This document shows, piece by piece, positions 1 to 64,000 of a stretch of 64,000 bases of DNA. Origin of the DNA: Evansella sp. LMS18 (lineage in GTDB: Bacteria; Bacillota; Bacilli; Bacillales; Salisediminibacteriaceae); the NCBI RefSeq assembly GCF_024362785.1, contig NZ_CP093301.1, forward strand, positions 3,968,001 through 4,032,000, in the 5' to 3' direction. A program made the translations under genes and the position numbers. The notes under the pieces were generated by a model. The model saw only the letters and a program-made list of their open reading frames with translations, was not told the origin of the DNA and searched no databases. Position 1 is the first letter of the stretch; each line of letters starts with the position of its first letter.

Positions 1-306
1 AACCGTTTTGATGCAATCATAGAGTTCAATCACCTAAGCAAAGATAATCTTGTTCAAATTGTTGAACTCATGCTCGGTGACCTGGAAGAAACACTGGCAG
101 AACAAGGCATGACAATCAAAGTGTCAGATGAAGCAAAAGAAAAACTGGCTGAACTTGGCTATCATAAAGCCTTTGGTGCCCGCCCGCTCCGACGCACAAT
201 CCAGGAGCAGCTGGAAGACCGTATTACCGACCTGATTCTTGACCAGGATGGAGAAATAAAACAAATCAACATCACTCTGGAAGACGGAAAAATCGTATTG
301 AAGTAA
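1..306 (+). CDS. clpE: C-terminal part of a Clp/Hsp100 AAA+ chaperone, ClpE-like (truncated by window start)
   Basis: The reading frame is open from base 1 and gives the last 101 residues of a Hsp100 ATPase. The segment NRFDAIIEF is the end of the second AAA+ module, and the GARPLRRTIQ stretch is the sensor-2 arginine region of the D2 small domain. Such proteins unfold damaged substrates for ClpP. ClpC is usually followed by radA in Bacillaceae; here the next gene is an unrelated antiporter on the other strand and a strong terminator follows at once, which suggests a single-gene ClpE rather than ClpC. ClpB cannot be fully excluded because the N-terminal domain and the linker lie outside the window. 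Confidence 0.75.
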   Translation, partial: NRFDAIIEFNHLSKDNLVQIVELMLGDLEETLAEQGMTIKVSDEAKEKLAELGYHKAFGARPLRRTIQEQLEDRITDLILDQDGEIKQINITLEDGKIVLK

Positions 307-316
307 GCTGATAAGT

Positions 317-357
317 AAAACCGGCTGTATGGGATAAAACCAGCAGCCGGTTTTTAT
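317..357. terminator. Bidirectional rho-independent terminator
   Basis: An 11-bp stem AAAACCGGCTG / CAGCCGGTTTT surrounds a 16-base loop, with A and T tracts on both sides. It can end both the Clp gene and the convergent exchanger gene. Confidence 0.8.
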
Positions 358-360
358 TTG

Positions 361-1326
361 CTAATTTCTGAAGATGATATATATCAGATAGATGACATAA
401 GCAGCAGCTAAAACAGACCCTTCATATTTTCCAACTGCGTAATTGGTTCGGGAAAAAACAAGGATAACTATTGTTAACAGAATCATGAAAACGACATCCA
501 GTAATATTCTGCTGTCTACAGCCAGGGGAGTTATAACGGAAGCGGCACCCAGGACGAAAAAAATATTGAATATATTACTTCCGATTATATTCCCTAGCGC
601 TATTTCACTCTGTTTTTTTAAAGCTGCAGTAATGGAAGTCACTAATTCCGGCAGCGACGTCCCTAGGGCAACAATCGTCAAACCGACCAATGTTTCACTC
701 ATACCGAAAGAATAGGCTATTTCCGTACTGCTTCTAACAACAAGGTTACCGCCGATGATAATGGCTGTAATACCTGCTAATGTAAGCAGGATTTGCTTAG
801 CCCAGCCTTCTTTGAAGCCTGGGGACTCCTGTTGATTTGATGAACTATTTTCTGAACGGTTTTTACGTGCAGCTTCGAATATATAATAGAGAAACACGGC
901 GAAAAACAGGAGTAAAATAAGCCCTTCACTTCGGGAAATTTCATTAATTCCTGCATGCTGCAGGAAGGTGTCGCTGATAAAAATAAGTAAAGCTGTCCCT
1001 GCTAAAAGGGTAAATGGGATTTCTTTTCGGATCGTATCATTCTGCACAGTTAACGGATACAGTACAGCGGTTAAACCAACAACAAAAGTAATGTTAAAAA
1101 TATTGCTTCCTACCACATTTCCAATGGCTACATCGGCTGAAGCATCCAGCGCGGCAATTATACTGACGACTGCTTCAGGAGAGCTCGTTCCGAACGCCAC
1201 AATCGTCAGACCGATAAGGAGGGGAGAAATACGAAGCAGTCTGGCGATGGAGGAGGAACCGTCCACAAAATAGCCAGCTCCTTTTATAAGGAGAGCAAAC
1301 CCCAGAATAAGTAAAAGATAAACCAT
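361..1326 (-). CDS. CaCA-family Na+(K+)/Ca2+ exchanger-like membrane protein (YrbG type)
   Basis: The 321-residue protein has about ten hydrophobic segments and the two inverted alpha-repeats of the calcium:cation antiporter family. The first has GTSSPE followed by GNVVGSNIFNI; the second has GTSLPE followed by GNIIGSNIFNI. Both repeats keep the acidic residue and the asparagines that bind cations, so it should exchange Ca2+ (or a similar divalent ion) for Na+ or K+ across the cytoplasmic membrane. I chose the ATG at 1326 because a GGTGG ribosome site lies just before it; an in-frame GTG at 1344 has none. A short polar loop near residue 160 separates the halves. It is a monocistronic gene convergent with the Clp gene. 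Confidence 0.85.
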   Translation of the reverse strand: MVYLLLILGFALLIKGAGYFVDGSSSIARLLRISPLLIGLTIVAFGTSSPEAVVSIIAALDASADVAIGNVVGSNIFNITFVVGLTAVLYPLTVQNDTIRKEIPFTLLAGTALLIFISDTFLQHAGINEISRSEGLILLLFFAVFLYYIFEAARKNRSENSSSNQQESPGFKEGWAKQILLTLAGITAIIIGGNLVVRSSTEIAYSFGMSETLVGLTIVALGTSLPELVTSITAALKKQSEIALGNIIGSNIFNIFFVLGAASVITPLAVDSRILLDVVFMILLTIVILVFSRTNYAVGKYEGSVLAAAYVIYLIYIIFRN

Positions 1327-1528
1327 GTGGCCACCAGCTTTCACTTTAGAATATTACATATACTGTTAAAACAATAAGAAGGTTTCAGCATTTTACTGTT
1401 GATTTTTCAGTTCATTTTTTTTTAAACAGGATCGCCGTCAATGGGTTTTATTTTGTAAAGATAAGTGAAATTAACGGTATGCTACAATAAAGTCATAATT
1501 CAGCAGAATAAGGAAGGGGGTGTCATAC

Positions 1529-1759
1529 ATGCGGATTATTGGTTTTATAACTTCATTACTGGCCGCATTACTCGCAGGCTTTATGTTATTTAATGATAAT
1601 TTTGTTTTAATGCCTGCTGTGCTTTTTTTACTCAGTATTTCTTTAGTTTTTACTGGGATTTATTATACCCGGAGCAGCAAGTACAGAACCATGGGTTTGA
1701 TGAATATTTGTTTATCATTGTTTGTCCTTTTTACAGCTATATACATATTAGTTAGTTAG
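1529..1759 (+). CDS. Small three-helix membrane protein, YczI/DUF3953-like
   Basis: The 76-residue product consists almost wholly of three hydrophobic segments joined by a short basic loop (TRSSKYRT). The pattern resembles the small DUF3953/YczI proteins of Bacillus, whose function is not known. The start is the ATG at 1529, 8 bases after a strong AGGAAGGGGG site; the GTG at 1520 overlaps that site and is not used. The family assignment rests on pattern only. Confidence 0.6.
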   Translation: MRIIGFITSLLAALLAGFMLFNDNFVLMPAVLFLLSISLVFTGIYYTRSSKYRTMGLMNICLSLFVLFTAIYILVS

Positions 1760-1868
1760 GAAGTGCCTATCTGGCAAAATTGCAAAAATGTTACAAATAA
1801 ACCCTGCTAATCTGTTAAACTAGCACATGGGAGATCCTTAAATAGAATTTTTGCAAGGATGTGAAGGA

Positions 1869-3236
1869 ATGAGTGAGAGAGCATTAAAATTTAAATATCA
1901 TTACCTGGTGATAATTTTATCAGTAGTATTCCTGTTCAGTGCCTGTGGACAGGCCGATGAAAACAACCAGCTAATTAATGATGAAAACGGTTCTGCTACA
2001 GAAGAGTCTCAGGCAAATAGCGAAAATAACGATGAGGATAGTACTGCTGAGGAGGAGACGGAGAATACTGCCGCCAACAACGAGGAAGAAGAAGAGGATA
2101 CAGAATCGTCGGGCTACAATGCTTCAGAGGAGAATGACAACAATGCTGCTGGAGAAGAGGAGCAGAATGGAAACAGCCAGCCACAGGCTGAAGGAGAGCT
2201 GGAAGTTCATTTTATAGATGTCGGGCAAGGTGACGCCACGCTTTTTAAAGGACCTGATTTCACCATTTTAGTAGATGCAGGAAGGCATGACAGAAACGAT
2301 GTTGTCCCCTATCTTGAAAGCCAGGAAATAGAAACGCTTGATCTTTTGATTGGTACTCATCCCCATGCGGACCATATTGGGCAAATGGACAGAGTTATTG
2401 AAGCCTTTGAAGTAGAAGAAGTATGGATGTCAGGGGACGAGCATACAACACAGACCTTTGAAAGGGTTCTTGATGCAATATTAGACAGTGACGCAGGTTA
2501 TTATGAACCCCGGGCAGGCGAAGATTTTACCATTGGTTCTTCGGTAGTGGAAGTGGTCAGCCCCGACAGCTTAACGGGAGACTTTCATGAAGGAAGTTTA
2601 TCGTTCAGAGTAGTTTATGGTGACGTATCATTTTTATTTACCGGGGATGCTGAGTCACAAACGGAGAGGGAAATGATTGAGAGTGACCATGATCTAACTG
2701 CAGATATTTTCCAGCTGGGGCATCATGGTTCCAGCACCTCTAATACAAGAGACTTTCTGCATGCGGTTGACCCGGAAATCGCCATTTACAGTGCTGCAGC
2801 GGATAATAGTTACGGCCATCCCCACAGTGAAGTTGTTGAGCGTATTGAGAGTATGGGGATTCCCCTTTTTGGCACTGATGTTCACGGCAATATTATTGTA
2901 ATTACTGATGGGGAATCTTATTCCGTATCTGTTGATAAGAGCGGAACAATTGCTGCAGGGGGACAAAACAACGATGCAGAAGAAGAAAATCAGCCTCAGG
3001 AGGAGCAGAAAGAAGAAGGCACCGAAGCGAACAATACCAATTCTGGTGGCTGCATTGATATAAATACTGCTTCCGTGGCTGAGCTCACTGAGATCACTCA
3101 CATTGGCGAAGCTCGTGCGGAGGAACTGGTGAATCTCCGGCCATTTGGTTCAATAGATGAATTGACGCGTATCCACGGAATTGGCGATGCAAGGGTAAAT
3201 GATATAAAAGAAGAGGGGCTCGCCTGTGCGGGGTAA
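1869..3236 (+). CDS. Secreted lipoprotein with ComEC/Rec2-type metallo-beta-lactamase domain and C-terminal helix-hairpin-helix motif
   Basis: The 455-residue protein has a lipoprotein signal with lipobox FSAC (Cys 26), a ~75-residue very acidic Asn/Glu-rich linker, a metallo-beta-lactamase fold domain with HPHADH metal-binding motif near residue 165 and a later GHHGSS motif, a second acidic linker, and a 60-residue ComEA-like tail (DINTAS, then two GIG/HIG hairpins). The MBL part resembles the nuclease-like domain of ComEC, and the HhH part resembles DNA receptor ComEA. An extracellular DNA-binding nuclease or phosphodiesterase anchored to the membrane is therefore likely. The start is the ATG at 1869 after AAGG-type sites; an upstream TTG at 1851 is weaker. 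No competence gene is adjacent. Confidence 0.8.
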   Translation: MSERALKFKYHYLVIILSVVFLFSACGQADENNQLINDENGSATEESQANSENNDEDSTAEEETENTAANNEEEEEDTESSGYNASEENDNNAAGEEEQNGNSQPQAEGELEVHFIDVGQGDATLFKGPDFTILVDAGRHDRNDVVPYLESQEIETLDLLIGTHPHADHIGQMDRVIEAFEVEEVWMSGDEHTTQTFERVLDAILDSDAGYYEPRAGEDFTIGSSVVEVVSPDSLTGDFHEGSLSFRVVYGDVSFLFTGDAESQTEREMIESDHDLTADIFQLGHHGSSTSNTRDFLHAVDPEIAIYSAAADNSYGHPHSEVVERIESMGIPLFGTDVHGNIIVITDGESYSVSVDKSGTIAAGGQNNDAEEENQPQEEQKEEGTEANNTNSGGCIDINTASVAELTEITHIGEARAEELVNLRPFGSIDELTRIHGIGDARVNDIKEEGLACAG

Positions 3237-3301
3237 ATGAGGAAATGCATTATTTTGTTTAAAAGGGCAGCCCGGAGAAAGGACTAACTGGAGGATTTTT
3301 T

Positions 3302-3691
3302 ATGGATGGATCGTTAACGATTAGTGCGGCGGTGGTCATGTTCATTATGTATATCATCTTCGACATGATGCTGAGGAAAAAGAAAAACCAGAGTATGAAG
3401 AAAACATTTTTCGAGATTAAACTAATCACCAATAACCGGCACAAGCTGTTTTTAACAATTGATTTGCTGTTACTCGCCGCTTTGATTTTCAGTTACTTTT
3501 ATTATTTCCAGACATATCCTGAACTGGCGTTTTTACCGCTCTTTACTTTTCTTGTTGTGTCTATGGTATTACGGGGGATTGAGGAGTGGTTGTATAAAAG
3601 AGAGGAGAAGGAGTACGAGCATTACTGGCTCGGGGCAGTATTCTTTCTCGCTATCATTTCCCTGATAACACCGGGGGCTTTCACAGGATGA
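3302..3691 (+). CDS. DUF4181-like membrane protein
   Basis: The 129-residue protein has four hydrophobic segments, with a basic cytoplasmic loop after the first (LRKKKNQSMKK) and a conserved-looking RGIEEWLYKREEKEYEHYW segment before the last. This arrangement matches DUF4181 proteins of Bacillaceae, which have no known function. It has a GGAGG site 9 bases before ATG and its own terminator downstream. Confidence 0.65.
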   Translation: MDGSLTISAAVVMFIMYIIFDMMLRKKKNQSMKKTFFEIKLITNNRHKLFLTIDLLLLAALIFSYFYYFQTYPELAFLPLFTFLVVSMVLRGIEEWLYKREEKEYEHYWLGAVFFLAIISLITPGAFTG

Positions 3692-3708
3692 TAAAACCCT
3701 TAAAGAGT

Positions 3709-3735
3709 GAACCAGGCTAAATGCCTGGTTCTTTT
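3709..3735 (+). terminator. Rho-independent terminator
   Basis: A 9-bp perfect stem GAACCAGGC / GCCTGGTTC with a 5-base loop is followed by TTTT. It ends the DUF4181-like gene. Confidence 0.8.
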
Positions 3736-3811
3736 AGGTTCACCGATTGGACGCGGAAAGCAAAAATACGTAAGCCTTTTTCACTATCTTTCCAAAAACT
3801 TCGGAAAACGA

Positions 3812-3852
3812 AGGATATTCCCTTGAATACTTCGTCTGACGAAATATATAAT
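3812..3852 (+). promoter_or_regulatory. Sigma-A promoter with an inverted repeat over the -35 box
   Basis: TTGAAT (3823-3828) and a perfect TATAAT (3847-3852) are separated by 18 bases, 28 bases before the exporter start. GAAGGATATTC / GAATACTTC forms an imperfect dyad that covers the -35 box, as an operator for a repressor would. No regulator gene is adjacent. Confidence 0.6.
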
Positions 3853-3879
3853 GGATATAGACGAAGGAAGTGAATTTAA

Positions 3880-5166
3880 GTGAATAAGACTTACTGGAAA
3901 CGGAATTTGTACATCCTGATGGTATGCCAGTTTTTTGTGATGGCTGCCATGACAATGATTATCCCCTTTTTGCCTCTTTATCTTCAGGAACTTGGTGTGA
4001 CAGATCCCCAGGCGGTGAGCCGCTGGGCGGGAATTATCTTCGGTGCTAACTTTTTAACTGCATTTTTGTTTGCTCCGTTATGGGGAAAACTTGCTGACAA
4101 GCGCGGGCGGAAACTGATGATTCTTCGGTCGGGATTTGGTATGGCCATCGTTCTGACACTTACTGGTTTTGCTGTCGGCCCCTGGTCTTTGTTATTTTTA
4201 AGGCTGCTTAACGGAATGATTTCAGGTTTTATTCCGGCGGCGATAGCCCTCATGTCTATGAGTACACCGAAAAAGCAAATGGGGTACTCATTAGGGATGC
4301 TCCAGGCGGGCGCTGTTGCAGGTGGCATCTGCGGACCCCTCTTTGGCGGGATAATGGCTGATCTGATGGGCTTCCGGATGATTTTCTATGTGACCGGAGC
4401 AGTGATTTTAGTGGCAGCTTTTGGTGTCCTGTTTTTTGTTAAGGAGAATTTTGAGAAAAAAGAAGAGGCCGTAAAGACGAATACAGTACAGGATTTCAAA
4501 AAAATTGCTTCAACACCCCCGATGTTATCGTTATTCTTTGTATTCTTTATCGTTCAGGCTGCATTAATCGGGGTGAACCCGCTGCTGTCACTGTTTGTTC
4601 AGGAGCTTACTCCTGCACAGAACGTGGCGTTTTACGCTGGTCTGGCCATGTCCGTGATGGGTTTTGCAAATATGTCCGCGAGCCCGTTTTTAGGAAAGCT
4701 GAGCGACCGAAAAGGTCATCATATTGTTTTGTTAGCAGGTTTATTTTTCGCAGCCCTGGTAACATTGCCACAGGCTTTTGTAGCATCATACTGGCAGCTC
4801 CTCGTATTTCGGTTCCTGCTGGGCTTGTGTTTAGGAGGTTTACTTCCTTCTATTAACTCTCTTATACGCCATTTGGCGCCGGAAGGAATGGAAAGTCGGG
4901 CGTATGGTTTCTCCAACAGCTTTATGTATCTTGGAACGATGATTGGTCCAATCGCTGGCGGCTGGCTGGCATCGGTTGCGGGAATCAGAAGCCTGTTTAT
5001 CGTTTCTGCTGTGCTGCTTTTTGTAAATGCGGCTATCGTAAAGTTCCAGGTGCTGCCTGCAATGGAGAAAAAGAAAGAAAAAGGACAGGAAAGTGGCAGA
5101 TCAGCTTCTGAGCTGAAGGAGCCCAGAATGAAAAAAGGGATGCCCCGGGGTGTCTATTCCAAGTAA
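3880..5166 (+). CDS. MFS multidrug exporter, DHA1 group, MdtG-like
   Basis: The 428-residue protein has twelve predicted membrane segments in two halves. Motif A appears after TM2 (GKLADKRGRK) and in its repeat after TM8 (GKLSDRKGHH). The opening YWKRNLYILMVCQF and the GIIFGANFL...LLRSGFGM region closely follow the MdtG pattern known from enterobacteria. A proton-driven drug or solute exporter is expected. The start is a GTG at 3880 with AAGGAAG 8 bases upstream, driven by the promoter at 3823-3852. The last ~45 residues are a charged tail (KKKEKGQES) absent from most relatives. Confidence 0.85.
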   Translation: MNKTYWKRNLYILMVCQFFVMAAMTMIIPFLPLYLQELGVTDPQAVSRWAGIIFGANFLTAFLFAPLWGKLADKRGRKLMILRSGFGMAIVLTLTGFAVGPWSLLFLRLLNGMISGFIPAAIALMSMSTPKKQMGYSLGMLQAGAVAGGICGPLFGGIMADLMGFRMIFYVTGAVILVAAFGVLFFVKENFEKKEEAVKTNTVQDFKKIASTPPMLSLFFVFFIVQAALIGVNPLLSLFVQELTPAQNVAFYAGLAMSVMGFANMSASPFLGKLSDRKGHHIVLLAGLFFAALVTLPQAFVASYWQLLVFRFLLGLCLGGLLPSINSLIRHLAPEGMESRAYGFSNSFMYLGTMIGPIAGGWLASVAGIRSLFIVSAVLLFVNAAIVKFQVLPAMEKKKEKGQESGRSASELKEPRMKKGMPRGVYSK

Positions 5167-5199
5167 TCTATTTTAGTTCAGAAGTATATGAGTTGCATG

Positions 5200-5230
5200 C
5201 CCTCAAAATCCAGGTTTTGGGGGTTATTTA
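5200..5230 (+). terminator. Probable terminator after the exporter gene
   Basis: A 9-bp stem CCCTCAAAA / TTTTGGGGG (one T-G pair) with a 6-base loop is followed by a T-rich stretch. The T run is weak. Confidence 0.5.
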
Positions 5231-5377
5231 TGAGTTTTTGGCTCGTGCCGTTAATTGAAAAAGCTGAGATTATTTCTCCTGCTTTTTTTGCCTTGGTTTT
5301 CCTGTGGTAGGGTAATATTAGAACAAGGGACACTTAATTTAAGAATTCTATTAATCCACGGGGCGGGAGAGGATTAA

Positions 5378-5806
5378 ATGGCGAAAGGAAGATTTGAATA
5401 CAAAACAGTTATAAAAAAGGATAGACGACTCGTCTGGGACTTTTTCTCCGACCCGGCTAACCTTCAAAAAATTACTTCATTCCCCCGAGTCCAGGTAATA
5501 AGGGATTCAGAGCAGGAAGAAAGAATAAAGATTAAACTGAATTTTTTTCTGTTCCGTATTACGTGGTATGCTGTCATCACCGAAAAAAGGGACCAGGATT
5601 ATTTTATTGATGAAGGAGACAATCTGCCGTTTCCTTTAAGACATTGGAAACATACCCACCAGTTTGAAAGCAGCGGCACTGGTACCATTATGACAGACAA
5701 GGTCGAGTACAGAGCATTTGCTCCTGACTTTCTTGTAAAAATGATGCTGATACTCATGTTCAAAAGCCGTGAGAAAAAAATAAGGTCTATTTTTCGGTGG
5801 ATTTAA
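5378..5806 (+). CDS. SRPBCC-fold (polyketide cyclase/START-like) protein
   Basis: The 142-residue protein shows the helix-grip fold pattern of the SRPBCC superfamily: a first strand FEYKTVI, the RLVWDFFSDPANLQKIT helix-loop, alternating strands, and a long C-terminal amphipathic helix (DFLVKMMLILMFKSREKKIRSIF). Such proteins bind hydrophobic ligands; some alter lipids or pigments. It starts with ATG after GGGAGAGG. The gene stands alone and its ligand is unknown. Confidence 0.7.
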   Translation: MAKGRFEYKTVIKKDRRLVWDFFSDPANLQKITSFPRVQVIRDSEQEERIKIKLNFFLFRITWYAVITEKRDQDYFIDEGDNLPFPLRHWKHTHQFESSGTGTIMTDKVEYRAFAPDFLVKMMLILMFKSREKKIRSIFRWI

Positions 5807-5867
5807 AAGAGTTTCAGTCAGGAAGGAAGTAATACAGGTATGCAATGGGAGAGTGCTCTGCTGAAAA

Positions 5868-5894
5868 ATAGCATTTTTTGCAAGAAAGTGCTAT
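5868..5894. repeat. 12-bp stem-loop
   Basis: ATAGCA and TGCTAT, plus six further A-T/G-T pairs, make a near-perfect 12-bp stem with a 3-base loop. The T tract lies on the minus-strand side, where no gene needs termination, so its role is unclear. Confidence 0.4.
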
Positions 5895-5904
5895 ATAATT
5901 TATG

Positions 5905-5960
5905 AAATAGTATATTCCTAAATTTCAAGTTTTGCCTTATTATTAATAGATATACTATTT
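5905..5960. promoter_or_regulatory. Perfect 11-bp inverted repeat in the lipoprotein leader
   Basis: AAATAGTATAT (5905-5915) and ATATACTATTT (5950-5960) are exact inverse copies 34 bases apart, ending 47 bases before the next start codon. They could be two operator half-sites or one long RNA stem. Confidence 0.4.
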
Positions 5961-6007
5961 TCAAATTATTTACATCTCCACAATTAAATATGGAAGGAAC
6001 TAATTAA

Positions 6008-7186
6008 ATGAAAAAATTTAAACTAGCTTCGGGCGCAGCTTTATTGTTCGTTCTGTCTGCATGCGGAACGGAAGAAACGTTAGGAAAAGCAGATGTGCTT
6101 GAACGCTCCATTGAAGCTGTCGAAGAGTTGGAAAGCTATTCAATGACGATGGATATGGCTTTTGAAATTATGGAAATGGATAGCAAGCTCAAAGCTGAGG
6201 GAGACGTGACCCACGACCCTGATACTGCTCATTTGCTCATGAGTATGGGAATGATGGGTATGACCATGGAATTTGAAGTTTACCTGTACGAAAACGAAGC
6301 ATATATGAGCATGTTCGGAGAATGGATCAAGATGGATCCTGAGGAGCTTGGCGCTGACGATTTTAACCAGGTAACAAAGGAAGATATGGAAAAGTACACA
6401 GAATATATCGAGGATTTTGAGATGGCAGAAGAGCAGGACCTGTACATTCTGACGTTATCTGGTGAGGGTGACGAATTCAGCGTGCTGATTGAGGACCTAG
6501 TTCAGTCGTCTTTAGGGGATTTCCAGCCTGAACAGGATATAGAGGAGTATCTGGAAGATATACGCGTTCACAGTCTGGAAATGGAACTTCATATTGATAA
6601 AGAAACATACTTGCAGACTGTCCAGATTGTCAAGGCAGATATAGAGATTTCAGAAGAAGGGGAATCCTTGCCAATGAAGATAGATGCGAGGGTGGACATC
6701 TCAAATTTTAACGAAGTTGAGCCTGTAGAAATCCCGGAAGAAGTCAGGGAAAACGCAGTGGAGGACTTTATGGATTTTGACGATGAACTTCTTTATGATG
6801 ACAGCTTTTTCGAAGACGAACAACTAAGTTATGAAGAAATTCAGGAGCGTACAGGTTATAAGATACCAGAGTTTACTGCGCTTCCGGAATACTATACCAT
6901 GTCTGAAACGTTTTATAACCAGTCAATGGATAGTGTTTATATAAGTTATGAAAAAGACATGGAGAATGGGATCATGTTGTCTGTATACCCGATAGAATCC
7001 CAATTCTTTGGTCATGGAGAAGAGAAAGTTACTATTCAGGGTCAGGAAGGCATAATCATTCGGGAAGATTACTGGATCGACCTAATGTGGGAACAGGAAG
7101 GTCTGGCTATCGAATTGTCTGCCATTGGCGAAGATATAACCGAAGAAGAGCTTCTTGAATTGGCAGAAAGCCTCAGCTTCGAATAA
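6008..7186 (+). CDS. Acidic lipoprotein, LppX/DUF6612-like N-terminal domain
   Basis: The 392-residue protein begins with a lipoprotein signal (lipobox LSAC, Cys 19). Residues ~25-250 have the alternating-strand pattern seen in the LolA/LppX-like DUF6612 proteins, with a Met-rich stretch (MSMGMMGMTMEF). A separate C-terminal domain of ~110 residues (from TGYKIPEF) looks like DUF4367 domains that follow similar lipoproteins. It is strongly acidic, as expected for a surface protein of a salt- or alkali-adapted cell. It is probably a membrane-anchored sensor or lipid-handling protein; the function is unknown. ATG start with GGAAGG. Confidence 0.65.
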   Translation: MKKFKLASGAALLFVLSACGTEETLGKADVLERSIEAVEELESYSMTMDMAFEIMEMDSKLKAEGDVTHDPDTAHLLMSMGMMGMTMEFEVYLYENEAYMSMFGEWIKMDPEELGADDFNQVTKEDMEKYTEYIEDFEMAEEQDLYILTLSGEGDEFSVLIEDLVQSSLGDFQPEQDIEEYLEDIRVHSLEMELHIDKETYLQTVQIVKADIEISEEGESLPMKIDARVDISNFNEVEPVEIPEEVRENAVEDFMDFDDELLYDDSFFEDEQLSYEEIQERTGYKIPEFTALPEYYTMSETFYNQSMDSVYISYEKDMENGIMLSVYPIESQFFGHGEEKVTIQGQEGIIIREDYWIDLMWEQEGLAIELSAIGEDITEEELLELAESLSFE

Positions 7187-7207
7187 TAAAAATAATCCAG
7201 CTTATGC

Positions 7208-7246
7208 GAGAGCGTTTTTTCTGAAAAGAAATAACGCTTTCTTTTT
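7208..7246 (+). terminator. Rho-independent terminator
   Basis: GAGAGCGTT / AACGCTTTC forms a 9-bp stem with one wobble pair, followed by CTTTTTA. It lies between the lipoprotein and DUF6508-like genes. Confidence 0.7.
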
Positions 7247-7273
7247 ATATTTTTCTGTGAAGGGGTGTTTCGT

Positions 7274-7663
7274 ATGGAAAATATTAAAGAAGTTATATCT
7301 TATCTTGAGTACTTTGAGGATGAAAACAGAACATTTTACCACTGGGATCCTCATGAAACATCATCGGAAGGAAATATAATATTATCTTACCCAAGCTACG
7401 ATGGGGGGCTTAATAGTTTTATCGACGTGGTATATAAATCCGGTTTGTTAATGGATGATTATGCTGCTCACTATAAGGGAGGTTTTCCAGGACTGACTCC
7501 TGAAAAAATCAGTGCCGCCGATTTAAAAGAGTTAAGAGGGATGCTTACGTTTATCATCCGGGCGGAACGCTTCACCGATGGTTCCTGGGCCCACGCTGCT
7601 AAAGATAAATTATTCTATTATATGCTTAAGCGGCTGGACGAGTTGTACAAAAAAAAGAAGTGA
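7274..7663 (+). CDS. DUF6508-like protein
   Basis: The 129-residue soluble protein matches the pattern of DUF6508: a short N-terminal helix, a YDGGLNSFIDVVYKSGLL segment, and a C-terminal helix with RAERFTDGSWAHA. Relatives occur in many bacteria without a known role. The ATG at 7274 has AAGGGG 8 bases upstream; a GTG at 7265 overlaps that site. Confidence 0.65.
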   Translation: MENIKEVISYLEYFEDENRTFYHWDPHETSSEGNIILSYPSYDGGLNSFIDVVYKSGLLMDDYAAHYKGGFPGLTPEKISAADLKELRGMLTFIIRAERFTDGSWAHAAKDKLFYYMLKRLDELYKKKK

Positions 7664-7806
7664 GGTATGGATAGCCTGTAATGAGATTTCCTTTTACTGG
7701 TTAACTTAAAGAAAAGGCTCTGTGATGGTAGGGCGGCTTCTATGCAGGGAACAGCCACGTTACTGGCAGGGCATTGGTGCAGTTAACTCAAGTAAGGAGC
7801 TCGTTT

Positions 7807-8532
7807 ATGTCCATAGATGTGATTTTAATGGGGCTGGCGTTTATCACAATCCATCTCCTCGCCAATGATCTTATACCAGCCGGGAGAGACAAGAGGCTCA
7901 AATGGTTTTCATTTTCCGGAGGCCTGGCTGTTTCCTACGTATTCGTATATGTTCTTCCCACGCTCCATAAAGAGCAGATCATCGCGAAAAAACACGGCGA
8001 TTTTTTCACCATGGAGTCAGAACTTTATTTTGTTGGATTAATTGGCCTCCTCGTTTTTTTTGCTATTCAGAAGGTGGTCAGGAATGCTCAAAACCAGAAC
8101 AAGGAAAAAAAAGCTGTCTTTTTATTCTGGCTCCAGATATTGTTCTTTGGCCTATATAATATGTTAGTTGCGTATACCGTCATTTCTCATCAGGTACTTG
8201 GAATCCAGGCTGTATTTTACGGTCTTGCCGTCGGTCTTCACTTTATTGCTGTTGCCCATGATTTATGGCTTGAGTATGAAGAAATATACAATAAATATGG
8301 CAGGTATGTCCTTGCGGCAGGAATAGTGGCCGGCTGGTTTTTAGGCACGGCTGTCAGCTTGCCGCCACTGGGGGAGGCGGCGGTTTTCGCCTTTATTTCC
8401 GGTGCGATGATTTTGAATGTTATTAAGTACGAACTCCCTCCTGATGAAGAAGCTCACCTAGGAGTTTTCACAGCTGGTGTCGTTTTTTATACTACTGTGA
8501 CAATGTCCTTGAAATTTTTCTTTCAGTGGTGA
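7807..8532 (+). CDS. ZIP-like polytopic membrane protein
   Basis: The 241-residue protein has seven or eight hydrophobic segments. The segment GGLAVSYVFVYVLPTL recalls ZIP metal transporters, and a second conserved-like helix reads GLAVGLHFIAVAHDL with a His pair. However, the His-rich loop and the full binuclear metal site of true ZIP transporters are not visible, so transport is not certain. The ATG at 7807 lies 8 bases after AAGGAG; an upstream GTG at 7774 has no site. Confidence 0.6.
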   Translation: MSIDVILMGLAFITIHLLANDLIPAGRDKRLKWFSFSGGLAVSYVFVYVLPTLHKEQIIAKKHGDFFTMESELYFVGLIGLLVFFAIQKVVRNAQNQNKEKKAVFLFWLQILFFGLYNMLVAYTVISHQVLGIQAVFYGLAVGLHFIAVAHDLWLEYEEIYNKYGRYVLAAGIVAGWFLGTAVSLPPLGEAAVFAFISGAMILNVIKYELPPDEEAHLGVFTAGVVFYTTVTMSLKFFFQW

Positions 8533-8656
8533 AATATCACCGGATTAAAATAAAAACCACGCACATCCTTTTTACAAAATTTACTTAAGGCAACCAACTG
8601 TTCGTTTTCCGCTCTTTCTTCGAGGGTATAAAGCTATATAGTATTTATAGTAAATA

Positions 8657-8705
8657 GGAGGGTCTATTCTTACCTCCGGGGGACACGGTAGAATAGTCTT
8701 CTTTT
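8657..8705 (+). promoter_or_regulatory. mgtE leader with mutually exclusive hairpins (candidate attenuator)
   Basis: CTATTCT.ACC (8664-8674) pairs with GGTAGAATAG (8687-8696) and is followed by TCTTCTTTT, a terminator-like form. GGAGG (8657-8661) can instead pair with CCTCC (8673-8677), which destroys that stem. The region does not show the conserved M-box magnesium riboswitch core. Confidence 0.45.
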
Positions 8706-8725
8706 AATCGAGGAGGCGGACAAAG

Positions 8726-10084
8726 TTGAGATTGAATCAGGATAACCGGCAAAAATACGAATCTATGATGCGTGATTCCTTGCAGGAAACGGACAGCCAG
8801 CAGTTCAGGGAGTTTTTTCTCGAGTTGCATGTATCTGACCAGGCAGATTTCTTCATGAAGCTGGAAGGAGACTTCAGAAAGTTAGTATACAGCTACTTAA
8901 CTCCGGAAGAATTTGCGGAATTTTTTCACAGGCTGGAACCGGAAGAGCAGGAAATGGCCAGCCAGGAGATGGAAAATGAATATTTATATAGTGTAGTCAA
9001 TAATCTGTATGCAGATGACGCGGCTGATTTTCTGGCCGACCTTAAAGGCAGTAAGGCAATAGAAATTTTGACAGGGATGGACGATAAAGAAGCAGATGAT
9101 GTAAAAGAACTGATGTCCTACGAACCGGAAACAGCCGGAGCGATAATGACTAAAGAGTTCATAAAGGTTTCTTCTGCGGAAAAAGCATCGCAAGTGGTGG
9201 AGAGGCTCCGCCGGGAAGGGCCAGACGCAGAAACAGTTTATTATCTTTATGTGGTCGATGAAGAACATAAACTTGTTGGTGTTGTTTCATTAAGAGACCT
9301 CATCATAGCTGATCCGGATGAAATCATAAAAAATATAATGAGTAGCCGGGTCGTTTCCGTAATGACAAATACTGACCAGGAAGAGGTTGCCGGATTAATC
9401 AGGAAGTATGATTTCCTCGCGGCTCCTGTTGTAACTCATGGAGGTATTCTGGCGGGGATTGTAACAGTGGACGATATCCTCGATGTTATCGAAGAAGAAG
9501 CTACGGAAGATTTCGGTGAAATATCTGCCTCAAAAGGGGCAACTGACGTAAACATCAGTGCTTTTACCGCGGCAAAGCGCCGATCGCCATGGATTATTAT
9601 GCTTATGTTTTTTGGAATGATTACCGCTGGTGTCATCGGACAGTTTGAGGAAACCCTGGAGCAGATTGTTCTTCTGTCTATTTTTATCCCTCTTATTATG
9701 GACTCTGCCGGAAATACCGGTACACAGTCCCTTGCTGTTATGGTACGAGCTTTAGCAACTGGCTCTTTTGCAAAAAAAGGCCTCTGGCATACGATAAGGC
9801 GGGAATTTGGTACAGGAATCATGCTGGGGCTCATATGTGCCGTAACATTGTTACTAATTATTCCTTTCCTTTATGAAAGCTACTTACTTGCATTTATTGT
9901 TGGAGTGTCGCTTTTAATAACTTTAAGTCTGGCGACAATCGTTGGAGCGGTAATTCCAGTTATTATCAACAAACTGAATCTGGATCCGGCAATCGCTTCA
10001 GGACCGTTTATCACTACAATTAATGATATTCTCGGGTTATTAATCTATTTTTCCATAGCAACCGCACTGCTGCAGTATTTATAA
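8726..10084 (+). CDS. mgtE: MgtE-type magnesium channel
   Basis: The 452-residue length is typical of MgtE. Residues ~20-125 form the acidic MgtE N domain (EPEEQEMASQEME). Two CBS domains follow: the first starts at ETAGAIMTKEFI and the second at MTNTDQEEVAGLIRKYD. A charged plug helix precedes five membrane helices containing the PLIMDSAGNTGTQS and DPAIASGPFITTINDILG motifs that line the ion path. It imports Mg2+ down the membrane potential and closes when cytoplasmic Mg2+ is high. The start is TTG with AGGAGG 9 bases upstream. Confidence 0.95.
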   Translation: MRLNQDNRQKYESMMRDSLQETDSQQFREFFLELHVSDQADFFMKLEGDFRKLVYSYLTPEEFAEFFHRLEPEEQEMASQEMENEYLYSVVNNLYADDAADFLADLKGSKAIEILTGMDDKEADDVKELMSYEPETAGAIMTKEFIKVSSAEKASQVVERLRREGPDAETVYYLYVVDEEHKLVGVVSLRDLIIADPDEIIKNIMSSRVVSVMTNTDQEEVAGLIRKYDFLAAPVVTHGGILAGIVTVDDILDVIEEEATEDFGEISASKGATDVNISAFTAAKRRSPWIIMLMFFGMITAGVIGQFEETLEQIVLLSIFIPLIMDSAGNTGTQSLAVMVRALATGSFAKKGLWHTIRREFGTGIMLGLICAVTLLLIIPFLYESYLLAFIVGVSLLITLSLATIVGAVIPVIINKLNLDPAIASGPFITTINDILGLLIYFSIATALLQYL

Positions 10085-10154
10085 AGTGATTTGCAGGAGG
10101 ATTTTAGCGTTACGAGAATCCTAACGGCTGCTAAAAATGATGAGTTTTATGAAA

Positions 10155-10205
10155 TAGCGGAATGAGGATCCGTAGAAAAAGGCAGATCGGATCCTCATTC
10201 CGCTA
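10155..10205. repeat. Dispersed palindromic element, copy 1
   Basis: An 18-base arm TAGCGGAATGAGGATCCG (10155-10172) and its exact inverse (10188-10205) are separated by 15 bases. The right arm is identical over 18 bases to 52008-52025. Confidence 0.8.
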
Positions 10206-10297
10206 AATTGACGAAAAGGGTGTATTAGGAAGGTGTTGTGGTTCCACGTTCCGTTATCAGCATAAATTAAGGTGATTTCAATCGTAAAACAGTGTAA

Positions 10298-10315
10298 TAG
10301 CGGAATCAGGATCCG
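10298..10315 (+). repeat. Single arm of the dispersed palindrome
   Basis: TAGCGGAATCAGGATCCG differs from the arm at 10155 by one base. No partner arm follows. Confidence 0.65.
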
Positions 10316-10489
10316 AAAATAATTACATTCCCTCTACATAACTCAATGAATGCAAACAAAATAGTAAAGTTTTTTTATTTGCGGAGTAGTACCTTTCCAC
10401 AGACAAAACAGAAATAGTGGCATCATCCCCCAAATGGGAGTATTATTTATTATGGTAAGGAAAGCCGGAAAGATACATAGGAGTAAGCT

Positions 10490-10639
10490 ATGAAATTTCC
10501 AAAGAAAACTTTGTGTGGAAAACAAGCATATGGATGGGGCGAAAAGTCCGCCCGCTGGAATCTGCAAGGCGAAATTATATTAATGGTTATATTTGAAAAC
10601 GGTTCCAGAGTCAGTGGACTCTCACTAAATATCTTTTGA
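10490..10639 (+). CDS. Possible 49-residue small protein, uncertain
   Basis: An ATG with AGGAG upstream opens a 49-codon frame beginning MKFPKKTLCGK with a short hydrophobic centre (GEIILMVIFENG). There is no recognisable family and codon evidence is thin. It could be a chance frame within the long intergenic region. Confidence 0.2.
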   Translation: MKFPKKTLCGKQAYGWGEKSARWNLQGEIILMVIFENGSRVSGLSLNIF

Positions 10640-10739
10640 AAAATCAAAAAGGAGGAAAAAAAGAGAGGAATCCAGGCAATGAACTTCCTGAAACGCAACC
10701 CACACATTATTTAACACCCGTACAATTTAAAACTTTCCA

Positions 10740-10768
10740 TTGTAGAACTTTCTGAAATAATGTTAAAT
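10740..10768 (+). promoter_or_regulatory. Probable sigma-A promoter of coaA
   Basis: TTGTAG, a 17-base spacer and TTAAAT lie about 90 bases before the coaA start codon. Confidence 0.4.
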
Positions 10769-10860
10769 TATACATAGCTGAAACAGGCACTCATATTTTA
10801 TTCAACACATATCGCAAAACTATTTACAACAACAAATCTTCAGACTAACAGGAGTTTATT

Positions 10861-11805
10861 ATGACAGCTAAAACTTATTCACCCTATATGTCGTTCACCA
10901 GGAAGGAATGGGCGGATTTCCGCAATAACACCCCGTTGACGATTACAGAGCAGGAAATAGAAAAGCTGCAGGGAATAAATGAGAACATTTCTCTTGATGA
11001 AGTAGAGGATATTTATCTGCCGCTGATCCGCTTTTTATCTTTCACATTGAAAGCGGCGAAACAATTGCATAAGGTAACAGATGAATTTTTTCAGCAGGAA
11101 ACACAAAAGGTTCCATACATAATCGGTGTTGCAGGAAGCGTTGCCGTAGGGAAAAGCACGACATCAAGAATCCTACAGTCATTGCTTGCAGGGCTGCCTG
11201 AAGCGCCGAAAGTAGATCTCGTGACAACGGATGGCTTCCTGTACCCTAATAAAATTCTTAAAGAACGAGGACTCCTTGAAAAAAAGGGTTTTCCTGAAAG
11301 CTATGATATCAAAGGGCTGATCCACTTTTTAACAGAGCTTAAATCTGGGAATGCAAAGGCATACGCACCGGTTTATTCTCATCTTCATTATGATATTATT
11401 CCAGGGGAGTATATTGAAGTTTCCAGGCCAGATATAGTAATTATTGAAGGGATAAATGTTTTGCAGCCGCCAAAACAGGAAGGCAACACGATTCCAAGCC
11501 TTTTCGTTTCGGACTTTTTTGATATATCCATTTATGTGGATGCAGAGGAAAAACATATTTTTAACTGGTATGTAGAGCGGTTTAAGCTGCTGAAAAAAAC
11601 AGCTTTTACACAGCCGGAATCCTATTTTAACCGTTATGCGTCCCTTTCCGACGAGGAAGCGGACAAGGTTGCGGCGGAAATTTGGAATAAAATAAATAAA
11701 AAAAATCTTGACCAAAATATAAATCCTACAAAAAGCAGGGCGGATATTATCATCAAGAAGGGCATGGACCATCGCGTTGATAATATTGAACTGCGGAAAA
11801 TCTGA
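10861..11805 (+). CDS. coaA: Type I pantothenate kinase
   Basis: The 314-residue protein is a full-length prokaryotic PanK-I. The P-loop GVAGSVAVGKST is near residue 97, followed by the VTTDGFLYPN and KGFPESYD motifs that contact pantothenate and ATP, the SHLHYDI segment and the IIEGINVLQ strand. It phosphorylates pantothenate, the first and regulated step of coenzyme A synthesis, in the cytoplasm. ATG start with AGGAG. Many Bacillaceae carry only type III (coaX), so its presence here is a useful genomic marker. Confidence 0.95.
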   Translation: MTAKTYSPYMSFTRKEWADFRNNTPLTITEQEIEKLQGINENISLDEVEDIYLPLIRFLSFTLKAAKQLHKVTDEFFQQETQKVPYIIGVAGSVAVGKSTTSRILQSLLAGLPEAPKVDLVTTDGFLYPNKILKERGLLEKKGFPESYDIKGLIHFLTELKSGNAKAYAPVYSHLHYDIIPGEYIEVSRPDIVIIEGINVLQPPKQEGNTIPSLFVSDFFDISIYVDAEEKHIFNWYVERFKLLKKTAFTQPESYFNRYASLSDEEADKVAAEIWNKINKKNLDQNINPTKSRADIIIKKGMDHRVDNIELRKI

Positions 11806-11816
11806 TTAGTTTTTCT

Positions 11817-11855
11817 CCCTCCTCACGGGAATGCATTTGTTTTCCCGGGGGAGGG
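11817..11855 (+). terminator. GC-rich stem-loop after coaA
   Basis: CCCTCC...CGGGAA pairs with TTCCCG...GGAGGG in two stacked stems. The T run that follows is weak (TAATATTTTG), so termination is likely but not certain. Confidence 0.5.
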
Positions 11856-11922
11856 TAATATTTTGTACAGGATAGCGACTTGCATCTTAAAGTGCAAGCT
11901 TAAGAATGAAAGGGAATTACTT

Positions 11923-13335
11923 ATGAATGCATACCAAAAGAAAATAGTAGCGGCACTTCTGATTGCCACCTTTTTGGCAGCAATCGAAGTGACTGTAATC
12001 AGTACAGCAATGCCGGTAATCACACGGGATCTGGGAGGGCTTGACTTAATAAGCTGGGTTTTCGCCATTTATTTGCTCTCGTATGCAGTAATGACCCCGA
12101 TATTTGGCAAGCTTGCTGATTTATTTGGAAGAAAGAAAATATTTATTACAGGCGCCACCTTATTTCTCATCGGGTCGGTACTTTGCGGGATGTCCCAGTC
12201 CATGGAGCAGCTCATTATGTTCCGGGCTGTCCAGGGAATTGGCGCAGGGGCGTTAATGCCCATGTCGTTCACAATTGTTGGAGATGTGTTCTCCTATGAG
12301 CAGCGGGCAAGGGCTCAGGCGATTATCGGCTCGATCTGGGGGATAGCAGGGATATTCGGTCCGCTTGTTGGCGGTTTCTTTGTGGACTTCCTTACGTGGC
12401 ACTGGATCTTTTTTATGAATATTCCTTTTGGGCTCCTTGCGATGTATTTAATATGGAAGAACCTTGAGGAGAAAATTGAAAAGCGGAAACGTTCCATTGA
12501 TTACGGCGGAGCGATAACATTTATTATTGGTACAGGGGCGCTTTTATACGCTCTCCTCTCAGGCGGCAGTGAGATCGCCTGGAGCGACCCGGCAATGTTT
12601 TATCTGCTGGGGACGGCTGTGGTTTTTCTGGTGATTTTCACAGTGATTCAGCTGAAGGTAAAAGAGCCGATGCTCCCGTTCAGGCTGTTTAAGAACAGGC
12701 ATTTAATGATTGCAAATATTTGCGGCCTTTTGCTTGGGATGATTCTGATTGGCCTGACTGCATACCTGCCGTTGTGGGTCCAGGGAGTTCTGCTTTTGCC
12801 GGCAACTTTTTCAGGGCTTACTTTAATCCCGATGTCTCTCGGCTGGCCTTTAGGGGCTTTCATTAGCGGGAGGCTGCTGTCCAGATTCGGTGCGAAGCCA
12901 ATTACTCTCACTGGAGTTAGTATCATTGCGGCTGGTGCATTGGGTCTTAGTTTTATCTCAGAAGTAACACCGAATGCTGTCCTCATTATTATTATGTTTT
13001 TCACAGGCCTCGGGTTTGGCCTTTCTATGACAATGTTTTCAGTCATTGTCCAGTCCTCTGTTGGCTGGGAAAACAGGGGGACAGCAGCTTCCTCTAATGC
13101 ATTTTTAAGGACACTGGGCCAGACCCTTGGTATTACGGTACTGGGGATGATTTTAAACCAGCACATTGGCGGCCATACGAATAACGGAACAGATGTTGCC
13201 CCTGATCTTCTCGCAGCAGGGCTGCATTCCACGTTTATTGTACTGTTCGTGCTCGCAGTACTTGCAGTCATAGCTACGACGGTGCTTCCGAAAGAGGAAC
13301 CGGAATTTGCCCGGGAACGAGGGGCGGGGGATTAG
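11923..13335 (+). CDS. MFS multidrug exporter, DHA2 (QacA/EmrB) group
   Basis: The 470-residue protein has fourteen predicted membrane helices. The motif LAAIEVTVISTAMP lies in TM1, motif A (GKLADLFGRKK) follows TM2, and the drug:H+ antiporter motif C region GSIWGIAGIFGPLVGG lies in TM5. These identify a proton-coupled 14-TM drug exporter resembling YusP/LmrB-type proteins of Bacillus. The ATG at 11923 has AAAGGGA upstream; a longer in-frame TTG start at 11863 would add a non-hydrophobic extension and is not favoured. No TetR/MarR regulator is adjacent. Confidence 0.85.
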   Translation: MNAYQKKIVAALLIATFLAAIEVTVISTAMPVITRDLGGLDLISWVFAIYLLSYAVMTPIFGKLADLFGRKKIFITGATLFLIGSVLCGMSQSMEQLIMFRAVQGIGAGALMPMSFTIVGDVFSYEQRARAQAIIGSIWGIAGIFGPLVGGFFVDFLTWHWIFFMNIPFGLLAMYLIWKNLEEKIEKRKRSIDYGGAITFIIGTGALLYALLSGGSEIAWSDPAMFYLLGTAVVFLVIFTVIQLKVKEPMLPFRLFKNRHLMIANICGLLLGMILIGLTAYLPLWVQGVLLLPATFSGLTLIPMSLGWPLGAFISGRLLSRFGAKPITLTGVSIIAAGALGLSFISEVTPNAVLIIIMFFTGLGFGLSMTMFSVIVQSSVGWENRGTAASSNAFLRTLGQTLGITVLGMILNQHIGGHTNNGTDVAPDLLAAGLHSTFIVLFVLAVLAVIATTVLPKEEPEFARERGAGD

Positions 13336-13366
13336 GCATTATTGATTTTTGGGGAGGGGAGTTAGT

Positions 13367-13903
13367 ATGGATACGAAATCAGAATTCGATCCTGTAGAAG
13401 AGGTATATAATCAGCGGCTGAGAGGTCCGTTTTTCATCTCCACAACAGATGGGGAACGAACGCACTTCCATAACGGGTGCTGGGTGACACAATGTTCCCA
13501 TGAACCGCCGCAAATGCTCGTTTGTTTTCCAAAAGAAATGGAAGGGGCAGAAATAGTCAGCCGCAGCAGGAAATTCGCCTTAAGTATGACTGCGGAAGAA
13601 CAGGAGCCGCTGATGGACCACTTTTTTGCAGGGAATCAGGATATAGAATCGATGGGAGAAGATGAATTTATTTTCAAAGAAACAGGCTGTCCAATCCTGA
13701 AGAACTCCCAGGCTTATTTTGATTGTGAAGTTTCTCGGATTATTGATAACCGGGATTTTCTGCTCGTCATTGGAGATGTTTTGTCTGCGGGTATCCTCGA
13801 TCGGTCAAAACGAAGCCTCACTGTTAACCATTTGATGGAGCGTGAAGGGGGCGTCCCATCCGACGCGGTCGTTCCATTGATAGGTTTTGATAATAAAAAA
13901 TAG
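13367..13903 (+). CDS. Flavin reductase-like (FMN-binding split barrel) protein
   Basis: The 178-residue protein fits the flavin-reductase-like domain: an N-terminal strand RGPFFISTTDG, an NGCWVTQCSHEPPQMLVCFPK core where FMN sits in this fold, and a late DFLLVIGDVLSAGI strand. Members reduce flavin with NAD(P)H or act as small flavoproteins. The ATG at 13367 follows GGGGAGGGGA by six bases. It lies 31 bases after the DHA2 exporter and may be cotranscribed with it. Confidence 0.75.
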   Translation: MDTKSEFDPVEEVYNQRLRGPFFISTTDGERTHFHNGCWVTQCSHEPPQMLVCFPKEMEGAEIVSRSRKFALSMTAEEQEPLMDHFFAGNQDIESMGEDEFIFKETGCPILKNSQAYFDCEVSRIIDNRDFLLVIGDVLSAGILDRSKRSLTVNHLMEREGGVPSDAVVPLIGFDNKK

Positions 13904-13916
13904 GATTTAGCGTGTA

Positions 13917-13950
13917 ACAACCCGCCATGATGGCGGGTTGTTGTTTATTT
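13917..13950 (+). terminator. Rho-independent terminator
   Basis: AACAACCCGCCA / TGGCGGGTTGTT is a 12-bp perfect stem with a 3-base loop, followed by GTTTATTT. Confidence 0.85.
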
Positions 13951-13979
13951 GTACAGGACTCGTTCGGGTAAATTGTTAT

Positions 13980-14082
13980 ATTGGCGGAAATTTTGTTTTA
14001 GTGGCTAAGTTACAGGTTTTATTGGCGAAAATCGGATTTTATTGGCGAAACACCGTGGTTTATTAGCGATGCGCCAATAAGT
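13980..14082. repeat. 20-21-bp-period repeat array A, downstream side of the NERD gene
   Basis: Five degenerate ATTGGCGAAA-type units start at 13980, 14000, 14021, 14041 and 14062, and the array closes with the inverted unit GCGCCAATAA. A second array of identical spacing lies at 15175-15280. Confidence 0.8.
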
Positions 14083-14099
14083 AATTAGCATCTCCGGTT

Positions 14100-15089
14100 T
14101 CAACTCAATTCTTTTTCTAAGAATTCATCAGATATAGTATATTCTCTTCCCTTATTTATCCCTTCAAAAGGAAGTTCAAGTTTAGCTAATAAGCGTTTGG
14201 CAATATAAATGGACTCCAGTTTTAAAAAGTTCCGCGTTTCCTTATTAGTTATCGTCTGGTTTACAAGAAGACCATAATCCTGGAATGCGGCCAGGTGGGC
14301 AGTGTTAGACATTGTGCCGCACTGAAGGCACAGCCAGCTGCCGTGAATCCTTTTCATAGGGACTTTTTTGCAGCCGGGACAATAAACGCCCTGAATTAAT
14401 TCATTTTGATTAATCTTATAGTTGCTCAGAAGGTCCGGGTTTTCATCTGTATGGTATTTCAGAAGCAGTTTAGAAAGCTTGCGGAGATCTTTAGGAGTTA
14501 AGTGAGGTATATGGCGATTATTCTTTAATTGGTGGATGCGGTTAATTAAATCAGCGCTTTGGACAACTTTTCGCGGAGCATTGGTGCTGCCAGGGCTGCT
14601 TTTTAAAATTGTCTGCTGGTTTGCGTTCACCACAAGTGTCTCTATTGGTAAGGCGGGGAACTTAAATTTTTTTAGCCAGTCTGCGAGCTGGGAAGCCTGG
14701 TGGTTCACTTGAGTGATAGGGTCCTTGAATGCCTGTTCCTCTCCTGCAGAAGAATAGCGAATCATCTGCCTGAACTTTTCATCGAATAAAAGCGTTCCGT
14801 TAATTGTTTTTGTCTCTAAGATAAGGATGAAAGCTGAAGTGAGGAGAAGCGTGTCCATCTGGAAAAAATAAGTGGTGCCTTTTAACCTGATGTGGTGGAG
14901 AATGAGGTAATCCTTTTCAGGGAGGAAGCTGAGATAATAATTTAGAGAGTTTTCTCCCCGGTGGGCCGCGAGGTTAATTGCCATATCTCTTTCAACTGCA
15001 GGATATTGTGGGTGCTGCGGGGGCAGTCTCCTTGCTAAAGCAATGAGTTTCCTTGTTTTTATGGGGAGTTTGCGAGGTTTTATGATCAA
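14100..15089 (-). CDS. NERD-domain protein with C-terminal zinc ribbon
   Basis: The 329-residue protein has a NERD (nuclease-related) domain at residues ~40-150. GENSLNYYL, FQMDTLLL and ILETKTING follow the E...D...ExK spacing of restriction-endonuclease-like nuclease cores. The C-terminal half carries CPGCKK...CLQCG, a four-cysteine zinc ribbon. A DNA-processing or DNA-repair role is possible; no partner is known. It starts with TTG, 8 bases after AGGAGG. It is flanked on both sides by duplicated repeat arrays, which suggests that the gene and its borders moved or duplicated as a unit. Confidence 0.8.
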   Translation of the reverse strand: MIIKPRKLPIKTRKLIALARRLPPQHPQYPAVERDMAINLAAHRGENSLNYYLSFLPEKDYLILHHIRLKGTTYFFQMDTLLLTSAFILILETKTINGTLLFDEKFRQMIRYSSAGEEQAFKDPITQVNHQASQLADWLKKFKFPALPIETLVVNANQQTILKSSPGSTNAPRKVVQSADLINRIHQLKNNRHIPHLTPKDLRKLSKLLLKYHTDENPDLLSNYKINQNELIQGVYCPGCKKVPMKRIHGSWLCLQCGTMSNTAHLAAFQDYGLLVNQTITNKETRNFLKLESIYIAKRLLAKLELPFEGINKGREYTISDEFLEKELS

Positions 15090-15174
15090 GATGTAAGCCT
15101 CCTTTTATTTAGTAGCTATTAAATTCGCTCTTCGTGGTGGAAATCCTTCTTAAAGTATATAGATTTTTTAGCTT

Positions 15175-15280
15175 ATTGGCGAAATCTTTGTTTTATTGGC
15201 TAAGTTTGAGGCTTTATTGGCGAAAATGTGATTTTATTGGCGAAATACCGTACATTATCGGCGATGCGCCAATAAAGCGC
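15175..15280. repeat. 20-21-bp-period repeat array B, upstream side of the NERD gene
   Basis: ATTGGCGAAA-type units start at 15175, 15195, 15216, 15236 and 15257, the same 20/21 spacing as array A and in the same orientation, ending in GCGCCAATAA. By eye the two ~100-bp arrays share about four fifths of their bases. Confidence 0.8.
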
Positions 15281-15379
15281 AAATAAGCCACCAATAACCC
15301 CCCCTAAAAAACCAACTGCAAAGTTATCAAAAAACTGGTACGATATTAATCGGAAGTATATTGTTTAGGAGAGATACTC

Positions 15380-15544
15380 ATGGTCAAAAAAATAAATCAT
15401 TTTATTAATAAAGCAGGCGGTTTTATGGAGTTTGCCTATAGAGAACACAGACTAATTGCGATTGTGTCAGCTGTAATTGTGGTTGCCGTCTTCTTTTTAA
15501 TATCATACAGGTTCGGTTTATTTCTCGGTGGGAGAATCTGGTAA
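15380..15544 (+). CDS. 54-residue single-pass membrane protein
   Basis: An ATG eight bases after AGGAGA opens a 54-codon frame beginning MVKKINHFINKAGG. A basic-amphipathic N-terminus is followed by one clear membrane helix (IVSAVIVVAVFFLIS) and a short FGLFLGGRIW end. No family is recognised. A strong terminator immediately follows, which supports a real gene. Confidence 0.6.
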   Translation: MVKKINHFINKAGGFMEFAYREHRLIAIVSAVIVVAVFFLISYRFGLFLGGRIW

Positions 15545-15548
15545 ATCC

Positions 15549-15602
15549 AAAAAAGCGTGCCAAAGGAAAAGGTCAATCTTCCTTTTCCCCGGCACGCTTT
15601 TT
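15549..15602. terminator. Bidirectional terminator shared by two small genes
   Basis: AAAAAGCGTGCC pairs with GGCACGCTTTTT, with an inner AGGAAAAG / CTTCCTTTTCC stem. It follows the 54-residue gene and overlaps the last codons of the minus-strand 41-residue gene. Confidence 0.85.
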
Positions 15603-15698
15603 CCATAATAAGTACAATCCGATTACAGGTGATAATATTACGAGTCCATAGATGACCCAGTCAGGAACTTCGTTGCTACCCTTTTTAAAACTTCCCAT
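15573..15698 (-). CDS. 41-residue single-pass membrane protein
   Basis: A minus-strand ATG frame encodes a 41-residue protein starting MGSFKKGSNEVPDW, with one membrane helix (VIYGLVILSPVIGLYLLW) and a basic-acidic tail KKRAGEKED. The layout (polar N-terminus, single helix, positive inside) is that of a genuine small membrane protein. A G-rich ribosome site precedes it. Function unknown. Confidence 0.5.
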   Translation of the reverse strand: MGSFKKGSNEVPDWVIYGLVILSPVIGLYLLWKKRAGEKED

Positions 15699-15862
15699 TT
15701 CCACACGCCCCCGCAAGATATTTAGATGCACTGTTGATGTGCACCACAGCATACCTTCCCTTTCTTCAAGTATAATAAGTTTTCCTCAGATTCTCCATAC
15801 TGTTTTTTAAGGCCCATAGTATTATAAAGCCATTGGAACTGAAAAATAATGTAAATTCAGAA

Positions 15863-15891
15863 TTGACGATATTTTTATACAATGATAAATT
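15863..15891 (+). promoter_or_regulatory. Possible sigma-A promoter of the S9 peptidase gene
   Basis: TTGACG, a 17-base spacer and TAAATT lie 66 bases before the start codon. Confidence 0.4.
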
Positions 15892-15956
15892 TGAGGAAAT
15901 GATGTCTTTTATTTTTAAAAATAGCAGTTCGTAAACTCAGGAGAGGATGAAGTCTG

Positions 15957-17750
15957 TTGATTAAATTTGATAAACCAACAGTTGAACAGTTTTTTCAGAC
16001 GTATGTGATTACTCAATTCACGGTGACTGATGATGAGAAGAAGCTTATTTTTTCCAGCAACCTGAACGGAAAGATGAACGTTTGGGCAATGGATTTGGAC
16101 AGAGGGTATCCATATATGTTCGGGCATACAGAGCAATCGTGCAGTTTCCTGAAAGCGGATCCGAAAGAGCGTTTTGTGCTGGGCGGATTTGACCGGGATG
16201 GAGATGAAAACCATCATATATATGCTTTTCCTTTTGAAGGCGGAAAGCCGAAAAAGCTTATTGAGGCTGATGAGAACGATAAATACTTTTTCGCCCATTT
16301 GAGCAAGGATGGGGAGAGGCTTTACTATGTTACGAGCAAGGATAACCCTCAGTTTTTAAAAGGTTTCGTTTACCATATCAGCGAAGACAGGCATGAGGAG
16401 TTATATTCAGGTGATGGGGCTGCCACCTATATTGGCTCTGTATCTCCGGACGAAAAATACGCTGTGATAATTAAATTTTATGCGAATACATACTCCGTTG
16501 GATATTTGCTGAACCAGGAGTCAGGCGAAATGACAGCCATTTCAAAGGACCCGGAGCGGGTTCATGTGTTTGGAGATGCTGCGTTTATCTCTGATGATGA
16601 AATTATTTATATCACTAATGATGAAGCAGAGTTTGATTATGTCATGAAATACAATATCAGTACCGGAAAGCATGAGCGCTTTGCGGAATTTGAAAATGAA
16701 AGTGCTTCTACTCTGAAGTGGCATAAGGGTTCAGAGACAGTTTATATAGTAACGGAAACAGGTGTGGAAGATTTTATTTATAAAATGAAAGCCGGAGACT
16801 CTGAACCGGAGCCTCTTTCATCCCCAGTTACACAAGTTGATGGGTTCACCGTTTCGAAAAACGGAAACGCCTATCTTGTGGGCCGTACTGCAGTGGAACC
16901 ATTCAACATTTACCGGACGACAGAAAATGGTGAATGGGAAAAGGTGACGGATAACCGTGTGCTTGGTGTGTCCCAGGAGGAGATGGTGGATCCGGAGGTC
17001 GTATCTTATTCCTCATTCGACGGGAAGGAAATCGAAGCCCTCTGGTTTAAGGCAAAACCGGAGCAGGATAACGGCCATGTGATTTTCTGGCCCCACGGAG
17101 GCCCTCAGGCTGCGGAGAGAAAAATGTTCCGGGCTATGTTCCAGTGCCTGCTAAACCGTGGATATTCCATTTTCGCACCAAACTTCCGGGGAAGTACAGG
17201 GTATGGAGCCACATTTGTAAAGCTTGTTGAACGTGACTGGGGAGAAGGCCCGCGCCTTGACTGTGTCGCTGGAATTGAGTGGCTTTTCGAGACTGGGAAA
17301 TGTGACAGAGACAAACTTTTCGTCCTTGGAGGAAGCTATGGCGGGTATATGACGTTGCTCCTTGCCGGCCGCCATCCGGAGTATTTTAAAGCTGTTATCG
17401 ATATCTTTGGGGTTTCTAACCTGTTTACGTTTGTTAAGTCCGTCCCTGAACACTGGAAGCCGATCATGGATAAATGGGTCGGGGATCCGGAGCGGGATAA
17501 AGAACGCTTCGAAAAAGACTCGCCTATTACTTACTTAGATTCCATGAGAAAGCCGATGCTCGTTATTCAGGGGGCGAACGACCCGCGGGTTGTAAAAGAA
17601 GAGTCGGATCAAATAGTAGAAAAGCTGAAGGAACAAGGCACAGAGGTGGACTACTTAGTGCTTGATGATGAAGGTCACGGCTTTTCGAAAAAAGAAAACG
17701 AAATCAAAGTATATAAGCAGATTATCGACTTTTTAGATAAACATCAATAA
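15957..17750 (+). CDS. S9 family prolyl oligopeptidase/acylaminoacyl-peptidase-like enzyme
   Basis: The 597-residue cytoplasmic enzyme has an N-terminal beta-propeller (~1-340, repeated strands such as LIFSSNLNGKMNVWAMDL) and a C-terminal alpha/beta hydrolase. The nucleophile motif is GGSYGGYM near residue 463, the acid lies in GANDPR and the histidine in GHGFS. HGGPQ forms the oxyanion region. It should cleave short peptides or acyl-amino acids. The start is TTG at 15957 after AGGAGAGG; spacing is long, so the exact start is less sure. Followed by a strong terminator. Confidence 0.9.
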   Translation: MIKFDKPTVEQFFQTYVITQFTVTDDEKKLIFSSNLNGKMNVWAMDLDRGYPYMFGHTEQSCSFLKADPKERFVLGGFDRDGDENHHIYAFPFEGGKPKKLIEADENDKYFFAHLSKDGERLYYVTSKDNPQFLKGFVYHISEDRHEELYSGDGAATYIGSVSPDEKYAVIIKFYANTYSVGYLLNQESGEMTAISKDPERVHVFGDAAFISDDEIIYITNDEAEFDYVMKYNISTGKHERFAEFENESASTLKWHKGSETVYIVTETGVEDFIYKMKAGDSEPEPLSSPVTQVDGFTVSKNGNAYLVGRTAVEPFNIYRTTENGEWEKVTDNRVLGVSQEEMVDPEVVSYSSFDGKEIEALWFKAKPEQDNGHVIFWPHGGPQAAERKMFRAMFQCLLNRGYSIFAPNFRGSTGYGATFVKLVERDWGEGPRLDCVAGIEWLFETGKCDRDKLFVLGGSYGGYMTLLLAGRHPEYFKAVIDIFGVSNLFTFVKSVPEHWKPIMDKWVGDPERDKERFEKDSPITYLDSMRKPMLVIQGANDPRVVKEESDQIVEKLKEQGTEVDYLVLDDEGHGFSKKENEIKVYKQIIDFLDKHQ

Positions 17751-17760
17751 TAAATACAGG

Positions 17761-17793
17761 CCATCTGTGGGACGCTCCTGCAGATGGTTTTTT
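17761..17793 (+). terminator. Rho-independent terminator
   Basis: CCATCTG / CAGATGG, a 7-bp stem with a 13-base loop, is followed by TTTTTT. Confidence 0.85.
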
Positions 17794-17838
17794 GCTTAAA
17801 TAAAATAATTTTTATTTTTCTCCAACACTTTGTGTTTT

Positions 17839-17844
17839 TGAAAC
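17839..17844 (+). promoter_or_regulatory. Possible ECF-type -35 box TGAAAC
   Basis: TGAAAC preceded by a T run is the usual -35 box of ECF sigma factors and lies 100 bases before the sigma gene. A matching -10 is not obvious (GCAAC sits at +16). If real, the sigma factor drives its own operon. Confidence 0.3.
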
Positions 17845-17942
17845 GTTATCTATATGAAGAGCAACAGAAATCAGAAACAGAACTGGGACACGGGCATTTG
17901 AAAGGGATAGTTATAAAAGCCAAAAAAGAAGTGAGTGAGTTT

Positions 17943-18404
17943 ATGAATGTTACAGTCTTATATGAAAACTTAAAAGACGATCTGTTCCGTTTTGCCCGGT
18001 CTGTTTCAAGGCATGAACAGGAGGCGAACGATCTCGTGCAAATTGCTTTAGTTAAAGCCTGGCAGGAAGAAAAACTACTTAGCCTCCCGGTACACAAGCA
18101 GCGTGCATGGTTTTACCGGGTGATGAAAAATCAGCTCATTGATGAGCGGAGGAAAGAAAAACGGCTCACAGAGTGGGAGGATGACCTCGTATTGCCGGCA
18201 CGGGTTATCGCGGCTGATCACCTTGAAATAACAGAACTGCTTTCTCAGCTGCCACATGAATTCAGTGATATTGTTTTTAAACGATACTGGCTTGGCCTTT
18301 CAAGCAAAGAGATCGGCACGCAGCTCGGACTGCCGGATTCAACAGTGAGATATAAGCTCCGCCAGGCTATAAGCAGATTAAGAAAAATTTTAGAGGAGGA
18401 ATAA
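17943..18404 (+). CDS. ECF-type sigma-70 family RNA polymerase sigma factor
   Basis: The 153-residue protein has region 2 (FRFARSVSRHEQEANDLVQIALVKAW, then RAWFYRVMKNQLIDERR) and region 4 with a helix-turn-helix (LSSKEIGTQLGLPDSTVRYKLRQA). Length and layout fit small ECF sigma factors. I placed the start at the ATG at 17943; a GTG at 17931 is possible. The stop codon is 2 bases before the next start, so the pair is an operon. No anti-sigma gene with membrane helices is next to it, which is unusual for this class. Confidence 0.85.
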   Translation: MNVTVLYENLKDDLFRFARSVSRHEQEANDLVQIALVKAWQEEKLLSLPVHKQRAWFYRVMKNQLIDERRKEKRLTEWEDDLVLPARVIAADHLEITELLSQLPHEFSDIVFKRYWLGLSSKEIGTQLGLPDSTVRYKLRQAISRLRKILEEE

Positions 18405-18406
18405 TA

Positions 18407-19609
18407 ATGGGCCAGATTATTGGAAATGTTGGAGTTCTTGATTTAACAAAGGCAACAGAAGAGAGTATCCAGGGAATTGATGAAATCAGCAATGCAGGGG
18501 TGGTCCTTTACCGGCCTGAAACGGCTCATTTCTTAACCAGGCTGAACATCGGCAATATTGGAAAAAGCAAGGAGCTTCCGGAAGGAGCCCAGCTGCACCA
18601 GGGGGTTCTGACCATTGACCAAGGTTATCTCGCTTCGATTAAGGATACGTTGAAGCTGTTTATTATCGGAGTTGTTATTTTTGATAAAAATATTGATTCT
18701 GAACAAATTTCCAAAGAAAAATTAATGATTTCCGGCATTGGAAAAGTTTATGCACCGTCGCACTTGTCGGGGGCGGCCAGCAGTACTGTTACCGATGGGA
18801 CTATCAGTGTAAGCGTTTATGAAGGGGCACCTCCCCGGATTGAGAATGGAGAATTCACCTTAACAAACACATATCTCGACGGCCAGGAGGAGAAGGTCAA
18901 TCTTCTCGTGAACGGAGTATTACAGCTTGCCAGGGATTTAGACATGGATAAATTTAATGAAAAGATTAATAAGCTGGAGGTTAACGGCGTTGTAAATGTG
19001 TATGGTGAACAGGAAACTGAGTTTTACAGAAAAAAGGCAGATATAACCGGAGTCGTAGAAGTAACACCAGCCGGATACGAAGTTATTTCAAAGCTGACGA
19101 GAATCAATTCCCGTTCTGTCCGCCGGTTCAAAAACAACAAGATTTATACAAAGAGGCCGATTATTTTTGAAGCGGATGTAACAAGAGAGCTTATCAGCAA
19201 GACGTTTACAAATATTCAGACCTCCTCCTATATCGTCTGCCATGAATCGCTGGAAGATATCATGTACGAGATTACGAATATTGAAGCGGAAATTCTTCCT
19301 TACGAGCACAGCTTTGTGTTGATTAGAGACGATGAAACATGGTCAAATGAGGAGTTTCTTGCACTGGAAAATCCGGTGAACTTTATCGTCGACGGGCAGC
19401 TGACCCTTGAGAAAGATGTGGAAGGGGTTGTGTTAAAGGAGAAGGTTGCTGCTGTGGATATACTGAGCGAGGTTATTATTCAGGAGAAGAAACTGAAAGG
19501 CAGCCTGCAGAACCTTGTACGAGTTAATACCGGCAGGATTATTGAAGCGGAGAAGGATAAAAACAAAGACTCAGTTGTTTTAAAAAATGTTGGGGAACTC
19601 TCCCTTTAA
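18407..19609 (+). CDS. Beta-repeat (bactofilin-like) protein cotranscribed with the sigma factor
   Basis: The 400-residue protein has no signal peptide or membrane helix. It consists of short alternating strands with repeated patterns such as KLEVNGVVNVYGE, INVGVLDL-like turns and NFIVDGQLTLEKDV, suggesting a beta-solenoid or stacked beta-fold as in polymer-forming bactofilins. I do not recognise a named family. The GAGGAGG site and a 2-base gap from the sigma gene imply translational coupling. It could be a scaffold that senses a stress or binds the sigma factor in place of an anti-sigma factor; this is inference. Confidence 0.6.
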   Translation: MGQIIGNVGVLDLTKATEESIQGIDEISNAGVVLYRPETAHFLTRLNIGNIGKSKELPEGAQLHQGVLTIDQGYLASIKDTLKLFIIGVVIFDKNIDSEQISKEKLMISGIGKVYAPSHLSGAASSTVTDGTISVSVYEGAPPRIENGEFTLTNTYLDGQEEKVNLLVNGVLQLARDLDMDKFNEKINKLEVNGVVNVYGEQETEFYRKKADITGVVEVTPAGYEVISKLTRINSRSVRRFKNNKIYTKRPIIFEADVTRELISKTFTNIQTSSYIVCHESLEDIMYEITNIEAEILPYEHSFVLIRDDETWSNEEFLALENPVNFIVDGQLTLEKDVEGVVLKEKVAAVDILSEVIIQEKKLKGSLQNLVRVNTGRIIEAEKDKNKDSVVLKNVGELSL

Positions 19610-19703
19610 GAAAGAGGGCGAAAAAGAGTTTCAAGTGTCACTAAATATTGGGGGAAATTGTTTAAGTTAAGTCGGAATTTTATATTAACTTCACAGTAAA
19701 ATG

Positions 19704-19735
19704 AGCCTCTTTCGAATGAAAGAGGCTTTTTGTTT
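19704..19735 (+). terminator. Rho-independent terminator
   Basis: AGCCTCTTTC / GAAAGAGGCT, a perfect 10-bp stem with a 4-base loop, is followed by TTTTTGTTTT. Confidence 0.9.
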
Positions 19736-19787
19736 TGCAGTCGTAAGGGAAACAAACACATAAAGGAAAATAGAGAGGGGAAGAAGT

Positions 19788-19937
19788 ATGATAGATACAG
19801 AACTGATGGGCTGGTGGATGATTTTTCCCCTTGCTCTTGCGGCAGTGGTTTTTGGAATAGCCATTTACGGCCTTATAAGGTTAATCCGGAGATGGGCGAG
19901 GCAGAAAAATAAAGATAGAGAAGACCATAGTCTTTAG
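19788..19937 (+). CDS. 49-residue single-pass membrane protein
   Basis: An ATG behind GAGAGGGGAAG opens a 49-codon frame starting MIDTELMGWW. A single long membrane helix (MIFPLALAAVVFGIAIYGLI) is followed by a basic tail (RRWARQKNKDRED). Typical small membrane protein; no known family. It may share a transcript with the SDR gene 56 bases downstream. Confidence 0.6.
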   Translation: MIDTELMGWWMIFPLALAAVVFGIAIYGLIRLIRRWARQKNKDREDHSL

Positions 19938-19993
19938 CTTACCTCTTGGTTTTAATTTAGTAACCTTTTATTCCTTAAAAGGAGGAACCCAAT

Positions 19994-21082
19994 ATGAAAG
20001 AAAGCCAGATTGGCACTTATTCAAAAAAAGCACCAAAAATGCAGCTGAAAAAACTCCGTGAGCAGGTGATTGTCATTACCGGCGCGTCGAGCGGAATCGG
20101 TCTTGTTACAGCAAGAATGGCTGCTAAAAAGGGAGCCAGACTAGTCCTGGCCGCAAGAAATGAAGAAGCTTTGCGGGAATTAACGGACGAGCTGAGGGAA
20201 AAAGAAGGCTGCAGAGCAGTCTGGGTAAAAGCTGACGTGAGTCGTGAAGAGGAAGTAGCTTACGTTGCTAAAACAGCCCTTGTACATTTTGGACGTTTTG
20301 ACACGTGGGTGAATAATGCTGGTGTAGCTATATTCGGAAAAGGGGCAGAGGTTACAATAAGAGATATGCGTAATTTGTTCGAAACTAATTTCTGGAGCGC
20401 TGTATATGGAACAAGGGTGGCGGTCAGGCATTTTAAAGAAAGAGGAGAGGCAGGGGCTGTAATTAACGTTGGCAGTGCATATGGTGATGTTGGCGTAGTT
20501 TTACAGCCGGCATATTCTTCCTCAAAACACGCCCTCCATGGCTGGACGGAGAGTATCAGAAGAGAGCTGGAAGCAGAAAAATCGCCTGTTTCTGTCACTT
20601 TAATTCATGCAGGAAGAGTGGATACCCCATTAAATGAGCATGCAGTAAGCTATCTGAAACAGCAGCCTGCCCATGGGGAGATGATCTATCCTCCGGAAGC
20701 TGTAGCTGAGGCAATCTTATTTTCAGCGGAAAACCGGAAGAGAGATATGTACGTGGGAGCTCAGGCAAGGTTGGGCGATCTAATCGGAACAATCTCTCCT
20801 AGAGCAGGAGATGTTGTCAATTCTCTGGTGATGACCCGTACACAGCATGCAAAAAGGCCATCGAAACCGAAGGAGGACAATGCACTCTATGAGGCAGGCT
20901 ACGGGTTACATGAGCAGGGAACAAATGTAGGCTGGGTAAGGGGAAGAAGCTATTATGTAAAGGCTGTGAAACACCCGTGGATTACAATGCTGGCTGCTGC
21001 AGGGGCAGGTTTGCTGGTGTGGAAAATTGTAAAACGATTTCGTGACCGCAGGCGGATGAAACAATCAAGTGAATTATTGTAA
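19994..21082 (+). CDS. SDR-family oxidoreductase with C-terminal membrane anchor
   Basis: The 362-residue protein contains a classical Rossmann SDR domain. The cofactor motif TGASSGIG is near residue 31, NNAG near 108, and the catalytic Ser with YSSSK (Tyr-x-x-x-Lys) near 173-177. A ~100-residue extension ends with a hydrophobic helix (ITMLAAAGAGLLVWKIV) and a basic tail, so the enzyme is probably attached to the membrane's inner face. It should reduce or oxidise a carbonyl/alcohol with NAD(P)(H); substrate unknown. AAGGAGG site before ATG. Confidence 0.85.
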   Translation: MKESQIGTYSKKAPKMQLKKLREQVIVITGASSGIGLVTARMAAKKGARLVLAARNEEALRELTDELREKEGCRAVWVKADVSREEEVAYVAKTALVHFGRFDTWVNNAGVAIFGKGAEVTIRDMRNLFETNFWSAVYGTRVAVRHFKERGEAGAVINVGSAYGDVGVVLQPAYSSSKHALHGWTESIRRELEAEKSPVSVTLIHAGRVDTPLNEHAVSYLKQQPAHGEMIYPPEAVAEAILFSAENRKRDMYVGAQARLGDLIGTISPRAGDVVNSLVMTRTQHAKRPSKPKEDNALYEAGYGLHEQGTNVGWVRGRSYYVKAVKHPWITMLAAAGAGLLVWKIVKRFRDRRRMKQSSELL

Positions 21083-21088
21083 TCAAAG

Positions 21089-21329
21089 AAGCTGGGACAG
21101 AGATAGGTATAAACTTGAAAAAGCGAATAATCAATACATTAAGCGTAGGAAATATACGCAGACTCCTGCGGGAACAGCATGAGCCGAAGACCCCGCAGGT
21201 TGTTTTTTACCGAGGAGGCTGAGGCCATGCCCGCGGACGCGAAGTATATTTCCGGAGCGGTGTCTAAGCTCCTTTCTTGGTTCTCGTTCGTTTTTTCCTT
21301 AGTAAAGTAATGTACCATTGTCCCAGCTT
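21089..21329. repeat. 241-bp dispersed repeat with 11-bp terminal inverted repeats
   Basis: AAGCTGGGACA (21089-21099) and its exact inverse (21319-21329) bound a GC-rich interior. That interior contains CTCCTGCGGGAACAGC and CCCCGCAGG segments seen widely, from memory, in intergenic repeats of Bacillaceae. It encodes no protein and is MITE-like, lying between convergent genes. Confidence 0.75.
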
Positions 21330-21356
21330 TCTGTTTGCAATTAGCAGTATTAATTT

Positions 21357-22589
21357 TTAGTCAAGCTGATCTGCAGGGCCGAAAAATTCAAAGTGGCTTT
21401 TTTCTTCGGGAACTCCCCAGTCTGCCAGTGCTTTCTTTACAGCTCTCATGAACGGAACCGGGCCGCAGAAATAAAAATCACCTTTATTGTTTTCAACTAC
21501 CGATTGCAGCCATTCCAGGTCCACATAGCCTTCTTTGTCAAATCTCTTTTCAGAACGGTCGCTGTCCAGGGGTTTTTCGTAACAAACATAATAGTTCACG
21601 TTTTCTTTTTTATCAGCGATTCCCTTCACATGCTCGTGCATGGCATGTGTCCTGCTGTTGATAGCTGCATGAATGAAAGTTACTTTCCGTTCAGGCTGTT
21701 TTTCAGTAACCGTATTCAGCATGCTGATCATAGGAGTAAGACCGACTCCGCCGCTGATAAGTACAACCGGTTCTGTGCTTTCCGTATTTAAGTAGAAGTC
21801 GCCTGCAGGAGCTGTAACTTCAATGGTATCTCCTTCGTTTACGTGGTCGTGAAGGTAATTGGAAGCTACGCCATCTGTCACTTCATCGGAAGTTTCTTTT
21901 TTAACACTGATTCGGTAATAACCTTTTCCAGGTGCATCGGATAAGCTGTACTGGCGGACATGAGTGTATTTTTCCCCGGAGATTCTCAGTCTGACACTAA
22001 TATACTGGCCAGGAAGGAAATCAGCGATTGGCTCTCCGTCTTTTGCCTTTAAATAGAAGGAAGTAATCACATCACTTTCCGGCACTTTCTTTTCCACGGT
22101 GAAATTTCTGAACCCGTTCCAGCCGCCTGTTTTGGCTGCTGTTTCTTCATACATTTCCTGTTCCACCTGAATGAACACATTAGCGATTACTCCGTAAGCT
22201 TTTCCCCAGGCTTCAATAATCTCATCGGTTGCAGCTTCTCCGAGAACATCCTTAATTCCGAGCAATAAGTATTTTCCTACGATAGGATATTGGTCTGCTT
22301 TGATTTGCAGGCTTCTATGTTTGTGGGCGATTTGTTTAACAACTGGCAAAATGACTTCCAGGTTATCAATGTATTGTGCAGCTGCGTATACAGTATTCGC
22401 AAGAGCCCTCGGCTGTTTTCCCTGTTTTTGATTCGCGTGATTGAATACATTTAAAAGTTCCGGATGGTTTTCAAACATCATCTCATAAAATCTCGTTGTA
22501 ATTGCTTCCCCATGTTCTGCTAATACAGGAGCTGTTGATTTAACAATATCAATTGTTTTTTGGTCTAACACTTCTGTGGCAGTAGTCAC
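21357..22589 (-). CDS. hmp: Flavohaemoprotein (nitric oxide dioxygenase)
   Basis: The 410-residue protein has the three-domain Hmp structure. The globin domain (1-~140) includes the haem-ligand histidine in AHKHRSLQI. The FAD domain carries HVRQYSLSD, and the NAD domain carries VLISGGVGLTPM and a C-terminal CGPVPFM motif. It oxidises NO to nitrate with O2 and NADH. The start is GTG at 22589, seven bases after AAAGGGGAG. It diverges from an NsrR-type gene, with operator-like dyads between them, so NO-responsive control is expected. Confidence 0.95.
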   Translation of the reverse strand: MTTATEVLDQKTIDIVKSTAPVLAEHGEAITTRFYEMMFENHPELLNVFNHANQKQGKQPRALANTVYAAAQYIDNLEVILPVVKQIAHKHRSLQIKADQYPIVGKYLLLGIKDVLGEAATDEIIEAWGKAYGVIANVFIQVEQEMYEETAAKTGGWNGFRNFTVEKKVPESDVITSFYLKAKDGEPIADFLPGQYISVRLRISGEKYTHVRQYSLSDAPGKGYYRISVKKETSDEVTDGVASNYLHDHVNEGDTIEVTAPAGDFYLNTESTEPVVLISGGVGLTPMISMLNTVTEKQPERKVTFIHAAINSRTHAMHEHVKGIADKKENVNYYVCYEKPLDSDRSEKRFDKEGYVDLEWLQSVVENNKGDFYFCGPVPFMRAVKKALADWGVPEEKSHFEFFGPADQLD

Positions 22590-22629
22590 TTAAAATCTCC
22601 CCTTTAATAATATTTTTACTGTGAATAAC

Positions 22630-22694
22630 ATGTATTTTGAATACATCTTTAATTATAGAGGTTTATCATGATAAAAGAAGTATTTCAGATACAT
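22630..22694. promoter_or_regulatory. NsrR-type operators and -10 box in the hmp-nsrR interval
   Basis: ATGTATTTTGAATACAT (22630-22646) is a near-perfect NsrR-type dyad. AGTATTTCAGATACAT (22679-22694) is a second, looser copy. On the minus strand TATAAT (22652-22657) lies between them, so one dyad covers the hmp start point and the other lies upstream of its -35 box. Confidence 0.75.
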
Positions 22695-22785
22695 GTTTGA
22701 AATATTGTCACATTTGCTGTGAAATCAATCACTTCATTTTCTGTGTTATAGTAGACGTAACAGTAAATTAAACAGGGTGAGGCTA

Positions 22786-23220
22786 ATGCAGTTAACGATA
22801 TATACGGACTATACATTACGGGTGCTCATGTATTTAGGTGCAAAGCCTGAAGGCAGCCGTTCCAATATAAAGGAAATCGCCGAGTTTTATAACATTTCCA
22901 GCAACCACCTTGGCAAAGTGGTGTATGAGATGGGAAAACTCGGTCTCATTGAAACAGTCAGAGGGAGGAATGGCGGCATTACTCTCGCGAAAGATCCGGC
23001 CGACATTATTATCGGAAAGGTAGTCCGGCATACTGAGAACCCGATCAACCTTGTGGAATGTTTCGACCCGGAAAAAAATGCGTGCCGGATTAGCTCAGCA
23101 TGCCGGCTGAAGGGGATATTAAATGAAGCACTAAATGCGTATTTAAAGGTGCTCGATTCATATACGCTGAAGGATGTGCTTGTAAATAAAGATGTGCTTT
23201 ACGGGCTGATTGATAACTGA
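22786..23220 (+). CDS. nsrR: Rrf2-family nitric oxide-sensing repressor NsrR
   Basis: The 144-residue protein is a typical Rrf2 regulator: a winged helix (LTIYTDYTLRVLMYLG ... ISSNHLGKVVYEMGKLG), a wing with RGRNGGI, and three cysteines in the order ECF...NACRISSAC that bind an iron-sulfur cluster. Together with hmp on the other side and the dyads between them, this identifies NsrR, whose cluster reacts with NO and releases DNA. The ATG at 22786 follows GGGTGAGG. An upstream in-frame start at 22777 would lie inside that site. Confidence 0.9.
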   Translation: MQLTIYTDYTLRVLMYLGAKPEGSRSNIKEIAEFYNISSNHLGKVVYEMGKLGLIETVRGRNGGITLAKDPADIIIGKVVRHTENPINLVECFDPEKNACRISSACRLKGILNEALNAYLKVLDSYTLKDVLVNKDVLYGLIDN

Positions 23221-23286
23221 TTATTTTACTAAAAAGGGACCGAAACCAAAGAGAGCGGACTATTAGATGGAAAGGAGGAAGATGAC

Positions 23287-23961
23287 ATGGGGCTGGAACA
23301 GCTGTACGAAGAAATCATATCCTGTGAAAAATGCACGAGACTGAGAGAATGGTGCATTTCTCAGGAAGGGACGAAAAAAGAATATAAAGACGATTCGTAC
23401 TGGTCTCTGCCATTACCAGGCTTCGGCGACCCAGAGGCAAGGATTCTCATTACCGGTCTTGCTCCTGCAGCACATGGCGGAAACAGGACCGGCCGTGTAT
23501 TTACAGGTGACACTTCAGGGCAGTATTTGTTTGCTGCGCTTCACCGGCACGGTTTTTCAAATCAGGAACGCTCCATTTCAAAAGACGATTCACTCGAGCT
23601 GAACGATGTTTTTATTACGAATGTTGTTAAATGCGCTCCGCCGAAAAACAAGCCTGATGCTTCGGAGTTTTCCGCCTGCAGCGGCTTCCTGGAAAAAGAG
23701 ATTACAGCAATGGAAAACCTGGAAGTGATCCTTGCTTTTGGTGGACAGGCCTTCGAGAGGACGAAGAGAGTGTTGCGGAAAATGGGCGCGGATGTTTCAG
23801 CGGCTAAATTCGGCCACGGGGTAAAATATGAGTTTGGGGCAGGTTTCCCGGTACTGATGGGCTCCTATCATACTTCTCTGTATAATATAAATACGAGGCG
23901 GATTACGCCGGAAATGCTTGATGATGTTTTTGAAAAAGTGAAGCATGTAATAGATAAATAG
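23287..23961 (+). CDS. Family 5 (UDGb-type) uracil-DNA glycosylase
   Basis: The 224-residue protein carries the iron-sulfur cysteines CEKC near the N-terminus and two more at NVVKCAPP and SACSGF. The family-5 active-site motif is GLAPAAHGGNRTGRVFTGD, with Ala replacing the usual catalytic Asp/Asn as in UDGb enzymes. The second motif is GSYHTSLYN. It removes uracil (and often other deaminated bases) from DNA. AAAGGAGG site before ATG. Confidence 0.9.
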   Translation: MGLEQLYEEIISCEKCTRLREWCISQEGTKKEYKDDSYWSLPLPGFGDPEARILITGLAPAAHGGNRTGRVFTGDTSGQYLFAALHRHGFSNQERSISKDDSLELNDVFITNVVKCAPPKNKPDASEFSACSGFLEKEITAMENLEVILAFGGQAFERTKRVLRKMGADVSAAKFGHGVKYEFGAGFPVLMGSYHTSLYNINTRRITPEMLDDVFEKVKHVIDK

Positions 23962-23969
23962 TTGAAGAG

Positions 23970-24003
23970 AAAGACCTGGATGCTGAGCATTCAGGTCTTT
24001 TTC
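23970..24003 (+). terminator. Rho-independent terminator
   Basis: AAAGACCTG / CAGGTCTTT, with inner GAATGC-type pairing, is followed by TTTTC. Confidence 0.8.
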
Positions 24004-24024
24004 ACAATGCAAACAGCTACGCTA

Positions 24025-24285
24025 TCAGAGAAACAACACTGAAGCAATAAGTAAACACACCCCAGCTGTTAAAATAATACTCTTCATCACATAATAGTGG
24101 GTGATACTGACGAAGAAGCCGATGATCAGAAAAAACACTAACACGATGAGGCTGTCAGCTCCCCCCGAGCCCCCTGCAGAGCTAAAACCATCAGCCGTGT
24201 ACTTCTCATGGTCTTCCCGGCTATAGAAAAACCCACCGCCTAAAAACGCCAGCCCGATTAAGAGGATAATAATTTTTAAGACCAT
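24025..24285 (-). CDS. Small membrane protein, 86 residues
   Basis: The product has an N-terminal helix (IIILLIGLAFLGGGFFY), a Gly/Ser-rich loop (SSAGGSGGAD), and two more helices to the end. AAAGGAGAAGG precedes the ATG. No family is recognised. It is convergent with the glycosylase gene. Confidence 0.55.
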   Translation of the reverse strand: MVLKIIILLIGLAFLGGGFFYSREDHEKYTADGFSSAGGSGGADSLIVLVFFLIIGFFVSITHYYVMKSIILTAGVCLLIASVLFL

Positions 24286-24556
24286 TGATCCTTCTCCTTT
24301 AAAATGCTTTCTTTCGCCAGTTTTCTGTTTAATCTAAATTATAAGACTTGAAGATAGAAACAAATATAGGTAAAAACTCCTTCTTTATAAAAATAAATTG
24401 TATGATTTAGCTTATTATTTTTTCATGTGTTTTCCATGCTAGACTAACAAGTTAGATACCTTTAACCAGTATTTTGCTTTTTTCAGGCAAGATAATTTTA
24501 AAAAATTGTAATACAGGGAATATGACTTCTGTAAAGAGATCTGAGGAGGTATAAAC

Positions 24557-25084
24557 ATGGCTAAAAAAGTTATTGGAGTATATGAATCACAGCAGGATAT
24601 CAGACAGGCAGTTAATAGTCTCCGAGTGGAAGGTTATGCACCCGAAGAAATCGCTCTTGTTGCGAAAGATACGGAGGATAAGGCTTGGCTCAGAAACCAG
24701 AGCGGAGTAAGCGAGGAAAACACGATTCAGCACCCAGGGGATAATGGGGATAACGAAGAGGAAGAGTCTTTTTGGGATAAAGTAAAATCCGCTTTTACGC
24801 CGGATAATAACAAAGATAAAGATAATGAAACGGAAGATTTTGCAGGCCAGTTTAAAGATTTTGGATTATCGGTATCAGAAGCAAGAGAATACGAACGTGA
24901 TGTTTTAAACGGAAAAGTCGTGGTTCTCGCAGAAACAGTAAAACGAGATGCTGCAAAAAAAGATAATTCAAAAGAGTCTTTTCCGGAAAGGACTTCTATC
25001 GTAGGCGGGGAAGTCAGACCTGAAGAGGAATTGGTAAAAGGTGAAAAGGCCCCTAAAAATGAGGACAAGAAGCATCTGTTCTAA
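24557..25084 (+). CDS. YflT-type general stress protein, paralogue 1
   Basis: The 175-residue protein begins with the ~95-residue YflT (general stress protein 17M-like) domain: IGVYESQQDIRQAVNSLRVEGY, then EIALVAKD and WLRNQSG, ending with GLSVSEAREYERDVLNGKVVVLAE. A charged, disordered tail follows. Relatives in Bacillus are induced by sigma-B stress, with unknown biochemistry. A GGGAAT at 24512 could be a sigma-B -10, but no convincing -35 is present. AGGAGG before ATG. The next gene, 38 bases on, is a second copy. Confidence 0.8.
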   Translation: MAKKVIGVYESQQDIRQAVNSLRVEGYAPEEIALVAKDTEDKAWLRNQSGVSEENTIQHPGDNGDNEEEESFWDKVKSAFTPDNNKDKDNETEDFAGQFKDFGLSVSEAREYERDVLNGKVVVLAETVKRDAAKKDNSKESFPERTSIVGGEVRPEEELVKGEKAPKNEDKKHLF

Positions 25085-25122
25085 AAATAATGTAATAACA
25101 GACAAAAGGGAGGTTTTCTTCA

Positions 25123-25794
25123 ATGGCATACAGTGTAACTGGAGTTTTTTCATCGGAGCAGGAAGTTAGGGAAGAAGTCGAAAAACTAAGGAGCAGGGGC
25201 TATCAGCCGAATGAAATCTATCTTGTTTCGGGTGACCATAAAGAAAATTCCTGGCTGAGACAGGAAGCTACTGTAGAAGACGATACGACACGGGATACGG
25301 ATACAGGGGAAGGATCTTTCTGGGGGAAAGTGAAAGATTTCTTTAAAGATAATGAAAGCAACAGCGATAATTCGAGAGGGTATGAAGATCGTCTCAAAAA
25401 TCTCGGGTTAACGGACTCTGCAGCGAAAGAATACGGACAAGCAGCAGAAAGCGGAAAAATTGTTGTACTTGTACCTGAAGAAGGAAATGCAACTGGAGAA
25501 GGGAACATTACAGAAGGAAAATCTGCCGCAGCTCTGACTGACGAAGACTTGTCGAAAGAGTCAGCTTCCACAACAGTCGGGAGCCAGCCACCTCACTCGA
25601 AAGAGTCTAACCCTATAGGTGGTTCCCTGCAGCCTGAAAGGGACCAGGTAGCTGCAGAACGGGATGACAGTAAAGAGAATGAGGAACGGAAACGGGAAGA
25701 GCGATTAAGAAGTAAGGATAAAGATGATCAGCGGAGGAAAGACGAAGATATCTCCAATCCGTTTTTTTATAAAGATGAGGACCGGAAAATTTGA
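25123..25794 (+). CDS. YflT-type general stress protein, paralogue 2
   Basis: The 223-residue protein has the same N-terminal domain as its upstream neighbour (VTGVFSSEQEVREEVEKLRSRGY, EIYLVSGD, WLRQEA, GLTDSAAKEYGQAAESGKIVVLV). Its tail is much longer and very hydrophilic, rich in Glu, Lys and Ser (ERKREERLRSKDKDDQRRKDED). The pair probably arose by tandem duplication and then diverged in the tails. AAAGGGAGG site before ATG. A third copy lies at 51517. Confidence 0.8.
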   Translation: MAYSVTGVFSSEQEVREEVEKLRSRGYQPNEIYLVSGDHKENSWLRQEATVEDDTTRDTDTGEGSFWGKVKDFFKDNESNSDNSRGYEDRLKNLGLTDSAAKEYGQAAESGKIVVLVPEEGNATGEGNITEGKSAAALTDEDLSKESASTTVGSQPPHSKESNPIGGSLQPERDQVAAERDDSKENEERKREERLRSKDKDDQRRKDEDISNPFFYKDEDRKI

Positions 25795-25796
25795 GA

Positions 25797-25824
25797 AAGC
25801 CAGGGCTGAGGCCCTGGCCTTTAA
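25797..25824. terminator. Bidirectional terminator
   Basis: AAAGCCAGGG / CCCTGGCCTTT stem with a short loop between convergent genes. Confidence 0.8.
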
Positions 25825-26066
25825 TATTGGTATTCTTCAAGAAGTTCTCGTACTTTAGCGGTAATTTTTTCAATGCATTCTTCCCTTGTTTTTGCAAAAA
25901 TTCGTTCTCCATTGATAAGAGCATATGGGCGTATACGGCAAAGCCCGCACAGGTTGAGGCATTCATAGGGCATTACTGCTACTTCCGGGTAGTCGCTGAA
26001 TATTTCTTCAAGCTCTTCCGCTGAAAGCAGATTATAGTCACAAACCTCTATTATTATAAACCCCAT
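25821..26066 (-). CDS. DUF1450 (YuzB/UPF0349-like) protein
   Basis: The 81-residue protein has a CxxC-containing core: EVCDYNL near the start, YECLNLCGLCRIRPYALING in the middle, and a C-terminal helix (IEKITAKVRELLEE). This matches DUF1450/YuzB proteins, which look like thioredoxin-fold [2Fe-2S] or zinc proteins without a known role. The ATG at 26066 gives the family's usual length; an in-frame ATG 9 bases upstream is an alternative. Confidence 0.8.
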   Translation of the reverse strand: MGFIIIEVCDYNLLSAEELEEIFSDYPEVAVMPYECLNLCGLCRIRPYALINGERIFAKTREECIEKITAKVRELLEEYQY

Positions 26067-26403
26067 GTAAATCACTCTTTCCTGAAATATTCCATGTGTA
26101 GGTTGGTGTTCCTGGAACAGCAGTTAATAATTAGAGTGTTACTTAAACCGTTATTTTATCCCCTGGTCCGAGGAGTTTTGGAGAAGTGTGTTTTTTGAGC
26201 TTTACTCCCCTTAATGGGAGGATAGTGGAGCGATTTTGTTTGTACTTTTTAAAAGTAGTGTTTTAAGATATACGGTACATAATTTTGTTCCCGTACTAAC
26301 GGTTCGATAATCATCTTACCTGAACTATGTTTTGTGGGACGTGGAATGGTGAAGGAAATCGGGACAAACAGAGCCGAAATATTACATACAGGAGTGGGCG
26401 GAA
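26067..26403. other. 337-bp interval upstream of the N-formylglutamate amidohydrolase-like gene
   Basis: It contains a small perfect hairpin CTCCC / GGGAG (26205-26220) and otherwise AT-rich sequence. No convincing promoter, gene or repeat could be identified. Confidence 0.5.
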
Positions 26404-27204
26404 ATCAGATATATTACATATTTAGCAGCTGTTTTAGTACTTTTGCTGGCTGGTTGCGGTAATGAGGCTGCAGAAGAAGTAATAATAGAAGACTTAAACA
26501 GGCCAGACGGGTTGGGAAAATTGGAAAATGATTATGAGAGTGGCGAATTCAGGAGCAGTTTATTTGAATACGAACGGTATTTTTCTCAAAATTCTTACGA
26601 GGGAGATATAGATTCTGACAGCCAGGAAGAATATAAGGAAGGCGACGGGAAGGTAAATGTACTGGTATCTGCGTCACATTCCACAGCCTATGTTAGAGAA
26701 GGAGAGGTCCTCCCTGCGGACGTGTATACTGGCGCAATAGCTCACCTTCTTCACGAGTACGCAAATGTTCATATAATTTTTTCCGCGAAGCAAGGGGAGG
26801 ATGGAAATTATGTATATGGAGGAAGCTATAAAGAAACAATCGGGAAGATAATTGGGAAGCATGAAATCGATTTAGTAATTGACCTCCATGGGGCAGCCCG
26901 GGACCGGTATTTTGACGTGGATATAGGAACGAATAATGGAATCACAGTAAGGGATGAATGGCTGGCTCTTCTTAAAGCTGCACTGGCCGATAATGGAATT
27001 AACTCCGTGTACGAAAACCACACCTTCGCTGCAACCCATGAAGGGACGGTAGCCAACTATACTTACGAGCACCTGAATTCAGAAGCAATACAGCTGGAAA
27101 TTAACCGGGAATTTCGCGACCCGACTGAGGACATGGATGCTTTTTATCAGCTTGTTAAATCGCTCCTGCTGTTTGTGGAAAATGTAGAAGTGGATGAAGA
27201 CTGA
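26404..27204 (+). CDS. Lipoprotein with N-formylglutamate amidohydrolase-like domain, non-canonical start likely
   Basis: From the first usual start (TTG at 26443) the protein lacks most of its signal peptide and begins MLAGCG. The same frame is open upstream and gives RYITYLAAVLVLLLAGCG, a complete lipoprotein signal, if translation begins at ATC 26404, nine bases after AGGAG. The mature part (266 residues in all) has an N-formylglutamate amidohydrolase/zinc-peptidase pattern: SASHSTAYVREGEVLPAD, DLVIDLHGAARDR, FDVDIGTNNG, and a late QLEINREFRDP with the metal-ligand Glu. It is probably a surface hydrolase of peptides or amino-acid derivatives. Confidence 0.7.
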   Translation: MRYITYLAAVLVLLLAGCGNEAAEEVIIEDLNRPDGLGKLENDYESGEFRSSLFEYERYFSQNSYEGDIDSDSQEEYKEGDGKVNVLVSASHSTAYVREGEVLPADVYTGAIAHLLHEYANVHIIFSAKQGEDGNYVYGGSYKETIGKIIGKHEIDLVIDLHGAARDRYFDVDIGTNNGITVRDEWLALLKAALADNGINSVYENHTFAATHEGTVANYTYEHLNSEAIQLEINREFRDPTEDMDAFYQLVKSLLLFVENVEVDED

Positions 27205-27258
27205 CTGATGTGAAAATTGAAGGGTGGTTCATCAATTGGGTGGGCGATGAAAAATTGA

Positions 27259-27460
27259 TTTCTCAAATAGGAAGGTGGTTTTCGCAAGAAGGAGGGCCAG
27301 TTTCGCAAGTAGGCCCTTCAATATCGCAAGTAGAAGGGGCAATATCGCAGTAGACTACCAATTCGCAGGTAGGCATACCAATTTCGCAGGTAGAACCTGC
27401 AATTTCGCAAGTTGAGGAGACTACTTCAATGAATTAAGTCCGTAATATCGCAATCTACAA
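27259..27460. repeat. 21-bp-period repeat array C
   Basis: TTTCGCAAGTAG-type units start at 27259, 27280, 27301, 27322, 27343, 27361, 27382, 27403 and 27446. Most steps are exactly 21. Variable bases within units form local hairpins (for example GCAGGT/ACCTGC at ~27387-27400). No protein is encoded. Confidence 0.8.
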
Positions 27461-27549
27461 GTTAAAAAATCCCCTTTGAGCACATAATCAGCGTTTCATT
27501 GAAAATGCTGTTATCATAATACAAGATTTCAATTAAGAAAGGATAATTA

Positions 27550-28557
27550 ATGATGGCTAATATACAAAATCCTGTTTCCGTCCTGAATCTTGCCCCTGTC
27601 CGGAAAGGGCAGGATGCAAAAGGTGCAGTGGATTCCATGGTCCGACTGGCTCAGGATGTAGAGAAGATGGGTTACACACGCTACTGGATTGCTGAACACC
27701 ATAACACGCCAACTCTCGTTAGCTCAGCTACTTCCATATTAATTAAACATACACTCGAACATACTGATTCCATCCGGGTAGGCTCCGGTGGCATCATGCT
27801 GCCGAACCACGCTCCACTTGTTGTTGCGGAGCAGTTCGGCACAATGGCAACGATTTATCCGGACCGTCTGGATTTAGGTCTTGGACGTGCACCTGGCACA
27901 GATATGCTGACAGCGAGCGCACTGAGAAGAACCTCTAAAAATGATTCCGTCTACGCTTTCCCTGACGACGTACAGGAACTGCTGAAATATTTCGGCCCTG
28001 CGGAAGTGCAGGACTATGTGAAGGCTCACCCAGGATTGGGAACTAATATCCCGATTTATATTCTTGGTTCGTCCACAGATTCAGCATATCTTGCAGCAAA
28101 ATTAGGACTGCCTTATGTGTTTGCGTCCCACTTTGCTCCGAGATATATGGAGGAGGCGATTTCCATTTACCGCAGCAGATTCCAGCCGTCTGAGTACCTT
28201 GATAAACCTTACATGATGGTCTGCCTGAACGTGATTGCTGCGGAAACTGATGAAGAAGCAGCAGTGGAAGAGACGACAATGCAGCAATTTTTCCTCAACG
28301 TAGTCAGAGGAACGCAGCAGCCGCTGAGTCCTCCTGTGGATAATATGGACGAGCTTTGGAACCCTCATGAAAAAGAAGCCGCCCTGTCCATGTCCAGTGT
28401 TACCCTTCTTGGAAGCAAGGATTCAGTAAGGGAACAGCTTACCCGTTTCCAGGAAAAATACAATGTGGATGAAATTATGGCTGTTTCGTACATCTACGAT
28501 GAAGAAAAGCAAAAAAGATCATATGAAATCTTTAAAGAAGTAGTGGATGGAAAATAA
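27550..28557 (+). CDS. LLM-class flavin-dependent oxidoreductase (luciferase-like, MsnO8 type)
   Basis: The 335-residue protein is a full-length single-subunit luciferase-like TIM barrel: [55 protein letters not shown] and [12 protein letters not shown] motifs. These match the MsnO8/YhbW-type group. It should use reduced FMN and O2 to oxygenate an unknown substrate. ATG at 27550 (or 27553) with AAAGGA. Short gap to the DUF3219 gene suggests cotranscription. Confidence 0.9.
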
Positions 28558-28599
28558 ACAGGCAGCTGACTTTGGTTGCTGGCTAAGGAGCTGATTCCG

Positions 28600-28884
28600 C
28601 TGGTAAATAAAATTATTCTTGATAACAGGACAATTGAGACGGATAAATATGAGCAAAAAACAACCGAAAACGGCCTGCTACAAGTCACAGTGGATTTTAA
28701 AGTTAGCCACGAAGACTACCACGAGATCACCACGTTGCTGTATAAGGGAGTCTTTGATGTGGAGGTTCCTGAGAGAGGACTTGCTTTTAAAGGTAAGATA
28801 GCCAATTACTCCACCTCTGTAACTAACTTATACGAAAAAGGAAACTTGGGCAATTTTCACTTAAGCTTGATTGAAGCACAATAA
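28600..28884 (+). CDS. DUF3219 (YkvR-like) protein, probable CTG start
   Basis: The protein (94 residues from CTG 28600) contains VDFKVSHEDYHEITTLLYKG, FDVEVPERGLAFKGKIANYSTS and VTNLYEKG, the pattern of DUF3219/YkvR proteins of Bacillus; function unknown. The only ribosome site is AAGGAG at 28585-28590. The codon nine bases after it is CTG, which also fits the family's usual N-terminus (V-N-K-I-I-L). An upstream TTG at 28576 has no site. Confidence 0.75.
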   Translation: MVNKIILDNRTIETDKYEQKTTENGLLQVTVDFKVSHEDYHEITTLLYKGVFDVEVPERGLAFKGKIANYSTSVTNLYEKGNLGNFHLSLIEAQ

Positions 28885-28886
28885 CT

Positions 28887-28932
28887 AAAAGCACAGCACC
28901 CTTGAACAAGGGCAGCCTGTGCTTTTTTTTTC
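28887..28932 (+). terminator. Rho-independent terminator
   Basis: AAAAGCACAG / CTGTGCTTTT outer stem with inner CCTTG / CAAGG, followed by T8. Also serves the convergent cupin gene. Confidence 0.9.
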
Positions 28933-28939
28933 GGATATT

Positions 28940-29281
28940 TTAAATTTCTTTGGCGTATCTTTCATCTGGTATGTTAATCAGCTGCACATACAGGCTGACG
29001 TTCTCTTCTCCTGTATTCTCAAAAGACATTTCTTCTTCCCCGCCGGCATAAAGAACGTCCTGAGCGGTCACTTCAAGCTTTTCACCATCTACCGTAAATT
29101 CTCCGAAACCGCTTAAGACCATTAAATATAGGTCCGCACCAGGGTGATGGTGGGCAGGAAGCTTCTGGCCAGGCGCGAAGTTAAGAACGAAAGCAGTGGT
29201 TGCCCCCTCACGGTAGATGATCCTCTTTGTAAATTTATCCTCACTGAACTGAGTAAACTCCGTTAAATTCTGTTTTTTCAT
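28940..29281 (-). CDS. Cupin-domain protein
   Basis: The 113-residue protein is one cupin barrel: PGQKLPAHHHPGADLYLMVLSGFGEFTVDG is motif 1 with the His-x-His and later Glu-like metal positions, and VLYAGGEEEMSFENTGEENVSL is motif 2, where the last histidine appears to be missing. The metal site may therefore be altered. AGGGAGGG before the ATG. Function unknown; it lies next to the regulatory region of the pxp operon but on the other strand. Confidence 0.8.
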   Translation of the reverse strand: MKKQNLTEFTQFSEDKFTKRIIYREGATTAFVLNFAPGQKLPAHHHPGADLYLMVLSGFGEFTVDGEKLEVTAQDVLYAGGEEEMSFENTGEENVSLYVQLINIPDERYAKEI

Positions 29282-29434
29282 TTTTAAGTCCCTCCCTATA
29301 TCTGTCTATATTTTTATTTTAAATTGTTTAATCAAAAGCAGCAGTGACTGAGGTCACTACAGGCAAAGTATATACCGAAGGAGGAAATTTTTATGACCTG
29401 CTAGAAAACAAGTACAAAAAGACTTAACTGAGTC

Positions 29435-29448
29435 TTTAATGCATTAAA
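29435..29448. promoter_or_regulatory. Candidate activator-binding palindrome upstream of the pxp sigma-54 promoter
   Basis: TTTAATGCATTAAA is a perfect 14-bp palindrome about 62 bp upstream of the -24 box. A TGCAT-containing dyad also lies upstream of the second sigma-54 promoter (58800-58848). Confidence 0.5.
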
Positions 29449-29510
29449 TCAATACACTGGATTTAATGAAAGAAGTACCGACTAAGCTGAAAAAACTGCA
29501 TTTACAGTGT

Positions 29511-29526
29511 TGGCACAGAACTTGCA
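29511..29526 (+). promoter_or_regulatory. Sigma-54 (-24/-12) promoter of the pxp operon
   Basis: TGGCAC-AGAAC-TTGCA matches the sigma-54 consensus at every conserved base, with exact GG-to-GC spacing. It lies about 150 bases before pxpB. Confidence 0.85.
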
Positions 29527-29676
29527 TAATATAAAAACATATCAGATGTATCAGAATATACTCACATATCTGAATATACATACGTGAAGTTTAATGAAAG
29601 GATGTGATAGCGACTGATAAACAGGATGCAGAAGATGTACTAACTATTAATTAAATTCTATTCAGGGGTGATAAAT

Positions 29677-30564
29677 ATGCAAGAGCTGAAGCCGAGGTAT
29701 GACCTTGGAGGAGACGAGTTCATTTTTGTTGAGCTTGCCCAGGAGATGAGCCTTGAAGCAAACTTTCGCGGAATCGCTATAACACAGAAGCTCAGGGAAA
29801 AAAATATAGAAGGTGTTGTGGATATCTGCCCTTCCAATGCTTCATATATGGTCCGAATTGACCCGGAAGTAATCCACCCACATAAAATGATTGAGGAATT
29901 AAAGGAAATTGATAAATCCATTGAAGACTTAAGCGATATTCAAATTGAGTCCCGGGCGGTAGATGTCCCTGTACTCTTTGAAGATCCTTGGACGCATGAA
30001 GCTGTAATGAGATTCAGAGACCGGCATCAGGACCCTGAATCAACTGACCTGGAATATGCTGCGAGAATAAATGGTTATGATTCAAAAGAAGATTTCATAA
30101 AAGCAATTACTGATTCGCCATTTATTGTTTCCATGGTAGGTTTTGTTCCTGGACTGCCTTTCTGTTTCCAGGTAGTGCCTCGTGAACAGCAGATTGAGGT
30201 GCCGAAGTATGTGCGTCCAAGAACATTCACACCGGAAAGAACCTTTGGTTTTGGGGGAGCATTCTCAGTTATTTATCCTGTACAGGGTGCCGGGGGATAC
30301 CAAATGTTTGGAATAGCACCTGCACCGGTTTTCAGCCAGGATACTCGTCTGCCGGATTTTAAAGATTCCATCGTATTTCCGAAACAGACCGACCTGTTCA
30401 GATACCGGGCAATTACGAGGGAAGAATACGATTCCATCCGGGAAGAAGTGGAAGCAGGAACTTTTAAATATAAAACTTGTGACATTTCCTTTAAGGCGGA
30501 TGAAGTCATTGAAGATCCTAAGAAATTCTCCGAAATGGTGATGAGGAGGTTGTACAATGATTAA
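29677..30564 (+). CDS. pxpB: 5-oxoprolinase subunit PxpB / KipI-like
   Basis: The 295-residue protein is a KipI-family (allophanate hydrolase subunit 1) protein. The characteristic GFVPGLPFC segment and the VPKYVRPRTFTPERTFGFGGAF region are present. It exceeds the usual ~240 residues by an N-terminal ~60 residues, but the core is intact. With PxpC and PxpA it forms ATP-dependent 5-oxoprolinase; the same fold makes half of the carboxyltransferase domain of urea carboxylase. ATG at 29677 after AGGGGTG; the stop overlaps pxpC by 8 bases. It is the first gene after the sigma-54 promoter. Confidence 0.9.
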   Translation: MQELKPRYDLGGDEFIFVELAQEMSLEANFRGIAITQKLREKNIEGVVDICPSNASYMVRIDPEVIHPHKMIEELKEIDKSIEDLSDIQIESRAVDVPVLFEDPWTHEAVMRFRDRHQDPESTDLEYAARINGYDSKEDFIKAITDSPFIVSMVGFVPGLPFCFQVVPREQQIEVPKYVRPRTFTPERTFGFGGAFSVIYPVQGAGGYQMFGIAPAPVFSQDTRLPDFKDSIVFPKQTDLFRYRAITREEYDSIREEVEAGTFKYKTCDISFKADEVIEDPKKFSEMVMRRLYND

Positions 30565-31537
30565 AGTTCTGGAGCCAGGCCTTGAAACAACTGTGCAGGA
30601 TAAAGGACGGGAAGGTTATTACGAAATAGGGATGCCTCCATCCGGGGCAATGGACCGTTATTCATACTTAGCGGGAAATTTGCTTGTTGGTAATGAAGAG
30701 AATGCCTCTTCATTGGAAATAACATATATGGGTCCGAAGCTTCAGTTTGAAGAAGATGCGGTAATCGCAGTTACAGGCGGAGAAATTCCACCGAAAATTA
30801 ACGAGGAACCTGTGCCGATGTGGACCACATTAACAATCAAAAAAGGAGATATACTTTCCTTTGACTTTGTTAAAAGCGGGGCGAGAGTCTACCTCGCAAT
30901 CGCCGGAGGAATTGATGTCCCGGTACTTCAGGGCTCCAGATCCACTTATACGCTTTGCCAGATAGGCGGATTTGAAGGAAGAGCACTGAAAGCGGGAGAT
31001 GAACTTGAGATAGGGGACATGCAGGAGACTTCTGTAAAAGAAGGAACAACTGTCCCGGAAGAATTCGTACCGGTTTATAAGAAATCACATGAAATAAGGG
31101 TAATTATTGGTCTTTGCAGCTACAGGCTTACAGAAGAGAGTAAACAAAGATTTTTAGATTTGGAATGGAAGGTAACCCCGGAAGCAAACAGAGTGGGATA
31201 CCGGTTCAAAGGAGAAAGGCTGGACTTCGTGGAAAGAGAGCAGCCGTTCGGTGCGGGAAGCAATCCTTCCAACGTGACTGATCTTGGTTATCCTATCGGA
31301 TCTATTCAGGTGCCAGATGGCATTGAACCGATAGCTCTCCTGAACGATGCGGTAACAGGCGGAGGCTATGCGACTATCGCGACGGTTATCAGCACAGACC
31401 TGAGCCATATGGCGCAAATTAAAACGAATGAAACTGTTAAATTCAAGGCGGTTGACCTTGATGAAGCCCTCGAAGCAAGGAAAGAAGTGCGCAGGAAGCT
31501 GGACAAAATCAGAGAACTGACAACAGGAAAAAAATAA
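30557..31537 (+). CDS. pxpC: 5-oxoprolinase subunit PxpC / KipA-like biotin-dependent carboxyltransferase homologue
   Basis: The 326-residue protein is a KipA family member: VLEPGLETTVQDKGREGYYEIGMPPSGAMDRYS at the start, NAxLEI-type ASSLEITYMGP, YLAIAGGIDVP, and a C-terminal REQPFGAGSNPSNVTDLGYPIGSIQVP segment. KipA-type proteins form the other half of the urea-carboxylase carboxyltransferase and are PxpC in 5-oxoprolinase. Translationally coupled to pxpB (8-base overlap). The BCCP gene follows after 30 bases. Confidence 0.9.
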   Translation: MIKVLEPGLETTVQDKGREGYYEIGMPPSGAMDRYSYLAGNLLVGNEENASSLEITYMGPKLQFEEDAVIAVTGGEIPPKINEEPVPMWTTLTIKKGDILSFDFVKSGARVYLAIAGGIDVPVLQGSRSTYTLCQIGGFEGRALKAGDELEIGDMQETSVKEGTTVPEEFVPVYKKSHEIRVIIGLCSYRLTEESKQRFLDLEWKVTPEANRVGYRFKGERLDFVEREQPFGAGSNPSNVTDLGYPIGSIQVPDGIEPIALLNDAVTGGGYATIATVISTDLSHMAQIKTNETVKFKAVDLDEALEARKEVRRKLDKIRELTTGKK

Positions 31538-31567
31538 TCTAATTTATATCAATCGGAGGAATTTATT

Positions 31568-31807
31568 ATGTCAGAAAAAGCAATCATCTCCCCATTACCA
31601 GGAGTATTTTACAGAAAGCCAAGCCCGGAGGAAGGAAATTATGTGGAAGAAGGCCAACAAGTAGAAGCGGGCGATGTTATCGGCCTCGTTGAAGTGATGA
31701 AAAACTTCCATGAAATAAAGGCTCAGGAAAGAGGCACGGTCGAATCTTTTCTCGTAGAAAATGAAACGGTAATTGATGCCGGCCAGGAAGTTGCAAAACT
31801 TAAGTAA
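31568..31807 (+). CDS. Biotin/lipoyl carrier protein (BCCP-like)
   Basis: The 79-residue protein is a minimal biotinyl domain without the Ala/Pro-rich N-terminal arm of AccB. SPLPGVFYRKPSPEEGNYVEEGQQVEAGDVIG precedes the biotin-accepting lysine in EVMKNF. Acetyl-CoA carboxylase carriers have MKM there; MKN departs from the common form. It should carry carboxybiotin between the biotin carboxylase encoded next and the PxpB/PxpC pair. GGAGG before ATG. Confidence 0.85.
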   Translation: MSEKAIISPLPGVFYRKPSPEEGNYVEEGQQVEAGDVIGLVEVMKNFHEIKAQERGTVESFLVENETVIDAGQEVAKLK

Positions 31808-31854
31808 CATTTGCATCAAGTGACAGACAGAAAAAACAAGTTAGGGTGAGATAT

Positions 31855-33213
31855 ATGGCGCTAATAAAAAAAATTTTAATAGCTAACAGAGGAGAAATTG
31901 CTCTTCGTATTATAAAAAGCTGCAAGAAACTTGGGATCGAGACAGTTGCAGTATATTCTGACGCAGACCAGGACCTTCCGTTTGTCCAGTCCGCTGACGA
32001 GGCAGTTAATATTGGAGAATCTCAAGCACAAAAGAGTTACCTCCATATGGAGAAGATTCTGCAGGTCGCTAAAATCAAAAATGCTGACGCAATTCATCCA
32101 GGATATGGCTTTTTATCCGAAAACCCGAATTTTCCTAAAAAATGTGAAAAAGAAGGTCTCATTTTTATCGGTCCGGATGAAAAAATCATTCAGGCGATGG
32201 GAAGTAAAATACATGCAAGAAATAAAATGAAAGAAGCAGGTGTTCCGGTACTTCCTGGCTGCGAAGGCATTGAAGACCTTGACGAAGCAGTAAAAATGGC
32301 TGAAGAGCTTGGTTATCCATTAATGCTGAAAGCCAGTGCAGGCGGTGGAGGTATGGGAATGAAGGTTCTTCAAAATAAGGAAGATCTGGAAAAAGCCTTT
32401 AATTCCACAGTACAGCAGGCTAAAAACTTCTTTGGTGATGGGTCTATTTATCTGGAGAAATTAATCGAAAACCCTCATCATATTGAAGTGCAGCTTCTTA
32501 GTGACCATCATGGCAACACAGTCCACTTATATGACCGGGAATGCTCGGTACAAAGAAGGAATCAGAAGGTAATTGAAGAAGGTCCTTCTCCGTTCCTTAG
32601 TGAAGCTAAACGCCAGGAAATATGTGAAACAGCTGTAAAAGGTGCCGTTTCTATCGGATATAAAAATGCAGGAACTATGGAATTTCTTGTAGACGAAAAT
32701 CAAAACTATTATTTTCTGGAAATGAATACCCGCCTTCAGGTAGAGCATCCTGTTACTGAGGAAGTTACAGGCCTTGATTTAGTAGAGTTGCAGATTAAAG
32801 TTGCAGCAGGGGAAAAATTACCTTTTACCCAGGAAGAAGTGGAAAGAAAAGGGCATGCCGTTGAATGCCGTCTCTATGCGGAAGATCCTAAAACCTTTTT
32901 CCCGTCTCCTGGCCCACTAAATACATTTAAGTTTCCTGAGGACAATACTCGGCTTGACTTCGGTTATGAGGAAGGTGACAAAGTCTCGCCATTCTATGAT
33001 CCTATGCTCGGCAAGATAATTACTTCCGGAAAAGACAGGGAAGAAGCGATCCGTAATATGGAGAAAGCTTTAGATGGTGTTACTGTGGAAGGGATAACAA
33101 CGAACCTTCCATTACTTCAGCAAGTCATGAAGGACGATGAATTCGTTTCAGGGATGTACACTACCAAACTACTCCAGAATATGAACGACAGGAGGGAGAA
33201 GGTTGAAAGTTGA
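31855..33213 (+). CDS. Biotin carboxylase subunit (AccC-like)
   Basis: The 452-residue protein has the complete biotin carboxylase fold: KILIANRGEIALRII at the N-terminus, HPGYGFLSEN, the glycine-rich ATP loop ASAGGGGMGMK, the EMNTRLQVEHPVTEEVTG catalytic loop and the RLYAEDP motif. It carboxylates biotin with ATP and bicarbonate. Because it lies within the pxp operon rather than beside accB/accA, it probably serves this pathway. ATG at 31855 after TTAGGGTGAG. Its stop overlaps pxpA by 11 bases. Confidence 0.9.
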   Translation: MALIKKILIANRGEIALRIIKSCKKLGIETVAVYSDADQDLPFVQSADEAVNIGESQAQKSYLHMEKILQVAKIKNADAIHPGYGFLSENPNFPKKCEKEGLIFIGPDEKIIQAMGSKIHARNKMKEAGVPVLPGCEGIEDLDEAVKMAEELGYPLMLKASAGGGGMGMKVLQNKEDLEKAFNSTVQQAKNFFGDGSIYLEKLIENPHHIEVQLLSDHHGNTVHLYDRECSVQRRNQKVIEEGPSPFLSEAKRQEICETAVKGAVSIGYKNAGTMEFLVDENQNYYFLEMNTRLQVEHPVTEEVTGLDLVELQIKVAAGEKLPFTQEEVERKGHAVECRLYAEDPKTFFPSPGPLNTFKFPEDNTRLDFGYEEGDKVSPFYDPMLGKIITSGKDREEAIRNMEKALDGVTVEGITTNLPLLQQVMKDDEFVSGMYTTKLLQNMNDRREKVES

Positions 33214-33970
33214 TCTGAATTGCGATATGGGTGAGAGCTTTGGAAATTATTCTTTAGGCTTTGATGAAGAGATGATGGAATTCATCTCTTCCGCCAACAT
33301 TGCATGCGGCTACCATGCGGGTGACCCGCATGTAATGAGAAAAACGGTAGAATGGGCAAAGGCAAGCGGAACCGGGGTCGGAGCCCATCCTGGTTTTCCT
33401 GACCTCATTGGGTTTGGGCGTCGTCATTTGAAAGTTACACCAGAAGAAGTGAAGGATTACATAACTTATCAGATGGGAGCCCTGAGAGAGTTTGCAAGAG
33501 CATCAGGACTGACAATCCAGCACTGTAAACCACACGGAGCACTCTATATGATGGCGATGGAGGATGAAAAGCTTGCACGCGCGTTTCTGGAAGCTGTTGC
33601 TGAAGCAGATGATAAAATGATTGTTTTTGCGCTGAATAATTCAGCTGTCGTTCAGCAAGGGGAAGTAATGGGTGTACCTGTAGCGAAGGAAGGCTACGCC
33701 GACAGGCAGCATACGAAAGACGGCTCTATCGTTCTAACAAGAAAAAGCGCTATGGTGGAAGATAACGAGGTGGCTGCAGAAAGAGTCGTAAGGATGGTCA
33801 AGGAAGGCAAGGTAACTACTCACCAGGATGAAGAGGCTTCTATTACTGTCGATACAGTATGCATCCACGGAGATACTCCAAACTCACTTGACCTTGTAAA
33901 AGCCATCACTGATGCTTTAAAAAGAGAAAACATTTCTATTACTTCAGTAAAAGATGTTCTGGGAGTGTAA
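33203..33970 (+). CDS. pxpA: 5-oxoprolinase subunit PxpA (LamB/YcsF family)
   Basis: The 255-residue protein is a full LamB/YcsF family member. DLNCDMGESFG at the N-terminus, ANIACGYHAGDPHVM, GAHPGFPD, VKPHGALY (here CKPHGALYMM) and CIHGDTPN are all present. PxpA hydrolyses the activated lactam, opening 5-oxoproline to glutamate with PxpB and PxpC. It starts with TTG at 33203 behind GGGAGAAGG and overlaps the biotin carboxylase gene, so all five genes form one operon. Confidence 0.95.
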   Translation: MKVDLNCDMGESFGNYSLGFDEEMMEFISSANIACGYHAGDPHVMRKTVEWAKASGTGVGAHPGFPDLIGFGRRHLKVTPEEVKDYITYQMGALREFARASGLTIQHCKPHGALYMMAMEDEKLARAFLEAVAEADDKMIVFALNNSAVVQQGEVMGVPVAKEGYADRQHTKDGSIVLTRKSAMVEDNEVAAERVVRMVKEGKVTTHQDEEASITVDTVCIHGDTPNSLDLVKAITDALKRENISITSVKDVLGV

Positions 33971-34060
33971 GGTCTAGAATAGCTTTCATACTATGATTTT
34001 TCAGAAACTGGAAGAGTCCTGTAAATGTTTTTCTTGCAGAAGAAACATAGTTTCATTAGT

Positions 34061-34089
34061 TTGTCAGAAAAAATGCATTGTTCTTAAAC
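34061..34089 (+). promoter_or_regulatory. Possible promoter of the first sigma-54 activator gene
   Basis: TTGTCA, 17 bases, TTAAAC. The spacer contains ATGCATT, the core also seen near both sigma-54 promoters, which could allow autoregulation. Confidence 0.35.
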
Positions 34090-34143
34090 CTTCCCGGCTC
34101 AATCTGTTACAATTAGAAAAACATTGCCGGGGGGTGGGTTATT

Positions 34144-35559
34144 ATGGCTTCTAAAGAAGAACTGGAGCTTGTAAATGAAGAACTGGAAGAAATCTTTCAG
34201 GCTTCCTTCGCAGAAATATTCGTAACTGACCAGAATGGCGTCGTCCTCAGGGTTAATTCTGTTTGTGAAGAAAATTATGGTCTTTCGTCTGAGGAAATTA
34301 TAGGAAAGCATGTGAAGGATTTAGAAAAACAGGGAATTTTCTATCCTTCCGCTACCTTAAAGGTAATTGAAAAAGGAAAGCCAATAGAAATCCTCCAAGA
34401 AACAGGCTTTGGGCGGTTCCTGCACGTACAGGCAAGGCCTATAATGGATAAATCCGGGTACTTAAAACGCGTTATCAGCTATTCCCGGGATCTTACAGAG
34501 CTTAGCCAATTGAAAAGAAAAATTGAAGAAATGGAAGATAAAATAGAAATATTTAAGAAAGAACTTCAGGAACCACTTTATGTGGACGGCTTTATAACTA
34601 AAAGCCAAAGCTTGAAAAAAGTAATGGCCCTTATCCAGAAAATAGCAAAAGTGAACAGTACCGTACTCATCCTCGGGGAAACTGGAGTGGGTAAGAGCAA
34701 ATTTGCCAGGCTGATACATTCATATAGCGACAGGGAGACTAAAGTTTTTAACGAGATAAACTGTGCGGCACTTCCGCCGCAGCTAATTGAATCTGAGTTG
34801 TTTGGCTATGAGGGCGGTTCCTTTACCGGAGCTTTCCGGGAAGGAAAAAAGGGTTTAATCGAGCTTTCAAACCAAGGAACACTCTTCCTGGATGAGATTG
34901 GCGAAATCCCTTTGGAAGTACAGGGGAAATTGCTGCAGGTACTTCAGGAAAAAAAAGTCCGTCCTGTAGGCAGCAACAAAACATTGTCGGTTGATGTAAG
35001 AATCATTTCAGCCACTAATAAAAACCTTGAAGAAATGGTTGAAAAAGGGCAATTCAGAAAGGACTTATTTTACCGGCTGAATGTAATCCCTGTCTATGTA
35101 CCGCCATTAAGGGAAAGGAAAGAAGATATATTTCCACTTGTCTATCACTTTCTCGATTATTTTAACAGGCTATATAACAGTAAAGTGCGGTTTTCTCCAA
35201 AAGTTCTTGATGCTTTACTTGATTACCGGTGGGACGGGAATATAAGGGAATTGGAAAACATCGTGGAGCGCCTTGTCGTTACCGGGGATGATATCATCAC
35301 CTTAAGGGATCTACCGGCTGCCATCAGACAGGTAAATAAGTCGTTTAAAGGAAAGAGGTTGTCAGATTTAATGGCTGATTTTGAAAAATCAATTATTGAA
35401 GAAGCCTATGAAAGACACCATTCATCGTATAAAGTTGCGGAGGAATTGGGTATCAGCCAGTCCGCTGCTACGAGGAAAATAAAGAAATATATACATCAGC
35501 CGGAGCTTGCTGTTATTAGTAATAATGACTTTATGCTTAATACTGAACAGGATAGCTGA
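34144..35559 (+). CDS. PAS/AAA+ sigma-54-dependent transcription activator, paralogue 1
   Basis: The 471-residue protein has an N-terminal PAS domain (~15-120), a short coiled linker, an AAA+ domain with Walker A GETGVGKS near residue 183 and Walker B TLFLDEIGE, and a C-terminal Fis-type helix-turn-helix (YKVAEELGISQSAATRKIKKY). The sigma-54 contact loop reads GSFTGA, not GAFTGA. PAS probably senses a metabolite or redox signal. Placed between the sigma-54-promoted pxp operon and the molybdenum hydroxylase cluster, it is the obvious activator of the former. Confidence 0.9.
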   Translation: MASKEELELVNEELEEIFQASFAEIFVTDQNGVVLRVNSVCEENYGLSSEEIIGKHVKDLEKQGIFYPSATLKVIEKGKPIEILQETGFGRFLHVQARPIMDKSGYLKRVISYSRDLTELSQLKRKIEEMEDKIEIFKKELQEPLYVDGFITKSQSLKKVMALIQKIAKVNSTVLILGETGVGKSKFARLIHSYSDRETKVFNEINCAALPPQLIESELFGYEGGSFTGAFREGKKGLIELSNQGTLFLDEIGEIPLEVQGKLLQVLQEKKVRPVGSNKTLSVDVRIISATNKNLEEMVEKGQFRKDLFYRLNVIPVYVPPLRERKEDIFPLVYHFLDYFNRLYNSKVRFSPKVLDALLDYRWDGNIRELENIVERLVVTGDDIITLRDLPAAIRQVNKSFKGKRLSDLMADFEKSIIEEAYERHHSSYKVAEELGISQSAATRKIKKYIHQPELAVISNNDFMLNTEQDS

Positions 35560-35628
35560 AGGGGCATTGACATCAAAGAATTCTGCATCCAGTCTGTCTT
35601 ACCGTGGCAGAATAAAAGCCAGTGTGAG

Positions 35629-35658
35629 TTGGGATATGTGTGCAGATTTTTTTATAAT
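35629..35658 (+). promoter_or_regulatory. Possible sigma-A promoter of the molybdenum hydroxylase operon
   Basis: TTGGGA, an 18-base spacer and perfect TATAAT lie ~60 bases upstream of the first gene. A weaker sigma-54-like match at 35605 was considered and rejected. Confidence 0.45.
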
Positions 35659-35719
35659 AATTATTCAGAATATTGTTTAAAAACAGAAAAATCAAATAAA
35701 GTTTACGAGGTGACGGAAC

Positions 35720-36178
35720 ATGAAACTGGAATACTCTTATAAATTCAGCGAATCGAGGGAAGAGGTATGGAATTTCATGCAGAACGAGGATGTATTAAGA
35801 AATTCCCTCCCAGGATGTAAAAGCTTTGAAAAAGACCCGGAGAAAGACGTCTATATTTCTGAAATGGGAATCAGCATCGGGCCAATAAAAGGGATATTTT
35901 ACGGCGAGGTAAAACAGCTGAATCAGGAAAAGCCTGCATATTACAAGCTGAAGGTGCACGGAAAAGGCAAACCGGGGGAGATTGATGCTACCGCAGATAT
36001 GTTCCTTGAAGAAGAAGAGGACGGAACAAGGGTAGACTGTAAGGCGGACGCTCAGGTAACCGGAGTACTCGCTTCTGCAGGACAGCGAGTAATGAATGGT
36101 GCGGCAAAACTGATACTCGGCCAGTTCTTTAAAGCTGTAGACCAGGAAATGAAGAAAACTGCGGAAAAAAATGCATAA
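35720..36178 (+). CDS. CoxG-like SRPBCC protein
   Basis: The 152-residue protein fits the CoxG group of SRPBCC proteins: EVWNFMQNEDVLRNSLPGCKSFE, then GISIGPIKGIFYGEVKQL and the terminal LILGQFFKAVDQEMKK helix. CoxG recruits CO dehydrogenase to the membrane in Oligotropha; relatives accompany many other molybdenum hydroxylases. It is the first gene of the hydroxylase cluster, 33 bases before the small subunit. Confidence 0.85.
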   Translation: MKLEYSYKFSESREEVWNFMQNEDVLRNSLPGCKSFEKDPEKDVYISEMGISIGPIKGIFYGEVKQLNQEKPAYYKLKVHGKGKPGEIDATADMFLEEEEDGTRVDCKADAQVTGVLASAGQRVMNGAAKLILGQFFKAVDQEMKKTAEKNA

Positions 36179-36211
36179 AGCATTTTTTATAAATTGATGG
36201 AGGTGGAACAA

Positions 36212-36739
36212 TTGGGATCGAAAATGGAGATTTCAATGAAGGTTAACGGTACTGAAAAGAAGTCACACGTTGAGCCGCGGATGCTTCTCGTACACTATTT
36301 GCGGGATGAACTGGATCTTACCGGAACACATATCGGCTGTGATACGAGCCAGTGCGGGGCTTGTACTGTGTATGTTGACGGAAAGTCTGTTAAATCGTGC
36401 ACCACCCTTGCTGTGCAGGCTGACGGTTCTGAAGTAACTACTGTAGAAGGACTCGGTGATATGGAAAAACTTCATGCTATTCAGCGTGGCTTCTGGGAAG
36501 AGCATGGGCTCCAGTGCGGATATTGTACCCCGGGAGTAATGATGGCTATGGCTGCTTTACTCCGGGAAAATCATGATCCATCTGAAAGCGAGATAAGAGA
36601 AGGAATGAAAGGTGCTATCTGCCGTTGTACAGGATACCAGTTCATAGTAAAAGCAGTACAGCACGCAGCAAGGCGGCTGGCGGAAGAAAAAGAAGAGCAA
36701 AGGCTTGTCCAGTCTACTGGGGAAGGAGGGGTTAAATAA
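36212..36739 (+). CDS. Molybdenum hydroxylase small subunit, two [2Fe-2S] clusters (CoxS-like)
   Basis: The 175-residue protein has the two-cluster architecture of CoxS. The plant-ferredoxin-like site is CDTSQCGAC...C and the second site is CGYCTPG...CRCTGY. Electrons pass from the molybdenum centre through it to FAD. The likely start is TTG at 36212, five bases after GGAGGTGG; ATG 36224 is an alternative. Its TAA overlaps the ATG of the large subunit by one base. Confidence 0.95.
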
Positions 36740-39087
36740 TGGCGAAACTTCATGGAGCCAGAATAAAAAGGCAGGAAGATCCCCGTCTGATTACTGGTAA
36801 CGGTAATTTTACAGATGATATTAAACTTCCTGGAATGGTTCATGCCAGAGTGCTGAGAAGCCCATACGCCCACGCTAAAATACTCAGTATTGATGTTTCC
36901 GAGGCGCTTGAGCATCCGGGGGTGCTGGCTGTTTATACCGGGAAGGATGTTAACCCTGAAATGCAGCCTGTACCTACTTCCTGGGTAGTCCCTGGCTGTA
37001 ATATTAAGCCAAAGCCTCGAATGCCTCTCGCTGAAGAAAAAGTGCATTATGCCGGTGAAGGAGTTGCCTTCGTTGTAGCAGAGGACCGCTACATAGCAAA
37101 AGATGCCCTGGAAAAAATTAAGGTGGAATATGAAGAACTCCCTGCTGTTACCCATCAGGAGGAGGCTTTGAAGGAGGGGGCTCCGATAGTTCATGAGGAT
37201 GTGGAGGGGAACCTTGCTTTTGACTGGCAGCCTGCTGAACTGGATGACGAAGTCTTTGAGCAGGCGGAAGTAGTTGTCAAACAGCGTTTTTACGAGCAAC
37301 GGGTAGTCCCTAATCCGATGGAAACGAGGGGGGCTGTCGCACAGTACAACAGCGGCGGGGGAGAGATGACTATCTGGTGTACCAGCCAGAATCCTCATAT
37401 ACATCGAATGGTTTATTCTGAAGTCTTAGGTATTCCGGAATCAAAGCTTCGTATAGTAGCTCCTGACGTTGGGGGAGGATTTGGCGCAAAAATCGGTGTA
37501 TACACAGAAGAAGCATTGGCAGGATATGCTGCTAAAAATTTAAAGCGGCCAGTTAAATGGATTGAGGAAAGAAGCGAGCACTTCCTCGCTACCAACCATG
37601 CTCGTGATGAAGTTATCGAAGTAGAGCTGGCGGGTAACAAGGACGGAACTTTAACAGCTCTCCGTGTGGTTAACACTGCGAATATGGGAGCTTATTTATC
37701 TACGATGGGAGCAGGGGTGCCGACTATTGACTTTGGGTTAATGATAACTGGCGCTTACGACATACCTAAAGCTGCAGTAAGAACTTTCGGTGTTTATACA
37801 AATACAACACCTACAGACGCATACAGGGGAGCAGGCAAACCGGAAGCTACATTCCAGATTGAAAGAGCCATTGATCTGTTTGCTCATAAAATTGGAATGG
37901 ACGTGCTGGAGATACGAAAAAAGAACCTAGTGAAAAAAGAAGCCTTCCCATACACAAACGCCATGGGACTTAACTATGACAGTGGAAACTACCAGCTCTC
38001 ACTCGAAAAGGCTCTTGAAATGGCGAACTACGAAGAGCTTAGAGAAGAGCAAAAACGTCTGGCAGCAGAAGGAAGGTTAATGGGAATTGGATTTTCCACC
38101 TATGTGGAGCTTTGCGGTCTGGGACCTTCGAAAGTAGCCGGGGCAATTGGTTTCCAGGGTGGTCTGTGGGAAAACAGTACAGTCCGTGTCCATCCTTCAG
38201 GAAAAGTGGCAGTATATACAGGTGCTTCTCCACATGGGCAGGGGGTTAAAACAACCTTCGCGCAGGTAGTAGGAGAGAAATTCGGAATCCCAATTGAAGA
38301 TATTGAAGTATATTCCGGTGATACAGGAAGCATTGCCATGGGATGGGGAACGTACGGATCAAGGACGACCGCGGTAGGAGGCGGCGCATTAGCTATCGCG
38401 GCAGACAGAGTAGTGGATAAAGCGAAAAAAATCGCAGCTCATGAACTTGAAGCTTCCCCGGATGATATAGAACTGAAGGACGGCGTGTTCCAGGTGAAGG
38501 GGGTCCCTGGAAGACAGCGGACATTCCAGCAAATAGCGAAATCAGCGAATATGGCCTGGAATCTCCCGGAAGGAATGGAACCAGCTCTGGAAGCGCAGTC
38601 TTTCTTTGATCCGGAGAATTTTGTCTATCCATTCGGCACCCATATTTGTGTTGTGGAAGTAGATAAAGATACCGGAAAAGTAGAATTAACGAGATACATT
38701 GCTGTTGATGATGTTGGGCGTGTAATCAATCCTACCATTGTGGAAGGACAGGTCCATGGCGGACTGGCGCAGGGAATTGGACAGGCACTGTGGGAAGGTA
38801 CCGTCTACAGTGAAAATGGCCAGCTTTTATCCGGTACATTCATGGACTACACGATGCCGCAGGCAGATTTCTTCCCGGAATTTGAAACAGCCTGCACGGA
38901 AACCCCTTCTCCTGTTAACCCATTAGGTGCAAAAGGGGTTGGAGAAACTGGTACGACCGCATCTACTCCTGCTGTGGTGAATGCAGTAATGGATGCGTTA
39001 AAGGCATATGGGATCAAAGATTTAGAGATGCCGCTGACACCTGAAAAAGTTTGGTCGGCGATGCAGAACAGGAGGGAACTAGTATGA
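36739..39087 (+). CDS. Molybdenum hydroxylase large subunit (CoxL/XdhB-like, non-CODH active site)
   Basis: The 782-residue protein binds the molybdenum-cytosine dinucleotide cofactor. DVGGGFGAK near residue 247, the active-site loop AYRGAGKPE near residue 360, TGASPHGQG near 496 and the catalytic glutamate loop GAKGVGETG near 738 are visible. True CO dehydrogenase has AYRCSFR; here the loop is AYRGAGK, so this is a form II/xanthine-dehydrogenase-type enzyme acting on an unknown organic substrate. Coupled to both neighbours by start/stop overlap. Confidence 0.9.
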   Translation: MAKLHGARIKRQEDPRLITGNGNFTDDIKLPGMVHARVLRSPYAHAKILSIDVSEALEHPGVLAVYTGKDVNPEMQPVPTSWVVPGCNIKPKPRMPLAEEKVHYAGEGVAFVVAEDRYIAKDALEKIKVEYEELPAVTHQEEALKEGAPIVHEDVEGNLAFDWQPAELDDEVFEQAEVVVKQRFYEQRVVPNPMETRGAVAQYNSGGGEMTIWCTSQNPHIHRMVYSEVLGIPESKLRIVAPDVGGGFGAKIGVYTEEALAGYAAKNLKRPVKWIEERSEHFLATNHARDEVIEVELAGNKDGTLTALRVVNTANMGAYLSTMGAGVPTIDFGLMITGAYDIPKAAVRTFGVYTNTTPTDAYRGAGKPEATFQIERAIDLFAHKIGMDVLEIRKKNLVKKEAFPYTNAMGLNYDSGNYQLSLEKALEMANYEELREEQKRLAAEGRLMGIGFSTYVELCGLGPSKVAGAIGFQGGLWENSTVRVHPSGKVAVYTGASPHGQGVKTTFAQVVGEKFGIPIEDIEVYSGDTGSIAMGWGTYGSRTTAVGGGALAIAADRVVDKAKKIAAHELEASPDDIELKDGVFQVKGVPGRQRTFQQIAKSANMAWNLPEGMEPALEAQSFFDPENFVYPFGTHICVVEVDKDTGKVELTRYIAVDDVGRVINPTIVEGQVHGGLAQGIGQALWEGTVYSENGQLLSGTFMDYTMPQADFFPEFETACTETPSPVNPLGAKGVGETGTTASTPAVVNAVMDALKAYGIKDLEMPLTPEKVWSAMQNRRELV

Positions 39088-39944
39088 TACCAAGTGAATT
39101 TGCGTATAAAAGAGCAAACTCTGTGGAAGAAGCGCTTCAGCTGCTTAAGGAGAGTGATGGAGAAGGCAAGCTTCTCGCTGGTGGACACAGTCTCCTGCCT
39201 TTGATGAAGTTCCGCCTTACAAATCCGCAATCATTAATAGATATCAGCAGGATCGAGGAGCTAAAAGGAGTTAAGCTGGAAGGGGACCGTTTGGTCGTAG
39301 GAGCGATGACCACATACGACGAGCTTGTGAAAGACGAAACGGCACAGCAGCAAATTCCTGTTCTCGTAAAAGCAGTCAGGATCATAGGTGACCAGCAGGT
39401 TCGGAACCGTGGCACAATCGGCGGTAACCTTGCCCATGGGGACCCGGCTGCCGACCTTCCAGGTGCAGCTCTTGCACTTGACGCGGAGCTTGAGGTACAC
39501 GGGGACCTGGGAAAGGAAACGATCGCGGCGGAAGACTTTTTTATTGCCCCTCTTGTAACTATGCTTGGGGAAAACAGTATTGTAACTTCAGTTTCTTTTG
39601 CAGTGCCGGCGCCTCATTCAAGATCAGTTTATTTAAAATATGAACATCCTGCTTCCGGCTACGCCGTTATTGGCGTATGCGCTGTTGCCGCAATGGATGA
39701 TTCTGGCAAGGTAGAACATATACGAATCGGTATTAATGGGGTTAGTGATGTTCCATACCGGGCACGTGCGGTTGAAGAATCTTTAGCAGGTACAGAACCT
39801 ACAGAAGCTCTTGTGAAAGAGGCTTCAGAAAAGGCAGCTGATGATGGGGAAATCGGTTCGGATTTGTTCGCTTCAGAAAAATACCGCAGACATTTAGCGA
39901 AAGTTTACACAGAGCGTGCGCTGAAGGGAATTTTCTTCGGTTGA
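39084..39944 (+). CDS. Molybdenum hydroxylase medium subunit, FAD-binding (CoxM-like)
   Basis: The 286-residue protein carries both flavin-binding motifs of CoxM: AGGHSLLPLMKFRL near residue 32 and TIGGNLAHGDPAADLP near residue 111, plus a C-terminal CO-dehydrogenase flavoprotein domain. It hands electrons from the iron-sulfur clusters to FAD and on to a quinone or other acceptor. The ATG at 39084 follows AGGAGGGA and overlaps the large-subunit stop (ATGA). Confidence 0.95.
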   Translation: MIPSEFAYKRANSVEEALQLLKESDGEGKLLAGGHSLLPLMKFRLTNPQSLIDISRIEELKGVKLEGDRLVVGAMTTYDELVKDETAQQQIPVLVKAVRIIGDQQVRNRGTIGGNLAHGDPAADLPGAALALDAELEVHGDLGKETIAAEDFFIAPLVTMLGENSIVTSVSFAVPAPHSRSVYLKYEHPASGYAVIGVCAVAAMDDSGKVEHIRIGINGVSDVPYRARAVEESLAGTEPTEALVKEASEKAADDGEIGSDLFASEKYRRHLAKVYTERALKGIFFG

Positions 39945-39960
39945 TATGCTGAAATGGCCT

Positions 39961-39996
39961 GGGGTGCTGTGCCATAAAATACAGCGCCCCTTGTTT
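39961..39996 (+). terminator. Terminator between hydroxylase and maturation genes
   Basis: GGGGTGCTGT / ACAGCGCCCC stem (one wobble) with a 10-base loop, followed by TTGTTT. Confidence 0.65.
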
Positions 39997-40199
39997 AGTT
40001 ATATACGGGGATTAACCGGTTATACAATTATGCAAACAGAAACCATTGTCGTTACTGGATACTATATTTTCGCACACAGACATGGCAATTGCGTAAATAA
40101 AAAGGCTGATTTCGTAATTACAACCTCCCATAACAAGGTAATAGGTAGTAATAAAATACACATATAAATAAAACAAAACCCAGCGAGTTTTCGAAGGAG

Positions 40200-41123
40200 A
40201 TGAGGAAAATTACGAACATACTGACTGAAGATACGATTGAACAGGCATTTAGAAAGCACCAGTATATAACCGACCGTTCCGTCGTGACTGCACTCCGGCT
40301 CGTCCAAGGCCTTAACAAGCCTCTTCTCATAGAAGGCCCGGCTGGCGTAGGGAAAACTCAGGTGGCTAAAGTACTTGCCGAAGTGCTGGAAACTCCGTTG
40401 ATACGGCTCCAATGTTATGAAGGACTTGATGTACATAATGCTCTGTATGAATGGAACTACCAGAAACAGCTGCTTCATATACAGCTAACGGAAAAAACAG
40501 GTGCTTCTGTTTCTGAAAGGGAGCAAGAGATTTTCGGGCAAGATTTTCTATTGAGGCGGCCTCTCCTTGAAGCATTATCTGCCGAAGAAGCGCCGCCTGT
40601 TTTATTAATTGATGAAATTGACAGGGCTGATGAGGAATTTGAGGCCTTTTTGATGGAACTTCTTGCAGAATTTCAAATAACCATACCAGAGATTGGAACA
40701 ATCGTACCAAAGCACAAGCCGTATGTCATTCTTACTTCAAACAGAACTAGGGAACTCAGTGACGCACTAAGACGCCGATGTTTGTATCAATGGTTTTCCT
40801 ACCCTGATTTTAAGAAAGAAACAGCTATTATACAGGCCCACTTACCAAAAATTAATGAAACAGCAGCTAATAAAATTGCCCTTGTCATTAAGGAAATCCG
40901 CTACATGCCTCTAAATAAAGTGCCCGGGGTAGCTGAAACCCTCGACTGGGCAGAAGCACTTATGCTTATGCATAAAAATGAAATAACTGCGGAGGCGATG
41001 AAAGAAACGCTCGGCTGTCTCGCGAAAGACAGAGACGACTGGGATGTTATAGAAAAGCATCTGCAGGATGGCGGGCTTCTAAGTGAGAAAAACCTGGAAA
41101 GTGCATGGTCTAAGGAAGCTTAA
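40200..41123 (+). CDS. MoxR-type AAA+ ATPase, CoxD-like maturation factor
   Basis: The 307-residue protein has Walker A GPAGVGKT near residue 44, Walker B LLIDEIDR, a sensor-1 segment VILTSNRTRELSDALRRRC and a C-terminal lid. CoxD proteins of this family help assemble the molybdenum active site together with a VWA partner, encoded just downstream. AAGGAG sits directly against ATG 40200 (no spacing), whereas the codon nine bases after it is ATT 40209; the true start may therefore be non-canonical. Confidence 0.85.
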   Translation: MRKITNILTEDTIEQAFRKHQYITDRSVVTALRLVQGLNKPLLIEGPAGVGKTQVAKVLAEVLETPLIRLQCYEGLDVHNALYEWNYQKQLLHIQLTEKTGASVSEREQEIFGQDFLLRRPLLEALSAEEAPPVLLIDEIDRADEEFEAFLMELLAEFQITIPEIGTIVPKHKPYVILTSNRTRELSDALRRRCLYQWFSYPDFKKETAIIQAHLPKINETAANKIALVIKEIRYMPLNKVPGVAETLDWAEALMLMHKNEITAEAMKETLGCLAKDRDDWDVIEKHLQDGGLLSEKNLESAWSKEA

Positions 41124-41125
41124 CT

Positions 41126-42424
41126 ATGGAAGCAGCAAAAATAATAAATTCAACTACATTGCCAGAACGAGTTCAGTTGTTTGCCAGGCACCTGAGGGAA
41201 TATGAAGTTGTTGCAGGGCCAGGAGAAATCATCCTCTTTCTTCAGGCGTTTGCCGATACAGGGCAAGGGGATGCAGAAAATTTTAAGACGATGATGAGGA
41301 TAATTTTCTGTTCACGAAGAGAGGATCTGGAGATTTTTAATATGCTGTATCCTCTTTATTTCAGCAAATCCGGACTGAAAAATTCTGTTGATTGTAAAAG
41401 AATCCATCTTTCATCCAAAAAAGTGGAGAAACAGAGTGATAATCCAAAAGATGAAAAAACTCAATTAGGAAAAAACAGGTCAAAAAAAGAGGCAAAGCAG
41501 ACTCTTGAGTCAATCCGTCTCGCAACAACTGTCCATAATACGGAGGAACATAACAACAGTAGTGATCGTAAATCTCAGGCATCTGCTTTAACGTTTAATC
41601 AGTCTGAAGCAATATCAGCAGACTCAGATAATAAAGAAATAAAAGTTTGGAAAGCGTCGAGATTAACCGGGGACAATACTCAAAATATCCATGTGTCCTT
41701 TGAAAGAGAAAATCTGCGAGCATATATATCAGCCGCTCGGATTTTCCACAAACACCTAAAGGTTAAACAAGGGAGACGATGGAAGACCCAGTATAAAGGT
41801 AAGCTGATAGATTTCCGTAAGCTTATGCGAAAGAATATGCAGACTGGCGGAAGAGCGGCGTTACTTCCCAAAAAAGCACGACCTGTTCGGAAAACCAAGT
41901 ACATTTTGCTCTGTGACAGCAGCCGTTCCATGGCTGATTTTTCGGTGAATTTCCTACAGTTTGCATATGGACTTACTCTTACAGCAGGAAAGGTAGAGGT
42001 TTTTCTGTTTTCCAACCAATTAAAAAGAGTTACAAATCAGTTAAAAAACACTAAGCATAAAGAAAATCCGGAATTTATTTTTTCCAGTGAAGAATGGGGG
42101 AGCGGTACCCGTATCGGTGATTCGTTTGTTAAATTAACTGAATATTACGATACAATGTTAACGAAAGATACGGTCATTCTGATAGGCAGTGATGGCCTTG
42201 ATACTGGAAAAACAGAAAGCCTTAGAAAGAGTATGGAAACATTTCAGAGAAATACAGCAGGGGTGGTCTGGTTTAATCCTCTTTTGGCAGTTCCTGGATA
42301 TGAGCCGGCGGCAAACGGAATGAAGGCAGCACTACCGTATATAGACGCGTTTCTTTTAGCAGATGATGCATTCTCTTTCCGGAAGGCCGCTTTCAAAATA
42401 AAAAATCAGGGGTGGCGGAAATGA
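41126..42424 (+). CDS. VWA-domain protein, CoxE-like
   Basis: The 432-residue protein begins with a CoxE-type helical region, continues through a ~110-residue hydrophilic linker (KKEAKQTLES... SDRKSQAS), and ends in a von Willebrand A domain with the metal-ion site DSSRSM near residue 271 and later GSGTRIGDS and GSDGLDTG. CoxD/CoxE pairs form an AAA+/VWA chelatase-like machine. Starts 2 bases after coxD; its TGA overlaps the next ATG. Confidence 0.85.
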   Translation: MEAAKIINSTTLPERVQLFARHLREYEVVAGPGEIILFLQAFADTGQGDAENFKTMMRIIFCSRREDLEIFNMLYPLYFSKSGLKNSVDCKRIHLSSKKVEKQSDNPKDEKTQLGKNRSKKEAKQTLESIRLATTVHNTEEHNNSSDRKSQASALTFNQSEAISADSDNKEIKVWKASRLTGDNTQNIHVSFERENLRAYISAARIFHKHLKVKQGRRWKTQYKGKLIDFRKLMRKNMQTGGRAALLPKKARPVRKTKYILLCDSSRSMADFSVNFLQFAYGLTLTAGKVEVFLFSNQLKRVTNQLKNTKHKENPEFIFSSEEWGSGTRIGDSFVKLTEYYDTMLTKDTVILIGSDGLDTGKTESLRKSMETFQRNTAGVVWFNPLLAVPGYEPAANGMKAALPYIDAFLLADDAFSFRKAAFKIKNQGWRK

Positions 42425-43554
42425 ACGACAATAAACGAATAACAGGGTTAATGGCAGCAGAAGCGAAAGAAGGGAGAAAAACCGCTGTCGCTACTGTAAT
42501 CCAGGTGAAAGGTTCTGCCTACCGAAGAGAAGGGGCGAAAATGCTCATAGGAGAACAGGGGATACTCGCTGGAATGATTTCCGGAGGCTGCCTTGAGCCG
42601 GATGTGGAGGAGACCGCAAAAGCCGTTATGGAGACGGGGAAGCCGGAACTGAAAACCTATCATATGGATGAAGAACTTGTCTGGGGCCTCGGTCTTGGCT
42701 GTCCAGGAACAGTAGACATATATATTGAGCCATTTTCCGCAGAGAATGATGAGGCGGCGTTTGGCAGCTGGTCTGATTCTGTCCAAAAGGAGATCCCGGC
42801 AGTTTTGTGTACTATTATAAAAGGAAGTCCTCAGGAAAACATAAGCGCTGGCGACCGTTTTTGCATAAAGCGTGAAGGTTTGTATGGAAAATGCCTGAAT
42901 ACTGAACTGGCAGAAAAAGCGACCGAACTTGCTTTAAAAAAGCTTGGCGAACAAAATCCTAAGTCCGGGACAACTGTACTATCAATTGGAGAAAACAAAA
43001 TTGAAGTATTTCTGGACGTATATGTTCCTCCTCCTGGCTTATTAATCTTCGGTGCTGGCCATGATGCGATCCCGCTGGCTAAAAGAAGCACGGAGTTTGG
43101 ATTTAAAACTACTTTGGTGGATCCAAGGCCTGGATATAATACAAAAGAGCTTTTTCCCGGATCGGATTGTATCCTCCTCGACCCGGCAAAAGTTGAAAAA
43201 GATGATCTCATAATTACTGAAAGGACGTATGTTGTAATTATGAACCATCATCTTGAGAGGGACGTCAAATCACTTGCACTTGCTCTTAATTCCTCCGCCC
43301 CGTATGTTGGTGTTCTGGGTCCCCGTTCAAGGCTGGAGAGGCTGCTCGACAGACTGGAGGAAGAAGGTTTGAATTTTACGGAAGACCAGCTGGATGAAAA
43401 ATTATTTGGCCCTGTTGGCCTTGATATTGGTGCTGATTCGGCAGATGAAATTGCGCTAAGTATTATGGCTGAAGTGCTTGCTGTAAAAAATGGCCATGCA
43501 GGTGGTTTTCTCAGGGAACGACAGGCGATTCACCAGCCTGTTAATATCAAATAG
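42421..43554 (+). CDS. XdhC/CoxI-family molybdenum hydroxylase maturation protein
   Basis: The 377-residue protein has an N-terminal XdhC/CoxF domain (VKGSAYRREGAKMLI, GGCLEPDVEE) and a C-terminal Rossmann domain (LLIFGAGHDAIPLAKRS, VDPRPGY, PRSRLERLL). XdhC binds the sulfurated molybdenum cofactor and delivers it to the large subunit. The ATG at 42421 follows AGGGGTGG and overlaps the VWA gene stop. Supports a sulfurated Mo enzyme upstream. Confidence 0.9.
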   Translation: MNDNKRITGLMAAEAKEGRKTAVATVIQVKGSAYRREGAKMLIGEQGILAGMISGGCLEPDVEETAKAVMETGKPELKTYHMDEELVWGLGLGCPGTVDIYIEPFSAENDEAAFGSWSDSVQKEIPAVLCTIIKGSPQENISAGDRFCIKREGLYGKCLNTELAEKATELALKKLGEQNPKSGTTVLSIGENKIEVFLDVYVPPPGLLIFGAGHDAIPLAKRSTEFGFKTTLVDPRPGYNTKELFPGSDCILLDPAKVEKDDLIITERTYVVIMNHHLERDVKSLALALNSSAPYVGVLGPRSRLERLLDRLEEEGLNFTEDQLDEKLFGPVGLDIGADSADEIALSIMAEVLAVKNGHAGGFLRERQAIHQPVNIK

Positions 43555-43557
43555 AAC

Positions 43558-44193
43558 ATGGCTGGGGAAAAATACCCGGTCGCTGCAGTAATTCTCGGAG
43601 CAGGAATGTCCAGACGAATGGGAACGGCTAAACAGCTGCTTCAGCTTGGGAAGCGCAGTTTACTGGAGGTTACGATAACAAACGTTCTGCACAGTGGTTT
43701 TTCCAGAGCTATCGGGGTAATTGGACATGAAGCAGAACAAATCCAGGCAGAGATACAAATATCTGATCAAAGATTCCAGTGGGCAATAAACAAAGAATAT
43801 AAAAAAGGCCAGAGTACTTCTCTTTTTACAGGCCTTCAAGAAGCACTTAACGAAGGATATTCCTCAGTTATGATTTTTCTTGGGGATATGCCTTTTATAA
43901 AACGGGAAACCATGGAATCTGTGCTGCGCTCAGGGATGGAGATAGGTTCACAGACCGAAAAACCGTTTATGCTGCAACCGGAATATAATCAAATTCCAGG
44001 TCATCCAGTCTACCTTGGAAATGTACATGAAGGTCTCCTTCAATTTTTAGCTGGAGACGAAGGGGCTAAAGGTCTTAAGGAATCTCTGCATATATATAAA
44101 CGTCTCCGAGTCACAGATCCAGGATGTGTTTTTGATATTGATACTCCTGAGGTGTATGAAAAAGCGAAGGGGATTTTGCGAGAGAAAAATTAA
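43558..44193 (+). CDS. MocA/PucB-like molybdenum cofactor cytidylyltransferase
   Basis: The 211-residue protein is a MobA-like nucleotidyltransferase: AAVILGAGMSRRMGTAKQLLQLG binds the nucleotide, then IFLGDMPFI holds the metal-binding Asp, and QIPGHPVYLG follows. In hydroxylase clusters this group attaches CMP to molybdopterin. It begins 3 bases after the XdhC stop, completing the maturation operon. Confidence 0.85.
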   Translation: MAGEKYPVAAVILGAGMSRRMGTAKQLLQLGKRSLLEVTITNVLHSGFSRAIGVIGHEAEQIQAEIQISDQRFQWAINKEYKKGQSTSLFTGLQEALNEGYSSVMIFLGDMPFIKRETMESVLRSGMEIGSQTEKPFMLQPEYNQIPGHPVYLGNVHEGLLQFLAGDEGAKGLKESLHIYKRLRVTDPGCVFDIDTPEVYEKAKGILREKN

Positions 44194-44232
44194 ATTTTGG
44201 CTTGTGGGCAGATGGCTTTATTTGTCTCGTTC

Positions 44233-44298
44233 AGACTAAGGAATTTGCTGGACAAATGTTGGAGCTAATGAGCAAATTTGTCCAGATTAATTTAGTCT
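44233..44298. repeat. Nested inverted repeat
   Basis: Outer 7-bp and inner 10-bp perfect arms form a long interrupted stem. There is no T tract, so it is not an obvious terminator. Confidence 0.55.
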
Positions 44299-44391
44299 TC
44301 GTTTGGCTTCAGTTCATAGGAATAGTGTAACTGTATCTGAAATAAGAGCTGCATTTTTCACAAATAGTTTATGAGAAAAGATAGATTCGAA

Positions 44392-44430
44392 AAAAGGAAC
44401 ACAGGGTTTAACTATCCTGTGTTCCTTTTA
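44392..44430. terminator. Bidirectional terminator
   Basis: AAAAGGAACACAGG / CCTGTGTTCCTTTT is a perfect 14-bp stem with a 10-base loop and A/T tracts on both sides. Confidence 0.85.
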
Positions 44431-44534
44431 GTAGTAAACAAACTTTTCTTTTAAAGCAGATTGTTTCCTGTTCAGCTTAAGCCAAGTCCCGGTTGAAGTA
44501 TGTTCATTCGCCCAGTTGGTTTAACAACGGCAGC

Positions 44535-44960
44535 TTATTCTGGTTCTTTGTACTTCAACTCATCCAGGTTTTTGTCTGTCGAATAACTGATCTGGTAAAT
44601 ATCATTCTTATCTGCCCAATAATGATACATAACCTCTGGCTCGTCTTCAAAAACCACTCCTATATAGTAGGGGTTGAGATGCTTGTAGCCTTCCTCCCGG
44701 TGAGGAACGGTGTTGATTGTCCATTCCTCATTTGGAAATTGTTGAGCTAAATATGGTTCTAACAGCTCAACTTTCCGTTCAATTTGTGCATCAATCCAGT
44801 AAGGACGTGCAATGAAAAATAGACAGTATGCCAGCACAACAGCTAAGGCAAATGACCATCCAAACTTTCTCCATTTCCCTGTCAAGAAGAGTGAAAAAAT
44901 TATGATTAGCGCAGTGATGAAACCAACAGCCATCCATTCAATAAGCTCAGTTGGATGCAC
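44535..44960 (-). CDS. Two-helix membrane protein of unknown family
   Basis: The 141-residue protein has two N-terminal membrane helices (AVGFITALIIIFSLFL and WSFALAVVLAYCLFFIA) and an ~80-residue outward domain with many Tyr and acidic residues (PYYIGVVFEDEPEVMYHYW). I do not recognise the family. The start is a GTG at 44960, six bases after AGGAGG; an ATG 27 bases upstream has no site. Confidence 0.6.
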   Translation of the reverse strand: MHPTELIEWMAVGFITALIIIFSLFLTGKWRKFGWSFALAVVLAYCLFFIARPYWIDAQIERKVELLEPYLAQQFPNEEWTINTVPHREEGYKHLNPYYIGVVFEDEPEVMYHYWADKNDIYQISYSTDKNLDELKYKEPE

Positions 44961-45143
44961 ATAACCCCTCCTGCCGATTACTAACATATCTACTTATTTT
45001 GCAATCTTGGGGGAAAACTTTTACAACTAAAGTGTATCACATGTTCTCCTGATTGGTACCTGGATTTCTTCAAATGTAAATAATAACACCGGCCTGTCAT
45101 ATTTCAGAAGCCCGTACATATTTATATACACGGGGGTGTTTTT

Positions 45144-45545
45144 TTGAACAGGTTAATCATTGGAGTTGCTGCAGTCATGGCTGTGTTTATTTTAGGTACA
45201 TGGATAGTTTCAGGAGGGCCTGGCACCGGGGCGTCATCTGCGGATTCTGAAAGTGAGGAAGTGTCGGAACAGGATTTAGTTGAGGAATTAAGGAGCCTTA
45301 CGATTACATTGCAGGAAGGTCTGGATTTTGACGGCCAGATTGGAGACATAGAAATAGGGTATGAAGAGCATATTACTATCCACACATTACTGGATGGCAG
45401 CGGGGATGACACGAGCGAGATAGCGGAAGAAATAAAATCCGCTGTAGAGAGCATTTTAGAGGCAAAAAAGCAGGAGTTAATGTCTGATATCAGTTTATAT
45501 AAAATTAATATCAGAGATAAAGATGGAAAAGTGATAGGAGAATAA
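45144..45545 (+). CDS. Secreted or membrane-anchored acidic protein, unknown
   Basis: The 133-residue protein has an N-terminal signal/anchor helix (LIIGVAAVMAVFILGTWIV), a Glu/Ser-rich linker and a C-terminal alpha/beta region (LTITLQEGLDFDGQIGDIEIGYEEHITIHTLL, then a long helix). No family recognised. TTG start after GGGGGTG. Confidence 0.55.
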   Translation: MNRLIIGVAAVMAVFILGTWIVSGGPGTGASSADSESEEVSEQDLVEELRSLTITLQEGLDFDGQIGDIEIGYEEHITIHTLLDGSGDDTSEIAEEIKSAVESILEAKKQELMSDISLYKINIRDKDGKVIGE

Positions 45546-45632
45546 TCAACTATGATTATCAAGCTGAAAAATTCAGCAAGTTGCACTTATAAATGATATG
45601 CTGTAAACAAAACATTCAGGAGGAATAAGCCA

Positions 45633-46076
45633 ATGGAAGTTTACCAGGCATCATTGGAGGATTTAGAAGAAGTGTCCCGGTTATTTAACCTGTACCGGAT
45701 ATTTTACGAACAGCCATCCGACAGAGCCGGCGCAGAAGATTTCATAGAAGAGCGGCTCACGCAGAAGGATTCTGTCATCTTTGTCATAAAGGAAAAAGAC
45801 AGGTACTTAGGATTTACCCAGCTATATCCTTCGTTTTCCTCGGTTTCTATGGAAAAGACGTGGATCTTAAATGACTTATTTGTCGCAGAAGAGGCGCGGA
45901 AACAGGGAGCAGGGGAACTGCTTATGAACAAAGCGCGGGAATTTGCTAAAGAAACAGGGGCAAAGAGCATCAGCCTCAGCACCGCTTATAACAATTATTC
46001 CGCCCAGCGTTTATATGAAAAACTCGGTTACAAGCGTGATGAGCAATTCTTCCATTACGAACTTTCTCTGAAATGA
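45633..46076 (+). CDS. GNAT-family N-acetyltransferase
   Basis: The 147-residue protein shows the GNAT fold: an N-terminal DLEEVSRLFNLYRIFY segment, the acetyl-CoA-binding loop VAEEARKQGAGELLM (R-x-x-G-x-G/A), and a C-terminal YNNYSAQRLYEKLGYKRD motif. The acceptor is unknown. AGGAGG before ATG. A terminator follows directly. Confidence 0.9.
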   Translation: MEVYQASLEDLEEVSRLFNLYRIFYEQPSDRAGAEDFIEERLTQKDSVIFVIKEKDRYLGFTQLYPSFSSVSMEKTWILNDLFVAEEARKQGAGELLMNKAREFAKETGAKSISLSTAYNNYSAQRLYEKLGYKRDEQFFHYELSLK

Positions 46077-46079
46077 AAC

Positions 46080-46108
46080 AAGACTGCGAACAGCGGTCTT
46101 TTTTTTTG
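46080..46108 (+). terminator. Rho-independent terminator
   Basis: AAGACTGC / GCGGTCTT stem with a 5-base loop, followed by T8. Confidence 0.8.
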
Positions 46109-46328
46109 TGGAGAAAAAGAGCAATAATTTTATACTGGCAGGAAGGTATTGTCAATCAGCCACAGTCCCGGAAAAAATATTTATTTTACAGGGCTAAAGA
46201 CCGGAGGAAGAATCTTACAGTGCGTGGAATAATTTTCAAGGACTTATACTTATAAGTTCTAGATTCAGGGGAGGAGGACTATATTTTTCGCCGGTTCATT
46301 CATTAACATAACTGAGAGGAAGATGGGA

Positions 46329-48710
46329 ATGGGAAGTGTGCTGAGAAAATTATTAATGATTGGTTTGTTGTTCGGTTTAATCGCTGGGCTTGCTGTAAAT
46401 ACAATGGCTGCTTCAGGTACCAGCCAAATTGGAAGTGGACACGCTGTAGAAAGTGCAGGCAAGGTAAAACAAGACGGAAGGGGATTAAAGAATTCGTCCT
46501 TGCTGATCCAGTCTAAAGGCCCTGCTACGGAATCTTATCATGTGAATACGGACGAAGGAGGGAATCTACGTTCTTCTCTTCCTGATGGGGAATATATAGT
46601 AAAAGGTTTTGAGGAAGACGGCGTCTGGTACAGCACACATGAATCTTTTTCAGTAAATGAAGGGAAAATCAGCGGAGGTAAAAACGGGGAAATCAACGTA
46701 AAAGGTAAAGCTGTTATCAAAGAAAAGCAAAGTAAGCAGAAGCATAATGTCAAAGGAACACTCTCAGAAGGCAGCAAAGCTCTTCAGGGAGAAATAATCG
46801 TTGCAAACATGAATGATGAATATGAAGAAATATTCTTTTTACCTGCAAAAGGCAACGGGAATTTTTCAGCCTACCTTCCTGATGGTCAGTATTATATTTA
46901 TGGCGTAGCTTTGAAAAATGAGTTCTACAACTATGAACAGTTTTTTTACGTAAATGGAAATGAGCTTGTTATTGATGGAGAAAAAGCGCCATCTCTTGAT
47001 ATTTCGATCCCGGAAAAGCTTCATAAAGGGAAGGTGACAGATAGTACAAAGCCTTTTGCTGATGCTGAGGTAGTACTGGAAAGAATCATTGAAGAAGATT
47101 ATTACTATGAATTTATGCAGTATGTGAAGGCAAATAAAAAAGGGGAGTTCTCGCTGAGAGCACTTCCGGACGGGGATTATTCCCTGAGCATATTTTCAGG
47201 CACTTTTTCATCCTGGGATGAAATGAAATTCCAGGTTGCTGGTGGGAAGCTCTTTGTTGATGGCGAGGAAACATCTTTACTTAATATGAAAGTGCCGGAT
47301 CTGTCTCTTAAAGGCACAGTTCTGGATGGTAAAAAAGGTGCCGGATACGTGTACCTGGAAATAGAGAAGCTTTCAGAGGATGGTTATCCGGAAGATTATT
47401 TCTGGGTGGCAGCTGACCAGAAAGGTAATTTTTCCTACAGGCTGAAAGACGGCCGCTATAATGTATCCAGCGTGGAAGAAGAGATGAGAACAACTTCTGT
47501 AAATGTTTCTTTTGAGGTAAGGGATGGACACATGTTCCAGAACGGAGCGAAAGTTACGAATCTGAATATATCTCTTCCTCCGGTTACTTTAACGGGGACA
47601 TTAACAGACGGTGACATAATTCATCAAGGTTATGTTGAAATTGAACATGTCTCGGATGAAGATTGGAACACCTGGTATTTTGCAGGAACGGATAATTCCG
47701 GGAAATTTTCTTTAAGGCTAAAAGACGGTGAATATAAGGTTTCCTGGGCTTACTTATTTGAAGATGGTGATTCTGTACCTCTTTCTCTTCACTTTGAAAT
47801 GAGAAACGGAAAGTTATTCGTTGATGGAGCGGAGAAAAAAGTGCTTGAAGTAATCATTCCTCCTGTAACACTTCACGGTATTTTACTCGATAACGGGGAG
47901 CCGGCAGAGGGTGAAGTCTTTGTTACATCAGCAGACGGGGAATTATACTTCTGGAAATGGGTGAATGAAGACGGTACCTTCTCTATGCGCCTGGCTGACG
48001 GGAAATATGTTTTGCATAATGTCTACCTGTATGACGGGACAGAAGCATATATGAATACGGAATTTGAAATCAATAATGGTCAGCTGTATGTGAACGGCAA
48101 ATCAACGGACAGGCTGGAAGTAAATGTTCCGCCGGTCACAACGACGGGAAAGCTGCTGGAAGACGGCATCCCTGTTCAGGGGCATATTACTGTTAACTCC
48201 CTTGACGAGCACATGCTTCATTATTGGGCAGGCACAAACGAGGATGGAGAATTCTTCTTCCGTCTGCCAGATGGAGAGTATGCGGCAACGTATGTATATT
48301 TGTATGACGACTCCAGTTTCACTACGGGCCAATACTTTACCGTGGAAGGAGGGAAACTGTTCATCGATGGCGAGGCAGCTGACAGTCTTGATATAGAAGT
48401 TCCGCCTGTTACTCTGTCCGGCACTGTCTACAGTAAAAATAAGCCGGTAAGAGATGGGTATGTCGCAGTTGCAGCACTAGACGAAGAAGGGGAACCGTTC
48501 ACCTGGCATGAGAACTGGATCAGCTACGATGGAACGTATAGATTCCGCCTTCCTGATGGCAGTTATCTGCTCGAATACGCCGATGCTTTCACAGGGGAAG
48601 CCGTTTATTTTGATAAACAATTTATTATTAGCGAAGGTAAGCTTTTTATAGATGGTGAAGAAACAGATTCGTTAAACCTCCATCTTGATACTGGCAAGAC
48701 AACTCCATAA
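46329..48710 (+). CDS. Secreted protein with eight ~90-residue beta-sandwich-like repeats
   Basis: The ~793-residue protein has a Sec signal peptide (LLMIGLLFGLIAGLAVNTMAA) and then eight tandem units of about 90 residues. Each opens with TGTLxDG-like, has a central GxFSxRLPDGxY core and closes with GKLFVDGxxxxxLxVxVPPVTLxG. The RLPDGxY element resembles carboxypeptidase-regulatory-like or Cna-type domains of bacterial surface proteins. There is no LPxTG or S-layer anchor, so it is released or held by other means. The likely start is ATG 46329, eight bases after GAGAGGA. Function unknown. Confidence 0.75.
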   Translation: MGSVLRKLLMIGLLFGLIAGLAVNTMAASGTSQIGSGHAVESAGKVKQDGRGLKNSSLLIQSKGPATESYHVNTDEGGNLRSSLPDGEYIVKGFEEDGVWYSTHESFSVNEGKISGGKNGEINVKGKAVIKEKQSKQKHNVKGTLSEGSKALQGEIIVANMNDEYEEIFFLPAKGNGNFSAYLPDGQYYIYGVALKNEFYNYEQFFYVNGNELVIDGEKAPSLDISIPEKLHKGKVTDSTKPFADAEVVLERIIEEDYYYEFMQYVKANKKGEFSLRALPDGDYSLSIFSGTFSSWDEMKFQVAGGKLFVDGEETSLLNMKVPDLSLKGTVLDGKKGAGYVYLEIEKLSEDGYPEDYFWVAADQKGNFSYRLKDGRYNVSSVEEEMRTTSVNVSFEVRDGHMFQNGAKVTNLNISLPPVTLTGTLTDGDIIHQGYVEIEHVSDEDWNTWYFAGTDNSGKFSLRLKDGEYKVSWAYLFEDGDSVPLSLHFEMRNGKLFVDGAEKKVLEVIIPPVTLHGILLDNGEPAEGEVFVTSADGELYFWKWVNEDGTFSMRLADGKYVLHNVYLYDGTEAYMNTEFEINNGQLYVNGKSTDRLEVNVPPVTTTGKLLEDGIPVQGHITVNSLDEHMLHYWAGTNEDGEFFFRLPDGEYAATYVYLYDDSSFTTGQYFTVEGGKLFIDGEAADSLDIEVPPVTLSGTVYSKNKPVRDGYVAVAALDEEGEPFTWHENWISYDGTYRFRLPDGSYLLEYADAFTGEAVYFDKQFIISEGKLFIDGEETDSLNLHLDTGKTTP

Positions 48711-48725
48711 CTATTGATGGGACCT

Positions 48726-48753
48726 GACCTGGCAGATGCCAGGTCTTTTTTTC
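48726..48753 (+). terminator. Rho-independent terminator
   Basis: GACCTGGCA / TGCCAGGTC, a 9-bp stem with a 2-base loop, then T7. Confidence 0.85.
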
Positions 48754-48900
48754 TTTTCTTTCATTAAACCTAAAGAAACCGGTATAAAAGAGACTTTTTC
48801 TTACATACTTGTTAATACGATGGGTTCTTTATTTACAGGTTCAATTGTGTGAGCCGTAAGAAATCCCATACAGGTTAAGGAATGGAAAGGGGAAAAAATA

Positions 48901-49404
48901 ATGCAGTGTGTGGGGAGTATTCTGTCTTCAGAGAAATACGGCCTGGAAAAACCGATTATTGTACTCGAAGATAAAAAGAGACTTTTAAACTACCACGGCA
49001 AGGGCGTTGGCTTCTTCTTTTCTATAAATGATCTGGATACAAGGATCCTTACTCTTTTTACTGAATCAAACGAACTGGCATACTCCGGGTGTATTCTCGT
49101 TTACGACTACGCGAACTTCACCTCAGATGACAGGATAAAAGAAGCGATTATCTGGCATGAAATCGGGCATTTAACTTACCCGGTCCACAGCGGGAAAGAG
49201 CTGGACCTTATAGCAGAAATGAAGTGTGACATGCTTGCGGTAAAAAAAGCAGGGAAAAGAGGACTGGAAAAGCTGCTGCAGAACATACTGCTGGCGGGAG
49301 AAAAGATGAACAATGACACTTTAATGGATGCAGCCAGAAAACGGCTCGATTTTATTAACCGCCGATACAGCCTGGCGGAAAACAAACTGGAAGAATTCAA
49401 ATAA
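48901..49404 (+). CDS. Stand-alone HEIGH metallopeptidase-like protein
   Basis: The 167-residue cytoplasmic protein has an IIWHEIGHL zinc motif near residue 88 and a later EMKCDMLA, the third-ligand Glu with a following Asp, as in ImmA/IrrE-type gluzincins. It lacks the helix-turn-helix that often accompanies that family, and no repressor gene or mobile element is adjacent. The C-terminal third is helical and basic. It could cleave a specific regulator. Start ATG after GGAAAGGGG. Confidence 0.7.
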   Translation: MQCVGSILSSEKYGLEKPIIVLEDKKRLLNYHGKGVGFFFSINDLDTRILTLFTESNELAYSGCILVYDYANFTSDDRIKEAIIWHEIGHLTYPVHSGKELDLIAEMKCDMLAVKKAGKRGLEKLLQNILLAGEKMNNDTLMDAARKRLDFINRRYSLAENKLEEFK

Positions 49405-49513
49405 GGTTTCCTGTTTGCTCTCACTGCATATGAAATGAAAAACCTTCCAACACCGTTTATAATAGAACTCGCAGAATAATTTAAACAACTGGACGAAATA
49501 GGAAGTGACTTAT

Positions 49514-50434
49514 ATGAGTGAAACAATCAGGAAACTGTCAGAGGAAGATTTTCATTTTTTCAAAGCAATGGATACAGGAATAGAAGACGATTATGTGGAG
49601 CGGATTTTTAATCGGCTTACTTCTGGTACTCATCACTTATACGGTATGTTCCATGATGGCCAAATGATTTGTATGGGAGGATACACGATTTTTGCCGATT
49701 CGTATGCCATGCTCGGCCGGCTCAGAAGTGACCGGCGTTACCGGGGGAAAAATAATGCGACAAAGCTTATTGCCAGTGTGATGGACCAGGCATTTCAGGA
49801 ACCAGGTATCAAGTGGGTGGGGGCGAACACCCAGGAAGACAACATCCCGGCAAGGCGAGTGCTGGAAAAGCTGGGGCTCCCTGCCCATACACCGAAACAT
49901 GGTGCTGTCACTAAGGATACTGCTGTGCTGGAAACCGGCGGTGCAAAGTGGAGAAAAATAGAGTCACTTCAGCGGAAGAAGGATTGGCTGGAAGAAGTAT
50001 ATATGGAAAAATCAGCGGTTTTTCCATACGAAGTCTATTATTCCTTTCCCGCTTCAGAGGAGTTATTCCAGGAGGAGAAAGTAAAAGATTGGTCGTTTTA
50101 TGAAAACGAGGCAGGTACACGGGTCCTCCTCACGAAAAAAGATCAGAAGAAACACCATTACTTGCATGCTGTCTATCCATGGGACGATCTGGCGGAGCAG
50201 AAAGGGCTCTGGGAAACGATAAAAGCAGATTACGAAAAGCTTGCACGGGAAAAAGAGCAGGAAGATGAAGAGGAAACTTATATATGGATGGATTTAACTA
50301 AAACACAGGCTGCTGCTCTGCCGGCAGGGCATGAGTTTAAACTGCCTTCACCCTGGATTCTGCACGGAGCATTTAAAGAAGACTGGCAAAAGGGCAGAGT
50401 TGGCGGGAAACAGCTCCAACTGTATAGTAAATAA
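49514..50434 (+). CDS. GNAT-family acetyltransferase with extra C-terminal domain
   Basis: The 306-residue protein has an N-terminal GNAT domain (YGMFHDGQMICMGGYTIFADSYAMLGRLRSD, then RRYRGKNNATKLI for acetyl-CoA and NTQEDNIPARRVLEKLGL). A ~150-residue second half has no obvious motif and contains a Lys/Glu-rich stretch (REKEQEDEEE). The two-part layout recalls acetyltransferases with a degenerate second GNAT fold. ATG at 49514 after AGGAAG. Confidence 0.8.
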   Translation: MSETIRKLSEEDFHFFKAMDTGIEDDYVERIFNRLTSGTHHLYGMFHDGQMICMGGYTIFADSYAMLGRLRSDRRYRGKNNATKLIASVMDQAFQEPGIKWVGANTQEDNIPARRVLEKLGLPAHTPKHGAVTKDTAVLETGGAKWRKIESLQRKKDWLEEVYMEKSAVFPYEVYYSFPASEELFQEEKVKDWSFYENEAGTRVLLTKKDQKKHHYLHAVYPWDDLAEQKGLWETIKADYEKLAREKEQEDEEETYIWMDLTKTQAAALPAGHEFKLPSPWILHGAFKEDWQKGRVGGKQLQLYSK

Positions 50435-50444
50435 ATTTAGTATT

Positions 50445-50476
50445 AAAAGCATGGTTACCAATGATCATGCTTTTTT
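50445..50476 (+). terminator. Rho-independent terminator
   Basis: AAAAGCATG / CATGCTTTT stem with a 12-base loop, then TTTTTT. Confidence 0.8.
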
Positions 50477-50588
50477 GGTTTAGGCGTAAAATGCTGTGAT
50501 CAGGGGATGCGGGGAAACAAGAGTAACCAGCCAAGGATGAAACCGGGAGCTTTTTATTTCGTATAGGAAATAAAAGGGGGAAATTCAG

Positions 50589-50879
50589 TTGGTTAATATC
50601 ATGTTAATTATAGTCACAGTTGTTGCCTTGATTTTGTTCTTCAATTGGTTAATGGGGCATAAAAAAGGAAACATCATTATTGATTTTGAGGAAAGACATT
50701 TTAATCGAAATGAATATGTAGCAGCTATTCATTCAAAACTGGAAAGTGAAGGAAGGGAAGTCAGTTATGAGGGTAATAGTTTATTTTTAATAGAAGGCAA
50801 GAAATATTTATTCCTTGAAAGAAATGTTAATGTGGGAGGCGTTCCGGTGCAGCGAACGATCCTCCAGCCCGTAAAATAA
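50589..50879 (+). CDS. Small membrane-anchored protein, unknown
   Basis: The 96-residue product has an N-terminal helix (IMLIIVTVVALILFFNWLMG) followed by a ~70-residue alpha/beta domain (DFEERHFNRNEYVAAIHSKLE, then EGKKYLFLERNVNVGG). No family is recognised. TTG start after AAAGGGGG. Eighteen bases separate it from the next gene, so they form an operon. Confidence 0.55.
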   Translation: MVNIMLIIVTVVALILFFNWLMGHKKGNIIIDFEERHFNRNEYVAAIHSKLESEGREVSYEGNSLFLIEGKKYLFLERNVNVGGVPVQRTILQPVK

Positions 50880-50897
50880 TAAGGAGTGGTGGGAGAT

Positions 50898-51437
50898 ATG
50901 GATTTTGCAGTTATCCTTACTGTAATCACTTTTTTGGCCATTTTGGCAGCCTCAGTGTTAAGTGTGCATTATTTTTTGTCCAGGAAAGGCTTCCGTGTTT
51001 TTTCTGAAATGCGTATGCATCTCGTTCTAATTCTGGCTGTTACGCTTGTTTTCAGCCTGATCAGCTACAATACATATGTCATGAAAGTGGAGCCTGCAAT
51101 GGTTCACGGAATTTCTTCCATCCTGTTCCTTCTGCTCTGGTTTTTTTACAGTTTTTATATGGCAGGACTGAAAAAACGGAATTACATACTATTTTTAAGT
51201 GTATATTGGGGTGCCGGGGCTTTCCTTATTCTGTTGGGTCTGCTTACTATGTTTCCTTTTATATTTTATCCTGCTGTTTTCATCTATACGGTTCCGTTGT
51301 ATGGCGGTTTCGCCTACTTTTTTGATGTGCTTCCCTCTTTCACACTTGAGTTTGCCAGTATAGCTCTTCTTTATTTTTCCAGTCTTGCAGGTTACGGCTT
51401 CGGAAGGCTTGTTCACGTTAACCGGATGTCACATTGA
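50898..51437 (+). CDS. Polytopic membrane protein, unknown
   Basis: The 179-residue protein has about six hydrophobic segments with short loops, for example MHLVLILAVTLVFSLISY and HGISSILFLLLWFFYSFYMAG. No transporter or enzyme motif is visible. ATG at 50898 after GGTGGGAG; it follows the small anchored protein closely and probably shares its transcript. Confidence 0.55.
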   Translation: MDFAVILTVITFLAILAASVLSVHYFLSRKGFRVFSEMRMHLVLILAVTLVFSLISYNTYVMKVEPAMVHGISSILFLLLWFFYSFYMAGLKKRNYILFLSVYWGAGAFLILLGLLTMFPFIFYPAVFIYTVPLYGGFAYFFDVLPSFTLEFASIALLYFSSLAGYGFGRLVHVNRMSH

Positions 51438-51516
51438 TTTTGTCAGCTGATTGACGAAGATTCTAAGCGGGAATAAGAATTACATGAGTGAACTGACCAG
51501 CAGGAGGAGGCAAAAA

Positions 51517-51897
51517 ATGAAGAATCAAGTTCAAGGGTTATATAGCACAGAGAAAGAAGTGAAAGAAGCGGTCGGGAAATTGAAGACGGAAGGTATCCCG
51601 GCGGAGGAAATCTCCATTATTGCAAATGATAGTGAGAACACCGAATGGCTGAGACGGGAAACAGGGGTTGAAGCAGATTCTGATAAACTCCCCGTCAACA
51701 AAGAATACGAAGAGGCGGAGACCTTCTGGGAGAAAGTAAAAGCAGCTTTTAAAGGAGAAGAAAACAGGACAGGCTACCATTCATTCGGATACGCAGGCCA
51801 CTTTACTAAGCTTGGTTTATCCGAAGAAGAAGCGGAGAAGTATGATAAAGAAATTCGGAATGGAAAAATCGCGGTACTTGCTCCTGTAAAACGTTAA
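51517..51897 (+). CDS. YflT-type general stress protein, paralogue 3
   Basis: The 126-residue protein is a short form of the two YflT-like proteins at 24.5-25.8 kb: VQGLYSTEKEVKEAVGKLKTEGI, EISIIANDSENTEWLRRETG, a FWEKVKAAFKG segment also present in the others, and GLSEEEAEKYDKEIRNGKIAVLAPV. It lacks the long hydrophilic tail. ATG at 51517 after AGGAGGAGG; an upstream start at 51451 would add an unrelated extension. Confidence 0.8.
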   Translation: MKNQVQGLYSTEKEVKEAVGKLKTEGIPAEEISIIANDSENTEWLRRETGVEADSDKLPVNKEYEEAETFWEKVKAAFKGEENRTGYHSFGYAGHFTKLGLSEEEAEKYDKEIRNGKIAVLAPVKR

Positions 51898-51974
51898 CCT
51901 TAGTGAAAATTGAAAATGCAGGGGGATACACTTAAGTAGTGCAGTTTTTTAGTGTCTATTTAAATTGTCTTTAT

Positions 51975-52025
51975 TAGCGGAAAGAGGGCCCATAATTATT
52001 GACGACGCGGATCCTCATTCCGCTA
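51975..52025. repeat. Dispersed palindromic element, copy 2
   Basis: The right arm CGGATCCTCATTCCGCTA (52008-52025) is identical to 10188-10205. The left arm (TAGCGGAAAGAGGGCC, 51975-51990) has degenerated. Confidence 0.75.
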
Positions 52026-52076
52026 TTTCGTTAGATTTGGTCTGTTGATCTATGTTACTTCATTCTGGATAAAAGT

Positions 52077-52105
52077 TTGGTAACTTCAGGAAGTCACTTT
52101 ATATA
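52077..52105 (+). promoter_or_regulatory. Sigma-A promoter of the DUF402 gene
   Basis: TTGGTA, 17 bases, TATATA. The spacer contains the short dyad CTTCAGGAAG. Confidence 0.5.
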
Positions 52106-52128
52106 TATGGTAAAATAAGGTTAAATGC

Positions 52129-52153
52129 AGTCCGGCGATCGGCCGGACTTTTT
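52129..52153 (+). terminator. Terminator-like stem in the DUF402 leader
   Basis: AGTCCGGC / GCCGGACT with a 5-base loop and TTTTT lies between the promoter at 52077-52105 and the start codon at 52187. It either attenuates this gene or ends transcription from upstream. Confidence 0.7.
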
Positions 52154-52186
52154 AATGGGGACTGATAGAAAGAAAGGAGGAGAAGA

Positions 52187-52687
52187 ATGGCTGAAAAAGT
52201 TACCGTCACAGCATTAAAATATCCTGATATTCCCCATTACGAATGGCAGGGAGAATTGCTGGAAAAAACGGAAGCCTATGTCCTGGTACTATGCAAACCC
52301 GGGAGGAGATTAAAGCATTACACCAAGGAAGCGACTTTTACGGTAAATAATACATCATTAGAATTTTTCTCTTTAAAAGAATGGTTTACCGTGGCGATGG
52401 AAATACAACAGGGCAAAGTTCTTTCATACTATTGCAATGTCGCCAAGCCTTCCGTGTTGAACGAAAACAACATTAGCTTTGTTGATTTAGATTTGGATTT
52501 AGTAAAACAATATAATAAGAAATGGCAAGTTATTGATCAAGAAGAGTTTGAGGTTAATAGTTCTACATATAATTACCCTTTAGAACTTAAAGAGGCGGCA
52601 ATTCAGGCATTAGAAGAACTAATGAGGAAAGTGGAAAATAAAGAATTTCCATTTGTAGAGAATCCGCTTGAAGGACTAACTTTATGA
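52187..52687 (+). CDS. DUF402 protein, nucleoside tri/diphosphatase-like
   Basis: The 166-residue protein has the DUF402 pattern: YPDIPHYEWQGELL at the start, WFTVAMEIQQGKVLSYYCNVAKPSVL, and the acidic FVDLDLDLV metal site followed by a DQEEFEVN segment. Relatives hydrolyse nucleoside tri- and diphosphates (Ntdp of Staphylococcus) or act in fosfomycin synthesis (FomD). AAAGGAGGAG before ATG. Confidence 0.8.
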   Translation: MAEKVTVTALKYPDIPHYEWQGELLEKTEAYVLVLCKPGRRLKHYTKEATFTVNNTSLEFFSLKEWFTVAMEIQQGKVLSYYCNVAKPSVLNENNISFVDLDLDLVKQYNKKWQVIDQEEFEVNSSTYNYPLELKEAAIQALEELMRKVENKEFPFVENPLEGLTL

Positions 52688-52758
52688 ACCGGCAACAATG
52701 TACTTCATTGTGAGGCTCTTAGAAGGATATTATGTACATAAAATAGGGAGAGATATTT

Positions 52759-52938
52759 GTGTCAGACGAAATAAATAAAGAGATATTGAAAGAGCTCAAA
52801 AACATTAATGAGAAACTTGATAAGTTAGATAACACTAAATATGTGCCACCAATGAAATTTATAATTAATTGCATTTTGGTATTTGCTGCAGTTTTATTTG
52901 CAACATTATTATTTAGTATGATTCCTATCTTTTTTTAG
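52759..52938 (+). CDS. 59-residue coiled-coil/single-pass membrane protein
   Basis: A GTG behind GGGAGAG opens a frame starting MSDEINKEIL. A heptad-like charged helix (KELKNINEKLDKLD) is followed by one membrane helix (FIINCILVFAAVLFATLLF) and a short end. It looks like the small KEIL-type membrane proteins of Bacillaceae; function unknown. Confidence 0.6.
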   Translation: MSDEINKEILKELKNINEKLDKLDNTKYVPPMKFIINCILVFAAVLFATLLFSMIPIFF

Positions 52939-52996
52939 TTAGGGTATTTGTCTTAGTTTGTTAAAACAGCAAATTTGTGATGGAGTTGATATTGTT

Positions 52997-53554
52997 TTGA
53001 CTAATCTATTTCTTGTCAGGCACGCACATTCTGTCTATACACCAGATGAATTAGGGAGACCTTTATCAGAAAGAGGTTTTTCTGATATACCTAAAGTGAA
53101 TGAAATCTTAACTTCGGAGAATATTGACATTGTGATTTCAAGTCCATATAAACGTGCAATTCAAACTGTGGAAGGTATTGCTGCCCACATAGATAAAGAG
53201 GTTGAGATCTTAGAGGGTTTCAAGGAACGCCTATTAAGTGCAGATTCCGTGGAAGATTTTAATCATGCAATCACTAAAGTATGGGATGATTTCAGTTTTT
53301 CCCTGAAAGGTGGAGAGTCCAATAATATGGCTCAAGCCCGCGGCGTAGAAACCACTTATACTGTGTTAGATAAATACAAGGGTAAAAATGTCGTTATCGG
53401 TACACATGGCAACATAATGGTTCTTATAATGAATTATTTCAATAGTCAGTTTGATTTCCCTTTTTGGAAAAAGCTCGATATGCCGGATATTTACAAGTTA
53501 AGTTTCGACGGCAAGGAGCTAAAAAGTGTAAGCAGACTGTGGGAAAGAAGTTAA
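52997..53554 (+). CDS. Histidine phosphatase (phosphoglycerate mutase-like)
   Basis: The ~185-residue protein has the catalytic LVRHAHS motif at its N-terminus, SSPYKRAIQTVEGIA with the second arginine, a phosphate-pocket glutamate region, and the later GTHGNIM histidine. It dephosphorylates a small molecule or protein through a phosphohistidine intermediate. The TTG at 52997 places RHAHS at the usual distance from the start; a longer form from 52958 is less likely. Confidence 0.85.
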   Translation: MTNLFLVRHAHSVYTPDELGRPLSERGFSDIPKVNEILTSENIDIVISSPYKRAIQTVEGIAAHIDKEVEILEGFKERLLSADSVEDFNHAITKVWDDFSFSLKGGESNNMAQARGVETTYTVLDKYKGKNVVIGTHGNIMVLIMNYFNSQFDFPFWKKLDMPDIYKLSFDGKELKSVSRLWERS

Positions 53555-53611
53555 ACTGTTCTTAAACTATCAGGACTGACAATACGATATTTTATTTGGG
53601 GGAAGAGAAGG

Positions 53612-54178
53612 TTGTTTAAAGCAGATATTGATAACGAGACGTATATTGCAATACTGGAACCAAGGCACGCTGCTGAATTATTTAATTTAATTGAAGGCAG
53701 CCGTGACAGCATAGGTAAGTGGCTTTCATTCCCTGATTCTACAAATGAAATGAAAGATACGGAAAATTTTATTGAAAAGTCTTTAAAAAGATTCGCTTCG
53801 AACAATGGATACTGGGCTGGAATCTGGCATCAAGGAAAGATTGCTGGTTCTGTAGGTTACCTGTATTTTGACTGGAATAATAACAAGACAGAGATTGGGT
53901 ATTGGCTGGGTGAAAACTTTGAGGGCTTGGGGTTAGCAACGAAGTCCTGTAACCTACTGGTCAAACACGCCTTCGACGATTTAGAAATAAATAAAGTGGA
54001 AATCAATGTCGCCAGTATAAATATAAAAAGTAAAGCTATCCCGGAACGATTAGGTTTTTCAGAAGAAGGAACAATAAGAGATTACGAATATTTAAATGGG
54101 CAATACCTCGACAGAACAATATATGGGCTGTTAAAAGAAGAATGGATGAACAAATCATGGAAGGTTGGCAATTCATAA
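53612..54178 (+). CDS. RimJ/RimL-type GNAT acetyltransferase
   Basis: The 188-residue protein fits ribosomal-protein-like acetyltransferases (RimL/YdaF group): LFNLIEGSRDSIGKWLSF, WHQGKIAGSVGYLYFD, EIGYWLGENFEGLGLATKS for acetyl-CoA, and the C-terminal RLGFSEEGTIRDYEYLNGQYLD. TTG start after GGGGGAAGAGAAGG. Substrate unknown. Confidence 0.9.
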   Translation: MFKADIDNETYIAILEPRHAAELFNLIEGSRDSIGKWLSFPDSTNEMKDTENFIEKSLKRFASNNGYWAGIWHQGKIAGSVGYLYFDWNNNKTEIGYWLGENFEGLGLATKSCNLLVKHAFDDLEINKVEINVASINIKSKAIPERLGFSEEGTIRDYEYLNGQYLDRTIYGLLKEEWMNKSWKVGNS

Positions 54179-54209
54179 TTCACGCCATTAATAATTGGGG
54201 GTATTATTT

Positions 54210-55478
54210 TTGTACGCAAAGATATTTAATGAGATTGTCTCCATTACCCATCATGATTATTCAGGAAGTGAAGATAAAAGAGGATGGGATAACCCGGAAA
54301 AATACAAAGCCCAAATAGCTTTGTTAGAGGAAAGAAATCAGTTGACCCCTGGGGCCTTTACTAATCTGGTTCAGGATTACTTACTGGATTTCAAGGACCG
54401 GCACATGTACTTTAAGTTAACCGGGAGCGAAGAACATAAAGTGCATGACAATGGCTTTCAGGTTAAAAGGTTTGGAGATAAGCTATACATTACACATGTT
54501 TCAAAAGAAGAACGTGTTACCATCGGCGATGTCATTCTTTCGTTAGATAATAAACCAATAAGTGAATTGACAAGGAAACATAAAAGGGAATTAATTGAAG
54601 ATGTAGCGGAAAGAGAAAATTGGAAACAAGTCATTCAAAAATATTCTAATTGCGAAGTTAGAGATATAAACGGCATGATTAAAATGATTGACCTGAAACA
54701 ATATGAAAAGAGTAAATATGTACCGCAACATACAGTACAAAAAGTCAATAATGATACGTTACTGATGACACTATCGGATTTCTCCAGTCTGACAGCAATT
54801 CCTGATTTAATAGCTGATGTGGAAGAGGAGCTTCAAACCGTTCCAAATCTGATCATTGATGTTAGGGAAAACATCGGCGGAAGCGATGCTGCATATAAGG
54901 AACTTATGCCATATCTTTTTCCTGAAGGTTCAACGCATGTAACATTTGAAGATTCTATGCATTCATATCATTGTACGAGGCGAAACTTTGAATTAACTAA
55001 AAAATCTTTAGGGCAGTTTATGGAAGAAGTTCAAGATGACGAGCTGAAAGAGTATATACATAAGTTCATGGTAAAATTTGAAGAAAGTGTTGGAAATGGG
55101 TATACGATATTATTCGAAGAACCACCTGCAATGACTATTGAAGGGAAGAAGTTCCCGAAGCAGGTGGTTGTACTGACAGATGTTAACTGCGCGAGTGCAG
55201 GTGAAGATTTCGTTGAAAGTTGTAAAAAATCCACCAAAGCAACTGTTGTTGGCAGGCCGACTGCTGGTGTCAATAATTACTCAAATCTCACCATTATGGA
55301 GTGGGGAGGGTTATTCGAGCTCTGGTATCCAACATCAAGAATAGAATACGGTTTAAGTAAAAAGGATCGAATAACAAACAAAGGAATCGCACCAGATATA
55401 TACATACCATGGACGCCGCAGCATGTAACGGAGGATGTTGACTTAAAGAGAGCAATTGAATTTTTGCACTCTTCTTAG
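54210..55478 (+). CDS. S41-family peptidase
   Basis: The 422-residue protein has a PDZ-like segment (KLYITHVSKEERVTIGDVILSLDNKPI) and a C-terminal S41 protease domain: NLIIDVRENIGGSD, then the nucleophile serine in NCASAGEDFVESC and the lysine-containing KSTKATVVGRPTAGV. No signal peptide is visible, so it acts in the cytoplasm or is exported in another way. TTG at 54210 after TTGGGGGT; the upstream TTG at 54195 lies inside that site. Confidence 0.85.
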   Translation: MYAKIFNEIVSITHHDYSGSEDKRGWDNPEKYKAQIALLEERNQLTPGAFTNLVQDYLLDFKDRHMYFKLTGSEEHKVHDNGFQVKRFGDKLYITHVSKEERVTIGDVILSLDNKPISELTRKHKRELIEDVAERENWKQVIQKYSNCEVRDINGMIKMIDLKQYEKSKYVPQHTVQKVNNDTLLMTLSDFSSLTAIPDLIADVEEELQTVPNLIIDVRENIGGSDAAYKELMPYLFPEGSTHVTFEDSMHSYHCTRRNFELTKKSLGQFMEEVQDDELKEYIHKFMVKFEESVGNGYTILFEEPPAMTIEGKKFPKQVVVLTDVNCASAGEDFVESCKKSTKATVVGRPTAGVNNYSNLTIMEWGGLFELWYPTSRIEYGLSKKDRITNKGIAPDIYIPWTPQHVTEDVDLKRAIEFLHSS

Positions 55479-55527
55479 TATTCCTCCGGAAGTGCACCAA
55501 CCAGCTGGCTTTTCTGTTCTGGCTCGT

Positions 55528-57147
55528 TTAACGTTCTGACTGACCGTCCAAGCCAGCTTCTTCCGTGAAAAGCTCCATCACATAATTCTTCAGATCAAGT
55601 ATCCTTATTTTTTCAGGCTCCTTGTCTGTTCCTGCAATAACGAGAGCGGCTAAAGTATCGTTCTTGTGGATACCGCCATGTTCTCCGCCATCAGGGTAGG
55701 TGGGGAGCGTGTCTCCCCAGAAGGAATATCCTGGCTTCGCTGCAAGGACAACCTTTTTGGCTTTATGGGAAAGAAATGAAGAATAGAGCTGGTTTAATAC
55801 ATCGGGATACTCCTGATAGGAAATCTGCGCTGTTTTCTCATCTGCTTCAAGGGTGAGTATACCGGTGTCTCCGTCTATGGACCAGCTCTGCCCGTATTTA
55901 TCAAGCCATTCACCCTCAGGCTTAAAACGAAGCATTGTATCTCTGTCAGGGGATATGACAGTTACCCAGTTGCCGGCTTCCTCTTTATCCATCCAGGCTG
56001 CAAAGGCCACACGCTTGTCCTGCATCGCCTGCTGGCCAAGATAAGGGAGTATGTCCGTATCATAAGGATCGTAGATATAAGCCATTCGCTGATTAATGCC
56101 GAACGCTATGTTTCCTTTGTGGACAGGATCCCCAAGCTGAGCAGAGGTAAATTCAGAATACATGCTCTTCAGATCAATGGTCAGCTCTTCTTCATCCTCT
56201 GTTAGTTTGTCAGAGCCATGGTCCCCAAGCACGATAAAAATATTATCTTCGAGAGCGTCTTCCCAGCTGCCATATGCGTTGAGAATCCCTTGAAGGTACT
56301 GATCCGTTTCTTCAAAGCCTTTCAGGTAATGAGGACTGTGCCGATGAGCCTTTTTATCAAAATCAGGAAGAAAAATCAGCGTGAAATCCGGCTGCTTTCC
56401 TTCTTTTATCAGAGCCTCCATGACTTCTGCGGAAAATTTGTCATTTAAACCATATCTGCTGAAGACCCCGTCCGAAAAGTCGGTTTCCTCCAGAACATCC
56501 GGAACAGCAAGTTTGCCAAAAGCGAGTACGTCAGGTCCTTTTGTCTCAATAGCATCAGGAAAGCCCAGTGCTTCGTTTATAAACCCTGGAATCTTCAGCT
56601 CATGTTCGTCCTTTCCCCGGTAAATAACTGTATTAATGGCACCACTCGAAAAGCCTTTTTCGTTCAAGTCTTCAAATATAGTTGTCACATCTTTGCTTAA
56701 ATGCTGATTATTAAGCTTATAAAAAGCATCATGCATACTTGTTTTCAAACCGAGGGCAAGCCATGTCTGGAAGGAGGAGCCATAGTTCACCAGCCTGTCT
56801 TCTGATTGGTCGTACCAGTAAAGCCCGGGTATTTTATGCTTATCAGCCATTTCTCCAGTAAGAAGTGTGCTTTCAATAGTAACTGACATAGTAGGAAACG
56901 GAGATACTAAATCTTTATAATACTGGCCGTTTTCAATTAAAAACTGGAGGGCGGGCATGCTTTCTTCCTGTAATGCACTGTCGAAGAGGGAGCCCATCAT
57001 TGTATCAACAATGATCATCACCACTTTTTTTCCGTTGTAATCACTGTTTTCACTGGATGCGGACAACCCTTTTTGCTCCGCATCCTGTTCGCCATTCTGG
57101 CAGGCGGCGACAATACATATGAGGAGAATAAATAACAGTTTTTTCAT
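55528..57147 (-). CDS. Lipoprotein alkaline-phosphatase-superfamily phosphodiesterase
   Basis: The 539-residue protein has a lipoprotein signal (lipobox VAAC, Cys 16) and an alkaline phosphatase/nucleotide pyrophosphatase fold: VVMIIVDTMMGSLFDSA with the Thr nucleophile region, FLPDFDKKAHRHSPHY, and the metal ligands of VLGDHGSDK. A late GEHGGIHKND supplies the last histidine. It should split phosphodiesters or phosphomonoesters outside the cell. ATG at 57147 after GGAGG. Confidence 0.85.
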   Translation of the reverse strand: MKKLLFILLICIVAACQNGEQDAEQKGLSASSENSDYNGKKVVMIIVDTMMGSLFDSALQEESMPALQFLIENGQYYKDLVSPFPTMSVTIESTLLTGEMADKHKIPGLYWYDQSEDRLVNYGSSFQTWLALGLKTSMHDAFYKLNNQHLSKDVTTIFEDLNEKGFSSGAINTVIYRGKDEHELKIPGFINEALGFPDAIETKGPDVLAFGKLAVPDVLEETDFSDGVFSRYGLNDKFSAEVMEALIKEGKQPDFTLIFLPDFDKKAHRHSPHYLKGFEETDQYLQGILNAYGSWEDALEDNIFIVLGDHGSDKLTEDEEELTIDLKSMYSEFTSAQLGDPVHKGNIAFGINQRMAYIYDPYDTDILPYLGQQAMQDKRVAFAAWMDKEEAGNWVTVISPDRDTMLRFKPEGEWLDKYGQSWSIDGDTGILTLEADEKTAQISYQEYPDVLNQLYSSFLSHKAKKVVLAAKPGYSFWGDTLPTYPDGGEHGGIHKNDTLAALVIAGTDKEPEKIRILDLKNYVMELFTEEAGLDGQSER

Positions 57148-57323
57148 GGAAGCCTCCAAAAAATTTGTGTTAAGTTATATATTTCCTTGATATGGCAGTT
57201 TTTATGAATCCACTTTCTAAAAATAGTTTTTATGTAAAATTAATATTAATAAGTGTGTAAGAAGTGATTTTATTTTCCCGTTTCCTGATTTAATATAAAA
57301 CTATACTGAAAGAATTAATTTAA

Positions 57324-57351
57324 TTGCTGGCTTTTTGTAAATTTTTATTAT
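57324..57351 (+). promoter_or_regulatory. Possible promoter of the second sigma-54 activator gene
   Basis: TTGCTG, 16 bases, TATTAT, 28 bases before the start codon. Confidence 0.4.
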
Positions 57352-57378
57352 TTTTCAGAGAAACGGGGGCAGGCAAGT

Positions 57379-58800
57379 ATGAAAAATAAAATTGAACTGC
57401 TCGAATTAGAACTCAACGCATTATTAACATCCTCCAAAGATAATATTGTAATTACTGATGGAGAAGGAAAGGTCTTAAAGATTAGCCCAAACTGTCTGGA
57501 TATTTACGGTGTGGATTATCAGGATATAATCGGAAAAACGGTTTATGAGTTAGAGAAAGAGAATATTTTTGCTCCGTCCATTACAGTTAAAGTTCTGGAA
57601 GAAAAAAAAGAACGGCAGATTATGCAATATACAAAAGCAAACCGTACTGTGCTTGCAACTGGCATGCCTGTATTTGATGATGATGGATCAATTGTCAGAG
57701 TAATTAGTTTTTCTTATGACCTCACAGAAATCGAGGAGCTGAAGGAAAATTATGACCTGCTTCAAAGACGGATGGGGCAATTTGAATCCCGGTTTGAAGA
57801 ACTCCGATTTCAAGAAGCTTATGAAGCCGGCATCGTACTTAAAAGCAAGGCTGCAAGCCGAGTATGGAAACTCATCGAAAGAATCTCAAGATCGGAAGCA
57901 ACAGTTGTCTTCCTTGGAGAATCCGGGGCAGGGAAAAATGTTTTTGCCAGAGCCTTACATAATCGAAGTGACCGTGCTGACGGAAGCTTTGTAGAAGTGG
58001 ACTGCAGTTCTATCCCTGAATCGCTGTTTGAATCGGAGATGTTTGGTTTTGAATCTGGTTCTTTTACAGGGGCCAATAAAAAAGGTAAGCAAGGACTGAT
58101 CGAGCTGAGTGACGGCGGCACCTTATTTCTTGATGAAATTGGCGAGCTTCCTCTCATTGTACAGGCGAAACTGCTCAAGGTTCTTCAGGAAAAAATGGTT
58201 ACGAGAGTCGGTGGTCTGAAGCCAAGGAAAATCGACTTCAGATTAATTGCTGCTACAAATCAAAACCTGGAAGAAATGGTAAAGCGAGGAAAGTTTCGAC
58301 AGGATTTATTTTACAGACTGAACGTTATCCCGATAGAAGTACCTCCATTAAGGGAGAGAAAAGAAGATATTCCATTACTAATCAAGCAATCTCTTCAGAT
58401 AAATAACGAAAAGTACGGGACTCAAAAACAGTTTAAGCCTCTCGCTATGGAACAGCTAATCGCCTATAACTGGCCGGGAAATGTGCGTGAACTGGAAAAT
58501 ATGATTGAGAGAATTATCCTTACCTCCGATGAAGAACTTATTGGTCCAGACAGATTACCTCTCGCTGTCCAGCAGTTTTTTGGGGCTGCAGGAGAGGAAC
58601 TGAACGATGGACATGGCCAACCTGGCGGGGAAGAGGCGGCAGACTTTAAACGAGCACTGGAAAATGTAGAAAAACGATGGCTGAGACGGGCTTACAGGCA
58701 GTTTAAAACAACGTATGAAATGGCTGAATACCTGGGAATCAGCCAGTCAACAGTAGTAAGGAAACTGAACAAATATAAAATTAATTCAAAAATGAATTGA
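57379..58800 (+). CDS. PAS/AAA+ sigma-54-dependent transcription activator, paralogue 2
   Basis: The 473-residue protein repeats the layout of the activator at 34144: PAS domain (~15-120), coiled linker, AAA+ domain with Walker A GESGAGKN, Walker B TLFLDEIGE and an R-finger region, and Fis-type helix-turn-helix (YEMAEYLGISQSTVVRKLNKY). The recognition helix is close to that of paralogue 1. The loop is again GSFTGA, and Walker A ends in GKN instead of GKS/GKT, an unusual change at a nucleotide-contacting position. It lies directly upstream of the second sigma-54 promoter. Confidence 0.9.
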   Translation: MKNKIELLELELNALLTSSKDNIVITDGEGKVLKISPNCLDIYGVDYQDIIGKTVYELEKENIFAPSITVKVLEEKKERQIMQYTKANRTVLATGMPVFDDDGSIVRVISFSYDLTEIEELKENYDLLQRRMGQFESRFEELRFQEAYEAGIVLKSKAASRVWKLIERISRSEATVVFLGESGAGKNVFARALHNRSDRADGSFVEVDCSSIPESLFESEMFGFESGSFTGANKKGKQGLIELSDGGTLFLDEIGELPLIVQAKLLKVLQEKMVTRVGGLKPRKIDFRLIAATNQNLEEMVKRGKFRQDLFYRLNVIPIEVPPLRERKEDIPLLIKQSLQINNEKYGTQKQFKPLAMEQLIAYNWPGNVRELENMIERIILTSDEELIGPDRLPLAVQQFFGAAGEELNDGHGQPGGEEAADFKRALENVEKRWLRRAYRQFKTTYEMAEYLGISQSTVVRKLNKYKINSKMN

Positions 58801-58848
58801 AATGCAATAATGAATTAAAATTTATTAGATTGATGCATTTTTGCATTT
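58800..58848. promoter_or_regulatory. Candidate activator-binding dyad
   Basis: AAATGCAA (58800-58807) and TTGCATTT (58841-58848) are exact inverse copies, with a further ATGCATT at 58833. They lie 40-90 bp upstream of the -24 box. Confidence 0.5.
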
Positions 58849-58888
58849 AAAAAGACATAATTTAGTCACATTTAACCCTCTTTAATGT

Positions 58889-58904
58889 TGGCATCATTCT
58901 TGCA
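58889..58904 (+). promoter_or_regulatory. Sigma-54 (-24/-12) promoter of the ureohydrolase operon
   Basis: TGGCAT-CATTC-TTGCA has exact GG-to-GC spacing; one base departs from the consensus (T for C in the -24 box). Confidence 0.8.
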
Positions 58905-58954
58905 CTAATATAAAGTGCACAGAATAATTTTCAACCTTAGGGAGGGCATTTTTA

Positions 58955-59944
58955 ATGTATCAGCCAAAAGATTCGTCATTATCTCCCCGCTTTTGCGGTG
59001 TACGTACATTTATGAGACTCGAGCAGATTACTACAACTGATAATGTGGACTTTGTAGTTGCAGGTGTTCCTTTTGACACAGCAGCTTCATACCGCACAGG
59101 ACAGCGGGGGGGGCCGCAGCATATCAGAAACTTCTCCGTTTTGCTACGACCATACAACCCGGATCAGAACATTAATATTTTTGACTACTGTTCCGGGGTT
59201 GACTATGGAGATATCGATGTTATACCTGGAAACATCCATCGAACATATGAAAACATACAAAATGGCTTGAGACCGATCCTGGAAAAAAATATCACTCCTG
59301 TAATTTTCGGAGGCGATCATTCCATTACTTTGGGTACTCTCCGTGCTTTTGCTGAAAAGTTTGGGCCAGTTGCACTTGTATTGTTCGATGCACATGCTGA
59401 CACATGGGACAACTATTACGGAGAGAAATATATGCATGGAACACCGTTCAGGCGTGCAGTGGAAGAAGGGCTGATTGATGTGGAGCATTCCATTATGGTC
59501 GGCATGCGAGGATCACTGTATGGTCCTGATGACATGAATGAAACGAGAGAACTGGGTTTTGAAGTAATTACAATGTCAGAGTTCAGAAAAATCGGGCTGG
59601 AAGAGGTAATGAGAAGAGTCCATTCCCGTGTAGGCAGGCACCCGGCATTTATTTCCTTCGATATTGATTTTGTGGATCCCTCCTTCGCACCGGGAACTGG
59701 GACTCCCGAAGTTTGCGGAGCGACAAATGTAGAAGCGATTGAGTGTGTAAGAAGATTAAATGGCCTTAATATAAAAGGGTTTGATTTAGTGGAAGTGCTG
59801 CCAACCTATGACAACGGAGAAATTACCGCGGTTATGGCGGCGAATGTGGCTCATGAAATGATTTCCCTGATTGCCTTAAAAAAGCAGGCTGAGCAGATGG
59901 AGAGGCAGCATGCAGTAATGAACAGCTCAACCCCGGACAAATAA
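58955..59944 (+). CDS. Agmatinase-family ureohydrolase (substrate uncertain)
   Basis: The 329-residue protein is a full arginase/agmatinase fold enzyme. The binuclear metal motifs GGDHS near residue 117, DAHADTWD near 145 and SFDIDFVDP near 238 are intact, and GTPFRRA follows the second. It hydrolyses a guanidino group to urea. The substrate could be agmatine, guanidinobutyrate, guanidinopropionate or guanidine; the neighbours (aldehyde dehydrogenase, NCS1 permease, amidase) do not match the usual polyamine operon. First gene after the sigma-54 promoter; GGGAGG before ATG. Confidence 0.85.
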   Translation: MYQPKDSSLSPRFCGVRTFMRLEQITTTDNVDFVVAGVPFDTAASYRTGQRGGPQHIRNFSVLLRPYNPDQNINIFDYCSGVDYGDIDVIPGNIHRTYENIQNGLRPILEKNITPVIFGGDHSITLGTLRAFAEKFGPVALVLFDAHADTWDNYYGEKYMHGTPFRRAVEEGLIDVEHSIMVGMRGSLYGPDDMNETRELGFEVITMSEFRKIGLEEVMRRVHSRVGRHPAFISFDIDFVDPSFAPGTGTPEVCGATNVEAIECVRRLNGLNIKGFDLVEVLPTYDNGEITAVMAANVAHEMISLIALKKQAEQMERQHAVMNSSTPDK

Positions 59945-59957
59945 AGGAGGTTTATCA

Positions 59958-61409
59958 TTGGACAAACAGTTATTTATAAATGGAAAGATGATTAAAGGGG
60001 AAGGAAACGCGCGGATACTCATTAACCCGGCAACAGGGCAAGAATTGGTAACGATTTATGAAGCTACTGTTGAGCAGGTGGAGATGGCGATACAGGCAGC
60101 TAAAACAGCTTTCAGCGAAACAGACTGGAAACAGGATAAAGAAGAAAGAGCGGCTTTACTAATGAAACTTGCTGGAAAGCTGGAAGAGAACCTGGAAGAA
60201 CTGGCTAAACTCGAAACAGAAAATACAGGTAAGCCAATACGTGAGTCCCGGCTTGATATTGAGGACTCAGCGGGCTGTCTGAAGTATTATGCTGATTTGC
60301 TGAGGGATCAGTTTTCAGAAATGATGGAGCAATGGGACGGCTCCGCGAGTATAGTGAAAAATGTTCCATTCGGGGTGACAGGATTAATCGTTCCGTGGAA
60401 CTTCCCCCTTCTCCTAGGGATCTGGAAGATTGCTCCTGCTCTTGCTGCCGGGAACACCGTTGTTTTTAAACCCTCAGAGTTGACACCGCTGTCATCAATC
60501 AAGCTGGCAGAATTAATGGGGGAATGCGGCTTCCCTGAAGGTGTCTTTAACCTTGTGCTTGGTGATGGTAAAACAGCAGGGGAGACTATTACAGCAAGCG
60601 AGGATGTACAAAAAATTTCCTTTACAGGAGGAACGGATACTGGCCGGCTTATTAACGAGCAGTGTGCGAGATCTTTCAAGAATGTCTCACTGGAACTTGG
60701 CGGTAAATCACCTCTTATCATATTTGATGATACTGATATAGATAAAGCGGTGGAATGGGCAATTTTCGGCGCTTTCTTCAACCAGGGAGAGGTTTGTGTA
60801 GCATCATCCAGAATTTTAGTCCAAGAAGATATTTATTCAGATTTTACAGAAAAGCTCACTGAAAAAACGAAGAAGATAAAACTTGGAGATCCGTTTAGTG
60901 AAGAAACAGAAATGGGCCCTGTTATCAGCATGGACCATCTCAGAAAAATAGAAAGCTATGTAGAAAAGGGCAAAGCAGAAGGCGCAAAGCTCCTTACAGG
61001 CGGTGAGCGTACTGGTAAACAAGGATACTATTTAACTCCTGTCATCTTTACAGATGTTACTCCTGACATGGAAATTGTTCAGGAAGAAATCTTTGGTCCG
61101 TTCTGTGTCATTCAAACGTTCAGCAGTGAAGAAGAGGCAGTGGAAATTGCTAATGGCACGAAATATGGTCTTGCTGCCGGAATACTTAGCAAAGATGTGG
61201 AACGTGCTGAACGTGTGGCAGATCAAATTGATTCAGGGATTATATGGATTAACAGCTACCATACACCGTTCGTTAATGCCCCTTGGGGCGGATTTAAACA
61301 GAGCGGCACTGGGAGGGAACTCGGCCCACATGGCCTTGCTGCCTATTCACAGCCTAAACATCTGAATACAAATGCAGTAATGGGGGAGCTTGGCTGGTAT
61401 AAGTTTTAA
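59958..61409 (+). CDS. NAD(P)+-dependent aldehyde dehydrogenase
   Basis: The 483-residue protein has the full aldehyde dehydrogenase set: VPWNFPLL, KPSELTPLSS, FTGGTDTGR for cofactor, SLELGGKSPLI with the general-base Glu, and NQGEVCVASSR with the nucleophile Cys near residue 279. Overall pattern is of the betaine-aldehyde/gamma-aminobutyraldehyde group. It probably oxidises an amino- or guanidino-aldehyde in this pathway. TTG start after AAAGGAGG, 13 bases after the ureohydrolase stop. Confidence 0.9.
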   Translation: MDKQLFINGKMIKGEGNARILINPATGQELVTIYEATVEQVEMAIQAAKTAFSETDWKQDKEERAALLMKLAGKLEENLEELAKLETENTGKPIRESRLDIEDSAGCLKYYADLLRDQFSEMMEQWDGSASIVKNVPFGVTGLIVPWNFPLLLGIWKIAPALAAGNTVVFKPSELTPLSSIKLAELMGECGFPEGVFNLVLGDGKTAGETITASEDVQKISFTGGTDTGRLINEQCARSFKNVSLELGGKSPLIIFDDTDIDKAVEWAIFGAFFNQGEVCVASSRILVQEDIYSDFTEKLTEKTKKIKLGDPFSEETEMGPVISMDHLRKIESYVEKGKAEGAKLLTGGERTGKQGYYLTPVIFTDVTPDMEIVQEEIFGPFCVIQTFSSEEEAVEIANGTKYGLAAGILSKDVERAERVADQIDSGIIWINSYHTPFVNAPWGGFKQSGTGRELGPHGLAAYSQPKHLNTNAVMGELGWYKF

Positions 61410-61460
61410 ATATTTTACTCCTAAGAATAAGCAAAAAACTAAAAAATAGGAGGAACAATT

Positions 61461-62822
61461 ATGGCTCAATTAGTGAATCAGTTTGGTAATGATAACATCA
61501 GACCAACGCCAAAAAATGAAAGGACAATGGGATTTTTCTCAACATTCGCCCTCTGGCTTGCGGCGAATGTTGTTATCACATCTGTTTTAACAGGGATGTT
61601 TTTTGTTCCTGACCTCCCATGGTCAACCGCAATATGGGTAATAATTATTGGGTCTGCGATTGGAGCTATCCCACTCGCGTTAACAGGAAGGATTGGGACA
61701 AGAACAGGTCTCTCCACAATGGTAATGACGCGAGCCGCATTCGGGCAGCGAGGAGCAATTCTCCCATCAATCGTTAATACAGTAGTATTAATAGGGTGGA
61801 GCTGGATACAAGCATATCTTGCAGGACTCAGCTTAAACTATGCAGTAAGCTTTGCTACTGGCTACAGCAATATCCCTCTGTTTGTTATACTGACTCAATT
61901 TTTAGTGGTTGGCATTACGATTTATGGTCACAGAAAAGTAGAAGGTCTTGAAAAGATAGTATCAATAGGAATGCTGCTATTATCAACTGTAGTTTTCTTT
62001 CAATTATTTACGAGGTATGAAGTCGGCTCCCTCATTACAATGCAGGTGGCACAGAATCCGGAAATCTCTGCAATCATTGCGTTTGATATCGTTGTAGCTA
62101 CAGCGTTTTCCTGGATGTCCTCTGTCTGTGACTTTAACAGATATGCTAAATCAGAGACAAAGGCGATGGCAGGAACTTATTTAGGGTATATTTTAGCATC
62201 CCTTATAGCAATGGGTCTTGGTGCTACAGTCAGCGGTTTCAGTATACTTGCAGGTATGGAACAAACATATGATCCTACTTTGCTCCTTGCACAGTATGGT
62301 TTTGGATTTGTTGCTGCAGTAGTTGTTTTCCTGTCAGTAGTGTCCACCAACGTAATGGCTTTGTACAGTGCATCCATGTCCTTTATGAACATATTTTCAA
62401 AGGTATCCTTCTGGAAGCCGGTAGCAGCTATAGGAGTAATTACAATCCTTGGTGCTCTTTTGCAGGAAGCATTAATGGCAAGCTTCTTTGACTTTATTCT
62501 ATTAATTGCCACATTGTTTATCCCAATTTTCGCTATTGTCCTTGTTGATTTCTTTATAATTAAAAAAGGGAATTATGATGCGAACGATATAGTGGAGGAT
62601 ACTAAGGGGCTATACCAATATCAGAATGGAATAAACATTTCTGCTTATATCGCTTATGTTCTCGGTGCGGCTTTTGCATACGTGTTTACTTATGTAGCAC
62701 CATTGAATATCGGGTCTTCTATCCTTACTTTCTTTGTTTCTGGTATCATTTACTGGGCAGCAATGAAATTATCTAATCAAATCCCCGAGCAGCCTGACCT
62801 TAGTAAAAAGGAAGTTTCCTGA
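61461..62822 (+). CDS. NCS1-family nucleobase/cation symporter
   Basis: The 453-residue protein has twelve membrane helices and the NCS1 hallmark segments: LTGRIGTRTGLSTMVMTRAAFG, WSWIQAYLAGLS, and SSVCDFNRYAKSET. Relatives import cytosine, allantoin, hydantoin or purines with Na+ or H+. In this operon it is the likely uptake system for the unknown substrate. The TGA stop overlaps the next ATG by one base. GGAGG before ATG. Confidence 0.9.
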   Translation: MAQLVNQFGNDNIRPTPKNERTMGFFSTFALWLAANVVITSVLTGMFFVPDLPWSTAIWVIIIGSAIGAIPLALTGRIGTRTGLSTMVMTRAAFGQRGAILPSIVNTVVLIGWSWIQAYLAGLSLNYAVSFATGYSNIPLFVILTQFLVVGITIYGHRKVEGLEKIVSIGMLLLSTVVFFQLFTRYEVGSLITMQVAQNPEISAIIAFDIVVATAFSWMSSVCDFNRYAKSETKAMAGTYLGYILASLIAMGLGATVSGFSILAGMEQTYDPTLLLAQYGFGFVAAVVVFLSVVSTNVMALYSASMSFMNIFSKVSFWKPVAAIGVITILGALLQEALMASFFDFILLIATLFIPIFAIVLVDFFIIKKGNYDANDIVEDTKGLYQYQNGINISAYIAYVLGAAFAYVFTYVAPLNIGSSILTFFVSGIIYWAAMKLSNQIPEQPDLSKKEVS

Positions 62823-63616
62823 TGTTTTCGTATATTGCTGGTGTACAGGATAAGTTTTTTAACGGAGAAGTGGACAGAAACCTTAAGAAAATTCGCAACA
62901 TTGTGAGCAAAACTAAGGAGTTACAGCCTGAAGCTGAATTGATTTTATTTCCCGAGCTGGCTGCAACCGGGTATTTTCTGTCAGAGGAGCTCTATGATAT
63001 AGCAGAAAATCAAGGTGGAAGAATTGAAGGAGAACTGTCTCAGCTTGCCAGGGAATTTGGTGTGATCCTTGCCTACGGATACGTAGAACTGGGAGAAGAC
63101 GGCAAGATTTATAATTCATTAAAAGTAATTAATGAAGAAGGAAGATCTATTGGTAATTATCGGAAAATTCACTTAACACCATTGGAAAAGGGTTATTTTA
63201 CTCCTGGCAATGAAGTAGTGTTAATTGAAAGCAGCATGGGAAAGCTTGGCTTAATGATATGCTGGGATTTAGCTTTTCCAGAATTGGCAAGAGAGCTTGC
63301 ATGTAAAGGGGCGGATGTAATTCTGGCACCAAGTGCATGGGAACTGCCGTTTAATAAACCTTACAACCATTTCGGAATGGCTAGGGCAATTGATAATACA
63401 CTCTTTTTAGTGACAGTAAATCATATTGGGAATTCCGAAGAACTGGAGTTTTTCGGGGAATCAGGTATTTACGGGCCTGATGGAGAAAGAATCGCCGGGG
63501 CTGATAATGATGAACAAATTATTTTTGCCCAGCTGGACCAGGGAAGCCGGAAAAAGTTGAGAAAAGATTTTTTCTCGATGCTTGATGAGAGAAGAGTGGA
63601 TGTGTATAAAATATAA
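62822..63616 (+). CDS. Carbon-nitrogen hydrolase (nitrilase superfamily amidase)
   Basis: The 264-residue protein has the catalytic triad of the superfamily: Glu in FPELAATGYF, Lys in YRKIHLTPLEKGYFTPG and Cys in MICWDLAFPELARELACKGADV. Amidase or carbamoylase activity is likely, for example on a carbamoyl or omega-amide intermediate. Translationally coupled to the permease gene (TGATG overlap). Confidence 0.9.
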   Translation: MFSYIAGVQDKFFNGEVDRNLKKIRNIVSKTKELQPEAELILFPELAATGYFLSEELYDIAENQGGRIEGELSQLAREFGVILAYGYVELGEDGKIYNSLKVINEEGRSIGNYRKIHLTPLEKGYFTPGNEVVLIESSMGKLGLMICWDLAFPELARELACKGADVILAPSAWELPFNKPYNHFGMARAIDNTLFLVTVNHIGNSEELEFFGESGIYGPDGERIAGADNDEQIIFAQLDQGSRKKLRKDFFSMLDERRVDVYKI

Positions 63617-63637
63617 GTTTTGGGGAGGAGCTAAGAT

Positions 63638-64000
63638 TTGAGAATTAAGAAGATTGTAGATTTATCAATGGATATCACAAATTCCACCCCTGTTTACCCA
63701 GGCGATCCCGAACCAGATATCAGGCCGGCAGCTACGATCGAGCAGGACGGGTATAATGTGAGCCAAGTGAATTTTGGCTCACATACAGGAACACATGTGG
63801 ATGCACCAGTTCATATAAATAAAAACGGGCAGACGATTGATGAAGCAGGGCTTGTCCCTTTTATGGGACGGGGAATGATTATTGATGTTACCGGGAAAGG
63901 TCCAGGTGACCCGATTACATTAGAGGATATTATACCCTATCTGAAGCGTATGGATAGTGAAGTTATTGTGTTGTTTTACACAGGCTGGTCTGTTTTCGTT
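63638..64000 (+). CDS. Cyclase-family (kynurenine formamidase-like) hydrolase, cut by window end
   Basis: The first 121 residues are present. DLSMDITNSTPVYPGDPEP, then SHTGTHVDAPVH, the metal-binding HxGTHxDxPxH motif of the cyclase/KynB family, are visible. These metal-dependent enzymes hydrolyse amides or cyclic imides. It starts with TTG after GGGGAGGAG and is the fifth gene of the sigma-54 operon. The rest lies beyond base 64000. Confidence 0.85.
   Translation, partial: MRIKKIVDLSMDITNSTPVYPGDPEPDIRPAATIEQDGYNVSQVNFGSHTGTHVDAPVHINKNGQTIDEAGLVPFMGRGMIIDVTGKGPGDPITLEDIIPYLKRMDSEVIVLFYTGWSVFV

Follow-up and report, generated by a model that had tools for sequence, protein, structure and literature searches.

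What is the function of an operon that unites homologues of all three 5-oxoprolinase subunits with a biotin carboxylase and a biotin carrier? The question is raised by a locus of Evansella sp. LMS18 (contig NZ_CP093301.1), which we analysed within a stretch of 64,000 nucleotides, here called the window. All five genes of the original prediction (pxpB-pxpC-BCCP-BC-pxpA) are present on the forward strand between positions 29677 and 33970. They encode a PxpB-like carboxyltransferase (CT) subunit (29677..30564; Pfam CT_C_D, E 8.5e-36), a PxpC-like CT subunit (30557..31537; CT_A_B, 2.5e-89), a biotin carboxyl carrier protein (BCCP) of 79 aa with its biotinyl lysine in EVMKNF (31568..31807; NCBIfam NF005457, 115 bits against a cut-off of 87), an ATP-grasp biotin carboxylase (BC; 31846..33213, starting at GTG 31846 or ATG 31858; NF006367, 629 against 597) and a predicted ring-opening hydrolase of the PxpA/LamB-YcsF family (33203..33970, TTG start; PF03746, 1e-95; subfamily model NF003814, 338 against 226). 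The operon had been called tightly overlapping, which holds for PxpB/PxpC (8 nt) and BC/PxpA (11 nt) but not for PxpC-BCCP and BCCP-BC, where gaps of 30 nt and 38-50 nt intervene. Our results favor the reading, which we consider probable, that its products are a split biotin-dependent lactam carboxylase and a partner hydrolase, which are under sigma-54 control and convert 2-pyrrolidinone to GABA via an N-carboxy intermediate.

The gene set is not a product of chance, since it recurs in 80 named loci of other genomes. These loci, 80 of 83 confirmed relatives, were retrieved with two peptide patterns (PKYVRPRT being one), and with the window they make up 81 loci, here called type 1; the same two patterns gave no relative in viral contigs, and the window had no Rfam match at gathering thresholds. 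As controls served 21 canonical pxp stretches of 18 kb each (13 kb for L005). The type-1 loci include many close relatives, among them two pairs from one isolate each (L155/L178 and L158/L174), and the two sets share some genomes. Labels were assigned to neighbours by BLAST (E 1e-8) against our own reference proteins, few of them confirmed by profiles, and the neighbour counts are lower bounds because 21 of the 81 stretches are shorter than 15 kb. The carrier is encoded in 78/81 type-1 loci, the window counted, and the three remaining stretches reach the contig end before its place; the biotinyl lysine is kept in 78/78 carriers. Biotin genes stand beside 1/21 control operons. A BC is found anywhere in the stretch at 67/81 type-1 loci (in L127 and L134 only far from the operon) and is missing from 14. 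At least two stand-alone BCs occur elsewhere in each of the six BC-less genomes queried, out of nine, and at such loci the BC can come in trans. Some Aneurinibacillus lack PxpA1 at the locus, and three such genomes hold a 55-56% copy elsewhere.

The two CT subunits resemble those of urea carboxylase. K177 of the window PxpB-like protein aligns with Lys1605 of Kluyveromyces lactis urea carboxylase (KlUA), which the available text of PMC5770610 presents as probably the essential general base in the CT reaction, the K1605A exchange being severely inhibitory. Lysine occupies this column in 25/25 type-2 proteins (fragments below 200-250 aa dropped), in 3/3 fused urea carboxylases and in 81/81 type-1 proteins, the last figure being partly built in because the search pattern PKYVRPRT contains the tested lysine; it is also found in 26/26 type-1 proteins from a whole-protein search made without that pattern. 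Canonical PxpB carries arginine throughout (34/34 and 21/21, or 54 in all as one locus is common to both sets; the 34 include L105 and L037, the latter picked for its neighbouring carrier). The window PxpC-like protein and fused urea carboxylases have the loop AGxxPSN and D242 in common. An AlphaFold model of the PxpB-like subunit (pLDDT 89) finds its best structural match in K. lactis urea carboxylase (3va7; Z 25.5, 281 residues), against Z 17.4 and 199 residues only for E. coli PxpB (5dud_B). Genes for BioY biotin transporters, moreover, lie within about 2 kb of the operon in 11/81 type-1 loci and 0/21 controls. The lysine, the retained carrier, the full-length structural match and the BioY neighbours together lend in-silico support to the central idea of the original prediction, namely that a PxpB/PxpC carboxyltransferase receives its carboxyl group from BC and carrier before PxpA opens the ring.

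The genes around the operon bear on its substrate. Downstream in the window, and on the same strand, follow a CoxG-like gene (35720..36178) and the 2Fe-2S (36194..36739), Mo-binding large (36739..39087) and FAD (39051..39944) subunits of a molybdenum hydroxylase, which we propose as the upstream lactam-making enzyme. Next come a MoxR-type AAA ATPase (40200..41123) and a CoxE-like VWA protein (41126..42424), both assigned to maturation, an XdhC-type maturation factor (42412..43554) and a MocA-type molybdenum cofactor cytidylyltransferase (43558..44193). A molybdenum hydroxylase accompanies 52/81 type-1 operons and 0/21 controls, and occurs with altered gene order in Rubrobacter and Janibacter. 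GabT at 45% identity or more is encoded in 14/81 type-1 loci, where about 0.7 would be expected, and in 0/21 controls. In Halobacillus (L118) a single run reads GabT-PxpB-PxpC-BCCP-BC-PxpA-GabD. The GabD proteins of L070, L079 and L091 exceed the succinate-semialdehyde dehydrogenase (SSADH) cut-off, which that of Rubrobacter L156 narrowly misses (644.0 vs 646.35). GabT or GabD stands beside the operon only in a minority of type-1 loci, and the window itself holds neither, only a distant aldehyde dehydrogenase 26 kb off; away from the window the same genome has matches to GabT (73%) and GabD (71%, with one stop inside the match). The gene neighbours in relatives suggest that GABA is the product, and therefore 2-pyrrolidinone the substrate. 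The original prediction had named a lactam or ureide, with 5-oxoproline, pyrrolidinone and hydantoin as candidates; the GABA neighbours retain the lactam 2-pyrrolidinone and speak against 5-oxoproline, ureides and hydantoin.

A link to polyamines was examined by gene names. L079 is the only one of the loci with scanned transporters in which PotA exceeds the subfamily cut-off, and the PotB/PotC-like permeases there stay below their own. We rejected the Pot-like genes of L135 and L148 as polyamine transport, the substrate-binding protein beside the former being of the Opp/Nik kind and the gene adjoining the latter a relative of adenine deaminase. In L129 the Pot-like label meant molybdate genes, since ModA there is over its cut-off, and L136, L138, L180 and L152 resemble L129 in this, though by label and place only.

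Could the operon nevertheless encode a plain ATP-dependent 5-oxoprolinase, with a second acetyl-CoA-carboxylase carrier and carboxylase included incidentally? PxpABC shares with the window system the PxpA family, the PxpB and PxpC folds and ATP-dependent lactam opening, the window PxpA exceeds the NF003814 cut-off, and canonical pxp operons adjoining accB/accC do exist (L037, L105, L207). Nevertheless, we regard this reading as improbable. The PxpB-like and PxpC-like subunits score below the respective equivalog cut-offs (TIGR00370, 67.4 bits vs 145.55; NF045499, 234 vs 500), so that calling this a 5-oxoprolinase operon is unwarranted, and type-1 and canonical CT subunits form separate groups with support 100 in a tree that took in 33/81 type-1 loci. 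The same genome already has an ordinary pxp operon, without biotin genes, elsewhere; the carrier is retained at every uncut type-1 locus; and GABA genes and the molybdenum hydroxylase are type-1 neighbours that none of the 21 canonical operons has. Lysine replaces arginine at the CT base, both CT subunits carry extra urea-carboxylase segments, and N116 of canonical PxpA is M in the window (this comparison covered 77/79 sequences; position 179, R in canonical and T in type-1 PxpA, was dropped as a substrate marker because in type 1 the next column holds a conserved R). The available text of PMC13274462 has canonical PxpBC assumed to phosphorylate 5-oxoproline. The prediction of a mechanism or substrate other than that of plain 5-oxoprolinase is thus supported in silico, whereas its operon label is not. 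The lysine should be interpreted with some caution, since biotin coupling may not need it: besides the R-type operons with accB/accC, which may be commoner than the 1/21 of the controls, from which relatives of the L105 kind were left out, the available description of PDB 9yx5 (2025) places the PxpB/PxpC-type pair MSMEG_0435-0436 of M. smegmatis, with R in place of K in the alignment, on a biotin enzyme, the long-chain acyl-CoA carboxylase. Conversely, type-2 PxpB/PxpC have the same lysine, yet carrier genes are often absent beside them.

A split carboxylase of urea, guanidine or another ureide would account for the CT lysine, the PxpC loop, D242 and the structural match, and the full urea carboxylase gene set (BC, BCCP and both CT halves) is present in the window. 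We consider it very unlikely, as allophanate hydrolase, which adjoins 3/3 fused urea carboxylase control loci, was not found in a scan of 20 window proteins around the operon, where PxpA/LamB takes its place, and as the fused enzymes form a separate long branch and the context is one of GABA. On the single-chain equivalog TIGR02712 the separate window chains score 127, 264, 25 and 573 against a cut-off of 1303.85, and the fused controls 1676-1754. Still harder to credit is that no lactam enzyme is involved, BCCP and BC serving fatty-acid synthesis or fixation of CO-derived carbon and PxpB/PxpC acting as KipI/KipA-like regulators. The family names KipI/KipA and CO dehydrogenase suggest as much, and B. 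subtilis KipI inhibits kinase A according to the available text of PMC3412718; the operon, for its part, lacks a carboxyltransferase of the AccA/AccD type, and the catalytic lysine of PxpB is conserved. The Mo subunit carries [AS]YRGAG[KR] in 48/48 readable relatives (4 of the 52 are fragments) and never CSFR, which we take to be the active-site loop of Cu-Mo CO dehydrogenase; the window large subunit, with AYRGAGK, is therefore not such an enzyme, and we rejected aerobic CO dehydrogenase as an identity for the downstream genes. The same biotin-dependent mechanism might instead act on delta-valerolactam or on a wide range of lactams, giving 5-aminovalerate or several omega-amino acids for GabT/GabD-like enzymes, an unlikely but more serious possibility. 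The GabT and GabD families overlap with 5-aminovalerate enzymes, class-III aminotransferases and aldehyde dehydrogenases of other kinds occur at some loci (L131), and several cyclic imines or N-heterocycles could be substrates of the molybdenum hydroxylase. Against this, the neighbouring GabT proteins scanned exceed GABA-transaminase equivalog cut-offs in 3/3 cases (L070, L079, L091), and a regulator in L135 is over the GabR cut-off.

In the preferred reading the operon specifies a biotin-dependent lactam carboxylase-hydrolase. Its mechanism class has good support, whereas 2-pyrrolidinone as its substrate is what we infer. GabT and the molybdenum hydroxylase occur together in only 6/81 type-1 loci and 20/81 have none of GabT, GabD or Mo hydroxylase in view, so that these contexts could mark different substrates. 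Gene content, conservation, residue identities, neighbourhoods and the promoter site were computed; the reaction steps are all deduced from them, as is the substrate. Biotin on the small BCCP would be carboxylated by BC with ATP and bicarbonate, as family membership suggests. Carboxybiotin would then move to a PxpB/PxpC heteromer acting as a CT of the urea-carboxylase type, in which Lys177 would serve as general base and the lactam ring nitrogen would be carboxylated, as residue conservation and the structural match suggest. PxpA/LamB would hydrolyse the activated, imide-like C-N bond, and the resulting carbamate would lose CO2, so that bicarbonate would be recycled at a net cost of one ATP. 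GABA would enter the succinate-semialdehyde route, and the lactam itself probably comes from oxidation of the cyclic imine 1-pyrroline by the adjoining molybdenum hydroxylase. That these parts form a complete new catabolic route, from 1-pyrroline (derived, for example, from polyamines) through 2-pyrrolidinone and its N-carboxylated form to GABA, is a tentative proposal.

Transcription of the operon would depend on sigma-54. A -24/-12 type site (TGGCAC-N5-TTGC, 29511..29525, forward strand) is the sole exact match in the window, where 0.10 would be expected, and a relaxed site precedes 31/79 type-1 operons as against 1.45% of random stretches. Upstream of it, a perfect inverted repeat, CATTAAATC-N9-GATTTAATG (29442..29468), is by its position a possible activator (enhancer) site. 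The likely activator is the PAS - sigma-54 activator - Fis regulator encoded downstream of the operon (34144..35559, forward strand), and sigma-54 activators occur in 32/81 type-1 loci and 2/21 canonical controls.

Biotin enzymes are known to N-carboxylate urea and guanidine; 2-pyrrolidinone, or butyrolactam, is the monomer of nylon-4. Urea carboxylase/urea amidolyase (KlUA; PDB 3va7, 5i8i) likewise combines BC, BCCP and a CT of the same two halves with the CT lysine, and activates its substrate for hydrolysis by N-carboxylation, as we propose for the window system; the latter differs in being split over four chains, in forming a separate clade and in having a LamB/YcsF partner hydrolase rather than allophanate hydrolase. 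LamB is described in the available text of PMC3412718 as a 2-pyrrolidinone utilisation protein of Aspergillus nidulans, to which YcsF of the PxpA family was first related, and AmdR controls lamA and lamB along with the omega-amino acid genes gatA and gabA (PMC3412718 and PMC8016842, available text); that system, unlike ours, is fungal. The lactam and hydantoin hydrolases CapAB, HyuAB and OplAB also open lactams with ATP, with a carboxyphosphate intermediate among the proposals for caprolactamase in the available text of PMC8453981, but are unrelated proteins without biotin; HyuAB accompany type-2 PxpB/PxpC in several loci. Titles and abstract openings in the literature covered, which takes in few subscription papers, describe no biotin-dependent lactam enzyme.

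In conclusion, if our reading is true, the enzyme would be the first lactam carboxylase to depend on biotin. Breaking a stable lactam by N-carboxylation would constitute a new way of ring opening and add a class of substrates to those of biotin enzymes, and hydrolases of the LamB/YcsF type would accept N-carboxylated rings. A group of proteins automatically named 5-oxoprolinase subunit or allophanate hydrolase would have another function, for which a single residue (K or R) would serve as a simple marker. GABA would be formed without aminobutyraldehyde dehydrogenase, and the system could explain the degradation of 2-pyrrolidinone in some Bacilli and Actinobacteria.

All five genes of the predicted operon are present on the plus strand at 29677-33970, in a genome that forms a single contig of 4.9 Mb. 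In order they encode a PxpB-like protein (CT_C_D domain match), a PxpC-like protein (CT_A_B domain match), a biotin carrier of 79 aa (BCCP), a biotin carboxylase (BC) and a PxpA/LamB-YcsF protein. The tight overlap originally described holds for two junctions (8 and 11 nt), whereas the other two are gaps of 30 and 38-50 nt. Evansella clarkii has the same gene order (L177), with the five proteins 96-98% identical to those of the window, whose source is therefore probably an Evansella. Upstream lie a perfect inverted repeat (9+9 nt, 29442-29468) and, at 29511, the window's sole exact match to the sigma-54 site TGGCAC-N5-TTGC (0.10 expected). We compared the window and 80 similar loci from other genomes (type 1, 81 in all) with 21 canonical controls, i.e. 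ordinary 5-oxoprolinase loci. A relaxed -24/-12 site occurs at most 400 nt upstream of PxpB in 31/79 type-1 loci versus 1.45% of 2000 random stretches, and sigma-54 activators in 32/81 type-1 loci versus 2/21 controls. In the window a PAS/sigma-54 activator follows 3' of the operon, and then a molybdenum hydroxylase set of eight genes. Separately, the protein at 26443-27204 weakly resembles N-formylglutamate amidohydrolase, with a match under the Pfam cut-off.

The original prediction called this a 5-oxoprolinase operon, a label that is not supported: it is not a canonical 5-oxoprolinase. In profile comparison the window carboxyltransferase (CT) subunits score under the PxpB and PxpC equivalog cut-offs, and PxpB reaches 127 bits against the urea carboxylase model versus 67 against the PxpB model. 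An ordinary pxp locus (PxpC, PxpA, PxpB and an NRAMP-like transporter) lies elsewhere in the genome, with no biotin genes within the 13 kb retrieved. A class-wide search of 398 genomes for relatives of the window PxpB separated, among the matches listed, type 1 (61-74% identity, at least 25 other genomes), a type 2 (some 34-45%), a group of roughly 1200-aa chains, and weakly scoring canonical PxpB. All three long chains examined exceed the urea carboxylase cut-off, and each is adjoined by allophanate hydrolase. A phylogeny from concatenated PxpB and PxpC (84 pairs, 614 columns) resolves type 1, type 2, types 1 and 2 together, canonical pairs and fused urea carboxylases as separate groups, each with support of 100.

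The urea-carboxylase-like CT role proposed for the pair is supported by one residue and by a structural match. Lys1605 of yeast urea amidolyase is described as most likely acting as the general base essential to carboxyl transfer, K1605A being severely inhibiting (PMC5770610), and K177 of the window PxpB aligns with it. This column holds K in 81/81 type-1 and R in 21/21 canonical proteins; since one pattern that found the 80 loci contains the lysine, a smaller set provides the cleaner test, with K in 26/26 type-1, 25/25 type-2 and 3/3 fused urea carboxylases versus R in 34/34 canonical PxpB (54 distinct canonical proteins over both sets, L005 being common to them). Type-1 PxpC has an AGxxPSN loop and D242, both common to urea carboxylases, whereas in canonical PxpC the loop is missing and D242 is replaced by S or T. 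Modelled with AlphaFold (28 sequences, pLDDT 89), the window PxpB matches K. lactis urea carboxylase 1426-1712 over 281 residues (Z 25.5, rmsd 3.1), compared with 199 residues of E. coli PxpB (5dud_B; Z 17.4, rmsd 2.9).

All 81 loci encode PxpB and PxpC, 78 the carrier, 67 BC and 79 PxpA. The carrier is the operon's fixed part: the three loci lacking it (L164, L165, L173) run out at a contig end within PxpA or PxpC, and the biotinyl lysine is present in 78/78 carriers. Of 14 loci without BC, three (L157, L160, L178) are truncated at the end that carries it in relatives, ten (e.g. L109, L113) have PxpA directly after BCCP, and L166 shows neither; the BC counted for L127 and L134 sits apart from the operon. 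An earlier set of 25 type-1 loci had the carrier in 25, no BC within the operon in 9 and PxpA absent in 3, the latter genomes having a copy elsewhere that is 55-56% identical to the window PxpA. BC can be borrowed from other carboxylases, and at least two stand-alone BC genes were present in 6/6 BC-less genomes queried (of nine). In 11/81 loci (ten contigs of Rubrobacter and related actinobacteria, one Oceanobacillus) versus 0/21 controls, a BioY-family biotin transporter gene (two confirmed by Pfam) is no more than about 2 kb from PxpB. In L070 (7701-12137), PxpC, BC and PxpA are each broken into two reading frames, through either sequencing errors or decay of the copy. L093 (6304-11083) has two PxpB/PxpC pairs in tandem, then PxpA1, with a GABA transaminase further along and neither carrier nor BC in the stretch viewed.

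We consider it quite probable that the operon carries out biotin-dependent N-carboxylation of a lactam followed by opening by PxpA. ATP and bicarbonate would charge biotin on the carrier, PxpB/PxpC would pass the carboxyl on to the nitrogen of the lactam ring, PxpA would open the N-carboxylated lactam, and the resulting carbamate would shed CO2. Several observations speak against this reading. Type-2 pairs carry the CT lysine, yet often no carrier adjoins them, and in several loci they sit with HyuAB. In L036 (6093-7970), L094, L096 and L098-L101 such pairs stand beside HyuA/HyuB and a sigma-54 regulator, and the stretches viewed contain neither carrier nor BC genes. R-type canonical operons can also adjoin accB and accC (L037 5851-10296, L105, L207 5856-7743), and in PDB 9yx5 (2025) chains V and W are described as a mycobacterial R-type PxpB/PxpC-type pair bound to a long-chain acyl-CoA carboxylase complex, which we count against lactam carboxylation. 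The accB-accC neighbours are a separate biotin-associated arrangement; biotin genes occur near 1/21 controls (L207), adjoin L037 and L105, and were found in 0/30 canonical loci viewed with 1.5 kb either side. For canonical PxpBC, phosphorylation of 5-oxoproline is assumed in PMC13274462, and a 2011 biotin carboxylase survey describes two split CT genes as often adjacent and unstudied (PMC3199775). Titles and abstract openings listed by searches of the open-access literature described no biotin-dependent lactam enzyme.

For N-carboxylation of a lactam, the neighbours suggest a substrate. GABA transaminase (GabT) relatives (at least 45% identity) lie within about 10 kb of 14/81 loci versus 0/21 controls (Fisher one-sided p 0.03, a guide only since loci are related); with two copies per genome, about 0.7 of 81 would be expected. 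In the 25-locus set, L070, L074, L079, L091 and L092 likewise have GabT and GabD on their flanks; in L070, L079 and L091 these exceed the GABA-transaminase and succinate-semialdehyde dehydrogenase cut-offs respectively, the latter being narrowly missed by GabD of Rubrobacter L156. Halobacillus L118 has a single run GabT-PxpB-PxpC-BCCP-BC-PxpA-GabD, and Sporosarcina L135 has GabR, GabT, GabD, the five operon genes and a Mo hydroxylase in one row. GABA as product implies a gamma-lactam, and 2-pyrrolidinone is thus a reasonably likely substrate. However, 20/81 loci show none of GabT, GabD and Mo hydroxylase. PxpA position 116 is M in 70/77 type-1 versus N in 21/21 canonical proteins, which would be compatible with a changed substrate pocket. 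Reports that A. nidulans LamB, to which YcsF was first related, is a 2-pyrrolidinone utilisation protein (PMC3412718), and that lamA/lamB are controlled together with gatA and gabA (PMC8016842), agree with 2-pyrrolidinone. At 57379-63616 of the window, a second sigma-54 regulator precedes genes for an agmatinase-family protein (above the TIGR01230 cut-off), an aldehyde dehydrogenase, an NCS1 permease and a nitrilase-family amidase, probably a catabolic cluster for agmatine or a guanidino-acid that may act upstream in this route through GABA.

Mo hydroxylase subunits adjoin 52/81 type-1 loci versus 0/21 controls; gene order differs among the Bacilli, Rubrobacter and Janibacter that have them. 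Against the proposed reading, GabT and Mo hydroxylase co-occur in only 6/81. The large subunits have [AS]YRGAG[KR] in 48/48 readable cases (four more are fragments), and they are therefore not CO dehydrogenases. A ModA gene over its cut-off (L129 4806-5615) and, by eye, genes resembling molybdate uptake and molybdenum cofactor synthesis (L152 13800-18520) stand beside type-1 operons of certain Bacilli, which fits a functional Mo hydroxylase. Oxidation of cyclic imines to lactams is known chemistry of this family, as when aldehyde oxidase makes cotinine, and by analogy the enzyme beside the operon may therefore convert 1-pyrroline to 2-pyrrolidinone.
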